From Leuctra nigra (taxonomy: Eukaryota > Arthropoda > Insecta > Plecoptera > Leuctridae): a stretch of 64,000 bases of DNA. Positions 1 through 64,000 of the stretch are shown here, piece by piece (within the stretch, counting starts at the first letter, position 1; every line of letters begins with the position of its first letter). The notes beneath the pieces were generated by a model, which searched no databases, was not told where the DNA came from, and saw only the letters and a program-made list of their open reading frames with translations. Both the position numbers and the translations under genes were made by a program. The stretch is taken from positions 19,276,309 to 19,340,308 of the forward strand of contig OW203766.1 in the NCBI GenBank assembly GCA_934045905.1, written 5' to 3'.

Positions 1-823
1 CTAAGTCAAGGTCCCAAGAGTTAATTCCAATTTTCGTTCAATCTAAAAAAAATCACGGCCTATACTGCGCAAATTTGAAAGTTTCGAAACTTGTCTGTTC
101 TTCCATGGGCTACACGTCTTGGCAAGTTGGCTACACTCTTGCTTCTCATGTAATTTCTCTCAAAATACTGTCAAACGTTAGTGAAACGGAGTTAATTCAT
201 CGATCAGGTATGTAGAATGTGATTTCGTATATTATTTGAACGAATTATTGTCATAACTTCCTTGAAAGTGGATATAAAGATTCGTGCTGACATTTTGACG
301 TTTTGGAATGACAGTTTGATTCATTTCCATTGTCGGACACCTGGACACCCGGACACCCGGACACCCGCGACATGCGCATGCGTGAAAAGTGTACATTATG
401 TAAGAGGATAGTTCCATTACAATGCCTACTGTTATTTTAATTTTTATAGTATATTATTTTACAGCTGGTAGTGGGGCACTTGTGCTATGGGGATTGTCCT
501 ATTCCCACTACCAGCAAAACACTGTATATTTTTTGGTGTTTTGAAAATAAAATAATAATAATAATGAACGCGTTACACTGAGAGTTATCCTAGTTGTAAT
601 TAATACTTTTTTGAGATACGTGTATTGGCTGCCTATGTTTTTAGTTAATTGGCTGCTGATAAAATACAAAATAATTTGAGTCTTCGGGAATAAGATTGAC
701 GCACATGTAATAAATTAAAAGTTGTGATTAGCATCTCAAAGAAAACCACCCTAAAAGTAACTTTTGGTCACTTCTCGATCACACATCGTCAAATCTTTGA
801 AATACCAAATGATCGGTCAAGAT
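1..823. other. Intronic or upstream sequence with small repeats
   Basis: No exon recognised. It contains a 9-bp minisatellite (GGACACCCG-type, about 338-368), a 12-bp inverted repeat (GCTGGTAGTGGG at about 463 with its complement near 502), then a tail-like AATAAAATAATAATAAT near 547-563. These could be the 3' end of a retroelement. The 26-base stretch that follows (568 on, AACGCGTTACACTGAG) recurs near 48,097 and in part near 62,045. Confidence 0.4.
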
Positions 824-829
824 CCTGTT

Positions 830-954
830 ACGATGTTGCCAGCTCTCCTCGCCAACCACATCGTGCCTCATCCCATCTGCATGTCCTGAACTCTGATACG
901 ATGTTGCCAGCTCTCCTCGCCAACCACATCGTGCCTCATCCCATCTGCATGTCC
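830..954 (+). repeat. 57-bp exact tandem duplication over the exon A acceptor
   Basis: Bases 830-886 and 898-954 are identical over 57 bp, with a spacing of 68 bp. Each copy contains the candidate splice acceptor (GTTGCCAG) and the first ~44 bases of the exon. In the first copy the FAS1 frame reaches TGA at 887. Confidence 0.9.
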
Positions 955-1264
955 GCCATCATCGACGAGCACGAGATCAAGACGGTCGACGGCCACACGC
1001 TGAGCGTCAACTGCGACTCCCGCGGCGTCGTCGTCAACGGCGTCCACATCTCCGGCACCGGCGGGACCGTGAGCAGCAGCAACGGTCTCGGAATCCTCAT
1101 CGACGAGGTCCTGCTGACTGATAGGGCGCTGAGTCTCGTGCAGTTGATGGAGAAGGAGAAGCTCAGCATCTTCCTGGAGTTGGTCCAGCTGGGAGGCCTG
1201 GAGGATCGGCTGGAGAATGAAGCGAACTTCACGGTCTTTGCGCCGTCTGATGAGGCCATGAGGG
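911..1264 (+). CDS. Fasciclin gene, exon A
   Basis: Encodes the end of a FAS1 domain (LLANHIVPHPIC through GLGILIDEVLL) and the start of the next one (LSIFLELVQL, TVFAPSDEAM). The donor is G|GTGAGT at 1265 and the exon ends in phase 1. I place the acceptor at the AG of 909-910. A 57-bp exact copy of this acceptor and exon start lies just upstream (830-886), but that copy reads into TGA. The 5' edge is therefore less certain than the 3' edge. Confidence 0.8.
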
Positions 1265-4200
1265 GTGAGTGTGGGGTGATAATGAGGGGTAGGGGTGGGG
1301 TTGTAAAGGTCGCGTGTTACATATAAAAAAAGACAGTGACCTATCTATGATTCAAATGCAAACCGTATTAGTAAGCTAGAAAGCACAAAATGTCAAAGAA
1401 TAATCGGCATTATTGCATTAAAATCTAATATATTTTTACGTGCACAAAATATGGAATATGTGAAGTCCAATGAGTCAATGAGTTTCTTACGGAACGTAAG
1501 GTAGTAAATTTTGTATACCTAAACATTTTCTTTGTCGCCGCTATTTTGACGTTACGTCAAAAGTCTGTTGGTAAAAGTTTTAAAACATAGCAATATGTTT
1601 CTATAACTGTTATTACAAGAATTGGTGATTTTTTTATTTCGCAAATAACTCTACTGACCTGTATGAAAAAAAATATTTGTATGAATTTTTACAACTTATT
1701 TAATAATCTTGATTTTTGCCAGAGTTTGATTAAATTATACGAGAAGAGTTACTGACTACGACTATTGTCAACATCTGTCATGAATCTTCCTTCAGCTCTC
1801 GACAGCTCGACTCTCCAAGAGCTGCGAACAAGCCGCGTGAAAGCTCAGAGGTTCGTGATGTTCCACTTGGCCCACGGCGTGTACCTCACCAGCCAGTTCG
1901 CCGACAACCGCGTGTTGCGATGTCTGGACGAGGACCACCCCATCCGGCTCCAGGTGTACCGCAAGGCCTGGGGCGTGGAGAGTGCGATGATCCAGAAGCA
2001 GGACGTCCAGGGCATCAACGGGTGTCTCCACGTCATCGACAGGGCGATCTTCCCGACGGACGCGTCGGCGGGCGACATCCTCAGGCAGAAGGGCGAGTTC
2101 AGGTGAGACATCCTCAGACAGAAGGGCGAGTTCAGGTGAGACATCCTCAGGCAGAAGGGCGACATCCTCAGGCAGAAGGGCGAGTTCAGGTGAGAAATAT
2201 ACGCTCAACCAATTTGACTTGAAGATGTTGAGATTACACGCACTTTTCCCATATATAGAATGTATTTTGTGTGGATACTGTCCTCCTTGTATAGTATCGT
2301 ATTACTTACATACATAACTCACTTTTGCTCCGATTTTTCATTTATACTTACTGTAGGTATTAGCGGACACAAAATTATATTCCCTCATAGAAAGGTGAAA
2401 AAGTAGGCAGGGTTCAGAGAAATGTTATTTTGTATGAGCTCTCTTGTAAATCGTTTGAGAAAATGTGCGGAAAGTGCTGAAAATTAAAATGAGAATAGTG
2501 GGCTTATATTTCAAAAATAAAATCTACAAGCTCTTTGATTATCCAGATAACTCAAAGATTTTCTTTGATTTTCCTTGTTGTAAGAGACACGATTTATGGG
2601 AGTTTTAAATCGCATGCATTTCTTCTCTCTTGTCGGTCACTACATAAAATTTGCATGGTCCAACCTCCAGGCTGTAATGATCCTATCATAATGATTGTAT
2701 CCATGCATAATGTAAGATTTAAATATAGCCGCCACAGATCGGTTTAGCAGGCTGTGGGACCGCAAGCGGGAGTCGAGAACGACCGGACAGTCAGTCAGTC
2801 AAGGACAGCCATTGAACATGGACGACTCTGTATGTATCTTTATTAAATAAAGAAGTGAACCCACAAATATGTTTTATTAATTATCCTGCATAGTATTTGT
2901 GGTCAACCTAGTTCGAAGCACATTACATGGTGATCAGAAGTGGTGTCTGAATCTACATCGCACGTGAAACGTTGCAGAGCGCAAAGCCAACGCCTAGATT
3001 AGGTAAACGGCAAGCATCAAGATGGCCGCATCAGCACGAAAATTACCTGAACTCGAACTCACCGGGAACGTTAGTGAAAAGTGGAAGCTGTGGAAGCAGA
3101 AATTTGAAATTTACATGCGCGTGACGAAAGGTTACAAGGAAGATCCTGAGGATCAAGTTGCCACATTACTGAATGCAATTGGTGACGAAGCACTTACAGT
3201 TTTCAACACGTTCGAGCTGCGGGGAGTGGACAAGAAAGATCTAAACAAAGTGCTGCAAAAGTTTGACGAATTCTGTACCCCAAGAAAGAATCTGATTTAC
3301 GAACAGAGCATATTCTTCACACGGTCGCAGCTTGATGGTGAGACCGTTGATCAGTTCATAACTCAACTGAAGCGTTTAGCAGGGTCCTGTGAATTTGGCC
3401 CACAGATGAAGCAAATGCTAACACTACGGCTTGTGTTGGGAATCGCGGACAAGGGGTTAAAGGAACGTCTACTCAGGGTTAATGACCTGACTTTAGAGAA
3501 AGCAGCAGACATCTGCAGGGCTGCGGAGGCTAGCAAGTTGCAGGCGATGGCGATTGAAGAAAAAGTACCCGTGGAGACACTCAAAGAAGAATCTGTGCAA
3601 GCAGTTGTGCAAAGAAAGAAGTCTGACAGCTACCATAGCATGAAGAATTTTCCGAAGAAAGAGGAAAGCAACGGCACGAAGAATTTTCCGAAGAAAGAGG
3701 AAAAGCAGGAGAAGAAATCCTACGACTGCAAGAAATGCGGTTATCACCATGCGACTCTGAAGTGTCCAGCCTACGGGAAGACGTGTCTACGCTGCAAAGA
3801 AGAAAATCACTTTGCAAAGATGTGCAGGCACCGACAAAAGTGCACACTTGGTACTGCTGCTGTTCCTGAGGGATCGACGAGACTGGCGGTTACGGCTAGA
3901 AAGAGTTTCCTTCATGTCTGGCGGCTAAACAAGGACGTCACGTGTGAAGATGTTTTGGCGTACATCAAGGACAATTTGGAAGGCTCTTCTGACTCGATCA
4001 CCTGCGAAAAATTAAATGCTAGGGGCGATTACAGTTCGTTTAAAGTCGGCTTGTGTGAAACTCTTTATGAAAATATGAGTAGTCCGGCCTTCTGGCCTGC
4101 GGGTGCGGCAATAAAGCGGTTTTTTCAGCCACGAGCAAATTCCTCCCGAACCTCGTAAAACAAGCAGGTAACGTTCAATTTGGAATTGGCAGCGAGGAAA

Positions 4201-7200
4201 TTCTACTAAGTGAACATCTTAACAGCAGAAGCTCTGCACACAAGATTAAGGAATTGGAGATCTTACAGGAACTTTTTTCATTTTTTCACTTTTTTCATAT
4301 TAACATACGGAGCCTCGAGCATAAAATTGAAGAGCTGGAACTATTTTTGGACTCCTTGTCGATAAAAGTGGACATTCTTTGTCTGACAGAGACGTGGCTT
4401 GGCCGTGGACAAGAAGAGGCTTTAGTCATTAATGACTATAAATTGGCGTCCCATTACTCTAGAGCAGATAAGCGAGGAGGAGGTGTTGGAATATATGTCC
4501 GGAACGAAGCTCAGTTGTCATTAGAGGATTGTGATGTCGTCTGCTCTGATGGCATATTTGAGGCCTGCGCCATCAAGATCTCAGCTGCAACATCGACTCT
4601 GATCTTGACTATTTACCGACCACCGGACCCCGGGAACGTTAACAGCTTCCTCGATCTTCTTGATATGGCATTAGATAAAGCTGGTGATGCAGGTATGCGT
4701 CTTATTTTATGTGGAGACTGGAATCTCAATCTGCAACTGCCAAATTTAAGGCACATGATAGAAAATGTTCTCGAGGCCTACGACTGTAGAATATTAGATT
4801 TTGGTCCAACTAGGATATATGGTACTTCTCAATCTACCTTAGACGTTGTTGTCTCTAACTGTGACTCAGTCACCTTCCTTAAAAACATCGATCCTGGCCT
4901 ATCTGACCACATGGGTCAACTAGCATCCTTCGCCAATGTCAAGGGTATTAATTATCCCTCCAACAAGCCCACCTGGGTAAGGAAATTTCCATCGTATTCC
5001 ATACAATCGTTTGTTTCGGACCTTAAGTTTGTAGACTGGTCAGCGGTCTATGGCAGCGACACTGTAGACTGCAAATATGACTCCTTCCTCAATACTTTCC
5101 TATTGTTATTCCGAGAACATTTTCCCAAAAAGAAGGTTATTTCTTCAGCTGCTCGACCCTCAAAGGGTTGGCTTACCTCATCTATCAAGCAAATGTGCCT
5201 CAGAAAGAGGGATCTTCATTACCTAGTGAAGATGGGAGCAGCTCCTGCTCTTCTCGAAACCCTCAACATGCTGAAGAGGGAAATAAGATGGGAGATTAAA
5301 CGTGCAAAAAGGGACTACTATGATAAGGCTATCTCCGAGTCCAGCAACAAGATGAAAGCTACCTGGAGGCTAGTGAATTCTTTGACTGGCAAGAGTCATC
5401 GAGAAGGTTCCCTGATAAACTTGTTAGAAGAAGACGGCTCAAAAGTCACTGATCAAGTGGAGGTTGCTACACTTTTCAACGATTACTTCCTCTCGGCTGG
5501 AGCTGGCCCAACGACTGTTACGCATGACACTAATGATGAGTGCATGAGATTACTGAAGGTAGCCTTCCCAAGCATGGCGCCTTCCATAACTATTCCTGAC
5601 GTCTCGGCAGCTACTGTTGTGGAGATCTTGAGGGAGTTCGAACCTAAGGCATCTGTGGGTTGGGACGAAGTTCCAATGATGCTGCTGAAAAAGTGTAGCC
5701 CTTGGATTGCGGAGCCTTTAGCACACATATTCACCCACTCACTGAACGCCGGGGTCTTCCCAGCCGGCATGAAGCGTGCAATTGTCGTGCCTATACATAA
5801 GAAAGGGAGCAAGACTAAAACTTCAAACTACAGACCAATTTCATTATTGTCCTCGTTCTCAAAGCTGATTGAAAAATTAATGCATAGGGAGCTAACCCGC
5901 CATTTCGATGAGAATACATTGATGTCGCCGAATCAGCATGGCTTTCGTAAAGCGCACTCCACCACCACTGCGGCCATGAAGCTGATCTCTGGTATTGAAG
6001 AAGTTCTGGAAAGAAAAAGCAAGGCAGGTGCGATCTTCTGCGACTTATCTAAGGCATTCGACTCGATGTGCCATGATCTGTTAGTCAACAAACTTGCTTG
6101 GTATGGGATCAGTGGGAGCGCCGGGGCTTGGGTTAAGTCCTATCTGTCCGGTAGACTGCAACGTGTTCAACTCGACAGCCAGAACTGGTCTTCCTGGGAG
6201 AGTGTGGCCCGTGGTGTGCCGCAGGGATCAATTTTGGGCCCGCTCCTATTTTCTATCCTTGTGAATGACCTGGCCCCGAATGTTATTTTGTGTGGAGAGG
6301 GCAGGAAGATCACTCAGTATGCGGATGATTCGAGTGCCTTGGTGGAAGCTAAGACTAACGAGGAACTTATTGTTGAGCTTGACACAACGCTTATGGACTT
6401 TGGGGCCTGGTTCAACCCTAATAAGCTTCTGCTGAACCAAGACAAGACTGAGTTTGTTGCCTTCGCACCTCATAGCGGACATCCTTTGACCCTGTCTAAT
6501 ACCACCACAAATGCCAGTGTTAAATTCCTAGGTCTAAGAATTGACCACACCCTTTCCTGGAGACCGCATATTGATAGCCTTGTGAAGCAGTTGGCCAAAG
6601 TCCGCTATGTCATGAGAACCCTCGCTCGTCAGTGCCTCATCTCCACCTTGCGCACTGCATACTTCGCTTATGCCCAGTCCATCCTACAGTACGGTGTCAT
6701 TTTCTGGGGTTCCACTGCATACAGCCAAACAGCCTTCAGGTCTCAGAAGAAAGTTATCCGTTGTATGCTTAACCTTCCATACAATGCATCATGCAGGGAC
6801 AAATTTAGGGAACTCTCGATCTTACCTCTACCTTGTCTTTATATTTTGACAGTATGCCTCTATACCAGAGACAATATTATTTTATTTAGGGACAATAGTC
6901 ATCATGAGCATAATACTCGGGGAGCAGAGAACTTGAGGCATGAGTACTGCCGGCTCAAATTAACATCCAGCGGTGTCCTGCAGTCGGGTCGAAGACTCTA
7001 CAACAAGCTGCCTCAAGAGATGCGCAGCATCGCTTCCAGAAGCATATTCAAGAATGCTTTGAATGACTTTCTTTTATCAAACTCATTTTATACTGTTGAT
7101 GACTTCATGAACTTTTAGTGACTTTTAATGTATTTTTAATGAATGTTCTAAGTATCCTGGTTAAAGATTGTTAATTTACTGAAGCTGTAGCATTCATATA

Positions 7201-10200
7201 ATATTACCTATAAGACTGACTTTGTAATACAATGCTTAAATTGTTCACTACAAATAAATAAATACAATACAACGAAGAATTGCAGAATTTGAAGTGGCAC
7301 CAGATGAAGACTCATCTGAAGATGAGAACAATTCAACACTGTACATCTCAACACTCACCGCCAAAAGCGTGAATGCTGTGAAGAAGACAGAAGATCTTGC
7401 CAGAGCATGGATTGTAGATGTCAATGTTGGTGGACAGAACGTCAAGATGAAAGTCGACACTGGTGCGGAGGTAAGCTGTTTGCCATTGACTTTATTTAAA
7501 CAATTTAAAGGCAGGCTTCAGAAAACTTCCACGGTACTGGTAGCTTTTGGGAACCAGAAGATCAAACCAGCAGGAACTGCTAAGGTTCATTGTATTAAAA
7601 GTAGCTGCATTAAAGGAGTAAAACAAGTTGTGAAATTCATGATTGTTGATGAAGAGTTCATGCCACTACTGGGACTGCCGGATTGTGTCAGTTTGGGGTT
7701 TGTCAAAATGATTAATCACATAGAAACATCTAGCAAAACCAGGCAACAGATCATCGCAGAAAATCCTCAAGTCTTCAAAGGTCTCGGGTGCATGCCGGGA
7801 ACGTATTCGATTGCAGTGGATGCCAACTGTCGTCCAGTCGTCCAACCATCCCGGAAGGTGCCTATCGCTCTTCGAGACAAACTTCTTCTTTGAAGAAGGC
7901 GCTGAACGACCTGGAGGAAAGCCAGGTGATCAGGAAAGTGACAAAACCTACTGACTGGGTGAGTAACCTAGTGATTACGGAAAAGAAAAATAAATCTTTA
8001 CGGCTGTGCTTGGACCCTATTGATCTGAACAAAGCCATCAAGAGGGAGCATTATCCATTTCCATCTGCGGAAGAGGTCCAGGCTCAACTACAAGGCATGA
8101 ACGTGTTCTCGATCCTTGACATGCGAGATGGGTTTTGGCAGGTCAGTCTCGATGATGACAGTGCTGACCTGTGCACATTTAATTCACCTTTTGGGAGATA
8201 TCAGTTCCTCAGGATGCCTTTCGGAATTAAATCAGCTCCAGAAATCTTTCAAAGAAAGAACACCGAGAACTTTGGGCACATCAAAGGTGTTCAAGTCATA
8301 TTTGATGATATTATTGTCGCAGGAGCAACCATCGCAGATCACGACAAAGCACTTCAGGAACTACTAGAACGAGCCGAAGAACTCAACATCAGGTTCAACC
8401 CGGACAAGTTCCAGTTTCAGGTACGAGAAGTACGCTATCTTGGACATGTTATGTCTAGTGAGGGAATGAAGACAGATCCAGAACGTGTCAGAGCAATTGT
8501 AGAGCTTCCGACTCCTACCAACGTAACAGAGCTAAGACGGTTTATGGGAATGGTTAATTATGTAGGGCAATTTATTCCCAATCTATCATCAATTACGGCT
8601 CCGATTCGCATGCTGCTGAAGAAGGATGTCAACTGGGAATGGAATCGTGAGCAAATGAAGGCTGAGTCGGAGGTGAAGAGTCTTTTATCATCTGCTCCTG
8701 TTTTAGCAGAGTTGGGTAGTAACTTAACGAAAGTAACTAGTTACTTTTAAGGTAACTTTTGGGGTAACTAGTTACTTTTCATCCTCAGTAACTTTGTGAG
8801 TAACTAAGTTACAATTTTACAGGAACTTGTAACTTAATTTTCGTTACTTTAAAAGTTACTTTTAGGTGAAATAATTTGACAAAAATATAATATTTTCACA
8901 GTCTACAAACTCCCTATCTACCTCTTGAGAGAAAATCATAAACCCAGACAACAAATCACAGGAAATGAAATGAGTGTCCTTCCTTCCCATTGATCTATTT
9001 CCTTCCACAAGTCATTAGCAGGTAGTTGGGTTGGGGGATGCTTGCAGATGCGCTGCAAGTTTTTCCGAGAATCATACCAATCCAAAGTGAAAACAAGTAT
9101 GACGTCATTCATTACTAGCCAATAAGGGTCGTTTTTACATAAAATGTACCTATACCCAATCAGATGCAGTCTTTCACAAATCAAAGCGATTGTCACATGG
9201 ATGGACCATTTAAAGAAGTGAAGAGAACGAGGTGCATGCAATAAATTTACCAGTTACCGCGAGTGCAATTTAAATTTATTTTTTTGATTGTGAGCACGAT
9301 GACTGTGAGTAAATACAAATAATAAAATTGCTTTGCTCGCCTATTAGACGAACAAGTTAAACCCTCGGCGGAGTTCAATCACGTTTGTTTTTTTTCGAAA
9401 AAATATCCGAAAAGTAACTTTAAAGTAACTTAAAAGTAACTCAGTTACTTTTCAAATCAAGTAACTTACCAAGTAACTTAGTTCCTTTTGAGATCAGGTA
9501 ACTTACAGAGTAACTAGTTCCTTTTTACAAGTAACTTACCCAACTCTGTGTTTTAGCATACTATGACAGCTCCAAGCCTTTAATCCTACAAGTAGATGCC
9601 TCGAAAAGCGGATTAGGAGCTTGCCTTCTGCAGGAGGGCCGACCGGTGGCTTATGCATCGCGTAGTATGACCGAGACGGAAATTCAGTACGCTCAGATTG
9701 AGAAGGAACTTCTAGGCATTGTGTATGGAGTAGAAAAATTTCACTATTACGTCTATGGTAGAGCAACCATCGTGCAAACAGACCACAAACCGTTGGTCTC
9801 TATCATGTCAAAGCAAATCAACAAGGTTTCGCCGCGGCTGCAAAGGCTCCAGTTGAAATTAGTAAAATACGATCTGGATATTCACTATATTCCAGGTTCT
9901 CAGATGTATATGGCTGACACACTTTCCAGAGCATACTTACCTGAGACAGGAAACGTGGACCCCGAGATGGAAGTTACTGTTCACAGTGTGTCTAAACATC
10001 TGGCAATGTCGGAAGAGAAGAGGACGGAATTCCGAGAAGCTACAGCAGAGTACGATGTAGCCAACGCACTGAAGGAACTACACAAGAATGGATGGCCGGA
10101 GCATAAATGGCAGATCCCGAGCTGCGTGAAACCATACTGGTCCCTAAAGGAAGAAATCACGGTAGATGACGGTCTTATCTTCTTTGGTGATCGAGTTTTG

Positions 10201-13200
10201 GTGCCTCCCTGTCTCCGTCGTCGAATGTTAGAATTGCTTCACGAGGGACATATGGGAATTGAGAAGACCAAGAATCGTGGACGTCAATTACTGTTCTGGT
10301 TAGGAATGAGCAAAGACATAGACGAACTAGTGCGTAAGTGCAGTACATGTGAACATTTCCGTGACAAGAATGCCAAGGAACCTCTGCACCCCCATCCGAT
10401 ACCCAATCGGCGATGGGAGGTTATAGCAGCGGATGTACTGGAGTTCAAGGGAAAATCATACTTGATGGTCAAGGATTATTACTCGAAATGGCTTGAGTTG
10501 GTGGAACTGCAAAACAAAACTGCAAAAGAATTAATCAATAAGATGAAAGCTATATTTTCCAGGAATGGTATTCCAGCCAGACTTGTTTCGGACAACATGC
10601 CATTTAGCAGTGCCGAATTTCGCACATTCGCCAAAGACTGGAACTTTGAATCCATCACGTCCAGTCCACGGTACCCACAGAGCAACGGGATGGCAGAGAA
10701 CGGTGTCAAGATCGCCAAACGTATGTTGAAAAAGTCCTATCACTCCGGAACCGATATCTATATTTCCCTGTTAGAGTACCGAAACACTCCGATTACTGGA
10801 TTATCATACTCTCCAGCTCAACTCATGGTTAACTGTCAATTAAAATCCAAACTTCCTATTTCGAACCATTTACTTGAACCAAAAATCCAAACTGATGTAA
10901 GACAACAGTTACAGCAAGTTCAAGACAAACAGAAATTGTTTTATGACAGGCGTGCAGTTCCTTTGCCTCAGTTAAAGGAAGGTGACCACGTGGTGTACCG
11001 TCACAATCAACTCTGGGAGCCGGCTATTGTGGACCGGACCTGTACCCAACCACGGTCGTATGTAATCAGACGACCTGACGGCAGTGAGCTCCGGAGGAAT
11101 CGGCGAGACCTCTCAAAATCCTTTGCCGACCATAAGATAGAGACGGATACATTACCTGAAGACATACCCGACACTACCCAGGAGCTTGAAATTCAGCCCG
11201 AGTTTGTGCCACCTGCCCCTGACAGTCCTCCACCTCAAATTCGACGAAGTGGAAGAGAAAGGAAGAACCCCGATAGACTCAAGGACTATGTGTAATATCA
11301 TTCATGTGTGAATTTCAGCTTAGGTTGTGATTGTAACTTATTGTATTATTCAATGATTAAGGGTTCTTGCTTGGAAAAATTTGTATCTCAGTGTCGTGTA
11401 ATTGATATTGTATGGTGTGATCATTTCCTTTATGGATTAGCACTTTGTTACAGACAGTCTGCTATCAGTAGTAATTTTTAAGTAGGAGGGAAGGTGTAAT
11501 GATCCTATCATAATGATTGTATCCATGCATTATGTAAGATTTAAATATAGCCGCCACAGATCGGTTTAGCAGGCTGTGGGACCGCAAGCGGGAGTCGAGA
11601 ACGACCGGACAGTCAGTCAGTCAAGGACAGCCATTGAACATGGACGACTCTGTATGTATCTTTATTAAATAAAGAAGTGAACCCACAAATATGTTTTATT
11701 AATTATCCTGCATAGTATTTGTGGTCAACCTAGTTCGAAGAACATTACACAGGCAGTGCCCGCCAAGAGTGGAGATAGTTATTCAGAACCAGTTCTTCCC
11801 CGATGATATTGGTATGATCTCTGACTGAACCTGTGCTCCAGCATCTTCCTGCAGGCGATGGAGAAAGTGACGGAGAAGAATCCCGACGCTCTGCATCTGG
11901 AGCAAGCAGACAGTTCCTTCACGTTCTTCGCCCCGTCGGACCTCGCCTTCCAGCAGCAGTTCGGAGCGAGGAGGCTGGAGAAGATCATGAACGATCTGCC
12001 GTACCTCACCAAGGTGAAACCTGATACATTGTGCTCACAGTGTCCAGCTGATGATATGATAATCATCAGCAAATACGTACAAAAAACATCTTACAACAGA
12101 TTGGGAAGTGGGCAGAAACATGCAATTAGTGTTGTTGAAAGTATGTTGACATTTTGATCGGTAAACTTTATTTTTTCGGTTCTCCACTATGAATATCGGA
12201 ATGTTTGTAAAATTTAAAAATTTGTTTTATGTTCTGTTATCAAATTCCAATATAATAATGTAATAATTACTTTCTTTACTTTTACTATAATGTAATATAT
12301 GTGGAAGAATACTCTAAACGCACAACATTTCTCTAATTATTTATAAGAAAATGTTGATACACCCATTCGAACAAACAAATCAACAGCATTATCAGGACGT
12401 GTGATGTTGACGTCGTTGTACATATTTTGTTGCTGTTGATGATGATAATGTTGCTGTTGATGATGAAGATGATGATGATGACGTTTGTTTGACAGATCGT
12501 CAAGAACCACGTGGTGGAGAACATGATGTGCTCGGAGTCGTTCAAGAAAGATCTGACGTACGAGTTGAAGACGCAGCAGAACAGCGTCAACGTCTACAGG
12601 AAGAAAGGCGGCCACTCCAACCACTCTCTCATGGTAAGTCCACTCCTATCTCATTCATTCTTATTCACTTTTGTATCTTCCCCAAGCTCCAGGGGCCAGA
12701 TTCACAAAAAGTATCAACTCCTAATACGTAGGACCCAACGGCTGGTGTGTTGGATACCTCGGTTCTCGTTAGATCACCGAGGTTAAGCAACATTGAGCGC
12801 GGTCAGCGATTGGATGGGTGACCATTCAACTCTGCCTTGCCAGGTTGCTGCCGTTGGGCCAGAGAGACTGGGGTGTTTGGGGGTTAGTGTGATGACCTCC
12901 CTCCACCTGTTATCAGTCTCTCGACGGCGCGGGTTGTGGAGGCTCGTGCTGTGAATGTTACACCGTCCTTCGGTAGGGACGTTAAGCCGTTGGTCCCCTT
13001 GGTATCTTTCGTCAGGAGTAGGCTACATGCCGGTACCGGGTTTCCTCTCCTCCCTTCTCTATATTACATTCTCACTAGTGGAGCCTCGGCTCTGTTGAGA
13101 ATATAGACTTAATAATAATAATAATAATAATAAAAGTATTATCTTTTGATTTAGTACCAAAAACACCATGTTAAATAAAAGATAATACCAAAGATAGTAC

Positions 13201-14129
13201 GTATTAGGAGATAATACTTTTTGTGAATCTGGCCCCAGGGGCTGGATTCACGAAATGTATTATCTGCTAATACGTATTATCTTTAGATTTAATACCAAAA
13301 ACACCATGTTAAATGAAAGATAATACCAAAGATAGTACCTACGTATTAGGAGATAATACCTCTTCGTGAATCCGGCCCCAGGCGCGTAGGAAGGGGGGGA
13401 TGGGGGAATCACTTTTCAATTGTTTAAATTCTAGAAAAACGCCCTGCGGGGCAACAATAGGAGTTCGTTTGCCTCAGTATTGTTGCAATTTAGAACCCCA
13501 GAATCACTTTTAAATTGCTTATATTCGAAAAAAACGCCCTGCGGGGGCAACAATAGAAAGGTTGTTTACTTCAGTGCGTGCATTTTTTTAGAGCCCCAGA
13601 ATCACTTTTAAATTGTTGAAATTCTATAAAGACGCCCTGCAGGGCTAAAACTGGAGTGCTTCACCGCCCAGTCCCCCCTCCCCCCGATAATGAAAGTAGT
13701 TCCTACGCGCCTGCCAAGCTCCAACCACTCTCTCATGGTCACTTTACTTCTATCTCATTCTCTCTCATCCCCTTACCTCGGGAGTCCCCTTACCCCGATC
13801 TTTTAACGTGAATAATTCCCAATTTTATTGTGGTCTTCCTCATCTGGGCTCTGTACTATTCCACGACCGTTTCCTCCCCATCAACCTCACTACCATTTCT
13901 CATCATCCCCAAACATCCATAAACATAATCATTAAAGTAATGTTGACGTAGCTGTGGAGTCGTCTATAACACCATTGAGTTGTGTGTCAGGTGTTGATGT
14001 GAATACTTGTTGCAGGTGGAGAACGCACGAATGACGACCTGTGACATCATGAACACCAACGGCGTCATCCATCTTGTGGACCAAGTGCTCCTGCCCGACC
14101 AGGACAACCGCATACTAGACGATTACTAA
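911..14129 (+). CDS. Fasciclin-domain (FAS1) adhesion protein, 3' half of a split gene (five exons)
   Basis: Extracellular cell-adhesion protein of the midline-fasciclin / TGFBI / periostin type. The recognised exons encode the end of one FAS1 domain, one whole FAS1 domain and a final FAS1 domain. Conserved blocks seen are TVFAPSDEAM and FTFFAPSDLAF (H1 boxes) and GINGCLHVIDRAIF and GVIHLVDQVLLPDQ (H2 boxes). Exons 911-1264, 1796-2102, 11842-12013, 12496-12633 and 14016-14129 join in frame (phases 1, 2, 0, 0), each with AG acceptor and GT donor. The protein ends NRILDDY, stop at 14127-14129. Earlier exons, including any signal peptide, lie left of the window. The second intron is swollen by a Gypsy element and the last one by MITEs. 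The family call is firm; orthology to midline fasciclin is likely but not proven. Confidence 0.88.
1796..2102 (+). CDS. Fasciclin gene, exon B
   Basis: Starts after TTCAG at 1795 and completes the phase-1 codon left by exon A. It finishes one FAS1 domain (RFVMFHLAHGVYLTSQF through GINGCLHVIDRAIF) and opens the linker to the last (DILRQKGEF). The donor CAG|GTGAGA at 2103 leaves phase 2. The exon end and donor are repeated in tandem immediately downstream. Confidence 0.87.
2070..2191 (+). repeat. Tandem repeat of the exon B 3' end and its splice donor
   Basis: A 33-bp unit (GACATCCTCAG / GCAGAAGGGCGAGTTCAG / GTGA) recurs at the exon-intron border. Donor-like CAGGTGAG appears at about 2101, 2134 and 2188, and a partial unit sits near 2140-2160. 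Only the first donor is useful, since reading on meets TGA at 2104-2106. Confidence 0.9.
2673..2927 (+). repeat. Gypsy 5' LTR
   Basis: Starts TGTAATGATCC and ends GCACATTACA. It carries AATAAA near 2846. The next bases, TGGTGATCAGAAGTGG, resemble a primer-binding site for tRNA-Leu (TGGTGNCAGAAGTGG type) with one extra base; the tRNA assignment is tentative. Confidence 0.93.
3022..3845 (+). pseudogene. Gypsy gag, interrupted
   Basis: Retroelement capsid/nucleocapsid protein. It starts at ATG 3022 (MAASARKLPELE), has the helical Gag core seen in Gypsy elements (WKLWKQKFEIYM), and ends in two zinc knuckles: CKKCGYHHATLKCPAYG and CLRCKEENHFAKMC. A short internal duplication gives KNFPKKEE twice. 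From about 3845 the open frame runs on into foreign sequence, the ORF1 of an inserted LINE, so the apparent 378-residue protein is a chimera of no likely function. The Gypsy frame resumes near 7270 (RRIAEFEVAPDEDS). Confidence 0.85.
3846..4158 (+). pseudogene. LINE ORF1, C-terminal fragment
   Basis: The last ~100 residues of a LINE ORF1. RKSFLHVWRLNKDVTCEDVL followed by DYSSFKVGLCETL and FWPAGAAIKRFF is the typical C-terminus that follows the zinc knuckles in Jockey/CR1-type ORF1 proteins. The N-terminal part is missing through 5' truncation; the start is read only as a fusion with Gypsy gag. Confidence 0.75.
4164..7118 (+). CDS. LINE ORF2: AP endonuclease and reverse transcriptase
   Basis: Retrotransposition enzyme, open to 7118. 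The frame is open upstream of 4254 without an ATG, so the start is probably made by reinitiation or overlap with ORF1. The endonuclease motifs are present in order: HINIRSL, LTETWL, CGDWNLN, LDVVVSN, LSDH. RT motifs follow (NYRPISLL, CDLSKAFDS, GVPQGSILGPLLF, YADD near 6316), then the C-terminal YTVDDFMNF seen in this group. No stop or frameshift was found in about 950 codons. Despite an intact ORF2, the 5' truncation should silence the copy. Confidence 0.88.
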   Translation, partial: AGNVQFGIGSEEILLSEHLNSRSSAHKIKELEILQELFSFFHFFHINIRSLEHKIEELELFLDSLSIKVDILCLTETWLGRGQEEALVINDYKLASHYSRADKRGGGVGIYVRNEAQLSLEDCDVVCSDGIFEACAIKISAATSTLILTIYRPPDPGNVNSFLDLLDMALDKAGDAGMRLILCGDWNLNLQLPNLRHMIENVLEAYDCRILDFGPTRIYGTSQSTLDVVVSNCDSVTFLKNIDPGLSDHMGQLASFANVKGINYPSNKPTWVRKFPSYSIQSFVSDLKFVDWSAVYGSDTVDCKYDSFLNTFLLLFREHFPKKKVISSAARPSKGWLTSSIKQMCLRKRDLHYLVKMGAAPALLETLNMLKREIRWEIKRAKRDYYDKAISESSNKMKATWRLVNSLTGKSHREGSLINLLEEDGSKVTDQVEVATLFNDYFLSAGAGPTTVTHDTNDECMRLLKVAFPSMAPSITIPDVSAATVVEILREFEPKASVGWDEVPMMLLKKCSPWIAEPLAHIFTHSLNAGVFPAGMKRAIVVPIHKKGSKTKTSNYRPISLLSSFSKLIEKLMHRELTRHFDENTLMSPNQHGFRKAHSTTTAAMKLISGIEEVLERKSKAGAIFCDLSKAFDSMCHDLLVNKLAWYGISGSAGAWVKSYLSGRLQRVQLDSQNWSSWESVARGVPQGSILGPLLFSILVNDLAPNVILCGEGRKITQYADDSSALVEAKTNEELIVELDTTLMDFGAWFNPNKLLLNQDKTEFVAFAPHSGHPLTLSNTTTNASVKFLGLRIDHTLSWRPHIDSLVKQLAKVRYVMRTLARQCLISTLRTAYFAYAQSILQYGVIFWGSTAYSQTAFRSQKKVIRCMLNLPYNASCRDKFRELSILPLPCLYILTVCLYTRDNIILFRDNSHHEHNTRGAENLRHEYCRLKLTSSGVLQSGRRLYNKLPQEMRSIASRSIFKNALNDFLLSNSFYTVDDFMNF
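7270..7893 (+). pseudogene. Gypsy gag tail and protease
   Basis: Resumes the Gypsy reading frame after the LINE. An acidic stretch (EFEVAPDEDSSEDE) is followed by a retropepsin-like domain with the active-site motif VDTGAE near 7453. The frame stops at TGA 7891-7893 just after ALRDKLLL. The next frame picks up with KKALNDLEESQV, so a small indel around 7880-7893 separates protease from RT. Confidence 0.82.
7890..8706 (+). pseudogene. Gypsy reverse transcriptase, first part
   Basis: RT core: WVSNLVITEKKNKSLRLCLD, SILDMRDGFWQV, FGRYQFLRMPFGI, then FDDIIV at the catalytic site (the usual Y/F-x-DD), and YLGHVMSSEGM. It breaks at LSSAPVLA where the hAT-like element enters. Removing that element and one 8-bp target copy joins VLA directly to YYDSSKPL. 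Confidence 0.85.
8699..9556. mobile_element. Non-autonomous hAT element, 842 bp, inside Gypsy pol
   Basis: Element 8707-9548 has terminal inverted repeats CAGAGTTGGGTA / TACCCAACTCTG and an exact 8-bp target duplication TGTTTTAG (8699-8706 and 9549-9556). Both are hAT traits. The subterminal parts are packed with AGTTACTT / AAGTAACT repeats in both orientations, which are candidate transposase binding sites. There is no transposase ORF. Its 850-base footprint shifts the pol frame by one. Confidence 0.92.
9557..11295 (+). pseudogene. Gypsy RNase H and integrase, second part of pol
   Basis: After the hAT insertion the frame gives RNase H (ILQVDASKSGLGACL, YASRSMTETE, YAQIEKELLGIVYG, QTDHKPL) and then integrase. 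The HHCC zinc site is HEGHMGIEKTKNRG...CSTCEHF. The DDE core has AADVLEF, VSDNMPFSS and PQSNGMAENGVK. A basic tail follows with GDHVVYRHNQLWEPAIV, a GPY/F-like region. Stop at 11293-11295. Open throughout, but cut off from the upstream part of pol. Confidence 0.88.
11495..11749 (+). repeat. Gypsy 3' LTR
   Basis: Matches the 5' LTR except for two bases that I can see. It is preceded by a purine-rich tract (AGTAGGAGGGAAGG, 11481-11494), which is the polypurine tract. Confidence 0.93.
11842..12013 (+). CDS. Fasciclin gene, exon C
   Basis: Starts after CTCCAG, so that the phase-2 AG of exon B becomes a serine codon and the reading is GEF-S-IFLQAMEKV, a normal FAS1 start. A nearer AG (before GCGATGGAG) would break the frame. 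It includes FTFFAPSDLAF and ends AAG|GTGAAA in phase 0. Confidence 0.87.
12014..12495. other. Fasciclin intron with GATGAT-type microsatellite
   Basis: AT-rich intron. Before the exon D acceptor there is a GTTGCTGTTGATGATGATAA / GATGAAGATGATGATG-type tract (about 12,428-12,481). Nothing coding. Confidence 0.6.
12496..12633 (+). CDS. Fasciclin gene, exon D
   Basis: Starts after TTTGACAG and ends ATG|GTAAGT. It is 46 codons, phase 0 on both sides, reading IVKNHVVENMMCSESF through GGHSNHSLM, the central part of the last FAS1 domain. Confidence 0.87.
12690..13237. mobile_element. MITE 1 (GGGGCCAGATTCAC ends) carrying a 5S-derived SINE
   Basis: Left end GGGGCCAGATTCACAAAAAG (from 12692) is the reverse complement of the right end just before 13,237. 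The arms also share the TAATACGTA segment. The SINE at about 12,730-13,128 splits the left arm. A second, uninterrupted copy follows directly. Confidence 0.82.
12730..13128 (+). mobile_element. 5S rRNA-derived SINE (SINE3 type)
   Basis: The first ~125 bases read as a diverged 5S rRNA gene: CGGTTCTCGTTAGATCACCG, AGGTTAAGCAAC, and TTGGATGGGTGACC (12,811-12,824), the internal control region bound by TFIIIA/TFIIIC. A ~270-bp body follows with the block CCTTCGGTAGGGACGTTAAG, then an AAT-repeat tail (about 13,110-13,128). A 5S head plus unrelated body and simple tail is the SINE3 layout. It lies inside MITE 1. Confidence 0.85.
13238..13380. mobile_element. MITE 2, uninterrupted sister of MITE 1
   Basis: About 143 bp; GGGGCTGGATTCACG at the left and CGTGAATCCGGCCCC at the right. 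The interior matches MITE 1 (TTAATACCAAAAACACCATG, GATAATACCAAAGATAG). It abuts MITE 1 with no spacer. Confidence 0.82.
13379..13713. mobile_element. MITE 3 with G-rich/C-rich arms
   Basis: 14-bp perfect terminal inverted repeat CAGGCGCGTAGGAA / TTCCTACGCGCCTG. Inside the ends are a G-run and a C-run. The interior has three repeats of AATCACTTTT...CGCCCTGCGGGG...CAACAATAG type, about 110 bp each. A relative lies near 40,600-41,523. Confidence 0.85.
13714..13770 (+). repeat. Duplicate of the exon D 3' end with a dead donor
   Basis: CTCCAACCACTCTCTCATGG, then a similar TATCTCATTC stretch, repeats exon D and its intron start (about 12,613-12,656). The donor GTAAGT is GTCACT here. MITEs 1-3 lie between the two copies. 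Confidence 0.75.
14016..14129 (+). CDS. Fasciclin gene, terminal exon E
   Basis: Starts after CTTGTTGCAG and reads VENARMTTCDIMNTNG, then GVIHLVDQVLLPDQ, closing the last FAS1 domain. It ends with TAA after ILDDY. Confidence 0.88.
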   Translation: MENARMTTCDIMNTNGVIHLVDQVLLPDQDNRILDDY

Positions 14130-14548
14130 CTCATCCCATCCCCCATCGGCCCTGAACCTGCCTATGGCAGTCCCAGGGCCTTCCTTGCGGACCTTCATGG
14201 CATAACACGGCCATACCTTCTTTTCAGTTTATTTGTTGATCATTTTTTTTTACAGATAAGTGAAATGAAACTGCCTAGAAGTAATATAATGGTCAATGGA
14301 TTAATGATGGATAATATGGATGGATTAATTTGATAGTACCTAATCTATTTCTCGACATTAAGTCAATGATATATTAAAAGCAAGGTACACATCTCTGTGT
14401 TCGCATTCTAATTATTAATTTAGTTTATTTCATAGTGGAATATTTTTCTTATCACTGCCAATTTTAACGAAACGACTTCTCGCAACAATTGTCTGACACT
14501 TGAGTGTAGTTTTGAGATTACATTAGTAATTGATTTACTATAAAATTG

Positions 14549-14554
14549 AATAAA
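14549..14554 (+). terminator. Polyadenylation signal of the fasciclin gene
   Basis: AATAAA about 420 bases past the stop codon. It is the first clear signal downstream, giving a 3' UTR of roughly 440 bases. Confidence 0.5.
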
Positions 14555-14649
14555 CACAGTTACGTAAAACGAATATGTTTATTTTTCTGTACGAGTATAC
14601 CATGTGCTTGTTGTGATCAGAAGAGCCGGGTTCCGTCCCAAAGACAGAC

Positions 14650-14779
14650 CAGGGGCCCTATTCTATATCTCGTTTTGATCTCGTCGCGGCCGCCTTCGTC
14701 TCGGCGTAATGCTATCTTAATGGCAGTGAGACGAAGGCGGCCGCCACGAGATCAAAAAAGATATAGAATAAGCCCCCAG
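14650..14779. mobile_element. Hairpin MITE of 130 bp
   Basis: CAGGGGCCCTATTCTATATC at the left pairs with GATATAGAATAAGCCCCCAG at the right. The inner arms CGGCCGCCTTCGTCTC / GAGACGAAGGCGGCCG also pair, leaving a ~25-base loop. It lies just past the fasciclin polyadenylation signal. Confidence 0.85.
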
Positions 14780-14969
14780 AGTGTTTGTGATTTAGTATAA
14801 TTTCCACTTGCTTGGAGTTGGGGGCGAGTGAACGAATATTTTTCATTTTCCTATGTTCTATGTTACTGGACGCTGAAGATATTCATGAAATAATAATTTA
14901 TATGCTGATTCTTTAAACTGTCATTTCAAAACGTAAATTCTTCCTAGTTTAAATGTCAAATGTCAAAAT

Positions 14970-15310
14970 GTCATAAATCACATGATTTTTTTTAATTTTA
15001 ACCAATGGGATTTGGCTGAAAGTTTGTAAGATTGGGGACAATGTTGGTCGCAATGGCTTATTAAAATTTCAAATTGATCAAATTAACCAATCGAAAGATA
15101 ATTTTTTTTAAATTTGAATCAATCAGTGGATTTCAAAAAAATTAGGGTCTGCAACGCCCAGAAATGGTCCGTACATGTGTGCAAAATTTTAGCTCGATCG
15201 AAGAAAAACTGTGACTTGTATAGTCTTGAAACTTACTGAGCAGTAACAAAAATAAAAAATAAAAAAAAGGTCCGTGCCAAAAGAGCCAAAAGGAGTCGCT
15301 CGCTTCGCTC
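14970..15310 (+). repeat. Dispersed AT-rich repeat family, copy 1
   Basis: Contains TTTTAACCAATGGGAT, AATTTGAATCAATCAGTGG, TTTTAGCTCGATCGAAG and, near the end, GGAGTCGCTCGC. Diverged copies lie at about 32,805-33,130, 47,790-48,050 (opposite strand) and 59,820-59,980. No ORF. Confidence 0.5.
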
Positions 15311-15381
15311 TCTCAATCATCTTCGATCTTGTTCTAGAACAATTTCGCAGATCTTATCTCTGACGTTGATGGCGAATCCTT

Positions 15382-15387
15382 TATAAA
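15382..15387 (+). promoter_or_regulatory. Possible TATA box of the EEP gene
   Basis: TATAAA. If it is used, transcription would begin near 15,412. That excludes the ATG at 15,394 and favours the ATG at 15,487, which sits in the strong context ACCATGG. Confidence 0.4.
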
Positions 15388-15486
15388 GCTTCGATGAATA
15401 ATGATAACGTGTTAGTCGAACTTGAATTTCGATTGCGTGCGTTTATAAACAATCAAGAACAATCAGAGAGAGGTGAGAAAATAACC

Positions 15487-16491
15487 ATGGATCGTCCAGT
15501 GCTTCAGAAAGAGCAAAATGCAAATCGAATGAAACACGGTTTTATTACCGTGGTGATTGGTATTGTGTTAATTCTCTTGCTTCTGGTGCTTTTTGCGTTT
15601 GATGTGAATTATAGAATAACAGAAGTAGAAGTTACACTCCTCTTGTGTACGTGGAATATACGAGGCTTGGCAACGGGACCAAACAAGAAAATTGGTCGTC
15701 CCGAGTTTGTCGAATACTTGAAGAAGTTTGACATACTGATTCTTATTGAAGTACATCGCCCAGACGGAAGTGAGCCGATTCCTATTCCAGGGTTTGTTCC
15801 CGTAGTAGGTAAAACTACACCGAAAAGAGATGGAATAGTAAATGGGAGGTATTCCGGTGGACTGGACGTCTACGTGAAAGAACATCTACAGGGACTCGTA
15901 AAAATACCAAAGGACGAAGAAGTAATTGACCACCTTAATATGGTTAATTTCAAAATACGTGCAAGTAACCAGCGTTACTTGGATGTAATCGCTGCCTACA
16001 ACCCGCCACGTACATCTCCATATAAGAACATCAATTTTTTCAATGAAATGAATTTACATACAGAAAAGTTAAATTCTCAAGGTTCTGCATTGATGATTGT
16101 CGGCGATTTAAATGCCAGAATAGGATGTGATGAGAACCGTCAGAGTTTAGACAAGAAGAAACCTGATAAAAGAGCCAAAGAACTACTTGAAGTTGTTCGC
16201 ACTAGAGGCTTGATATTCCAGAATGGGGATTTTCATGACAAAGAAGGAAATTTTACGCACGAGAAAGGCCCACATAAAAGTGTCGTCGATTATGCTATTC
16301 ATAATCATGAAGCTCGACCGTACATAAATGATTTTTATGTTGATACCAAAGTTGACATATCAGATGGTACTAAAGGATTAGATCACAAGCCGATTGTAAC
16401 TACGCTCCAAGTAAAAGTGCCGCCTTTAATGGCTATAGGATTCTATTTACAAAAATTAACAAAAATCTGCGCTAATTGTCCGGCAATGTAA
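15487..16491 (+). CDS. Membrane-anchored EEP-family nuclease/phosphatase-like protein
   Basis: Predicted 334 residues, no intron. Residues 18-40 (FITVVIGIVLILLLLVLFAF) form one strong hydrophobic segment, followed by an endonuclease/exonuclease/phosphatase domain to the C-terminus. The catalytic set is complete: N57 (TWNIRG), E88, D207 and N209 (GDLNAR), D268 (VVDYAIHN), and D299-H300 (LDHKP). A short basic N-terminus before the hydrophobic stretch suggests a signal anchor with the enzyme outside the cytosol. The fold resembles LINE endonucleases and DNase I relatives. No RT domain, target duplication or A-tail follows, so it may be a captured LINE endonuclease or a host gene. An in-frame upstream ATG exists at 15,394 (365 residues). 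Substrate unknown. Confidence 0.75.
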   Translation: MDRPVLQKEQNANRMKHGFITVVIGIVLILLLLVLFAFDVNYRITEVEVTLLLCTWNIRGLATGPNKKIGRPEFVEYLKKFDILILIEVHRPDGSEPIPIPGFVPVVGKTTPKRDGIVNGRYSGGLDVYVKEHLQGLVKIPKDEEVIDHLNMVNFKIRASNQRYLDVIAAYNPPRTSPYKNINFFNEMNLHTEKLNSQGSALMIVGDLNARIGCDENRQSLDKKKPDKRAKELLEVVRTRGLIFQNGDFHDKEGNFTHEKGPHKSVVDYAIHNHEARPYINDFYVDTKVDISDGTKGLDHKPIVTTLQVKVPPLMAIGFYLQKLTKICANCPAM

Positions 16492-16572
16492 TCATTTATT
16501 ACAGAGAGAAGACGGAATCGTTGTATGTGTCAGTTCATACAAAATGTGAATAATTCACAATTGTTTACTGGA

Positions 16573-16578
16573 AATAAA
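16573..16578 (+). terminator. Polyadenylation signal of the EEP gene
   Basis: AATAAA 80 bases after the stop codon. Confidence 0.55.
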
Positions 16579-17850
16579 AAAAACTGTACCAAACTCTGTT
16601 CTACTGTTTGAATGACCACGACATCTTTCCCATCCTCCACACCTTTTCATTTTCATCCTCATTATTTCCTCACAATAAGTAACAAAATGTGTATGCATAT
16701 GAAACAAATAGGCCATTTTATGGTCTAAATCAAAAATTATCATATGGGCAAAACGAGTAGTTTAATTAAGGATTACAATGTAAATGCCTCCAACAGGATT
16801 ATATGTATATATAGGCTTAACGTGGAAACCTGTATTAAAATAAACACACCAATTCTATTAGGGATACAGAGATTGGAGATGAAATCATCGTTTATGTCAA
16901 ACCAATAAAAAATGTCGTTGATTCCTACTAAAGAAAGAAAATTGTAAAGGCACATTACAAAAACTACAGGAAAATTCCTAGTAAATTTCGTAATTATTTT
17001 CAATAATGATTGCAGTTAATGGTGCAATAGTTGCTGTTGCTGGTGTAATGCAGGAAATGACGTCATAGATATGTCTTCACACATTGATTGATTGGATTAC
17101 TCATAGATCTGGGGATCATCAGAAGAATTAGCAGATTACGGATATCGCGACAGATAAAGAAGGTTGTGTTGTGGATCTTGTGCAGCTATTTTAATGCTTT
17201 CTTGCTCTAATCCATGAAACAATAATTACAACATCCCAAAACAATACGGACACGGAATAATCAAACATGCACAGTCAACTGGTGTCGCTGCGGCCCATCA
17301 ATATGGACCAAATCATTTAAGAACTTAAAAACACATCTCCCGCCGATATCGAAATTAAATACGTAATCTATAATAGGTCGGTTGAATTTGTATTATCGAG
17401 AGGAAATCCGTTCAAAATCTGTCCGTGAGTGTGACATTTCGATTTGATAATGAATGGAAATTATAGTGATGGTGTTTTAGAAGGAGCCGAAATAAATACG
17501 CACACCCCGACGAATCCCAACCGGGTTTTTATTTCACAAGATTCCGGTTTCTAAGAAACTTTGATGCCAGCGTTCTCTGTGCGTTTCAAACTCGTCTTCA
17601 CCCAAGTCTTTGATTGTGATCCGCCATTCTGCGAGAGTCGATGTGAATGTGATTGGACTGACACTATAGACACATTTCTCGCCATCTCATTCTCGAATAC
17701 TGCAAACTAATGCAGGTACCTGTATTTTTACACCATTTGTAAAAGAACACAGTGTGGAATTGATTTAAGTATTTTCTTGACTAGTAATTCTCCTGATATT
17801 ATTTTTTTATTAAAATTTCTTGTTTTAATTATCTGCAAAATAAGACCGGT
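16579..17850. other. Non-coding spacer
   Basis: AT-rich, no supported gene. Near 17,490-17,525 AATACGCACACCCCGAC and AACCGGG resemble the tRNA-like unit at 43,915-43,996 and may be a worn SINE fragment. Confidence 0.4.
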
Positions 17851-17853
17851 TGG

Positions 17854-18402
17854 TGCCAAAAAAATCACACTGTTTGAGAGGTCACTACATCGAAACTATT
17901 AAAGATATGATTCTGAAATTTGTACATATATTAGAACCCATACCAAAATGTAATAAGTGAAAGTTTTAAACATATTCTTTCTTTCAAAGTTACAAGTGAT
18001 TGAAATTACAGTTGAAAAAACAGATTAAACCAGACGAAATTAACGTGTTTGATGAATTGATATGGAGTTACTTTGTAGGAATGAGGTGAATTTATGTTTA
18101 TTTATGAATTAATTAATAAACATACATTTATGTTTAATAAATCTATACGAATTTGTCTTGGATTTCTTAAGTGAGTATAGGTATATGTGGGAATTTATGT
18201 AACTATCGTATAACGACAATAAGCTGAGTTAAAAATTCAGCCACAAAAACTTTTCCATCCATATCTCTTCTTGAAACCACGTATCTATAAGATACATATG
18301 AAATTTGTATACTTGTTCTATAACATGTGAAAGTTTCAGCCCATTATCTTCTATAGTTTTGATTAAGTGACCTCTCAAACAGGGTGATTTCTTTTGTGTA
18401 AC
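17854..18402. mobile_element. MITE of about 550 bp
   Basis: Left AATCACACTGTTTGAGAGGT and right ACCTCTCAAACAGGGTGATT are inverted repeats of ~35 bp with few mismatches. Interior AT-rich, no ORF. Superfamily not assigned. Confidence 0.7.
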
Positions 18403-18549
18403 ACGGTATAGGATCTATACAAAACTATCTTGTACTTAAAGATACACAAATCAAACATCTTGGATCTTTTTCTTGCGAGCAACCTTATCAACTATTTCGA
18501 ATCTCCTATATTTTCAATATAAACAATTTTCTATTTTTTTTAAACTGTC

Positions 18550-18900
18550 AATTGTCCATCGCTGCCTGTGAAGAAGCTCCATCTAACATCGAAGTAGAAC
18601 ACAGTATTGTCCGATTCTGTGCTCACATTCGAGTAGCCGCCATATTGGAACAGGACTTGTACTCGCTCCAGTGAACAACAAGAGCTCGCAGAAGTGAGCT
18701 GGAACGCGAAGCTCGTCGCGATTGCTAAGGCGGCCGACGGCGACGTTGAGAGCGCCGCTGACTTGTCGGTTGTTACGTCACTGGTGCAAACACTTCATGT
18801 CGTTCATCAGCCCCGGGCCGCGGTGGAGGAGCGCGTCACTCTCTGCCTTCAGGATGTCGTCGACGCCATGCTTGACAGCTCTTGTTGCTTCCGTTGACAG
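18550..18900. other. GC/CpG-rich block, possible exon or promoter
   Basis: A ~350-bp island of high GC in AT-rich surroundings. Several frames are open: + strand 18,694-18,897, and a - strand frame from about 18,780 down to TAA near 18,541 ending in a protein-like stretch (FQYGGYSNVSTESDN, FYFDVRWSFFTGSDG). No single reading has both a start and good splice signals. It may be an exon, a gene relic or a promoter CpG island. Confidence 0.3.
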
Positions 18901-18949
18901 TCATTTAATTATTATCGTTTGGGGCGTTGTCTTTAACTGAGATGTTAAA

Positions 18950-19776
18950 TAGGTGGAAAATTAACTAAAATTATTCCAAGTAAGTGAACTTAGCGAGCTT
19001 TACTTTGGTACTTTACGCCGCGTTCTCTATTCATAGATTGGTTATTTGTATGTTTCTTAGATTGATTGTTTTGTCAACCAAGTCAAATCGATTGCTATAT
19101 TGTCTTGAAATTTGGCCCACTCACACTAATATTATATTCACATAGACATGTATTGTTTTGTAACAAAATCCACTAATCCTCTGATCAAGATATACTACGT
19201 AAGAACCTAAGATAGGTATCCACGTCTGCTCCATAATAAGCATGGGTACCTAGAAGAGTTGTTGAGAGTTGCTCAACAAGTCACAGTTGAAGACAGTTTT
19301 GATAATAGGAAGAAAACGCTCTGTGTAACGCGTTGACAAGCGAGCCTTCGTATAGCATGTGAATTAATATGTGTGTGAAATGTGTTGCTCTACTGACCTT
19401 GAGAGCACATTTGAAGAATCTAACGAATTGGTCAAAGAAGCGGTGATAATTTTTTTTTTTATTCTTTTACCTACAATTTGACAAATATTTTAAAACCAGC
19501 ATAAGATATCAGTAAAATATCAATAACTCTTAAAGTTTATTACATATTTGTCTGAAATTGTCTAAAAGTAGTTACGTTTTTCCTGACCAATGCAACATTT
19601 CATGATGATCTGTCAAACGATTCCAGTTTCAATTTTCACACAATCAAAGTTTTCCACAGCGTTTCGACGAAGTGTTCATTGTTCAATTCATTTCGTTATT
19701 TTCGATACATTTAGAAGAAGATGTAGTAAGAAGAATAAGAAGAAAAAAGAAGATACAATTTCTCATAACTACAAAT
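18950..19776. other. Non-coding spacer
   Basis: AT-rich, nothing recognised before the 3' end of the first SIAH-like gene. Confidence 0.5.
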
Positions 19777-19782
19777 TTTATT
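19777..19782 (-). terminator. Polyadenylation signal of SIAH-like gene 1
   Basis: AATAAA on the - strand, about 95 bases past the stop codon. Confidence 0.5.
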
Positions 19783-19877
19783 TTGAAAAGTTATTAGGCA
19801 AGTACTGAATTTAAACATATATTACTTAAGTAATATATCAAACTTGTTAGGTATAATAAAAGTTCAGTTGCTTCACA

Positions 19878-20774
19878 TCACATCTTGGTTATGCCTAACA
19901 CAGAAAAGATGACAGTAAGGTCGCCATCCGGAGCGGGGTCAAAGTCCAACTCAATTGCGTTCTTGCTGCCGAGGGCACATTCTCCCAGCGCGAGCGGCGA
20001 CATTTTGTAAGTCTGATTCCTCCCCTCGTTCGGATCAGTCATCGGCAAGGACGGTGAATAGGGAATCATCGGTGCAACCGCCAGGTTGACCTTGAAGCTG
20101 CATGCGTGAACATCGGGTCCGATGTACCTTGAGAAAAACATAATCTTATTCGTCGTGTATCTTGAGAAAAACACAATCTTACTCGTCGATATACGTCTGC
20201 AGCTTATCCAGAAGTATTCGTTTTCATCGTTCCCCTTGACGATCATTGTGAATTCGGTATTGTCAAATGGAAACCCAACCAGTTTTAACGAATCAGGAAT
20301 AATGTCCGTGATGAGCAAAACATTCTCTGAATGTTTCATTTGAGCGTGATCATAAAGTTCCTCGGCATTTCCAACAAAATCGCAAGTATAGCCCTGCAGC
20401 ATACATTTGTAAGCAGGCTTGTATCTGCAGTTACGATAATGAACCTCTAGATCTTCCTCTCTGTTTCTCTTGACTCCACATCCCTTCGGCTGGAACTTGC
20501 AAGGGACGGTGAGGACTCGGTCGCTGAGGGTGTCCAAGGGGAGGTTGCGGGTGGAAGGAGTTCCTGGTACACCGCACACCGGACATTGCTCCACCTTCTC
20601 CTTGCAGTCGGAACAGAGCACGTGCCCGATCACGCACGTGAAGATCGGGGCTTGGCAGGACTCGAGGCAAGCACGACATTCCAGGATCTCAAACACGGAC
20701 TTAACGATGTTCTCATTGACATCTTTTGTTCTTGGTATTTTGTCATCGACATCTTTCGAAAACAGTCCACCCAT
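19878..20774 (-). CDS. SIAH/Sina-like RING E3 ubiquitin ligase, paralogue 1
   Basis: 298 residues, intronless. Predicted to pass ubiquitin from an E2 to substrates held by its C-terminal domain. The RING uses C33, C36, C47, H51, C54, C57, C64 and C67 (ECRACLESC, GHVLCSDCKEK, CPVCG). The SIAH-type double zinc finger follows (CKFQPKGCGVKRNREEDLEV, then C116, C124, C131, H143, H148). The rest is the TRAF-like sandwich (NEYFWISCRR, FSRYIGPDVHACSF). The N-terminus MGGLFSK has Gly2 and Ser6, the pattern for N-myristoylation. An internal 36-bp duplication gives FFSRY twice. A TATA-like TTAAATAT lies on this strand near 20,860. Paralogue 2 is at 24,770-25,603. Confidence 0.88.
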   Translation of the reverse strand: MGGLFSKDVDDKIPRTKDVNENIVKSVFEILECRACLESCQAPIFTCVIGHVLCSDCKEKVEQCPVCGVPGTPSTRNLPLDTLSDRVLTVPCKFQPKGCGVKRNREEDLEVHYRNCRYKPAYKCMLQGYTCDFVGNAEELYDHAQMKHSENVLLITDIIPDSLKLVGFPFDNTEFTMIVKGNDENEYFWISCRRISTSKIVFFSRYTTNKIMFFSRYIGPDVHACSFKVNLAVAPMIPYSPSLPMTDPNEGRNQTYKMSPLALGECALGSKNAIELDFDPAPDGDLTVIFSVLGITKM

Positions 20775-20986
20775 AATTGTTTCAAATTGCAGTTTAAACT
20801 AACTTGATCTCAGAAAGATTTTATGGGCGTGACAGTAGAATGACTGGTCGCGGGATATTTAAGAAAACAAAATCCAGACGCCTCCAAACAAGTCACTTAA
20901 ACGCGACGCCTGTGATTAAACTCTTCAACTGAGATCCATGAAGCGGTGAACAAGGTCTTTGAATTGCATTGATAAACCATCACAGT

Positions 20987-22440
20987 ATGAATGCATCGTC
21001 CATATCACCTGAATTGGAGGCCATATCACCTGAAGACCGTAATGCTATGTCTACACAGCATACTTAAGTATTACCTATTTAAGTACCTACTAATCTTAAG
21101 TTTTCATGAACGTCTACACTACAAACTTAAATCACAAGTCACCGCCTGAAAATTGAGGTGAAAGTGTGAAGGAACTACCATGTTTAGTTGGCAGTGGAAA
21201 CTGTACAGCTGTTTGACATTTGGAGTGTTTTTAAGGTTATTAGTTGTTAATATTGTGGTATTTTATTATTCTCTCATGACAATATCTCCGTTAGTACATA
21301 CATTGTATCGTTACATTGTAACAAATGTGTGTATACATTGTAAAACCTCCAAATTACTTTTCGCGCGGTAATTTCAAAACGAGAAATTGCACGAGATCTC
21401 GTGATCTGCGATAAACACCTACTTACGAACGAGTTTTTCAAATCTTAAGTCGACCCGAGACTTAAGTATCTGGTGGATGGACTACACATGACTTAAGATT
21501 AGTATGTACTTAAGTGTGTCACTTAAGTACACAGTGTGGACGAGGCATAAGCCGTGTCCTATCTGTGGTAAACTCTTTCAGAGAGTTCGAACGCACATAA
21601 CAAGATCTCATCCGGAATATCACAGAGATCTTATTTGTGAAAGACACGTCAAAATGCCCAAGCCAAAGAATACGCGGAATAATGCGGAGGAAGATCTTAA
21701 TGAAGCCGATCAGTGAAATAGGGGAAATGTTGATGAAGTTGACGATGTTCTACCTTCTCAAGTATAAGTGTTGATCAACGCAAATTGCATTCGGATCTCG
21801 ATTCTTGGGTGATACGTTTTGAAGAAGAATGTGTTGAGGAGGAGTTTGGGACTAGAGAAGAAGCTTTCTCCAGCTACCTTGCTGAAGCCATCACACTTCT
21901 TCCTGGACCTAAGAACCCAGCAACTCGGTACTATATGAAGCACGCAAGAAAGGCGTTTACAAGAATAATGACAGAACTCACAAGGATACGTCAAATCCGA
22001 TGAGAAAATCAAAACGTGAAAGAGAAAAGCGTAAGGAAAAGTATTTATACCAAAAAGCACAATACTTATTTTACAATCAGAGGAGAAAAGCACTAAATTT
22101 AATAATACACAGAAACGACCCTGAGTGTAGAATTGATAGTACGGACTTAAGTACCGAGTTTGAAGAGCGTTACAGTACTCCAAACGACAGCATGCGCGAT
22201 TCATATCCAAGAAAACTCAGTGGCGCTGAAGTGGAGAGAAACAATAAGGAATTCTCAACAAAAATATCTCCTGCAGTAATGATAAATGCCATTCGATCTA
22301 TCAAAATAGACACAGCGCCGGGACGCGTCTTTCCATACCCTAATCGAGCCCAACTCATTGATTTGAAAATTTGCATTTTACTCGCATTTAACGCCGAATC
22401 TATTCGATATAACCAAACATTTTATCACTCGAATTCATAA
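20987..22440 (+). pseudogene. N-terminal relic of a zinc-finger LINE, split by a MITE
   Basis: An ORF starting at ATG 20,987 (MNASSISPELEAISPEDR) is cut by a MITE at 21,043-21,547. Taking out the MITE and one TAA target copy restores the frame into KPCPICGKLFQRVRTHITRS, a C2H2 zinc finger (C-x2-C, then H-x4-H). After a stop at 21,714-21,716, two further open stretches (21,785-22,003 and 22,000-22,440) read like the region before the RT domain in R2/NeSL-type LINEs: NQRRKALNLI, then LSGAEVERNN and SIKIDTAPG. The RT core itself is missing. Probably a 3'-truncated, frameshifted LINE; a captured host copy cannot be excluded. Confidence 0.6.
21040..21550. mobile_element. PIF/Harbinger-like MITE, 505 bp
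   Basis: Element 21,043-21,547 with ends TGCTATGTCTACACAGC / matching ...CACAGTGTGGACGAGGCA and repeated CTTAAGT motifs in both arms. It is flanked by the 3-bp duplication TAA (21,040-21,042 and 21,548-21,550). The 3-bp TWA target fits PIF/Harbinger. No transposase. Confidence 0.8.
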
Positions 22441-23050
22441 TGAAGCAGCTAAGTGAGGTGTCTCCGCAATATCGGAGGTTTTACTCACGTAATTGTTGAC
22501 AGTTTGAAAGTAAAGAACATTGTTCGGAAAGTAGATTTAAACACTTTATAAGAAGATATACAAATTTCTCGATGTCAAAATTAGGACACGAGACAAAAAA
22601 TGCAGTGGATTATAAGCAAGGCGAAACAAAATGATTAGAAGAGGTTGGTTTTAATAAATAATTATAATAATCATGAATATTAAATTATGACCAATATTTC
22701 AGGTCAACACCATAAGCATACGCAAAAGTACGATATACCCTAAGTATCTACTTTTGGACTTCGCATTAATTTAAACGAATGTTTAGATCCGACTAGATTA
22801 TCTAATATTGTCGGCTAGGTTTATTGTAAGTACAATATACCAATTTAAGATGATTGTTAAAAAGTGTTTTTCTGTGACGAAACAGGTACCAGGTGTTTAG
22901 GTGCTTAGGTAACTACCTAAGGTACTAAGAATTGACATAGGAAGTCATTTGAAGGACGACATAAAATAATTTGAATTGCTGGAAAATATTTTTTTCAGTA
23001 CTTTAGTCTCTAAACAGTTGTATTGAGTTGGGTTCGATTAGGGTATGGAA
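22441..23050. other. Non-coding spacer
   Basis: AT-rich, no supported feature. Confidence 0.5.
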
Positions 23051-23061
23051 AGACGCCTCCC

Positions 23062-23150
23062 GGCAATGTAATCTATTGAACGCATTATTTCGAGATCATT
23101 ATTATTGCTCATATTACTAGGTCTGTTTGTTGAGCTTGCTCGGAAGTCGG
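23062..23150 (+). repeat. Duplicate of the SIAH-like gene 2 upstream flank
   Basis: GGCAATGTAATCTATTGAAC through GTTTGTTGAGCTTGCTCGGA matches 25,858-25,940 with few changes. No SIAH coding sequence lies beside this copy. Confidence 0.8.
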
Positions 23151-23179
23151 AACTGTTCTAAACACAGTCCGTGTTCCAT

Positions 23180-23304
23180 GGGGGGGGGGGGGGGGGGACT
23201 GCAAACTCATGTGGGTCCGGAGCGTATAGACCCGGGAATTTTTTCTGTAAATTTTACCATTTTAGTGCGTTTTAGTATAACCCCCCCCCCCCCCCCCCCC
23301 CCCC
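23180..23304. repeat. G18 and C24 homopolymers in inverted arrangement
   Basis: A run of 18 G (23,180-23,197) and a run of 24 C (23,281-23,304) about 80 bases apart. The flanks (ACTCATGTGGGTCC, and GGACTCCCATGAGT on the other side) are also inverted. This resembles the G/C arms of the MITE 3 family. Confidence 0.65.
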
Positions 23305-23859
23305 GCACCGTGGACTCCCATGAGTGTACCCATAACAACTAATAAGTATTTGTAAGTGCAATGTGCAGTCAGAAGAGATTTCTGTATTGTAGCTGTGTTA
23401 TACTGCATTAATATGCAGATGCTCTTATATACTGCATCGTCCCAGCGTCATCATTTGAGGACACCAATATTTAATCAAACCTGGCGCATGATTGCAAAAA
23501 ATATTGGACATATTATTAAGTGCATATGTTTTACCAACATGTTGACATAATTATCATAATTCATTTGAGAAATATACTTTGTATATTAAAAAAAAATCAT
23601 TAAGACACCTCTCCAGAAGCAAAAAATGAAAACACTTTTCAGCATTTGTTTAGAAACAAATTGTATGAACATAGGTAATGAAGAAAATATTTTTAAGTAG
23701 CTACATTCATTGGTATCAATAATACATATTAAAAGTTAAACAAAAATGTAGAAAGACCCCCAAAAAAATACTTTTTACCTGTCCTCAAACAAGGACGCTG
23801 GTAGTTTACTTTTTTGGGCCACATACAATAACAAATTGAATATTTTAATTTCAAATATT

Positions 23860-24300
23860 AAATATCAATTAGTTAACTTTTGTTTCAAACTATTTGTTAA
23901 ATGTCGCTACAATCTTATTAAAAACATGTCGTTAATACAAAAGATGTCTGAATTCAATTCTGTTAAATGTACATGTTGATTGATTGTCAAGCGAGCGTCT
24001 CTATACTTGAAGCTTATGGCTCGAATCTCTGTTTGTTTGTCTAGATGTTTGTCTGTCGTCTGTGCCTTTGGCGTCTCCTGCCAAACGAAGTAACGGACAA
24101 GGTCAATTTACTCACAAAACTTATATTACTATTCTGGTTGTGGTCATAATGATTCTCAGCAAGATCGGTCCATTGGTTTCATCGGAAATTGGATTTATGT
24201 TGATTCGAAGAGTTGGAAGAGAATAAATGATAATTACTTTTTATGTCTAATTACCAAGCTGTAATGTACCGTGAGACCAAGATTCATGGATCATAGCTTA
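23860..24300 (+). repeat. Dispersed repeat B, copy 1
   Basis: Shares TGTTAAATGTCGCTAC, AATGTACATGTTGATTGATT, ACTTTTTATGTC and GTAATGTACCGTGAGAC with 39,720-40,290 in the same order. Function unknown. Confidence 0.6.
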
Positions 24301-24597
24301 GTTCACACTAGTAAGACACGGTTCGCTCAATTGACCAATGAAAGTGAAGCCTTTCCAGGTACCCAGCAATTTTCGTCACTCGGATGGATTAGCGCTTATC
24401 AGCTACTGGTGGTAAAAATATGAACTTACACTGCATATGCAAAACACTGAAAGTAGTTCACTATGGAGATAATAGATGGAGCGGCGCCATCTGAGAAACG
24501 AATTTAGTAGAAAATCAGGTCTGTTTAGGCTTCACTTCAGCCAATGTTAATGGTATAGGAGTAAACGAACCTGGCCTTACTAGTTACTAGTATGAAT
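24301..24597. mobile_element. MITE inserted in repeat B
   Basis: TTCACACTAGTAAGACACGG...AAGTGAAGCC at the left is the inverted form of GGCTTCACTT...CTAGTTACTAGTATGAA at the right. It is absent at the matching point of the second repeat B copy (near 40,255), which supports an insertion. Confidence 0.6.
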
Positions 24598-24707
24598 GTA
24601 GTAATGATGTCCATGAATCTTGATGAGACTACAAGAAAGTACCCTATCTATAGAGTATAACATATATTAATTAGTTACAAAATATCTTGTGAAGAGTAAC
24701 CGACATT

Positions 24708-24713
24708 TTTATT
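24708..24713 (-). terminator. Polyadenylation signal of SIAH-like gene 2
   Basis: AATAAA on the - strand, 57 bases past the stop codon. Confidence 0.5.
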
Positions 24714-24769
24714 TAGGATTAAAAATTTAGTAGGCAAGTATTTAAACAAGTAGGTAGCTTGATATAAAA

Positions 24770-25603
24770 TTATAATAAAATGTCCATCTTGGTTACGTCC
24801 TGCACAGAAATCGTGAAAGTAATGTTGCCATCCAGAGTGAGGTCAGAATCGTCCAACAACACCGTGTTCTTGCTGACGAGATCATCTTCATCCAATGTGA
24901 GCGGAGACCTGTTGAATTGCATGGTCGTCGCCGTCGCCCTCGACTCAATCTTCAGGTGGACGCTGAACTTAGATGCGTGTACATCGGGCCCGATGTACTT
25001 CGAGTACACGACGATCTTCCCCGTGGGCCTGAACATACATCTGACACATATCCAGAAGTATTCGTCTTCAGCGTTCTCCTTGAAGATAACTGTGACTCTT
25101 TCATTTCTTAACGTATTAAGCACAACCCCGCATTTCTTCGGGATAACCAAAACATTCCCTGAATGTTCAATTTGAGCGTGTTCATAAAGTTCGTCGCCAC
25201 TCCCAACAAAATCGCAATAAGGCTGCACCAAGCATTTGTAAACAGACTTGTATCTGCAGTTACGATAATGAACCTCTAGATCTTCCTCTCTGCTTCTCTT
25301 GACTCCACATCCCTTCGGCTGGAACTTGCAAGGGACGGTGAGGACTCGGTCGCTGAGGGTGTCCAAGGGGAGGTTGCGGGTGGAAGGAGTTCCTGGTACA
25401 CCGCACACCGGACAGTGCTCCACCTTCTCCTTGCAGTCGGAACAGAGCACGTGCCCGTTCACGCACGTGAAGATCGGAGCTTGGCAGGACTCCAGGCAAG
25501 CACGACATTCCAGGATCTCAAACACGGACTTGACGATTTGTTCATTGTCTTCTTTTGTTCTTGATATTTTGTCATCGACATCTTTCGAAAACAGTCCACC
25601 CAT
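24770..25603 (-). CDS. SIAH/Sina-like RING E3 ubiquitin ligase, paralogue 2
   Basis: 277 residues from the ATG at 25,603 (MGGLFSKDVDDK). The RING and SIAH zinc fingers have the same zinc ligands as paralogue 1; the TRAF-like C-terminus (DEYFWICVRCMF, YSKYIGPDVHAS) is clearly diverged. The first ~115 codons are almost identical to paralogue 1 even at silent sites. A second in-frame ATG four codons upstream (25,615) lies in an inserted foldback element and would add MWSI, burying the myristoylation-type Gly2. I chose the inner ATG because paralogue 1 starts there. Confidence 0.86.
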   Translation of the reverse strand: MGGLFSKDVDDKISRTKEDNEQIVKSVFEILECRACLESCQAPIFTCVNGHVLCSDCKEKVEHCPVCGVPGTPSTRNLPLDTLSDRVLTVPCKFQPKGCGVKRSREEDLEVHYRNCRYKSVYKCLVQPYCDFVGSGDELYEHAQIEHSGNVLVIPKKCGVVLNTLRNERVTVIFKENAEDEYFWICVRCMFRPTGKIVVYSKYIGPDVHASKFSVHLKIESRATATTMQFNRSPLTLDEDDLVSKNTVLLDDSDLTLDGNITFTISVQDVTKMDILL

Positions 25604-25794
25604 AATAGACCACATTTTAAATTATCTAGTTAGCTCTGCTTTTCAAAAAATTTCATATGCAGTACCGTGATCCTCATATCTATTCATGTTATTATCCATT
25701 GTTGAAAAACACTAATAGATATTAGGATCACGGTACTGCATATGAAATTTTTTGAAAAGCAGAGCTATCTAGATAATTTAAAATGTGGTCTATT
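25604..25794. mobile_element. Foldback element touching the start codon of SIAH-like gene 2
   Basis: 81-bp arms 25,604-25,684 and 25,714-25,794 are inverted repeats with only about two mismatches and a 29-base loop. Comparison with paralogue 1 shows the surrounding 5' flank (CATAA...TTGTTCCAATTG) is continuous without it, so it is an insertion. No ORF. Confidence 0.9.
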
Positions 25795-25857
25795 GTTCCA
25801 ATTGCTCTTTACTAACTTTATCTCAGGAAGATTTTACGGGCTTGTTAGAAGTTACCC

Positions 25858-25940
25858 GGCAACGAAATCTATTGAAGGCATTATTTCGAGATCATATTAT
25901 TGCTCATATTACTAGGTATGTTTGTTGAGCTTGCTCGGAA
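25858..25940. repeat. Upstream flank of SIAH-like gene 2, also found at 23,062
   Basis: Direct copy of 23,062-23,150. The part nearer the gene (TAACTTTATCTCAGGAAGAT) matches the upstream region of paralogue 1 (20,800-20,822). Confidence 0.75.
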
Positions 25941-27150
25941 CTGCTCTAAACTGCTCTAAGTCGCTCCAAATCAACTTGCACCAGCCATACTTCCTGTAAG
26001 GCCGACGAACACAATCACATGTTCCAAAAGCTGCTGAGCTCTTTAATGGTAATACTTTTTTTTTTAATGTCAAATGTTAATTTAAAAAATATTTTTGAAA
26101 TTGGAAAAAATACTTTGTACATTGAGTGTGAATCAACAGAAAGTATTGAAGTATTAGCCAGACATCAACATTGTATCTGACTGTCCAACTGATCTCTATA
26201 CTTCCACTTCGTTGCGTGGCATTCAACCCCTTCAGCATTAGTCCCAGTAAAGTCGAAAATTCATTGAAAATTTAAAAAAATTATCTTACCTATAGTTACC
26301 CAGTTCTGTCTGTCTATCTGTGTGTGTGTGTGTCAGGAACGGTTGCGCGCTTCGATTTGACATTGGTATTTATTGAAAACTATAACTAAGATGGAGGCGT
26401 TTTATTGCCATCATGTCTAAAATTACATCTTCTGCCTTTTGTGAATAAATTAATAACCGAAACTCACCTAAGACGAGCACCTTATCCTTTTGTAATTATA
26501 ATAAATTCATAATAAGATACTAATACGGTCTAAACCAGCACATGACATTAAAAACGTCATCTCGGCAAGAAACTTCAAATGTTATTTTTCTTATTTTCTC
26601 TTGCTCTGAATTTCGTAGGCCGTGAACATGATCAAACCAAAGTCGATGGAGTTATATTATACATTTTCTTGGGAAATAATTTTCCTTCGTTTCTTATTTA
26701 CTAAGAGTGGTGTGTATTGAGTCATGTAAACGACGTCAAGTTACTGTTGGTAATGTTTTAAACATCAATGCTTAAATTTTTACATTGCATACTGATAGGT
26801 ACCTTAGAGGCAGATGGGCGGAAGACAATTTTAATGATTCTTAAAGTGATCTCAATAACCAGTAATTCTGAGCTGAATTCTTCATCCAATCATATTTGTA
26901 ATGGTGACATGGGCCTTCTGTAAGGGTACCTATACTTCAATATAACTGTATTTGTTAACATCAGTCCAATGGTAGGTACTTATAGAGCTTGATTACCATT
27001 CCAAAAGTGTGCACTGAGAAATCCAAAACATATGACCTTCCGCTCTTATACCTACCTCTGACCTCAGAGAAACGGATATAATGAAGCTCACCATGCATTC
27101 ATAGTTTGCACGAGCTTCATTTGTTTTTCATCAACAATGTAAAAAAGTAA
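25941..27150. other. Non-coding spacer
   Basis: AT-rich. A short GT repeat lies near 26,318. No supported gene. Confidence 0.5.
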
Positions 27151-27260
27151 ATTTCAACCATTTTACAGATGTCAAGTCGATTAATGCTAATTATAAGCGG
27201 TTAATCAAAGATATTTGGTATATGAGGTGGTTTTATACCCATAATAGAGACTACTCCAAG

Positions 27261-28853
27261 ATGGCGGACGGTGACCAGTGCGCTGGCGATGGGTCCCGAG
27301 AAATAAGTGTTTTAAGCATAAATGACCTAAAGATTGAACTTGAAAAACGTGGTGAATCGGTTCGTGGAGTGAAGGCGGTGCTAGTGGAACGTTTAAAAGC
27401 TTCAATTATTACTGAGGCTCTTCGCAAAAGCGAAAACAGTGCTGCGGTGACCGATTGTAAACAATGTGACGTGTGGAAACGCCTTGCTAATGCTAGCGAA
27501 CGTGAAGTGAAAACCACGCGGGAACTTGTTGCTGAAATGAAGAAGGTATTACATCTTACGGAAGAAAAGAATAGGAATATGGAAGTGAAGATAAGAGATC
27601 TAGAAAAACTGGGGAAGCGCGAAGCTGATAATTCTGAGGTTACATGGCCAAACGTAAGTAACTTAATTTTCAACCGTGAGACGGTGCTACAGTCGACAGG
27701 GCCGTCCATGGCAAAATCATTTCAATCACCTGGGCAGAAGAACGTAAACAAAACAAAACCGGTGCCTAGCAAAGCAAAGCCAGATATTGACATCGACAGC
27801 AAATTAAATACCAGGATTACTGAGGTAAGAAATGATCTGTTTTCCCCTTCGAATACAGCTTCCCTGGCCCATTGCGTCTCGAAATCTTACACTATGGACC
27901 AGGGCATAGCAGTCGACTTTAAAACTAGATTTGGTCGCGTGGAAGAATTGAAACAGCAAGAGAAGGAAGTGGGGCAGGTTGCATGGATTGAAGAGGAGGG
28001 AAGGAAGATTTTCTACTTAATCACTAAGGAGGAGCATTTCCAGAAGCCTACTTTGAATACTCTGACTAGCGCCCTCACTGAGCTCCGTGACCTGTGTGAA
28101 GAACACAACATTAAGAGGCTCGCGATGCCTAAATTGGGGTGTGGAAAAGATAGTTTACATTGGGTCAATGTCAAACCAATTATCGAACAAGTTTTTGCAG
28201 ATGTTGATATAGAAATAGAAATATTTACTCTGACGAGACAACAACACGCTGAAATGGAAAAGAAGAGGAGAGGAACCCAGAATATCGAAGAAAAATATAA
28301 GAGGATATTGCGAGAAAATGAAGAGCAAAGCGAGCACTACCCAAAGGTGACAAAGAAGGTGTTAATATTGGTCGATTCGATGATCAGAGTTGCAGGCGAC
28401 CTTTGCAAGAGACACGGATGCGAAGTCGGCGTTTACCCGGGGATTCGAGTGAATGAACTTTCTTCAGTGATACAACGCAGAGACGACGAAAGTGAACCGG
28501 ACCTTATCATCATTCATGTTGGTACAAATAACATTAAATTTAAAAGCAACTCACATCTGATGGTAGAATTAAATGATTTGATAAATAAGGGGCAAAAGAA
28601 ATATCCAAATGCTAAATGGTCGTTAAATGGAATTGTGTACAGAGGTGACGTATACGATGGGGTAGTAAATAAGCTAAATGAGTCGATAGAATGGTTATGT
28701 AACGAAAGGCATTTGTTATATTTCGACCCAAACACAAAATTGTCAAAGCATGACTCAGCTAAAGACGGAGTGCATTTGAATTACAAAGGTGGGATGAAGT
28801 TAGGGCACTCGATGGTTGAGCACATTCAAAATCAGTGCAATTCGGAAAACTAA
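27261..28853 (+). CDS. LINE ORF1 with SAP, TARG1-like macrodomain and SGNH esterase
   Basis: 530 residues from ATG 27,261 (CAAGATGG context). (1) SAP-type DNA/RNA-binding motif, residues 16-50 (LSINDLKIELEKRGESV). (2) Charged, probably coiled-coil segment, about 70-120. (3) Macrodomain, about 187-325: NDLFSPSNTASLAHCVSKSY, GIAVDFKTRFG, FYLITKEE and PKLGCGKDSLHW follow the TARG1/OARD1 branch, and Lys256 and Asp297 stand where that family has its catalytic Lys and Asp. It should bind ADP-ribose and may remove it from acidic residues. (4) SGNH/GDSL-type hydrolase, about 365-526: LVDSM (Ser373), HVGTNN, and KDGVHLNYKG (Asp502, His505). SGNH domains are known in CR1-type ORF1; the macrodomain is unexpected. 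No zinc knuckle seen. Confidence 0.9.
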   Translation: MADGDQCAGDGSREISVLSINDLKIELEKRGESVRGVKAVLVERLKASIITEALRKSENSAAVTDCKQCDVWKRLANASEREVKTTRELVAEMKKVLHLTEEKNRNMEVKIRDLEKLGKREADNSEVTWPNVSNLIFNRETVLQSTGPSMAKSFQSPGQKNVNKTKPVPSKAKPDIDIDSKLNTRITEVRNDLFSPSNTASLAHCVSKSYTMDQGIAVDFKTRFGRVEELKQQEKEVGQVAWIEEEGRKIFYLITKEEHFQKPTLNTLTSALTELRDLCEEHNIKRLAMPKLGCGKDSLHWVNVKPIIEQVFADVDIEIEIFTLTRQQHAEMEKKRRGTQNIEEKYKRILRENEEQSEHYPKVTKKVLILVDSMIRVAGDLCKRHGCEVGVYPGIRVNELSSVIQRRDDESEPDLIIIHVGTNNIKFKSNSHLMVELNDLINKGQKKYPNAKWSLNGIVYRGDVYDGVVNKLNESIEWLCNERHLLYFDPNTKLSKHDSAKDGVHLNYKGGMKLGHSMVEHIQNQCNSEN

Positions 28854-28975
28854 TATGTGTTGGGGGGGCTGGAAATGAGATCATTGCTTTGCCTGGTAAC
28901 TCAAGCAAAAATACATTCACCGAGAGGCTGCACAAACATGATAAGTTAGTAAACAGAGCTGAGGGCTCAAACAAC

Positions 28976-31957
28976 ATGTATTTAAAGATAAGTCACCAGA
29001 ATGTACGAAGCCTAAGAGCCAAAATGAACCAGCTTGCCATCTTATTTGAAGATGATGACGATCAAACTAGCGAGTATGACATCGTTACTTTCACAGAGCA
29101 TTGGCTAAGTGAGGCAGAGGCAAATATGATGCAATTGCATAACTATAGAATGAGTGACTCATATACCAGAACTTGTCATATAGGAGGGGGAACGATAATA
29201 TATGTGCGAAACAACCATAAAGCACTGAAAAGAGCGGAATTTCAAAATTTGAATTCTGATAAACATTTCGAGTGTTCAATTGTAGAAATAAATGAAATAA
29301 ACAATGTATGCTGCGAACATATTATCATTATAACGGTGTACAGAGCCCCGACAGGTATATTCGACGTATTTCTTGATAGTCTCTCGAAAATATTGGATGT
29401 TATTAGCAACGAGAGAAAACACATCATTATCACCGGGGATTTTAATATAGACTTTGTGAAAGAGTCAAAAGAGCTGAATGACCTTAGCACTGTAATCAAT
29501 TCATATAACATTCAAGCACTAATAACCTCCCCAACCCGGGTCACGAATACTACTTCCTCGGTCATTGATAACATTCTGACTAATATAGACAAGCGCGTCA
29601 TAACAACTCAAGTGACTGAAAATGGAATTTCAGACCATACTCAACAGGTTGCGAGGATTGAAACATTTACATTTCTCAAATCCAGTAAACAAGAAATAGT
29701 TGCCACACCAATTGCATGGTGCAGACCAATAAACAAAAGCAAAATTGATTTATTTAGAAATAGGCTAAATATTGAGTTGTGGGAAAATATCAATGAATTT
29801 AACAGTGTAAATCAAAACTTTGAACTATTCATGAATATCTACCTTGAACACTATAATATAGCATTCCCTTTAGTAAAAAAGAAGCAGCAAACAACTAAAC
29901 GACTACAAAATAATGGTTGGGTAACAGAAAATATTCGAGTAGAAAGTCGCCTCCTAAAGACTATGTTTGAAGAAGCAAGGGATTATAAATGTGATTTTAA
30001 AAGGGAAAAGTATAAAACAATGAAAAGTCTACACCGTAAAAACATCAAAGATGCTAAGATATTACATAACAAAAATATTGTAGAACATGCAGCTAATAAA
30101 CCAAAGATGATTTGGGACATTGTTAAACAGGAAACTGGAGCTAAAAGCCATGAAATAAAAGAAGAAAATCTTGAGCTTATTGTCAACAATAAATTGATAC
30201 AAAACCCATTAACGATTGCTAATAATTTCAATAATTTCTATCTAAATGTCGCGAATGAAGTAAACTCAAATAACAATGTAACTGACCTGGAGCAATCAGA
30301 GCTTACTGAGAATATAGAACGCATACCAGATTGCATAGTACTTTTACCTACAACAAGTAAAGAAGTGATAGATATTGCAATGAAGTTAAAGAATACAAAT
30401 GCAGTAGGTATAGATGGTATTACAGCACGAGTAATTAAGCAGACTATTCATGTTACAGCTCACGTATTGTCAGCATTGATAAATCAATGTCTCAAAGATG
30501 GTATTTTCCCAAATTATCTTAAGACAGCTATAGTAAAGCCAATATTTAAAAACAAGGGCTGTAGGGCTGACATGATCAATCATCGACCTATTTCCTTACT
30601 AACTATATTCTCTAAAATATATGAAAAAGTGATTAAAAACAGACTTCTTACTTTTATAGGTGCAAATAAAATTCTAGCCAATAACCAATTCGGATTTAGG
30701 CCCCACATGTCTACAACAGATGCGATCGATGATAGCATTTCATATATATTACAGTCCATGGACAAAAGTAAGTGCACTCTTGGGTTGTATTGCGATCTTC
30801 AGAAAGCTTTTGATTGCCTTGATCACCATCTGCTTGCAAAAAAATTAGATAGAATGGGAATAAGAGATACTGCTCACAACTTAATTATGTCTTACTTAGA
30901 GAATAGGCAACAGGTAGTTGAAATTATGCACATATCAGATGATGGCACAAGGCGAAAAGTACAATCTAATAAGGGTACAATAACTTCAGGTATTCCACAA
31001 GGTTCGGTCCTGGGACCAATAATTTTCAATCTTTATGTCAACGATTTGGAGAGCAAGCTCCCGAACGTCAAAATTACTAAGTTCGCGGATGACACCACCA
31101 TAGTAGCCGTGGGAAATAATATTCTGGAAGCCGAACAAAATTTGAATAAAACGTTAAGAAATGTAAATAAGTGGTTTGAAGTAAATAAGCTAGCCCTAAA
31201 TAATTCAAAAACACAGCTACTAGCGTTTCGCAATCCGCACAACACGACCATAGATGTTGCTCCACCAAAAGTTGCAAATGGCTCAGTAAATATTAATGTA
31301 ACAAATTCAACTCGATTTCTTGGAGTTCAAATTGACAAAAACCTAAACTGGCATGAACATATCAACAACCAGAAGCTCAAACTAACGAGAGCCTGTTATG
31401 CATTGAGAATCCTAAGAAGTAATTTTGACATTTCCACGATGAAAACCATTTATTTGGGATTGTTTGAACCTTTATTGAGGTATGGTATAATATTCTGGGG
31501 GGGAGTACATTATGCTTGCAAATTGTTTACAGTGCAAAAATCGGCATTACGCATTATTCATAAAAAGTGGAGGCGCTTTTCATGCCGAGAACTATTCAAG
31601 GAGTTTAAAATTCTAACATTGTCAAGCTTATATATATATGAAATAATAATTCAAATCAGGAAACACGTCCATTTGTTTGAAACATCGGGGGATGTACATC
31701 ACTATAATGTAAGAAACCAAAACAAACTACGAAACTTTCAACATAAAACAGCGCTCTATGAACAGGACCTATCATATAAAGGAGTAAATCTATATAATCA
31801 CTTGCCAAGCTGTATCAAAAAAATAGAAAGTATGTTGTTGTTCAAACTAAAATTAAAATTGTTCCTTATTAATGGAGGCTTCTATTCTGTTGACGAGTTT
31901 TTAACTACTTGTAAAAGTCATGTTTGTGATGACCAGCAGGGAGAATGTGGTACTTGA
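28976..31957 (+). CDS. LINE ORF2: AP endonuclease and reverse transcriptase
   Basis: About 993 residues from the ATG at 28,976, directly before the endonuclease (MYLKISHQNVRSL). The same frame is open further left and overlaps the ORF1 end, so a non-ATG or coupled start is possible. Endonuclease motifs: QNVRSL, TEHWL, GDFNIDF, SVIDNILTN, SDHTQQ. RT motifs: HRPISLLTIFSKIYE, CDLQKAFDCLDH, GIPQGSVLGPIIF, FADD near 31,084, then LLRYGIIFWGG and the C-terminal FYSVDEFL. All key residues are present. It is expected to nick the target and copy the element's RNA at the nick. Confidence 0.92.
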   Translation: MYLKISHQNVRSLRAKMNQLAILFEDDDDQTSEYDIVTFTEHWLSEAEANMMQLHNYRMSDSYTRTCHIGGGTIIYVRNNHKALKRAEFQNLNSDKHFECSIVEINEINNVCCEHIIIITVYRAPTGIFDVFLDSLSKILDVISNERKHIIITGDFNIDFVKESKELNDLSTVINSYNIQALITSPTRVTNTTSSVIDNILTNIDKRVITTQVTENGISDHTQQVARIETFTFLKSSKQEIVATPIAWCRPINKSKIDLFRNRLNIELWENINEFNSVNQNFELFMNIYLEHYNIAFPLVKKKQQTTKRLQNNGWVTENIRVESRLLKTMFEEARDYKCDFKREKYKTMKSLHRKNIKDAKILHNKNIVEHAANKPKMIWDIVKQETGAKSHEIKEENLELIVNNKLIQNPLTIANNFNNFYLNVANEVNSNNNVTDLEQSELTENIERIPDCIVLLPTTSKEVIDIAMKLKNTNAVGIDGITARVIKQTIHVTAHVLSALINQCLKDGIFPNYLKTAIVKPIFKNKGCRADMINHRPISLLTIFSKIYEKVIKNRLLTFIGANKILANNQFGFRPHMSTTDAIDDSISYILQSMDKSKCTLGLYCDLQKAFDCLDHHLLAKKLDRMGIRDTAHNLIMSYLENRQQVVEIMHISDDGTRRKVQSNKGTITSGIPQGSVLGPIIFNLYVNDLESKLPNVKITKFADDTTIVAVGNNILEAEQNLNKTLRNVNKWFEVNKLALNNSKTQLLAFRNPHNTTIDVAPPKVANGSVNINVTNSTRFLGVQIDKNLNWHEHINNQKLKLTRACYALRILRSNFDISTMKTIYLGLFEPLLRYGIIFWGGVHYACKLFTVQKSALRIIHKKWRRFSCRELFKEFKILTLSSLYIYEIIIQIRKHVHLFETSGDVHHYNVRNQNKLRNFQHKTALYEQDLSYKGVNLYNHLPSCIKKIESMLLFKLKLKLFLINGGFYSVDEFLTTCKSHVCDDQQGECGT

Positions 31958-32215
31958 TTATTCTAGTTTTGTTTTAATACTCTATGACTACACTTCTTCA
32001 AATTATTATAATTATATTCATAAATGTATTTTGTATTTTGTATTTTAATGTGTATAAATATGTGTAAATTGACGGGTATGATAAGACTTACGACTTGAAT
32101 GTTTCGTTTTATTGACATGACATATACATTGTTTTTTAATTGCATCACTGTAATACTGAACATGTCCTTTGTTGAAATAAATAAATAAAAAATAAAAAAA
32201 ATAAAAAAAAATAAG

Positions 32216-33218
32216 AATTTCTTCTGCAGTTTATTGCACAGGTAACCATTATATCACCACAATACCGAAACACAGATTGACAGCCGTTCTGACACGTTAC
32301 ACCAATGTGGCCTCTCAACAATGAGATGATGTCACGTGCAAACTATGAATTGGTATCACAAATAAAGAATGTGTCGTGTGTATCGGGTCACGATATCAAC
32401 TTCACCTATATTTTAACGGCGCATTATGACACTATACATTTTCTTAATTTTCTTACTAATACTCATGGTCATGGTTTACATTTGAAGACTTATGTAATTG
32501 ATTTACCATAATAGGTATGATTAAATTGCCTTCCTTCGTACCTCATTTACGTATTTTGTTGGGCATTTGGTCTGTTAATTACGTAACGTGTGTATTAACG
32601 ATGCACAATCTGCTGACAAATATTGCTGTCTTTTTATATTTAATATTTATGCATACCTCACTGGTGCGCATTGGTCATGTTATACATGACGGGACCCTCT
32701 AGTATTGAAATAATATATTGGAAACTTGTAAAATAAGAGAACATGGTAGTGTTAATCGCTATGCAAAATTTAAAGTTGATCTGAATATTTTAATTGTTCA
32801 ACCGATAAAGAGAAAAAATTATTTTAATTTTAGCCAATGAGAGGATTAAGCTGAAATTTATATCTCGAAATCTATACGACGACCTCAAAAACTGTAAAGA
32901 ATGTTGATTTGATAGGTCAAACGGTGTGAACATAGGCCATTAGGTATAGGCTATTTTCATTGTTCAACCAATCTGAGATCAGCGCTCAAAAACTATAGAT
33001 ACTACATGATTAAGATTGATATTAATAAATTTGAGCTCGATCGGAAAACCAATATAACCTGTGGCGTACAAAAAAAAACGAAAAAAGGGGAAAGTGTCAA
33101 AAAAACTTTATGGAGCCGCTCTCTTTATAATATACCTACTAGTGTCAGAAGAAGACAGAGTATTATGAATGAATAATTTTATTGATCAACATACCAACAG
33201 CTTGAGCATTAATTATTT
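32216..33218. other. Spacer with dispersed repeat copy 2
   Basis: No gene recognised. About 32,805-33,130 belongs to the AT-rich family of 14,970-15,310 (TTTTAGCCAATGAGAGGAT, TTTGAGCTCGATCGG, GGAGCCGCTC). Confidence 0.45.
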
Positions 33219-33223
33219 TGATC

Positions 33224-33656
33224 TGTTCGCGCCGTTTTTCGTTCTCATGTTTTCGTTTATCATGTTGGCATGCCGCCAAGCAATACCTTTATCAGTTTGA
33301 CCTTCCCCTCTTTCACTTTGTCTAGAACCACCCTCTAGGACGGTCTGGGTTGTGCCAGTTTCTGCCATGCAGACAGTTCTAATTCAGTTAGTTTAATTCG
33401 TGTGCATTAGCTTAGTCCTCAGCCAAGTTGGCTAATGGCTTTCTATCTCTCTACTTGTATCATTTCATTATCATAATCCTCACCCTCTCCACGTACTGCA
33501 GTACCATCCTTCCTTACATCAAGACCACGTGTTCTACGCATGCCGCAACCAACATCGAGCTGCATTCGAGAACGAAGTAAGTGTTGCTGCTTTCTTACCC
33601 CCCTTCATACAGTCCGCTATTTAACCCTTTTTTCTCTTTGCGTCTTGGCGCAATCA
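33224..33656 (+). repeat. BEL/Pao 5' LTR
   Basis: TG...CA ended. The following bases TCTTTGGTCCCATAGAGC contain the likely primer-binding site; I do not assign the tRNA. Confidence 0.93.
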
Positions 33657-33847
33657 TCTTTGGTCCCATAGAGCTACGGAGTCTTGAGCCTAGCTTTTCT
33701 CATCTCGTGTTCGTTTTTCGTTTGGTTCTCGTGACGCATGAATTTTAGTTCAAGGTCACTCTCTCGTGATATTTCGTACATTCCGTACGTGTATCTCTTC
33801 GCTGTTTCGTTTGAACCCCTGTTGTTTAATTTTTGTACTTATTCGTT

Positions 33848-36800
33848 ATGGAAGCCCAACGCAAGATGCAAGATTTGTTTGTTAAACAAAGACAACAAGT
33901 TTTCAGTTCTGTTCAGCGAACGTTCGATTCGTTTAAAGCCTTGCAACGCGATCAAGTTTTAACCGCTCAACCTAGGTATGACAGACTGATGCATCAGCAA
34001 TCTGAGTTTGACTCTATTCAAGCGAAAATCCTCGAGTTGAATTCGGATCTCATTTCACCCAACAAAGCCATTGAAGTGGAGAAAGTTCAAGATAGCTTTG
34101 AAACCGTACTCTACGGCGCACAGGCGAAATATATCGCAGTACTTAATGAATATCAAGATAGCCGCAAGGAAACTCAGTCAGCGACTACGCCGTCAATGAC
34201 CTTGACCACCAATACCTTGCCTGTCATTGACATTCCAAAGTTTGACGGAACCAACATGAACAAGTGGACAGAATATTATTCATTATTTACCTCGCTCATT
34301 CACGAGAATAATTCATTGAATGACATTCAAAAGTTCCATTACTTGCGTTCCACTTTGTCAGGCACTGCTTTATCCGTTATAGCAGGTTTCTCATTAGCCA
34401 AGGAGAACTATGTGCTAGCTTTGAATGCCCTAGTGAATCGCTATCATAACCCAAGGTTATTAGCATCTGTCTACGTGAAGCAAATACTTGATTTCACGCC
34501 TCTCAAGTCTAATCAGCACTCTGGACTTCAGAGTTTTCTACAAGTTCACAAAAACAACGTAGAAGCTCTAAAATCACTGCAAGACATCGGCGATTTGGCA
34601 GATTATCTTCTGTTCTCTCTCACCTTGCATAACCTTGACCTTGGTACTCGCAAGGCATTCGAGAATAAACATTCCTCGCGATCAACTCCCACGTATGCTT
34701 CGCTAATCACCTTTGTTGAAGAACAATCGCGAACCATGGAATTGTGCGGCTTGGATGTTTCCACGACTATTTCTAAAGCGAAACCTACCCCCTCCCCCGC
34801 CAGGAAAATGAATTCCTTTCTCGCGACGAAACCAGTTCTCTCAGCGCGCGCCTCTGCCATGCCCAGCCATGCCTCGTGCCCTCTTTGCAAGGAAGGTCAC
34901 ACTCTTTATCGTTGCCCTCTCTTTACAGCGCAATCTATTGCTGAGAGATACGTCACTATACGTCGTTTACAACGCTGTTTTAATTGTTTGGGGAAACATT
35001 TACGATCTGCATGCACTTCTAAGAGTGTTTGCTCAACGTGTCGTAGCAATTCGCATCATTCAATGCTTCATCCTCCGACTCCCGCCAACACTTCGACAGC
35101 TCAAGGACAGCGTCCAGCCAGCTCCGCGCCAGAAGTTCAGCAGGAAGCTGTCAACACTTCAACCTCGGCAAACAATGAAACCATTGCTAACAGCGACGCC
35201 TCTCTCACGCAATCTCTTGCTTGTCATTTCCAGACAAGTAAACCTACTCATCAGACGGTGTTGCTAGGCACCGTTACCGCCTTGATTAGCGATTGTCAAG
35301 GTCGCTACCACCCTCTTCGAGCCGTCATAGACTGTGGTTCACAGGTTTCCGCAGCTTCTCGCTCCTTAGTTCAAAAGTTAGGGCTGAAAATCACTCCCAG
35401 TCATTCTCAGCTAGTTGGAATTGGAAACGCTTCTGCTCAGGTTTACGGCGTTGTTCAGTGCAGTCTCGCCTCGCGTCATAATCCTGATACCCCTCTCAGT
35501 GTTCAGGCTCTCGTCCTGTCCACCATCTCGAATCCACTTCCATCTTCGCCAGTTTCTCTCGACGTTTACGAACGTTATCGTGGCCTCTCTCTGGCCGACT
35601 CTCGCTTCGATGTACCGGATCAGATTGACTTTCTGATCGGCGCAGACCTGTACCCAGACATCTTAAAGACGTCGGGCGACATGGTCATTCGAGGAAACCC
35701 CTCTGCTCTGAATACCATATTTGGATGGGTTATATTGGGACCTGTACAGTCAGATCAAGCCTCGACCCAGTCCCCACTCTCGTTGTTGGCGTGTTCGACG
35801 ACGCCGTTGGACCGCACCCTCCGTCTCTTCTGGGAATCAGAAGAGGTTCATCGCCCTCCACAACTGGATCCTGACGATCAATTGTGTGAGGAACACTTCG
35901 TGAAGACGCACCAGCGCGACTCGTCTGGTCGCTATTCAGTGGCTCTTCCGTTCAAGCCGTCGTCAGCTCCTCTCGGCGCCAACCATAACGCCGTCCTCCG
36001 GAATTACCTCAGCCTGGAACGACGCCTGAAGCGGGAACCCGACCATGATGCAGCTTACCAAGCCTTCATGCAAGATTACTCCGAGTCTCGTCACATGACG
36101 ACTGCACCACGATCTTCGAGTTACATTATCCCTCATCACTGCGTCTACAAGTTGTCCAGTTCCAGCACGAAACTCCGAGTCGTGTTCAACGCCTCTTCTC
36201 CTGACGACAAAGGTGTTTCACTCAATTCTCAGCTTTTGAGTGGTCCGAAGCTTCAAGCCGAGCTTCCTGACATTCTCACATCATTTCGGACTCACGCTAT
36301 CGCCATCTGTGCAGATATTAAGCAGATGTATCGGCAGATTTTGGTTCATCCTCAAGACCGCCGTTTTCAACACATCTTGTGGCGATCTTCTCCGACCTCC
36401 CCGGTAATCGAGTATGAATTAAATACCGTTACCTACGGACTCTCACCCTCTGCGTTTCTCGCTCAACGAGTTCTCCGCCAGCTTGTCCTTGACGAAGGTC
36501 CGCGTTTTCCTCTCGCCTCGCGTGCGTTGAGAGACCACACCTACATCGACGACATCGTCACCGGTGCCCGTGACCTTCCTGAAGCTCAAGATCTTCAAGC
36601 GCAACTTCAAGGTCTTCTCGCTAGAGGAGGTTTTGAACTCCGGAAGTGGTCCTCCAATCTTCCAGACGCCTTGAATACTCTACCTGCTGACCATCTGGAA
36701 TCGCCTCTTGTTTTCGCCAACGAAGACCAGGGAATCAAAATTCTCGGACTTCTATGGGATCCTCGTACTGACACCTTTTCATTTCACACTCGCCCATTCG

Positions 36801-39097
36801 AAGGTATTGTGACAAAGCGCACTGTGCTCTCCTACATTGCCCGGATATTTGATCCGCTTGGATTTGTCACTCCTTTCGTCTGCTGGATGAAAATCTTCTT
36901 GCAGCAGTTGTGGCTTGTTCTCACACAATGGGATGATCCTCTCTCCGATCAGCTGACGCAAAGCTGGTCTACAGCAGTATCCGAAGTGTCAGCACTCTCT
37001 AGTTTTCGCGTCCCGCGTGTCCTGCCGGACCGTCGCGGCGTCTGTCGACTAGTTGGTTTTTGCGACGCTTCTGAACGAGGTTATGCTGCCGTTCTCTACC
37101 TGCATACCTCGACTCCCGTCTCATCTTCTGTCTCTTTACTGCGCGCTCGCAGTAAAGTAGCTCCCGTCAAACCTCTGACTATTCCCAAACTTGAGTTGTC
37201 AGCAGCCGTGCTACTCGCTCGTCTACTCAAGGACATTTCTCCGTCGCTCAGCGCCCTCGCCGTGGACTCCGTTGTGCTCTACACGGATTCTACCATCGTC
37301 TTGGCTTGGCTCGCCACGTCTCCACATCGCCTCAAGACTTTTGTCGCCAACCGTGTTGTGGAGATCTTGGAGTCCTCCGCTCCGACCGACTGGAGGCATG
37401 TTGCTTCGACCGACAACCCGGCAGACTGCGCTTCTCGTGGCATCTTACCGTCCCAGCTGTTGGATCACCCTCTATGGTTGAGTGGACCTAGTTTCCTGCA
37501 CTCGTCGCCAGTTACGTGGCCGCGATCGTCGCCTCCCCTCGAACCTCCAGAGGAGATGCCTGAGATGAAGACGACGACGACCATCTTGGTTACCAGCGTC
37601 CCCGTCGAGCCTCTTCACGTCAAACTGCAACAGTTTTCCTCGCTTCTCCGAGCTCAACGAGTATTCGGCCACGTCGTACGCTTTGCTCGCATCTTGCTGG
37701 CCAAGCGTTCTCAGTCTCCACGTCCTACTGGACCTCTGCTCCCCTCCGAGCTCCAAGATGCTCTCGATCTTCTCGTCAAGATCACGCAACATCATCATTT
37801 CGCTGTTGAAATTCATCAACTTGAACGACAGCAACCAGTCAATTCTCGTTTATCTTCGCTTCGGCCTTTCATTGACTCCTCGGGACTTCTCAAGGTGGGC
37901 GGTCGCCTCCGTCATTCCTCTCTTCCGAAGAATGCTCGTCACCCTCTACTGCTCCCTAAAGAAGCACACTTATCGACACTCATCTGTGATGAGTATCATA
38001 AGCGCTCTCTTCACGCCGGTCCTCGCACCGTGCAAGCCCTAATCCAGCAAACCTTCTGGATTATGTCTCTCCGCGGCTTACTTCGTCAACGGATACATCG
38101 CTGCCTCACGTGCTTCAAGTTCCGCGCTCACACGCCCCAACCCGTTATGGCTGATCTGCCATCAGCTCGGGTGCAAGCCTCCAGAGCCTTTCTTCATGTG
38201 GGCACCGACTACGCCGGCCCGTTCCGCGTGAAGACTTCGTCCCGACGAAACGCCCCAGTCACCAAGGGTTATCTGTGCGTGTTCGTGTGCATGGCCACCA
38301 AGGCCATACATCTTGAATTTGCTTCCGATCTGTCTACCGACTCTTTCCTCGCTTGTCTTGACCGGCTGATTTCTAGAAGAGGCCTCCCGTCAGACATATA
38401 TTCGGACAATGGACGGAACTTTGTTGGTGCTGCACGCCAGTTACGCGAAGTTACCGAGTTCCTCGTTCAATCGACCCCGCAGATCGCAGATTCGCTTTCT
38501 GCTCGCTCAATCCATTGGCATTTCTCCCCTCCCTACGCCCCTAACTTCGGCGGCTTGTGGGTAGCAGGGGTGAAATCTGCTAAAGGACTTCTTCACCGCC
38601 TTATCGGTGATACTCCACACACTCATGAGGAGTATGCTACCTTGTTCTGCCGGATTGAGGCAGTGCAAAATAGTCGACCTCTTTGTGCCTTGACTCCCGA
38701 TCCTGAAGAAAGTTGCTCCTACTTGACCCCCGGGCATCTTCTTATTGGTACAGCTCTTTTGTCGCCTCCTGAGCCTCTTGAGCTGGACATCACCCCTCGC
38801 TTATCACGCTGGCAGCATGTACGACAGGTACATCAAGCCTTCTGGAACCGCTGGCACTCCGAGTATCTACACACGCAGATGCAACGTGGGAAGTGGCGGC
38901 GCGACTGTCAGAATCTACAAGTCGGCGACGTTGTCTTCTACCGCGAGACTTCCACCAACCCTCTGGCGTGGCCAGTCGGCCGTGTCATCGAAACCATGCC
39001 CGGTCGTGATGGAATTGTGCGCGTAGTTTCAATTCAAACTTCGCACGGCACTTTCGTTCGCCCAGTTAGCAAACTGGTGTTACTGCCCCCTGCTTAA
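33848..39097 (+). CDS. BEL/Pao gag-pol polyprotein
   Basis: 1,749 residues from ATG 33,848 (MEAQRKMQDLF). Gag includes PKFDGTNMNKWTEYYSLFTS and the Cys/His stretch CPLCKEGHTLYRC...CFNCLGKHLRSAC...CSTC. The protease site reads VIDCGSQ near residue 493: DCG where most aspartic proteases have D(S/T)G. RT has IKQMYRQILVHPQDRRFQ and YIDDIV near residue 899. RNase H has GFCDASERGYAAVLY, PKLELSAAVL and LYTDS. Integrase has the HHCC zinc site near 1,384-1,421, then GTDYAGPF, YSDNGRNFVGA and the final acidic residue before NSRPLCAL. It ends at TAA 39,095-39,097. The enzyme set looks complete; the protease variant is the only oddity. Confidence 0.93.
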   Translation: MEAQRKMQDLFVKQRQQVFSSVQRTFDSFKALQRDQVLTAQPRYDRLMHQQSEFDSIQAKILELNSDLISPNKAIEVEKVQDSFETVLYGAQAKYIAVLNEYQDSRKETQSATTPSMTLTTNTLPVIDIPKFDGTNMNKWTEYYSLFTSLIHENNSLNDIQKFHYLRSTLSGTALSVIAGFSLAKENYVLALNALVNRYHNPRLLASVYVKQILDFTPLKSNQHSGLQSFLQVHKNNVEALKSLQDIGDLADYLLFSLTLHNLDLGTRKAFENKHSSRSTPTYASLITFVEEQSRTMELCGLDVSTTISKAKPTPSPARKMNSFLATKPVLSARASAMPSHASCPLCKEGHTLYRCPLFTAQSIAERYVTIRRLQRCFNCLGKHLRSACTSKSVCSTCRSNSHHSMLHPPTPANTSTAQGQRPASSAPEVQQEAVNTSTSANNETIANSDASLTQSLACHFQTSKPTHQTVLLGTVTALISDCQGRYHPLRAVIDCGSQVSAASRSLVQKLGLKITPSHSQLVGIGNASAQVYGVVQCSLASRHNPDTPLSVQALVLSTISNPLPSSPVSLDVYERYRGLSLADSRFDVPDQIDFLIGADLYPDILKTSGDMVIRGNPSALNTIFGWVILGPVQSDQASTQSPLSLLACSTTPLDRTLRLFWESEEVHRPPQLDPDDQLCEEHFVKTHQRDSSGRYSVALPFKPSSAPLGANHNAVLRNYLSLERRLKREPDHDAAYQAFMQDYSESRHMTTAPRSSSYIIPHHCVYKLSSSSTKLRVVFNASSPDDKGVSLNSQLLSGPKLQAELPDILTSFRTHAIAICADIKQMYRQILVHPQDRRFQHILWRSSPTSPVIEYELNTVTYGLSPSAFLAQRVLRQLVLDEGPRFPLASRALRDHTYIDDIVTGARDLPEAQDLQAQLQGLLARGGFELRKWSSNLPDALNTLPADHLESPLVFANEDQGIKILGLLWDPRTDTFSFHTRPFEGIVTKRTVLSYIARIFDPLGFVTPFVCWMKIFLQQLWLVLTQWDDPLSDQLTQSWSTAVSEVSALSSFRVPRVLPDRRGVCRLVGFCDASERGYAAVLYLHTSTPVSSSVSLLRARSKVAPVKPLTIPKLELSAAVLLARLLKDISPSLSALAVDSVVLYTDSTIVLAWLATSPHRLKTFVANRVVEILESSAPTDWRHVASTDNPADCASRGILPSQLLDHPLWLSGPSFLHSSPVTWPRSSPPLEPPEEMPEMKTTTTILVTSVPVEPLHVKLQQFSSLLRAQRVFGHVVRFARILLAKRSQSPRPTGPLLPSELQDALDLLVKITQHHHFAVEIHQLERQQPVNSRLSSLRPFIDSSGLLKVGGRLRHSSLPKNARHPLLLPKEAHLSTLICDEYHKRSLHAGPRTVQALIQQTFWIMSLRGLLRQRIHRCLTCFKFRAHTPQPVMADLPSARVQASRAFLHVGTDYAGPFRVKTSSRRNAPVTKGYLCVFVCMATKAIHLEFASDLSTDSFLACLDRLISRRGLPSDIYSDNGRNFVGAARQLREVTEFLVQSTPQIADSLSARSIHWHFSPPYAPNFGGLWVAGVKSAKGLLHRLIGDTPHTHEEYATLFCRIEAVQNSRPLCALTPDPEESCSYLTPGHLLIGTALLSPPEPLELDITPRLSRWQHVRQVHQAFWNRWHSEYLHTQMQRGKWRRDCQNLQVGDVVFYRETSTNPLAWPVGRVIETMPGRDGIVRVVSIQTSHGTFVRPVSKLVLLPPA

Positions 39098-39175
39098 GTC
39101 AGTTCGGGGTTTTCGTATCGTTTTCGTATAGTTTTCGTTTTCTTTGGAAAAATCTTCATTTTTGGTGAGCGGTGT

Positions 39176-39608
39176 TGTTCGCGCCGTTTTTCGTTCTCAT
39201 GTTTTCGTTTATCATGTTGGCATGCCGCCAAGCAATACCTTTATCAGTTTGACCTTCCCCTCTTTCACTTTGTCTAGAACCACCCTCTAGGACGGTCTGG
39301 GTTGTGCCAGTTTCTGCCATGCAGACAGTTCTAATTCAGTTAGTTTAATTCGTGTGCATTAGCTTAGTCCTCAGCCAAGTTGGCTAATGGCTTTCTATCT
39401 CTCTACTTGTATCATTTCATTATCATAATCCTCACCCTCTCCACGTACTGCAGTACCATCCTTCCTTACATCAAGACCACGTGTTCTACGCATGCCGCAA
39501 CCAACATCGAGCTGCATTCGAGAACGAAGTAAGTGTTGCTGCTTTCTTACCCCCCTTCATACAGTCCGCTATTTAACCCTTTTTTCTCTTTGCGTCTTGG
39601 CGCAATCA
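39176..39608 (+). repeat. BEL/Pao 3' LTR
   Basis: No mismatch with the 5' LTR on reading both through. The stop codon of gag-pol lies about 80 bases before it. Confidence 0.93.
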
Positions 39609-39613
39609 TGATC

Positions 39614-40330
39614 ATTGGCTGATTATTTTGATTTACATTATAAGGCATTGCACAACTATTTTTGTTTATTTTTTGGGGGGGAGGGGGGGGGGGGCTGGAG
39701 GGTGCACATAGAATATCAAATGAAATATTCTGATATAAAATATAAAATATCAATAGTTGACTATTGTGCCAAATTATTGTTAAATGTCGCTACGTCATAG
39801 TGACATTATTAACAACATGTTGTTAAAATGTTAACAAAAGATGGATGAATTCAATTCAATTGAATGTACATGTTGATTGATTATATAATAATATATGGAC
39901 TGGAGGTAAAATGGTATTTGTGTCAATTTCAAAGCCATTTCATTATCTCTATTAAATAAAACCTTCTTTGAACTGATTCAAAGGGCACGAAATATCATTT
40001 CTAATAAACCTAGACCAATTATTTGTCCATACATTTCGTGGAGTTTAATGTAAATTATTTTTATGTAATAGGTATTGAAATAAAACGTTGTTTTATTCTA
40101 TTCGACCTTGAGGAATGAAATAAGTAATATCATTTTATTTTGTCTGCTATTGATATTTAGTTTTTAAAGGGTGCTTAGATAGGTCGAATAGAATAATAAA
40201 AGGCAATTACTTTTTATGTCCAATTTACTCAGCAGTAATGTACCATGAGACTACTACACGAACGTAGAATGAATGTAACAATAATACTTGATACATTACA
40301 AATATTATAGAATTACAAAATATTATAGAT
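39614..40330 (+). repeat. Dispersed repeat B, copy 2, with G-run
   Basis: From about 39,720 it matches 23,860-24,300 in blocks (AATGTCGCTACGTC, GAATGTACATGTTGATTG, GTAATGTACCATGAGAC). A G-rich run lies at 39,675-39,694. No gene. Confidence 0.55.
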
Positions 40331-40361
40331 AGTTATGGAAAAACATTCCGTATAAATTACC

Positions 40362-40402
40362 TCGGTCCTGATGGTCTGGGTTTGATTCCCGCTTTTGCTT
40401 TT
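40362..40402 (+). repeat. tRNA-like fragment (B-box)
   Basis: CTCGGTCCTGATGGTCTGGG followed by TTTGATTCCCGC resembles the T-arm/B-box part of a tRNA-derived SINE. The 5' part is missing. Weak. Confidence 0.3.
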
Positions 40403-40468
40403 TATTTGTAGGAAGGCTGGAATATTGATATTGAGGATACATCTAGTAATGATTTCAGACATGTCTCG

Positions 40469-40509
40469 GGGGGGGGGGGGGGGGGGGCTGAGCAGCCCCC
40501 CCCCCCCCC
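40469..40509. repeat. G19-loop-C14 hairpin
   Basis: A run of 19 G, then CTGAGCAG (itself self-complementary as CTG..CAG), then 14 C. This is a near-perfect hairpin and a probable G-quadruplex former. Confidence 0.8.
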
Positions 40510-40599
40510 GAGCCCAGAGACTAAATAATCTATAGAAACAAAATTCTTAAATTATGTTTTTATTAAAACGAAAAATAGGGAGCTATTTGCTGTAATTTG

Positions 40600-41523
40600 A
40601 GAAGTTTAGCATCCCAGAATCGATTTTAAAATGTTTATATTCAAAAAAATTCCCTGCGGGGCAACAATTGGATTTTTTGCTTCGGTTTGTGCATTTTAAA
40701 GCCCCAGAATCACTTTTAACTGTTTAAATTAGGGATGGAGAAAATATCGATGTATCGATATATATCGATATCAAAAAAATATCGAAATATCGATACCATG
40801 AATATATTGAATATCGATATATTGAAATATCGATATATCGATACATTGAAATATTGAAATATCAATATATTGAAATATCGAAATATCGAAATATTGAAAT
40901 ATCGAAATATTGAAATATCGATATATTGAAATATCGATATATTGACGCCTTACCGCATGATACAATTATTTTCTTAATTGAAGTTTATACCTACTATGGC
41001 AAAATAATGCATATTTGCAGTGCAGCGTTTACAAGATTTATGGACAATTTCTCAGATTATTCACATTTTCTTTCTTATCTGGCCGGTGACCCTATATTTT
41101 GGAACGGCTGTGTTATTTCTTTTTACATTTTCTTTTAAAATTCCTAGCAGTTTTAGGAGCAATTTAATACATTCATACGATATATCAATATTTCCATACC
41201 TATACATCTAAATATTATTTCCATATCAATATTTCGATATTTCGATATTTCAATATATCGATATATCGGTACTTCGATATTTCAATATTTCGATATTTCA
41301 ATATTTCAATGTATCGATATTTCGATATTTCAATATTTCAATATATCGATATATAAATGATATCGATAGTCGATATCAAAATCCAAGTTCGCTCCATCCC
41401 TAGTTTAAATTCTAAAAACCGCCCTGCGGGGCTAAGGCTGGGGGGCTTTCCAGACCCCCCTTCAGGGTGTCGCAATCCCCCCCCCCCCCCCCCCCCCCCC
41501 ATGATGAAAGCAGTTCCTACGCG
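40600..41523. mobile_element. Second member of the MITE 3 family, carrying a hAT-like insertion
   Basis: CCCTGCGGGGCAACAATTGG, GCCCCAGAATCACTTTTAAC and CGCCCTGCGGGGCTAAG match the interior of 13,379-13,713. The right end GAAAGCAGTTCCTACGCG matches that element's right end, with a 24-C run before it (41,477-41,500). The left end is unclear. A 673-bp element sits inside. Confidence 0.7.
40722..41410. mobile_element. Non-autonomous hAT-like element filled with ATCGAT repeats
   Basis: Element 40,730-41,402, ends TAGGGATGGAG / CTCCATCCCTA, with an exact 8-bp target duplication GTTTAAAT (40,722-40,729 and 41,403-41,410). The subterminal ~200 bp at each side consist of imperfect ATATCGAT / ATATTGAA repeats that face each other. 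About 230 bp of ordinary sequence lies between. No transposase ORF. Confidence 0.9.
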
Positions 41524-41587
41524 GACTACGTTTGGGTACACCCACACCCCTCTCCAGATTAAATTTTGCAACCCAGCTATTCATTAG

Positions 41588-41605
41588 CCCCCCCCCCCCC
41601 CCCCC
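41588..41605. repeat. C18 homopolymer
   Basis: A run of 18 C just past the MITE, preceded by TTCATTAG. Confidence 0.8.
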
Positions 41606-41633
41606 GAATAAAATGTCTGAAATCATCAATGGT

Positions 41634-41712
41634 TGATCATGACTAAGTATATTGCCATGGCAACAACCAATAAAATTCCTTGAATGAGTAGCAGAGTATT
41701 GAAAAACTGGCC
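41634..41712. repeat. Relic of the 49,687 MITE family
   Basis: TTGCCATGGCAACAACCAAT and GCAGAGTATTGAAAAACTGG match the right half of the MITE at 49,687-49,832. Confidence 0.6.
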
Positions 41713-43910
41713 ATTAGTGCATGTAATGCAATTTATTGAAATATTTATATCATAAGCAGTTGATTGGAAAAATAAAACAACTTGTAAAACTAAAAGTTTG
41801 GTGTTTTGCATCCATTGGCTTGCCCACAAAGTATTGGGACTAAATAGCGAGCTGTGAAGGGTTGAATATGTGCGGCACGTCTTGTCCTGGCTGATATTGT
41901 GTCAGCAGTAATCGAGTGAGCGGTCGCCATCTTGTTGGCGACACCAGGCACGTAATGGCGCAATTATCAGCCACAGACGTCATTGCTTGGGACAAGACTC
42001 TGGACTTCTGACGATATCTTCAGAGGGAAATAAGAATACATTGTGTAATTTCTTTTGATATGGAGCCTGTTAGATGGTTGTATAAATATTGTATCTTTTC
42101 ACGGCTCTTATTTTAGACGGATGGTTTTATTCCAAGCATATTCGACTAGGTACATTTATTTCGAATGTATCCTGATCGTAAATAATATTTATTATTCTAT
42201 TGAACTGCAAATTAATTTTTGACCACACAAATTATTAAAGCTTTTTTAAATTGTCTAATCTAGGGTCTAATGGAGAAATTCTCGTCAATTTACAAATTAA
42301 ATCTCTAAAAAATAGTCACATAATTTAGGTATGTAATATGAAATAAGAACAAAATGTTCTAAATATTCAAATAAAACAACTGACCTATACCTCCTTCCTT
42401 GTTATTCTTCTCGCAATTGTGTAATTAGGCTTTACGCAGATATTTGCCCAAAATATCTGTTTTCACAATTCGTGCTTTCTATTTTGTTACGCCTCTCATC
42501 TTTAGAGTGTGGGAAAATATAATTTGGTTTCGCTCACCAAAGAGGTTGAGTTGGCGATATTTGCAATTCACCGTGCTATCTTTGAAGCGTAGAGGTGAGT
42601 GCATTGAACCGTTGAAAGTACAGTCTCACTCAAAACCACAGAGTTCATCAAAAAGGAATTAAAAATTTAGATTACAGTCTCGCTCTTCACTAAGTACCTC
42701 TAGTGGTTAGTGGTAGTGGTAGGCAGAGTAGAAAACTCTTCAGATTAGGAATTTAACTAACTAGAACAGTACCGTATAGGACTTAGTTAATTCGGGCTAA
42801 TGATCAAATTACGAAATTAATACTATACATGGATCCTTTCATTTAAAGTATTTGTTACGAAGCTACCTACAGCCAGACAGCTTTAAGTAATATTTAATAA
42901 TTTCTACGATGATGTATTTTATAACTGTGTTTTATTAATAAAATATGGTAATTACAATCAAGTTCAACTCGTCGTACTACAAATATTAATGTTGCGTGAA
43001 ATATTGTACTTGTAGGTGTACTGTTCATATTCAGATACGATGTCACTTTGTTTAGCAATGTCCACAATAGAGAGCCACTGGTGGTGTGAAAAATGATGAT
43101 AAGAACTAGCAGTTAACAAATATCAAAATTTCTATTGTTTTATAAAACTTTTCGTATTGGGAAAACAAACAAAAGATAAGCCAATAGTTTAGTATAGCAT
43201 ACAATTATAAATTTTGCAAAATTTTTGGGAATTGCATGTATACCTAACATCTCTCATTTTAAGTGTGTTTTCAAACCAATACGGTTTCCCGTAGCCTAGT
43301 AAAAAATCTTTTTTATCAAGTATTCCTGCAACATCATGTTTTAAAAACCTTGTTTTGCCAGCGGTGGAGGTGCCATATTAATCCACCTACGATTTATCGA
43401 ATACATTTCAAAAATATTCTCATTTCACAGGTTATCTTATTGTCACTTGAATTTTGTTTCTCTCTAAACTTATTAAAATCTCTCGAGCTGTCACTCCCAA
43501 GGCAAGATGTCATCAATGACGGGGTGGGGGTGGGGTATCGCGCCCCCGAGATATATGTGGGGTGAAGAGTTGCAATTATTGCCTCGGAATCTTATTTCCG
43601 ATGCCTCTGGGTGGGGGAGGGGAGGGGAGGGGGTTTCTCACACGTGTGGGCTTTCAAATTCATCGCATATGGTCACAATAGGATCGTCCAAGTTTATTTC
43701 ATATGAGGAAGTTGTTGTGATGATTTATTTTATTGATGTTGGTTTCATAAACTGAACATCAACAAAACGTTTTGTCAAATGACGCAAATTGCGAAAAAGT
43801 TGATAAGTTGATATAGTTAGTTGATGGGTGAGCAATAAGTGTAACACATAGAAACGAAATACTATAAAATATAATATTATTCTTGAAGAGACTGATGGAA
43901 CCTGCAAAAT
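41713..43910. other. Non-coding spacer of about 2.2 kb
   Basis: AT-rich with a few short chance ORFs, and G-rich patches near 43,520-43,545 and 43,607-43,635. No gene or repeat that I can support. Confidence 0.5.
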
Positions 43911-43914
43911 AAAT

Positions 43915-43996
43915 CGCGCACCCCGACTGGGAATCGAACCCAGATCCTTCGGGTTATCGGCTATGCTGTAACCATTAAGCTACCCGAGCGCGTTCT
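43915..43996 (-). repeat. tRNA-like SINE head or pseudo-tRNA
   Basis: On the - strand CTCGGGTAGCTTAATGGTTA looks like a pol III A box and GGGTTCGATTCCCAG is an excellent B box with a paired T arm. The acceptor and anticodon stems do not pair properly, so it is not a working tRNA gene. Confidence 0.55.
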
Positions 43997-43999
43997 TAA

Positions 44000-44888
44000 T
44001 CAGTAGGTTGGGTTGCCATGCAACTCTTGCCAGTCCGTTATCTTTTTTTTTTTAATTGTTTTAATGCGTATTTTGTAAAATTTTAAATTTCATCAACAAA
44101 TAAATGTACCTACTCTTTTCTTTGACTGTAATATCTATTGTCATCTTCTAACTCTCCGGAAGTATTTAGCAAAAGTGTTTTAGTCATACACAATGAAGAA
44201 GAAAGAGCAGGTATATTATAAAGTCTTCATTTGACTCCGGTTTAAAGGAGCATCAACCCTAAGAACACAGATTCAAGAAGGCAGTGTTTACCGACGAGTA
44301 CTCCACGGTCCCTGAGATCCACGGCGGCCATGTTTGACTTTCTTCTCTTGCCCTTTCATCGCTCGCTTTCAACGTGGACAGAAGACTTGAGTTTTAATCA
44401 GATATATTTGCACGGCTTATTCTTGTTCAAATCATCAGTCTCAGTCGTATTAGAAGCGTCTCGACGACATAATCTACGTAGTAATAACTTTATGGTAATA
44501 ATATTCAGCATGAAACATGTGTCATTCAAAGTACCTACCTAGGTAATAAACGTAACAAGTCGTGAGGCACTCAAGTATGTGTATACTACGAGAGTGAGGA
44601 AATAGAATCTACGTAAATCAGCTCCATTAAATAGGGTATTTTATCATTATACATTTAAAAATTCTACATTTAAAAATTGGATTTATAAATTTTTAATTAA
44701 TTAATTGGCTTTATTATATTTATACAATTTATTTATTTAATCAAATCCTGTTTACAATTTTAAATCATGTCAGGAGATGTTCCAAATCATAATCTAGGGC
44801 CTTCTGATTCGTAACCGACTGGCCAAGTCCATCACGTCATCTTCTTCTTCTTCCCCCAACTCTTCTTCCTCTTCGTTTATTATTATAA
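44000..44888. other. Non-coding spacer
   Basis: AT-rich; a TCTTCTTCTTCTTC-type pyrimidine tract near 44,838. No supported gene. Confidence 0.45.
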
Positions 44889-46595
44889 ATCCCCATAAAA
44901 AAACACTCCGTGTAAAAATACCAGCCAAGTCTCTTTACTTTAAAAAAATTCAACACCGAAAAGGAGTGATATCAAAAAAGGAGCCAAGTCAATGACATTT
45001 CCAAATATTTAATCGTATCTTTGAAATAAAAGTATAAACACCGAGAAATACTTTACAAAAGGACTTGGCGCATCGTTTTTTTAAAGACATTTTTCTATTC
45101 ATAAGCGTAATATGCCATTTATATACAACCGTCATTAAGAACTTTTATCAAAATAGGGACACATCTTTCAATTACATATTATATATACCTACTGTAAATA
45201 ATTTTCTATTTGAATATGTACACATGAAATTGTTGCCTATGTTTGTAATAAATACACAATAGATATCTTCGTAATATTGTTTCGTGGTCAACATATTAAT
45301 CAAGTCTCATGCGTTTTACCTTCTCATCATGAAATAAATTTCTATTAATCCGCAATTTATAATAGTACATTTCACGAAGTACACAGTGACGGCACATTGA
45401 ATTTCTTTAACATTTTTAACTTTATACACTTTACACTTGAAAAATATATAATAGTGTTCTATCGATAGTTAGTAATTTATTTGACAACGTTTCATGATTT
45501 CCCTCAGAGTCAAGATCATATTATGAAAAGATACCCTTCTAATATCACCATATTAACAGTGTTATAAGAATATATATGAGCGCACTTCCTTGTTATTTAA
45601 TTCTTTTACCATATCACTTATCTATTACAACATGAAATCTTTCTTCTATCGCCATTGACAAAACTATAAAATAGCAATTACTAAAAGTAGCTTGATTCAT
45701 AGCTTGAGTAGCTTGATGGCTCTAATAGAAAGAGGAAAAGTACTTAAACTTGTACATTTCTTTCCACTTTTAGGATAGAAAGATGTCTTTAAAAAAACGA
45801 TGCGCCAAGTCCTTTTGTAAAGTATTTCTCGGTGTTTATACTTTTATTTCAAAGATACGATTAAATATTTGGAAATGTCATTGACTTGGCTCCTTTTTTG
45901 ATATCACTCCTTTTCGGTGTTGAATTTTTTTAAAGTAAAGAGACTTGGCTGGTATTTTTACACGGAGTGTTTTTTATGGGGATATCACTCCTTTTTTCAG
46001 TTTATTCTTATAACTTGTAACATTGTTTCACCAATGACTATAATTCCTTTAAAAAAATACGCCTTTGTGGTTTGGTTGCTAAGAAGAATTGTGTTTGGTG
46101 CTAAATGTAAGCTTAAAATTATATTCCATTATGAATTGCGAAAGCATCGTTCCAATCGGTCCAACTGTTCTCGAGTTATCGCATCACTTCCAGTTTTCAA
46201 AATGGCGGCTGACATCACTGCCAACTCATATCTGTATCTTAAATGTTATGTAACATTATAAGCCTTCTGAATATGTATGTATTGTTATAAGAGATGGTTT
46301 TAGTCAGATTTGGCATTGTTATGGCGTCATTTCCGGTTTTAGTAATAGTGCATTTCTATTTCGACTATTGATGTTTCATCAAGATGACCGTCTGAATCGA
46401 TTGGCGCAAATTTCGTTTCGATCGGTTCAGCCGTTTTCGAGATATGACGTCACTTCCGGTTTCAAAATGGCGGCATAAAACCGGTTATAGCAAAAGGCAC
46501 CTTAGACGCCAAAAGTGCACACGTGGTAAAAATTTCAGATCGATCGGTTAACCCGTTTAGGCTGTGGCCCTGTCAACAGTGTTTCCTGATATCTG

Positions 46596-46627
<32 letters not shown>

Positions 46628-46924
46628 GATAGCTTTTAAAAGGGGTGTAATTTCACTGTTTTCACGGCCATCTTGCTCGCAAATGACATAACCTGTTGTT
46701 CCCAAATTTGGTATAGGGGGTGGGGTGGGCCATAGCTCGAAATTAAGATATTTCGCAACAATGTGAGATTTTCCAATGTTGAGATCCAGTAGGCCGAAAA
46801 TGCCATGTTGTTGCTTACAGTAAAAGTGTTTGGTCTGCTCCTCAGTTTATTAGGCATTTACAGTATGTTGAGTGAGTGTGAGTGTACCGTACGACTTGGC
46901 TGGGTGGAGCGACCGCTCCACTAG
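44889..46924 (+). mobile_element. Helitron/Helentron-like non-autonomous element, copy 1
   Basis: ~209-bp inverted arms (44,889-45,097 and 45,774-45,982) frame ~675 bp of unrelated sequence. Then come two diverged tandem units (anchor TTTCAAAATGGCGG near 46,197 and 46,462), a CAT microsatellite (46,600-46,626), and a 3' part ending in the perfect hairpin GTGGAGCG-AC-CGCTCCAC (46,904-46,921) and CTAG. Rolling-circle transposons end in such a hairpin plus CTRR. No Rep/helicase ORF is present. Confidence 0.65.
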
Positions 46925-46929
46925 ATTAA

Positions 46930-47789
46930 ATTTGACAAAAGACAGCGTTTTAACGATTCTACTGAATCGTACATCTTGGGAAGAGAGCCGTCTTATTTAG
47001 ATTATGTTCCCAATCGCTCGTGGTGCAGATTTTAATTGTGTTTTTGTGTACTTCATAAAATTTAAAAAACATGTTATGGATTTATTTAAAAAAAAATTTA
47101 AACCATAAGACTGTTATCTAAAAAGTGCACAAATTAGTAAATTAGAAGTTTTCCTTTCATGAAGTAAAATTGATGCGTTCGTTCAGCTTGCTCGACAAAG
47201 AGAGAACATAATCTTGATATTCATTTAAAATATTATTTTTGATGCTCCTTCTTTTTGTTGAAGATAATATCGAAATAGCGCCTCCCTCTAAGCAATGATG
47301 ATCATGTGCTGAAAGCCAAGTTCAGGGCTGCTCTAATTGGCGAAGTTTCTTCTTCTTCTTCTTCGGACAATGTTGACTCCATCTGGCGGAAAGTCAACAC
47401 GGTCTGGAACCACTCTACAATCCAACCAATCAGAAGCCGAAGAGGTCAAGAAGTCACAAGTTACAATTCCGATACCGGTAATTGCATCAGTTTACTAATA
47501 AACAAATTGGCACAGTTCTCCATACAAATTGTTTCTAAAGTCAAAGTTTAGTTGAAAGGATCAGTTTGAAATCAAACACTTGCAAAACATACATGTTAAA
47601 TCCTAATACTAAGAGGTATTTCCAGATCACTCTCTAAGGACGCTCACTCTCTCACTCTCAATAGATTCGCTTCCCAAGAGAATATCGCTGCAAAATCAAT
47701 GAAACGTGCAATTTTTTTGCATCAAAACGTTTAAAGTAAAGAAACAGGAGCAATAAATGAATAATTGAGCTAGCAAATCGAGCGTCTAC
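46930..47789. other. Spacer with one short repeat
   Basis: Near 47,325-47,355 GGGCTGCTCTAATTGGCGAA and GTTTCTTC recur in similar form near 63,698-63,735. A weak coding-like stretch follows (47,340-47,460), not assignable. Confidence 0.3.
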
Positions 47790-48050
47790 TTTTCGCTATT
47801 TTGGCAAGATCATCTGTTTCTTTTCTTTTGTTACTGACGGTACGTACAGGTCGCACCATTCCTCCAATCGAACTGAAAATTTGCACACATGTAATTCTGC
47901 GGTTGCATACCCATTTTTTTCAAATCCGTTGATTGGATCAAATTAAATAAAGATATCTTCTTATTGGTTAATCCGATTAATTCGAAATTTTACAGAGTCA
48001 AAATATGACCCACCAAATAACAAATTTTACAAAGTTAAAACCGTTTAAAC
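47790..48050 (-). repeat. Dispersed AT-rich repeat family, copy 3
   Basis: Reverse-oriented relative of 14,970-15,310 (GCACACATG, AAATCCGTTGATTGGATCAA, TTCTTATTGGTTAATC). Confidence 0.4.
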
Positions 48051-48303
48051 CCTATTAAACGGTTGGAGGTGTGGCACGTTCCGGTGCTCGCTCATCAACG
48101 CGTTACACTGAGCGTTTTCCTAGAATGATTTAAAGGATATAAGGAGCGAAAAACATTATACTTAAAAATTTACGGTTAAAAACTTTATATTTATTAGTTA
48201 AAAGTTTGGCTTAAGCAGATCTCTGGCCTGGATTAAAAACATTTATCCTTCTAATTCAAGCTTTAGACGACTGCCAAATCCATTCAAACTGATTTTCAGG
48301 ATA

Positions 48304-48555
48304 CGATGCTTCAAAGACACCGTGAATATAACTCTGAGTGCAAGATTAAGATGATTGACTTGGATTGAATTCCGTGATTTGAATGAATCTATGCCAATCA
48401 ACTCTGTGAAAAGGACTTCATCTCAACCGGATGGTAATTTCCTCTGGACCAACAAAGGCGGCGAACTTTCTGTCATTACAGCTGGATGTCAGGAACACTT
48501 TGAAGTAAAAATGCCAGTGGAGGAGCTGATAATTTATTCAAAGGAAGTCCGATAG
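48304..48555 (+). pseudogene. Coding-like fragment of unknown family
   Basis: After TTTTCAG (48,299) one frame reads MLQRHREYNSECKIKMIDLD and meets TGA. One frame over it continues as FRDLNESMPINSVKRTSSQP to a tag at 48,553-48,555 (EELIIYSKEVR). This looks like coding sequence with one frameshift. I do not recognise the family; it may be a gene relic or a chance ORF. Confidence 0.3.
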
Positions 48556-49686
48556 GAAGTCACTTTGTAATAACATTAAGAGTGTCGGATACTCCGGTGA
48601 CATTTCAAAATGTATTCAACTTCTTTATGTACGCAACAGCGTTTGAACTAAAATTAACAGCCACTAGTTATCTACGTATAGGGCAGTTGCAATACCTTGG
48701 TTACTATGGTAACAGACCACAATCTTGTTTATTTTTTTGGGTGACAAGAAATTTTTCAATAGTTTAATCGTAATTTAAATAAAGTTGTGAATGATATTAA
48801 AATAAAGACAGTAATAGTAGGCAAATAAAATAAGGATAAAATATTAAGAAATATTAGTTATTATTTATTTACTGAAAAAATCTGTCCCCCAGTTAGATTT
48901 CCTCAGCTGTGACGTCAGATGAGATCGACAAAATAATCAAATAGAAAAATCAGACTTTTGAGCCTGTGGGGAAAAACAAAGAACAACTTAAAATACTAAG
49001 ATTATACAATATAATTCAGTCTAAAATACGGAGTCCACTTGTTTGAATAATTTACTTACTTATTGTTTTATCTTAAAATAATATCAAACTCTAGAATGGT
49101 AAGCAATTCACTAACTTATGGATAGAAAGATCAAACTGAAGGTTCATTTCCATTTCCTTGGAAGAAAAATGAGGCCAGTTTTACGAACATAGAAACTCCG
49201 AACGAGAAATCTGTGGTAGTTGATAGTTATAATATTTATTCCTCGTCTCAATACCGACCTTTAAAGTCTTCAAGTTTAACGTCCTCCATAATCATTCTTA
49301 TATAATTTTATAAATTAAAATCATAAATTTCATCCTCTGCATCCTCTCATGAGCTGTCACATGGTCTTGTTTCGGTCCTCTTTGAGTCCTATGAGCGAGT
49401 CCCATGACGCCGACCCTACTGTGACAAGCAATAAGTAAAACGAAGCAAAAGACGACGGATATAATGAATAAGGCAATAGGATTAGGCGCCAGGGTGATAA
49501 CCGGCAACTCAATTAATATGCTAATTTCAATCCGGGATGTGTTGTGGCGTCATGGTTATTACGGAGAGACAAAATGTCGGTCATTTGACAGAGGAGATTA
49601 TACATGACCATGGTCGCATCATTGCTGCGATATTGAGTCGTTATAATGATTGAAATTCAAAAACATTTGAAATTAAATAGTCTAAA
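48556..49686. other. Non-coding spacer
   Basis: AT-rich, no supported feature. Confidence 0.45.
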
Positions 49687-49832
49687 GGCCAGTCTTTCAA
49701 TACTCTGTTAACTTTTAAACTGTTGATTAGGACTGTATTGTCATGGCAACAACCTATGACATTCCTAGAATGACCACTAACTAACTGTTAATAGCTAATT
49801 GAGACTTTAGCAGAGTATTGAAAGACCGGGCC
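49687..49832. mobile_element. MITE of about 146 bp
   Basis: GGCCAGTCTTTCAATACTCTG at the left pairs with CAGAGTATTGAAAGACCGGG at the right. The interior TTGTCATGGCAACAACCTAT recurs at 41,650. Confidence 0.8.
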
Positions 49833-50194
49833 TAAGTTGATGATTGTTGATTTAGCTGTCTATGTTAGATTGCGTTAGTCGTATTTTGTCTAAGGTTTTG
49901 TGAAACTTGATGGTTTCGCTGGTTTATCAACAATCCCAAGTCAAACAATGCTCGTTCGGCAAGATAACAAACCCGCATTCATGGTGCCCATTTCTATAAA
50001 ACTATATCTACGTTGGATTCAGTAAACTTTTAATTCAACTGATTGTCATCTTTAAATAATTTTAATGTGTTTAAGGGAAAACAGCTAAAGGGAAGAATTC
50101 TACATTTGGTGGCAGAAACAGGATAGTTTCCAAATGTGTTAAATTATTTATTTTTTGAATTTATTTGGCATTTTCTTTTTATGCACCATAGTAA

Positions 50195-50390
50195 CAGAGC
50201 AAGTTGGCTCAAGCATTAACACCCTGGAGACCCAGGCTCGATTCTCGCTTACGTCGCTCGTGACTCATTTTTGTGATTTTTCGCAGTCACAAGGCAAATG
50301 TTGAGAAGGTTCCCTGCTATTATGCCAACTCCGCCTCTCCACACCTTCTATCTTAACACTTTCTTCATCATCATCAACTTCGCCGTCTCC
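50195..50390 (+). mobile_element. tRNA-derived SINE, copy 1
   Basis: A-box-like GTTGGCTCAAGCATTAAC, then B-box GGCTCGATTCTCGC, then body GGCAAATGTTGAGAAGGTTC and a CATCATCATC tail (about 50,364-50,375). The same body and tail occur in reverse at 61,785-61,975. Confidence 0.65.
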
Positions 50391-51078
50391 CAATTATAGT
50401 AATATAATCGTCCCTGCGTCGCCATTAGTTACAGAGTAATGCGACTTCTTTAAAATTGAATCAACCCGTTAATTTAGAACTTTGTTCGTTTGTTTACCTC
50501 TCTTTTTACTCTTACATTCCCTTTTCTAAACTTTCACTTCTATCTTCTTCTCGTAGTGCCATTGTCCTCTCGGTGAACGTTGGGAGTCATTGGCTTTTCT
50601 TCTCTTGTCAATGCTGCTCTGAAGAGTGACTAAGTAGTTTGATCAAACCACTGATTTTCCTTGAATAATAAGGCGATGATATTGTATGTCACTGGATGGC
50701 TTATTAACAAGCCAATGGATGGCAATTTCCGTATCTATGGTCGATATATTTTCTTCACTCTTATTCATTCGTACGATGACTTTCTAATTTCTTAAAAGTT
50801 TCATTCTGCTGTTATGCAACAAACATACATATTAATATATTTATTTATCACGTACATAATTATATTATGTTATTTATTGATTTTATTCAATGAGAAATCT
50901 CATGAGCCTGCCTGGACGCCACTGGACTTTCAAAAGCTTTTCTTGAAAAGTATAACACTTGAATATTAAGTAAGATTCAAGGATAACACTCGTAACCATG
51001 ATATTCAATTTACATTTCTCAAACAACACAAATGAAGTTTTGTTTTCATTTCAAGTGAGCGTGGTTTCATTAATAAGA
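50391..51078. other. Non-coding spacer
   Basis: AT-rich, no supported gene. Confidence 0.45.
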
Positions 51079-52560
51079 ATCCCATTAAAAAACACTTCGT
51101 GTAAAAATAACAACCAAGTCTCTTCAACTAAAAAAAAATATGAAATCTAAAAATTCTGCACTGAAAAGTAGTGATATCAAAAAATGAGCCAAGTCAAAAC
51201 TTTATTTGAAAATCAAAAAATACTTGGCGCATCGTGTATATAAAAAGCTTGGAAGTATAGGCCAATTATAAAATAAATGCCCTAAAAAAACGATGCGCCA
51301 AGTATTTTTTGATTTTCAAATAAAGTTTTGACTTGGCTCATTTTTTGATATCACTACTTTTCAGTGCAGAATTTTTAGATTTCATATTTTTTTTTAGTTG
51401 AAGAGACTTGGCTGTTATTTTTACACGAAGTGTTTTTTAATGGGATATCACTACTTTTTTTAGTTTATTCTTACAACTTGTGACAATCGAATGAACAATT
51501 ACTATATCCTTAAAAAAATTCACCCTTTACAATTTGGTTATTTTCATGAAGAATAGCAAAGGTTTCATTCCAATCGGTCAACCAAGTTCCGAGATATGGC
51601 AACATATCCGTTGTCAAAATGGCTGCTGAACTTTCTGCACTGCCACATAGAATTTATAACTATAAATGATGTGTATCATTTTAAGCTTTCTGAATATGTA
51701 TTTATTGTATAGGAGGGGATTATAATAATTTATAAATTTGAATGACGTCATTTCCGGTCTCATAAATAGGAACATTCTAGTTTGACTGTTCCTATTCCAT
51801 AGAGATGGCCTTCCGAATCATTTCGCGCTAGTTTCATACCGATCTGTCAACCAGTTTTCGAGATATGGCGTTTCTTCCGGTTTCAAAATGGCTGCTGAAA
51901 TCACTGACTCCTTGAATTATAATTTAAACATGATTACATTTTATTATAAGCTGTCTGAAATAGTATATTTATTGCATCAACATGTAAATTTGTGAGATTC
52001 TTAAAAAGTGTGACGTCATTTCCAGTTTTGGTATGGAAAACTGCAAATATTATTGATGATAATACATAAAGTTGACCGTCTAAATTGTTTAGCGCTGGTT
52101 TCGTTCAAATCTATTTAGCCGTTATTGATATATGATGTCACTTCCGGTTTCAAAATGGCGGCTTCCGGTTGGTTTTATAACAAGTCAAATGAGATATCAA
52201 AAGTACATACGTTACATAAATATCAAAATAATCGGATCAAATTTGTTGCCGAAATGCCAATAGATGTATTTCAAATTTCATGACGTCATTTCCAGCTTCG
52301 TTAACATAAATTTTAGTCTGTTGCTATTTATAATCCATATAGTTGACCGTCCGAATCGTTTGGCGCTATTTTCGTTCCAATCAGCTCAGCCGGTGTCGAG
52401 ATATGATGTCACTTCCGGTTTCAAAATGGCGGCACAAAAAAAGTCAAGGGGGGGAGGGCAAATCAAACGCCAAAAGTGCACACGTGGTAAAAATGTGAGA
52501 TCAATCGGTTCAGCCGTTTAGGCTGTGGCCTGTTTACCGGATTTGAATTCCAGGATACTA
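51079..52560 (+). mobile_element. Helitron/Helentron-like element, copy 2, left part
   Basis: Inverted arms 51,079-51,237 and 51,288-51,446 match the arms of copy 1 in sequence (AAAAAACACTTCGTGTAAAA, CCAAGTC, TTGGCGCATCG). Four tandem units follow, with the anchor TCAAAATGG at 51,613, 51,883, 52,150 and 52,421 (period about 267-271). Then come the shared block GTGCACACGTGGTAAAAAT and a short ACT/ATT microsatellite. It is broken by the R4/Dong-like LINE and resumes at 56,712. Confidence 0.68.
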
Positions 52561-52570
52561 CTACTACTAA

Positions 52571-55500
52571 GATTATTATTATTGTCTTTATTCACAATAT
52601 ATTATAATACAGTACAATACACTATTATAACATATTGGCAAAACATCCATTCATGCAGCGGAATCACACCGTGATTCTATGCTGCATTGGGTTTTGTAGA
52701 TTCTGTGGTTCAAGTGATGACTCGACGGATGATGTAGGCCGATCCCAATAACGCGTGCTTTTGGAGGTCGGTGCAAGAAAATTCTCCTGGGATCATTTTC
52801 GCATAATCTTGGTAGTGGTTGGTGATAGTTCCAAGCGCTCCAATTACTATAGGACATACCTTGGTTGACAGTTTCCACATCCGTCCTATCTCAATTTGGA
52901 GGTCTCGGTATTTCAATATTTTCTCCGACTCTTTTTTCAGTACATTTCCATCCATAGGAACAGCAACATCAATAATTAGACATGTGCTATCTTTTATATT
53001 TTTTATAATGATGTCAGGTTTGTTGGCTAAGATGGTCCTATCAGTTCGTACTTGTTCATTCCATATTAATGTAACATCTCCATTTTCACATACTTGAGGT
53101 GGATGATGATCATAGTGATGTGTGGATTTTGGGAGGTTGAAATGTTGACATATTGCCCAGTGAAGGGAAGCTGCTATCTTGTCATGACGTTCGATGTACT
53201 CTTTCTTAGCTAGCACTGGACATCCTGACACTATGTGGTCAATCGTTTCTTCGTGCTGTTTGCATAATCTACACATTCCATTCGATCCAGTCTTAAGAAT
53301 CCTCTTCTCGTAGCTTCTCGTTCTTAATGATTGGTCTTGTGCAGCTACAATTAAGGATTCAGTCTCGCCTTTAAGGGTTCCTTTCACAAGCCAATTGAAT
53401 GTACTTGGCATGTTAATAAATATTTTCTTCATATTCTTTGGGTACTGACCATGCATGGCTTTCCCCTCCCATTCATCACATAATTGGTCCTGTAGTTTTG
53501 ACTTGACGACTTCTCTAATTTTTCTTACCTGGTGAAGAATATCCTTGTCTGTTTGTGTTTGTACATTCAACATGTTAATGCTAGACTTGAATTTGTCTGC
53601 TAATGATAACATCGATAAGGTTTTTGGTCTGTTTTCCTCACTCACTTTGATGATGTTCCCAAAGTGATCGCTTTTCTTTAGTCGTATGTACTCGGCAGTC
53701 CCAATCATTGCCGATCTGTATGAGCCTTCCACCTGACACAATCCCCTTCCACCTTGCTTTCTTGAGACATACAATCTTTGAACATCTGCTCTTGGATGTT
53801 GCATCTTGTGGATGGTTAGTAGTTTCCTGGTCTTTCTGTCAATATTCTTTAATTCTTTGAGACTCCAATCCAATATGCAAAAGCTGTATTGTAAGACTGG
53901 CAGTGCAAGAGCTCCAATTGCAAGAATTTTATTTCTCCCATTCAGCTCAGTCTGCAATATCAAACGAACTCTCCTCCGATATTCTTGAACCAACTTATCT
54001 TTCATAGCTACATGCTGGATTCCATTCCCTTCTTCAATTCCTAGATATTTATATGCTTCTCCAGGATCCAACATCTTGATTGAAGAGTTATTATCAACAA
54101 TAATATTTTCAGATGATATTATTTTCCCTTTCTTAAATGCAGCTGTTGCACATTTCTCCAAGCCAAACTCCATACATATATCATCACTAAAACGTTTAAC
54201 AATACCAATCATTTCTTCCATCTCTTCCCTTTTCTCGGCGAATATTTTGATGTCATCCATATAGATTAGATGATTTACTCTTACATCAGTATTTTTCACT
54301 TTGTATCCACATCGAGATTTGTTTAACATGCTTGTTAGAGGAAAGAGGCTCATGCAGAAAAGAAGCGGTGACAAAGAATCGCCTTGATATATTCCTCTCT
54401 TTATTGAAATACCCTCAGACGTGATTACTTCCTTGTGAGTCCTAAGCGTAAGACTAGTTCGCCAGGTTGTCATGATTGATTTGCAAAATCTTATCAGTTT
54501 AGGGTTTAATCGATAGATGTCCATAGCTTGAAGAATCCAACTATGTGGAACACTATCAAACGCTTTCTTGTAGTCTATCCACCCCATGTGCAAGTTTCTT
54601 TTATTTCTCTTACAATCCTCCATGATAGCTTTGCTTAACATAAGATGGTCCTTACATCCAAAAGAACCTGAGCTACATCCTTTCTGCTCCATCGGCATGA
54701 TATTTTGTTGGTCAAAAAATATATGCATTCTGCTCGATATGATGGCCGTCAAGTTCTTGAACATTGTGGATAGACAAGTAATGGGTCTTTAGTTTTTTGG
54801 AAGATGCGTTTCATGACTCTTTGGCAAAAGACAGGTTTTACCCTGGGTTAGCCACTCGGGAACACCTTCTGGATCACGGATTGCACTATTATAAGCATCT
54901 GCTATCCGACCATGAAGAGTTGTAAAGGATTTTAGCCAGAAGTTCTGTATTCCATCTAACCCAGGAGCTTTCCAATTGGCTGATTTGTATAGTTGTTTTG
55001 ATACCTCTAAAGCTGTAATGTCTCTCCATTCCATCTCCGGTATTGTTGAATTCTCTTCTTTCATATTCTTGATCCACTGAGCTTCATGATTGTGCTGTTT
55101 ATTATCCTCCCAAATTCCTTTCCAGAATTGCTCAATATCTTCAATCGGAGGGTGGATTTTTACATCAATTTGTTTGTTGAGTATATTTCTGTAAAATGAT
55201 TTAGCTCCCTCATTAAACTGTTTATTCTGCTGATACTGCAACACTCGTTTCTTATATCTTCTCACTCTTTGGGCCTTCGCCTGTATTTTCTGCTTGAGTA
55301 TCTCTTTGATACGAGTAAAATCATCTGAGCTTGCAATATTGTATTTAAACCCAAGTTTAACTTTAATCTTTTGTAGTTTTATTGATAACTCCTTACTTTG
55401 TAGAATTTCTGTTATGTGAGATATTTCCCTCCTCCATTCGTCAATTTGGGTTTGGATTCTTTTCTTCCACTTCTGATCATTTTTACTATTTTGCCCGGTG

Positions 55501-56711
55501 TTCTCTTTGATCTCATAACCAATTTTTTTAAATAGTGTTTGTGCAGCTGCATATATCAAGATGTTGATGTCAGTCAGATTTATGTGATCATTTGCTAACG
55601 CGATCTTTCCTAGCGCAGAATTAACTTCAATAAGGACTCTCTTAGTTTGTTTCGTCACCTTCAACTTAGGAAGTTTCCCCCTGGACCACGTCGACTCCGC
55701 CTTCATCTGTCTCCAGCGCTCCATGATCTCGTCCTCTAGGTCCGAGTGCTGCACTTCACCAACCACCTCCGGATCCAATGAGAGTAGAGGCAACGAACAA
55801 TGAGTAAGATCTTGATCTCGATCTTCAATTTCTTCCCCTCCATCACGATCATCAATATCCCCTGTTTCATCAATACCTCCTGTTTCCTCCACTCGGAGTT
55901 GTCCATTCAGGATTGGCCTCAGTCTCAATCTCTCCGGGGTCATTGATAATAATGCAGGTATCGAAATATTAGTAGGGTCTTGATCTTGATCTTCAATAGC
56001 TACTTCCTCATCTTGAACACCATTATCTCTTGAAATAACCATTTTCACATGTTCTTCAATCACTTTCAGTTCATCTACTGTCAACTTGTTGTTCTTAATT
56101 ATGTACCGCCTCTGATTAGCCAGTTTGTTTGAATCCATGTTAGGCCGTATATTAGGATTTCTTCTTCTCCACAGTTGAAAAGTCATCTTCATGTTACCAG
56201 TCAGTGTAGTATGACTAACATATGTATGACACCACATAATCTCCTTATACTCTTCCATTGTCCATTTCTGCCTTCTTGGCTGTATGGTTTCATTTAATAT
56301 GAAAGCAGATTGGTCAGGAATAGGGCTGGTATGAGTTTCCTCGGTCCAGGGACCTAATTCCTCTCTTGAACTCATGGAAGATCTAGTTCTAGTATTATTT
56401 AATTCCTCACGTTGAGTACCATTAGATGTTTTAACGGTTCGTGTTCGTGCTGGCATTGCTGATATTTGGTCTTGATTTCTTAAATATTGAACCTTGGTTG
56501 TTGACGAGAAACAGTGCCAAATGGCCGTGAAATAACAAAACCAATCTCCTGTTCCTTGTGAAATTTCCTTTCGAAATGAGAAAGCCAATATCTTCTCTTG
56601 ATTATTCTCCTCTTCTATAATAATATCAACTCCAAATTATTATCACAAGATATGTATAAACTACTTCCACTCACCTCAATATCAATTTCGGGTTATTATT
56701 ATTATTATTAT
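52571..56711 (-). mobile_element. R4/Dong-like LINE with restriction-like endonuclease
   Basis: A single long reading frame with RT in the middle and a PD-(D/E)xK-type endonuclease at the C-terminus, the R2/R4 layout. It is bounded by ATT/TAA microsatellite on both sides (52,571-52,584 and 56,692-56,711). Dong and some R4 relatives are known to insert into TAA repeats. The 3' end on this strand is AATAAAGACAATAATAATAAT. One stop codon interrupts the frame. Confidence 0.85.
52710..56456 (-). pseudogene. R4/Dong-like LINE polyprotein with one stop codon
   Basis: 1,248 codons from ATG 56,456 (MPARTRTVK) to 52,710, with a TAA at 54,789-54,791 where the RT motif NYRPIT should have its Tyr. N-terminal part: a Myb-like segment (WTMEEYKEIMWCHTYV, NKLANQRRYI), an acidic middle, then a basic coiled region. 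RT: WKAPGLDGIQNFW, WIDYKKAFDSVPHSW, GIYQGDSLSPLLF, YMDD (near 54,255). C-terminus: the zinc site CRLCKQHEETIDHIVSGC and the endonuclease motif KPDIIIKN...LIIDVAVPMD. Apart from the stop, no lesion was found. The two halves are in the same frame, so one base change explains it; readthrough is conceivable but unsupported. Confidence 0.88.
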
Positions 56712-56977
56712 GAAAACCGCCCTAAAACACGGTTTTCACGGCCCTCTAGCTCGCAAAGGGTGTAACCTATTGTTCCCAAATTTGGTATATGTTGTAGGGT
56801 GGGCTATTGCTCGAAATTGAGATATTTCCCAACAATGTGAGATTCCCCAATTTTAAGATCCAGTAGGCCGAAAATGCCACTTTGATCCCTACAGTAAAAG
56901 TGGGTTTGCTCCAGCCTTTATATGAGAGTGTGCGCGCGCCGTACGACTTGGCTGGCGTGGAGCGACCGCTCCACTAG
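56712..56977 (+). mobile_element. Helitron/Helentron-like element, copy 2, right end
   Basis: GGTTTTCACGGCC...TGTTCCCAAATTTGGTATA...GATCCAGTAGGCCGAAAATG matches 46,655-46,810. It ends in the same hairpin GTGGAGCGACCGCTCCAC (56,957-56,974) and CTAG. Confidence 0.72.
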
Positions 56978-57630
56978 ATAAGGAGGTATCAGCATCTTTA
57001 CAATTTCCAGACAGAAAGCTTGTGGTTGTTTTAAATATCTCTCCGCAAACATCTTAAAATATAGGGGCATTTCATTTTATTTTTAGGCAACTCAAGCAAA
57101 ATCAATTCAGATAAAGTGTTATTCAAGGTACTTTTATTTAGTACGGTGGTAAAGGTAATTTTAAAATAATACCTATTAATAAGCACAAGGCAATTATGAC
57201 ACTACGTGATGCTTTTTGTCAACACTTGAAAACTTTCGCCTTCCTGAATATCGTCTTCTTCCGTAAAATGTTTTTATAATCACTTAACAGAATACTTGGA
57301 AATACATGTCGACATGGACATTGCAGGGCTTTAATTAGAAATTTAAAACATTTAAAAAGCATCTTGTTCTTTTTGTGTATAAAACTCATGAACATGAAAA
57401 AAAATTAAGTTCATAAAATGAATTGAGGTATAAATATTGGTATAAGTGCACATAATTAAATGTAGGTATGTATTTAGGTTTGGAAATTAAAATAAATGTG
57501 ACTATGTAATGCAATGTAACAATGGCAGGTTATTTGGGAGGATTCGAAATTTCCTGCGAGTATTATTGACTCTTTAAGTATTTTACTGTTGTGTTACAAA
57601 AACTGTTAAGTTTTTTTTATTTTTCCCATT
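56978..57630. other. Non-coding spacer
   Basis: AT-rich, no supported feature. Confidence 0.5.
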
Positions 57631-58017
57631 TTAGTTATTTTTATAAACAATTGCTTTCAACCACAGCATTTGCTCTATATTTAAAATATGATCATGAGAT
57701 TTGAAGTTTACATTTAATATCAACCCTTCCCTGTCAAGTTCAGAGTTATTTACCAAGGTTAACTGAGGGAAATGTGAATGAACTTCGCAATAACACAATA
57801 TGACTATAGAAGACTTTGATCTTCCATCAGATTCATAATTTAGTATCGCCTCAAGCAAGACTCTTTGGGACCGTCTCTTTGTGGGCTTAGTTTTACAAAG
57901 ACGTGTCAACTGGCCGGACTTAGGATGCTGTGGTACAGAGTTCGTGTCCTGGATACAGCTTCCGTGAGTGTCCAACTGGTCCGGATATGCAGAATATACA
58001 GATGCTCGGCCTGCAAG
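57631..58017 (-). CDS. Hypothetical - strand ORF, doubtful
   Basis: An open stretch on the - strand after a fair acceptor (CTTGCAG near 58,014). The first ~110 bases have balanced composition and read SVYSAYPDQLDTHGSCIQD, then KSGQLTRLCK, followed by an AT-richer tail to a stop at 57,631. The other two frames are also open over part of it. No family recognised; it could be an exon or chance. Confidence 0.2.
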   Translation of the reverse strand, partial: LAGRASVYSAYPDQLDTHGSCIQDTNSVPQHPKSGQLTRLCKTKPTKRRSQRVLLEAILNYESDGRSKSSIVILCYCEVHSHFPQLTLVNNSELDREGLILNVNFKSHDHILNIEQMLWLKAIVYKNN

Positions 58018-58658
58018 TTCATGGCATTGACTTTACAAGTTCATCTGGCAAACACCAGCCCGTATAACACAGTTTACAAGCTAGCACGTTCAAGGCATAG
58101 TATTGGAGAAGTTTACTTCGTGAATGTTAAAATTGATAGTTTTATTTCATAATTCCGATGACTCAGTAGGTAAATTCAAAGTTGATTTTTTTGAGTTTTC
58201 TCTTCAAACTAAACATTTTTTTTTTAAATCAGATATTAGCGAGTGTGAAGACAACTCCGTTCCGTTAATGTGGAAAATGTGTAAAGAGAAAAATATGAAA
58301 AACATTTTCCTCAATATCATCCAAATAAAATATAAAGTTTTTGATTTGTGCCTAAATAAATGATTTATCATGTCTTCGATCCGGTTATTCATTGTTCTAT
58401 TGTTCATGGAATATTATATTGTTTATTTGTATGAAACGGTATGTATGTTTTATTGTTTGATAACTTTGCGTCTGTGATCTCGTATCACGGGTCTAACAAA
58501 GCAAGCAATCAAGTTCAAGACGTTAAAAACGACCGCAAGTTTGAAATATGCACAGCCTTCTGGGAAACATGTTGAGAGTGGTAGCGCCTTCTGAACTTTG
58601 GATTTACATAAACTAGAGTTGTTGAGGTTGGCAACGTACAGAGGGATCTTTAGTACCA

Positions 58659-58751
58659 AGCAGTGGCGGCGCGTGTACTAAACAGTGGCGGGCAAGAAGT
58701 GTGGCTTTCTTCCATCACTTTTCTTCGGGGAATTCTCCCCCCCCCCCCCCC
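58659..58751. repeat. CAGTGGCGGC motif and C15 run
   Basis: CAGTGGCGGCGCGTG, then CAGTGGCGGGC 22 bases on, then 15 C (58,737-58,751). CAGTGGCGG starts are common in hAT termini, but no matching right end was found. Confidence 0.3.
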
Positions 58752-58869
58752 TCCAGAAGCATCAAGACAGTGTAATCAATCAAGTCATAAGCTGTTGAAA
58801 TACCGTAGTCTTGAATTCAACAATATAAAAGTCGCCTTATTTTCGTTGGCAAATAAATTGGAACACTAA

Positions 58870-60180
58870 CAATATTGGAAACGTGTTATATAATACCTCT
58901 TGATTGATTGCTTGTGTCAGATCTTGTTTCAATTTTGTGAATTACTTTCAAAACATGACTCAATTTAGGACGATGTCCATCAGAATAAAGTTAATAAACA
59001 ATAGTATTTTTAATTAAGAATATCTGAACAATCTTTGGTGTTATAAAAAGTGTGTGGCAAAACGATTCGATAAAAATCAACTAGAAAATAACTCATCAAG
59101 AAAAGTTCTGTCTAAAGTAGTGGAATTCCATATTTCTCCTACAACAAACCACAATTCACACAGAGCTTCAACTAGAATAAATTGCTGGAAACAACAAGCA
59201 TCATATCAAATAGTAAAATTCATATGAAAAATTAGATTATACAGTTGACCTCAAATATTTAAAAATATGCATAATGCAAAGCTCACTATTTGCTATTTTC
59301 AAAACAAACTATATTAAAACAGAGGGGCATTGACTTCTGAATTAGCATGATAAAACATATTTAAATTAACCCCATGTGGCTTAAACTGTGTATGCACTTA
59401 ATACCAATCATTACTCGGACGGTTTTATGAAAAGTTACGATCCAATTTAATTTATTTCTAGAAAATTCATTATGAAACGAACAGTGAGATCCATACACAT
59501 TTTATATCCAATAGAAGAATTTTTTATGGTAAGTGTATAGGAATCTCTATGTAATGCGCAACATCTCAAACTGATATTCCCTTACACACGGACAATATAA
59601 TTTAACACATTCTAATCTATATAAATATAAATTAACTACTGAAATACGTATTTTTTTTATTACACATTACTAACAGTTGCTAACGATCAACGGGCATTTA
59701 CTTCTCGATAGGTCAATTTTGACCGTCTTTTCACAATGTTTAAATTCTTAAATTTGTGAGCGTTATCGGAAAATGTTTTAGATGCAATCATATTCATAGT
59801 CGTTTTTCTTGATGACCTTGCAAAATTTAAACTTAATAGGAACATTTTAACTTTTCAATCAATCTGATTGGATTAAGTTAAAAATTGTACAGCAAACCAG
59901 AGTGGTGGTATTTAATTTATACTGTATAGCGTCAGTTACAGGAAAAACAAGAGTAAGGAGCCGCTTTATTCCCTACCTTAGAAAGATTTCTATCAGTAGT
60001 TAACGACAATTGCACATCCACTTTCTGAATGCTTTTCCACACATGCGCACTGCCATAGAACGCAACACGTGAGCACAAAGGTGTCAATCCGCCCCTAACA
60101 CCCAAACACCCATCAACACAAGTCCTCTAACATCACATAATCAAATCGGTTCCACCACCCACGAGCGCACTGTTGAACGA
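58870..60180. other. Spacer with dispersed repeat copy 4
   Basis: AT-rich. About 59,820-59,980 carries the AATCAATCTGATTGGATTAA and GGAGCCGCTT marks of the 14,970 family. Otherwise nothing. Confidence 0.4.
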
Positions 60181-60284
60181 CGTCGACGTCTAAGACGTCT
60201 GCGCGCCGTCGCGACGCCTCCGACACGTGACGACGTCACGGCGTCGTATAAAACACGCCGGCGTCGGTCAACACACGGTCACTT
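60181..60284 (+). promoter_or_regulatory. TATA promoter with CpG-rich upstream element
   Basis: TATAAAA at 60,247-60,253 with an initiator-like TCACTT at 60,279-60,284 (A at 60,281). Upstream is a CpG-dense ~60 bp with E-box CACGTG (60,224-60,229) and CRE-like ACGTCA (60,233-60,238), plus GACGTC repeats. Placement and spacing fit a pol II core promoter for the gene starting at 60,373. Confidence 0.75.
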
Positions 60285-60372
60285 GGACTCGTAGAGAGTC
60301 ATCGAACAGTCATCACGCAGTCATCAGACATCGAGAGTGACGGCGGAGATTTGAACCAAGGACCCTGACGGC

Positions 60373-60396
60373 ATGGGAGGTTTAACAAGTAGCAAG
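60373..60396 (+). CDS. First coding exon of a + strand gene (MGGLTSSK)
   Basis: Eight codons, ATG to AAG, followed by a strong donor GTAAGT (60,397). The 5' UTR would be about 92 bases. The peptide MGGLTSSK has Gly2 and Ser6, an N-myristoylation pattern also seen in the SIAH-like proteins here (MGGLFSK). Whether it belongs to that family cannot be told from eight residues. The rest of the gene is past a first intron longer than 3.6 kb, outside the window. Confidence 0.65.
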
Positions 60397-63300
60397 GTAA
60401 GTGGCAGATTATTATGGTACTAATTGACAGATTAATTTTAAGGAATGTCAATATATTTGAGTATTCTTAATTTATTTCTTGATGAACTATTGATTCTATT
60501 TGATTATATAGTAATAATAAAATATGATTGTCTATATAGTATATTTTGAAATACACCTGGAATTATCGACTGTGGAATTTTTGATAATTAATTTACACAT
60601 ACTAATTTTTGCAATCAAAGTTTGTATGTAAGTTTTAATCAATTAAATTAATTGCATGATCTCTGTAATTCAGACGGAAAATTCTCTATAATTTTCTTAT
60701 TTGAAAAATACAATTTATAATACTATAATCAAGTATAGATTATGTAAATGTGCGTAATTAGTCAAAGCCTGATGTTAAACTATGACAGTAAAAGAAAGCT
60801 ATCGAGTGTCAATTTGGTTAAATAAGTTTACGTGTGAGATGTGAATGATTCACATTTTGAAAATTGTTTCGGTAATTTAAAACTGCTTTTATTTTTACTT
60901 AAATCTAAAACTTCAAGACTCATGTGCATGTTGTTAAATAAAAATGTGGTGTTATTTACAATTTTGGATATAGAAGCTAAATTTTATGAAAAAATTGATA
61001 AAGTTCAATCGAAAATTAATCCGTGTATTCAGGCTTACCTAATACAACTTTTTCATTATTCTATTCGTAATTTCATTGTACAATATGTTCATGGTTCAAT
61101 TGATCTTTTGAATTGCAACGGACGGATGAAGATCAAAAGAGTAAAAGCAATCTATTTTTTAATACCTACGTGTTTTCATATTTTCATAAAAATGAGTTTA
61201 GTTTTTCCAAATAGCTTCGTTTATTTGAAAGAAAATATTACTGAAAATGTGTAAATGAGAAGTATATATTATCTGTTGTAAAGATTACATGATTTTTCCA
61301 TTTGGAATGGTTTTACGATTTGGTCTGTCACATCTGGTACATTATAACCTGATAATAATTAATTTTTTGCAATTTTATTTAAATGGTGATTACTTTCGGG
61401 TTCTCTTGGATTTTAAGACCAGATAAAGATGGGATGAACTCTTTTTTAAATAAGAATTCCTTCAAACATCCATCACAGCTGTCATCAGCAATCTCCGAAC
61501 AAACTCATACAAACAGAGCCGTGTGAAAATGAAGATTTCATCTGTAATGAGTCGCAGTTTCCAATATGATAGGTTAGATCTGCGTCGATTTGTTATTTTG
61601 TTATTATAAGTGTTATTTAACGAAAAATTTACTGTAATTTTCAATATATTCGAACTAGTGAGGAGACCGTATAGATATTTTGTCGTTCACCTTTTTTCAT
61701 TATTGAAAATGAATTGTAAATGAATTGTACGGTCTATGCTTATGCCTTTTAAACAACTTTTTTTTTCGTGAAGTATAGCTTCATATGATGACGATGATGA
61801 TGATGATGATGATGATGATAATTGTGGTGGATGATCGGTGGGAAAGAAGTATAATACGAGGGAACCTTCTCATCATTTGCCTCTGGACTCAGGAAAAACA
61901 CGAAAAAACCTCTGTCAGGGTCCGAAACGGAATCGAACCTGGGGAACGAGTTCAAGTCCAGGGCGTTTACTGCCTTTGTGAATGTTCTCCGTACTCTATT
62001 ACACTTGATTTCTCTCGTATTACAAGTCATCGGTGCTCGCTCATCAACGCGTTATGCCAATATTCGTCTACACAACCGGAAAATAGCCGTAATAATCTTC
62101 CCCCGAGGGGTTGCGATGATTAGTCGGTATTATCGACTAAAGAGGGAATCAAACGAATCGGGAGTGGGCGAGTTCATCACCTGAAATAATTACATTACCT
62201 TGACATATGAAATGCAGACAAATTTACACGCGTATGTACGCTAAATCGCAATTTTCTTATGTAACGAAAGTGGGTTACCAACGTTATGTCCTATTACTTT
62301 TATGAATTTATTATTATTGGTTTTCGTGACAAAATTTCCTAAATTTGACCTAAATTTTTCTAGAATATTCCGCACTTGAAGCTTCTTTCAATAACCCTTC
62401 TTTCTATGAAAAAGCCTTAGGAACAATTTGAAACGAATTGATGACTTAAAATGACACGATTTTACCCTATAAGATAACATGGGAGACAACTCAATTTATC
62501 TAGGAAACTATAGACTCGAGAAGGGTTTAACTTTTTGAGGGATTGAGTATGGAATGTTTTTAAGGCGGGATCTCCGAATTTCACTTCTCTTTAGAAATCG
62601 TTCAAATTTCGCATATCAATAGATTTTTATGTTCTGCATCATAATTTGGCGAGAAAATGTGGTCAACGTGAACTAATTTTCGAAATATATCGCTTCAAAG
62701 TTACAGTTTTTTTCTCAGTTTAACATTGCGACCATACGGAAAAAGTCATGCTGATATTTTTAAAGCGCATTTGACTGCTTTACCACGTATAGAATTTTTT
62801 GAAAAACTACTATAGCGTGTTTAAGATGCAATATTTTATTATAACATTTTTAAATGTATACCTTATCGTGGACGTTTTACCGAGCTATGAGGGTTTTACT
62901 GCATTATTTTTACGTTTTCCATCTGAAAAGTGCAGTTTTACATGTAATCATGATGTAATGTTGTGTTGCCATGGTAAAACGGCCTTCTGGAAATTCGAAA
63001 TTCTTTGCAAATTTGTAGAAATTTCCAGAAGACCGTGATTATATCGCTTGTCCCTCCTTAAGTACAAAAACAGATATAAAGATCTGATGAATGATTCCCG
63101 TCCTCTTAAAAATCGTTTTAAATCACATTTGAGATATTGTCTATCAGTCATTATTATTTTAGTCGGGAAAAAATATTTGTACATCAGTTCATATTGTGAC
63201 ATCATATTAAACATCCCTATAACATCATTGAGAAGATAATACAAACATTACTCCGGTTCGTTTTCCTTGGTGTTGACTGACTGTCTGTTAAAAACGCATG

Positions 63301-64000
63301 AAAGCTCTGCTAAAATTCCGTGTCATCTCCAGGGACCATGATATGCATCATCACCGCTACAAAGATATATTTACACACGGAAAAAACTCTGCCTTTTTCA
63401 CGGTAATTTCCGCACACTTGTCTTTAGGGGATGATTTGGAGTTTACAAGCGCAAATGTTGTAAAAACTCACGTGAGAATGAGTGTAGTTGCAGAGTCCCT
63501 AATGAAAACGGAGGGAAAATGAACTAATGCTTTAAAGTCTTCTGAAAAGCGCAGGCAATTTCTCATTGACGTTCAGATAAATGAGTAGCGGGAACGTTCT
63601 CTTATTGAAACTCTCACATCATGCATGTAGGATTGCGTAAATCCTGTTTCACTCAATCGAATATTGTCGAACTCAAAAGCAAACTGAGTGGCAACCAAGA
63701 GGCTGCTCTAGTTGGTGTAGTTTCAAGTTTCTTCAACTATAATTACATGCAAGTACTAACAACTGTTAAGACTGAATGTTCGTAGTCTTTATCCTCTCGT
63801 CTTTTTAAATGTTTGCAAAATTAATCAACCAATGATAATTGTAAAATATCGTTGAATTTTGTACATTTTCCAGATCGTACTTATAATTCATGTGAATGGA
63901 GCAAGATAAATAGTAGGTATCCCGTTTTAATTATTTTGTGTTAAAAAAATATCTCCCCAAAATGTTCGAAGAATCGAATCTGTCACCTGTTTTATTTTAG
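60397..64000 (+). other. First intron of the MGGLTSSK gene (open at window end)
   Basis: AT-rich. It holds a SINE copy (61,785-61,975), short repeats near 62,032 and 63,698, and several chance ORFs. No convincing second exon. Confidence 0.5.
61785..61975 (-). mobile_element. tRNA-derived SINE, copy 2
   Basis: On the - strand CCCAGGTTCGATTCCGTTTC is the B box, followed by a body with GGCAAATGATGAGAAGGTTC and an ATC-repeat tail (the GATGATGATG run at 61,789-61,818 on the + strand). Same family as 50,195-50,390. Confidence 0.65.

Follow-up and report, generated by a model that had tools for sequence, protein, structure and literature searches.

A TARG1-type macrodomain in the ORF1 of a LINE retrotransposon from Leuctra nigra and its recurrence in other LINE and Gypsy-like elements

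The first open reading frame (ORF1) of a LINE retrotransposon in Leuctra nigra encodes a macrodomain of the TARG1/OARD1 type that retains both catalytic residues, and related domains are found in this genome in many other LINE and Gypsy-like elements. It is probably an ADP-ribosyl hydrolase, predicted to strip the element's RNA, cDNA or ribonucleoprotein particle (RNP) and so to undo a host PARP-based block. The element lies in what we call the window, the whole stretch of 64,000 nucleotides of contig OW203766.1 that was analyzed; coordinates refer to positions in this window, on the plus strand unless stated otherwise.

The macrodomain spans 27810..28232. It matches TARG1 (PDB 4j5r) in phmmer with an E-value of 3.6e-36, and the closest macrodomain fold in both Foldseek and VIA-align is again TARG1, with an rmsd of 0.7. 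The alignment with human TARG1/OARD1 (PDB 4j5q, 4j5r and 4j5s) is gapless at 44-46% identity and places Lys256 (28026..28028) and Asp297 (28149..28151) of ORF1 at Lys84 and Asp125 of TARG1, the catalytic dyad of that enzyme (PMC9411070, PMC7050489; the latter writes Glu125). Unlike the human protein, a stand-alone enzyme of ~150 residues, the LINE version is a module of a 530-residue protein, and its phosphate loop reads MDQGIA rather than MGAGIA, a site at which other family members vary too. The macrodomain of the DarG antitoxin is more distant (21-25% identity) and has kept the Lys of the dyad but not the Asp (PMC9411070, PMC7050489); since both residues are present here, the ORF1 domain is grouped with TARG1 and not with DarG. 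Membership in the DarG family was also rejected on score (65 bits against a cut-off of 250 in the curated NCBIfam model) and on context, the neighbors being parts of a LINE. The initial annotation had proposed a TARG1-like macrodomain with Lys256 and Asp297 in the catalytic positions, and had named the lack of a structural match to a macrodomain as what would speak against it. That match was found, and the searches, the gapless alignment and the copies described below uphold both the class of the domain and the placement of the two residues.

ORF1 (27261..28853, 530 residues) is organized as a SAP domain, a coiled coil, the macrodomain, a helical stretch and an SGNH esterase. The open frame called mechanically is longer, at 543 residues (in which the dyad is K269 and D310), and nearly all of its 13 extra codons (27222-27260) are flanking DNA. 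The SAP domain (27306..27401) matches Pfam PF02037 with an E-value of 5.1e-9 (36 bits, cut-off 23.9). It is followed by a long helix (27459..27626; residues 80-135 in the AlphaFold2 model) that is predicted to form a coiled coil, and a second long helical stretch (28236..28346; AlphaFold2 helices 339-369 and 374-398, of moderate to low confidence) occupies the interval between the macrodomain and the esterase. The SGNH (GDSL) esterase domain (28347..28850) has the expected Ser, Asp and His and lies slightly above the Pfam threshold (E 6.7e-8, 33.7 bits, cut-off 32.9); it also matches the esterase of the zebrafish L2-1 ORF1 protein (PDB 4c1b) in phmmer (E 6.1e-5). An SGNH esterase with these three residues and a predicted coiled coil together define a type IV (esterase) ORF1, as in zebrafish ZfL2-1, where a coiled coil accompanies a C-terminal esterase (PMC3905857). 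For the esterase ORF1 proteins of RepBase, that paper reports neither an RRM nor any other known structural RNA-binding domain, whereas the LINE described here adds SAP and TARG1 domains. Block I of the esterase reads VDS in the window copy (28371-28379), with G in place of V371 in the three other near-full-length copies; V371 is a private change of the window copy. In base composition, the macrodomain is not distinct from the remainder of ORF1.

The LINE itself is a near-full-length copy (27254..32214) whose 5' end falls within 27254-27258 and whose 3' end is an A-rich tail of AAATAA-type repeats (32175..32214). ORF2 (28976..31957, 993 residues) encodes an apurinic endonuclease-like domain (Exo_endo_phos_2, E 5.9e-9) and a reverse transcriptase (RVT_1, E 3.2e-36); with the A-rich tail and the dispersed copies, these features mark an APE-type non-LTR retrotransposon. 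Its ORF2 was compared with elements inside this genome. Searching the genome (536 Mb, 144 contigs) with the macrodomain DNA returned five places, comprising full-length matches at 99-100% on contigs C5 (the window), C9, C8 and C7 and a partial match at 96% on C4. Over 4.6-5.0 kb, the three other long copies align with the window at 98.6-99.8%; on C2 there is one more, 5'-truncated copy (L022), at 98.3%. In all four near-full-length copies, at their different sites, ORF1 is open and of equal length, so the macrodomain is present in further copies of the family, contrary to the second outcome that the initial annotation had named as speaking against its reading. ORF2 is intact in the window copy and in L008, stops early with an altered end in L009, and is broken and shortened in L007; of the C4 copy (L010), a 5' piece is left that has decayed and contains a stop. 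Five copies begin within a few bases of AAGATGG (window position 27258) after upstream flanks that are unrelated, which indicates separate insertions, and three end in the A-rich tail. Given this shared start, position 27261, nearly at the 5' end of the element, is most likely where the true ORF1 of 530 residues starts. Neither an exact-word search nor inspection by eye revealed a target-site duplication. A perfect 16-nt inverted repeat brackets the LINE (27097-27112 and 32335-32350), with one more match in the window at three mismatches, and may perhaps represent the ends of a small DNA transposon that the LINE entered. The C9 copy (L007) directly follows a tandem array with units of ~160 bp (L007 1-1493).

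The domain is not confined to this element. A protein search of the genome with a 147-residue domain query gave 381 candidates, of which 150 were scored, the weakest with an E-value of 1.4e-26. Nearly all of these are free of internal stops (144/150), nearly all lie in an open frame of at least 300 residues (146/150), and many fall into classes of equal score spread across contigs: 136.9 bits (12 matches), 121.4 (11), 115.6 (7), 106.2 (7), 105.4 (11) and 102.3 (14, the largest class). The surroundings of 39 matches (L023-L061) were inspected, namely the 30 best and nine picked from other score classes; the 111 scored matches outside this sample, and the unscored candidates, may include host genes. 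Within the sample, 31 domains are in LINE ORF1s, seven are in Gypsy-like elements and one is unclassified. The LINE carriers comprise nine types: the family described above (L023-L026), L027-L030, L031-L046 with L049, and six single loci (L047, L050, L053, L054, L056 and L060). An ORF2 match with APE and reverse transcriptase domains lies near 30 of the 31, the remaining one (L033) displaying only the SAP and coiled-coil part. Among the Gypsy-like carriers, six have a Gypsy-type reverse transcriptase match (L048, L052, L055, L057, L058 and L059) and L051 has a retropepsin only. The initial reading of a TARG1-class macrodomain borne by a retrotransposon thus stands as to identity, while its restriction to a single element does not.

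The settings of the domain vary considerably. It follows a SAP domain in the L027 and L034 types, lies between SAP and SGNH domains in the window LINE, precedes an SGNH domain in L047 and L060, and lies between a PHD finger and an SGNH domain in L053 and L054. In five of the seven Gypsy-like carriers (L052, L055, L057, L058 and L059), it is located between the protease and the reverse transcriptase. The SGNH matches of L047, L053, L054 and L060, and several of the Pfam Macro matches, are below the Pfam cut-offs; macrodomains with such scores were assigned by tblastn to the ORF1 domain. Different settings such as SAP-TARG1, PHD-TARG1-SGNH and protease-TARG1-RT argue for a function that belongs to the domain independently. 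At the unclassified locus, L061 (C13:45174500-45180500), a PHD finger is found upstream of the TARG1-like domain, and the locus adjoins a stretch that is open in three frames over >900 codons and is probably a long tandem repeat. A DNA search with the esterase detected a second LINE family (L019-L021), whose ORF1 esterase is 44-47% identical to that of the window element and whose ORF2 is merely 26% identical. Its ORF1 gave no SAP or TARG1 match (Pfam was run on the L020 ORF1 alone) and agrees in layout with the published picture of a coiled coil plus esterase (PMC3905857). The macrodomain is therefore dispensable for the LINE chassis.

Conservation of the dyad extends across this diversity. 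Both catalytic residues are present at 36 of the 39 loci, or in 15 of 17 types (nine LINE types, seven Gypsy-like elements and L061), even though the types are only ~38-50% identical to the window domain. The exceptions are L030 (Lys to Asn), L057 (Asp to Asn) and L060 (Lys to Arg and Asp to Glu); the L030 type retains the dyad in its three other copies, and the L057 and L060 types are each a single locus. An internal stop interrupts the match at three loci (L049, L051 and L061). Comparison of LINE types gives dN values of 0.38-0.50; dS is saturated in three of the pairs and reaches 2.2 in the fourth, L053-L054 (dN/dS 0.22), which indicates long purifying selection. The window and L009 ORF1s differ by eight synonymous and four nonsynonymous changes (one-sided binomial 0.0008 with a plain site share, and 0.006-0.018 with the synonymous share raised for transition bias). 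For the domain itself, pairs within families have changed too little to test for selection: dN/dS ranges from 0.14 to 1.4, on three to six changes, in the seven pairs where a synonymous change is present, and two more pairs differ by nonsynonymous changes only. In the decayed fragment L010, 12 changes are synonymous and 18 nonsynonymous.

Relatives are also present outside this genome. In the protein database, P0006 has a TARG1 domain before a retropepsin, in reversed order, P0007 (876 residues) combines a TARG1 domain with a zinc-knuckle motif, and aphid proteins of 551 and 612 residues, among others, carry relatives. The AlphaFold2 model of P0007 is confident for the macrodomain alone, so its assignment as a putative LINE ORF1 is based on a C-x2-C-x4-H-x4-C motif seen by eye and on sub-threshold zinc-knuckle hits. 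P0001-P0004 are 346-residue proteins with a dyad-bearing TARG1-like domain after a DUF4326 domain. A 78.8-kb contig from the viral collection (L001) contains a stand-alone TARG1-like ORF of 173 residues (512-1033), 42% identical to the LINE domain; the viral contigs yielded no close relative of the whole ORF1, of P0007 or of P0006. No relative was detected in a scan of prokaryote genomes whose narrow alignment was limited to two short motifs. In a tree of 14 domains, most forks are unsupported and the window domain pairs with P0013 at merely 80/75. In a tree of 26 domains, it stands alone beside five well-supported branches, with an unsettled bootstrap and an unsupported deeper order. The larger tree joins the LINE domain L047 with the Gypsy domain L052 (97/89), a grouping that indicates movement of the module between the two classes. 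Capture from a host, as the initial annotation proposed, from a virus or from a bacterium would be compatible with both trees.

ORF1 proteins of other LINEs coat the element RNA in cis, and SAP domains are nucleic-acid binders in other proteins. In the mechanism that we favor, ORF1p, acting in cis, would bring the macrodomain to the RNP and its cDNA. There the domain would clear ADP-ribose from RNA, cDNA or particle proteins of the same element, so that a PARP-based block by the host would be undone. This is the simplest mechanism because it suits LINEs and Gypsy elements alike. TARG1 strips ADP-ribose from nucleic-acid ends and, as the human enzyme, from acidic residues, from thymine in DNA and, according to a 2026 paper, from uracil in RNA; two of three Drosophila TARG1 proteins are active on a synthetic uridine-ADP-ribose probe (PMC7050489, PMC8501950, PMC13036486), and further TARG1 biochemistry is available (PMC9411070, PMC11102865). 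By analogy with this biochemistry, and with the dyad kept, the ORF1 domain is likely to be active as an eraser. A review suggests that hazardous RNAs, for example those derived from transposons, may be marked by ADP-ribosylation (PMC7050489). Since the domain is predicted to clear ADP-ribose marks, these are likely to be something that jumping genes must shed to survive in their host.

It is also conceivable, if unlikely, that the domain is a reader, in which case it would bind ADP-ribose to anchor the RNP at PARP-activated nicks or at stress granules, any hydrolysis being incidental. Macrodomains do serve both as readers and as erasers (PMC7050489), but a domain that only reads has no need of the Lys/Asp pair, the defining feature of the hydrolase, and here this pair is kept at nearly all inspected loci. 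Slightly less likely still is action at the target site, where the enzyme would trim ADP-ribose marks on histones, on DNA ends or on PARPs at the nick and thereby tune repair for insertion. Gypsy-like elements, however, also carry the domain, mostly between protease and reverse transcriptase, and they integrate via an integrase and not by target-primed reverse transcription; a role solely at the LINE nick would thus not suit all carriers. The range of TARG1 substrates, including nucleic-acid ends, DNA thymine and acidic residues (PMC7050489, PMC8501950, PMC13036486), is nonetheless what such a role would call for. PARP1 and PARP2 are reported to be engaged at human LINE-1 integration sites and to aid insertion (PMC8535693), so binding of PAR could help, and docking and action at the nick are retained as the main alternatives in part for this reason. 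That the domain is a passenger, picked up by chance and carried without benefit, is improbable: the L019-L021 family has related parts and lacks the domain, and three loci have lost dyad residues, but the several settings, the multi-copy classes, the scarcity of stops and a dyad kept at ~40% identity all speak against it. An assembly artefact or private fusion, for which nothing beyond the single window would speak, is excluded for practical purposes, as four copies on contigs of 30-39 Mb share this ORF1 but not their flanks, which are unrelated.

Removal of ADP-ribose by an element-encoded enzyme would have a parallel in the macrodomains of alphaviruses, coronaviruses and hepeviruses, parasites that counter host ADP-ribosylation (PMC7050489), although those are MacroD-type rather than TARG1-type and are 10-18% identical among the viral matches listed. 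Insect LINE proteins with a captured SF1 helicase likewise contain an enzyme domain of outside origin, which in that case came from an RNA virus and is not an ADP-ribose enzyme (PMC5563155). Parts of ORF1 are known to move between LINE lineages (PMC4120745; the words 'macro' and 'SAP' do not occur in its main text). No description of a macrodomain-bearing retrotransposon was found among open-licence PMC titles and abstract openings, and OARD1 together with retrotransposons gave no match in the open-licence PMC literature. An ADP-ribosyl hydrolase would join RRM, CCHC, PHD, esterase and helicase domains in the ORF1 repertoire. Enzymes that ADP-ribosylate the bases of RNA and DNA, and TARG1-type removers, are recent findings whose biological purpose is still open, and the many LINE and LTR retrotransposons with a dyad-bearing eraser suggest mobile elements as a target of base modification. 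More tentatively, and with somewhat less than even confidence, it may be that the host genuinely defends itself against transposons by ADP-ribosylating their RNA or cDNA, that retrotransposons of two classes have more than once acquired and exchanged a TARG1 eraser to defeat this, and that in this genome the eraser ranks among the commonest accessory modules of mobile elements.

The window contains several other elements. A Gypsy-like element, recognized by eye from its ORFs, covers 3022-11295, and nested within it is an APE-RT ORF of another LINE (4254-7118), 30% identical to the ORF2 of the LINE described here. Positions 33833-39097 contain a BEL/Pao retrotransposon whose single open frame is 1754 residues long, and a third LINE-like reverse transcriptase, with two ORFs and a sub-threshold zf-RVT match, is found on the minus strand at 52710-56588. 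Two similar ORFs on the minus strand (19878-20774 and 24770-25615; 298 and 281 residues) have the look, by eye, of SIAH-type RING/zinc-finger proteins and form a local duplication. A tRNA-like Rfam match at 43919-43989 on the minus strand (33 bits, gathering threshold 29) is absent from the ARAGORN output and may be a tRNA-derived repeat.
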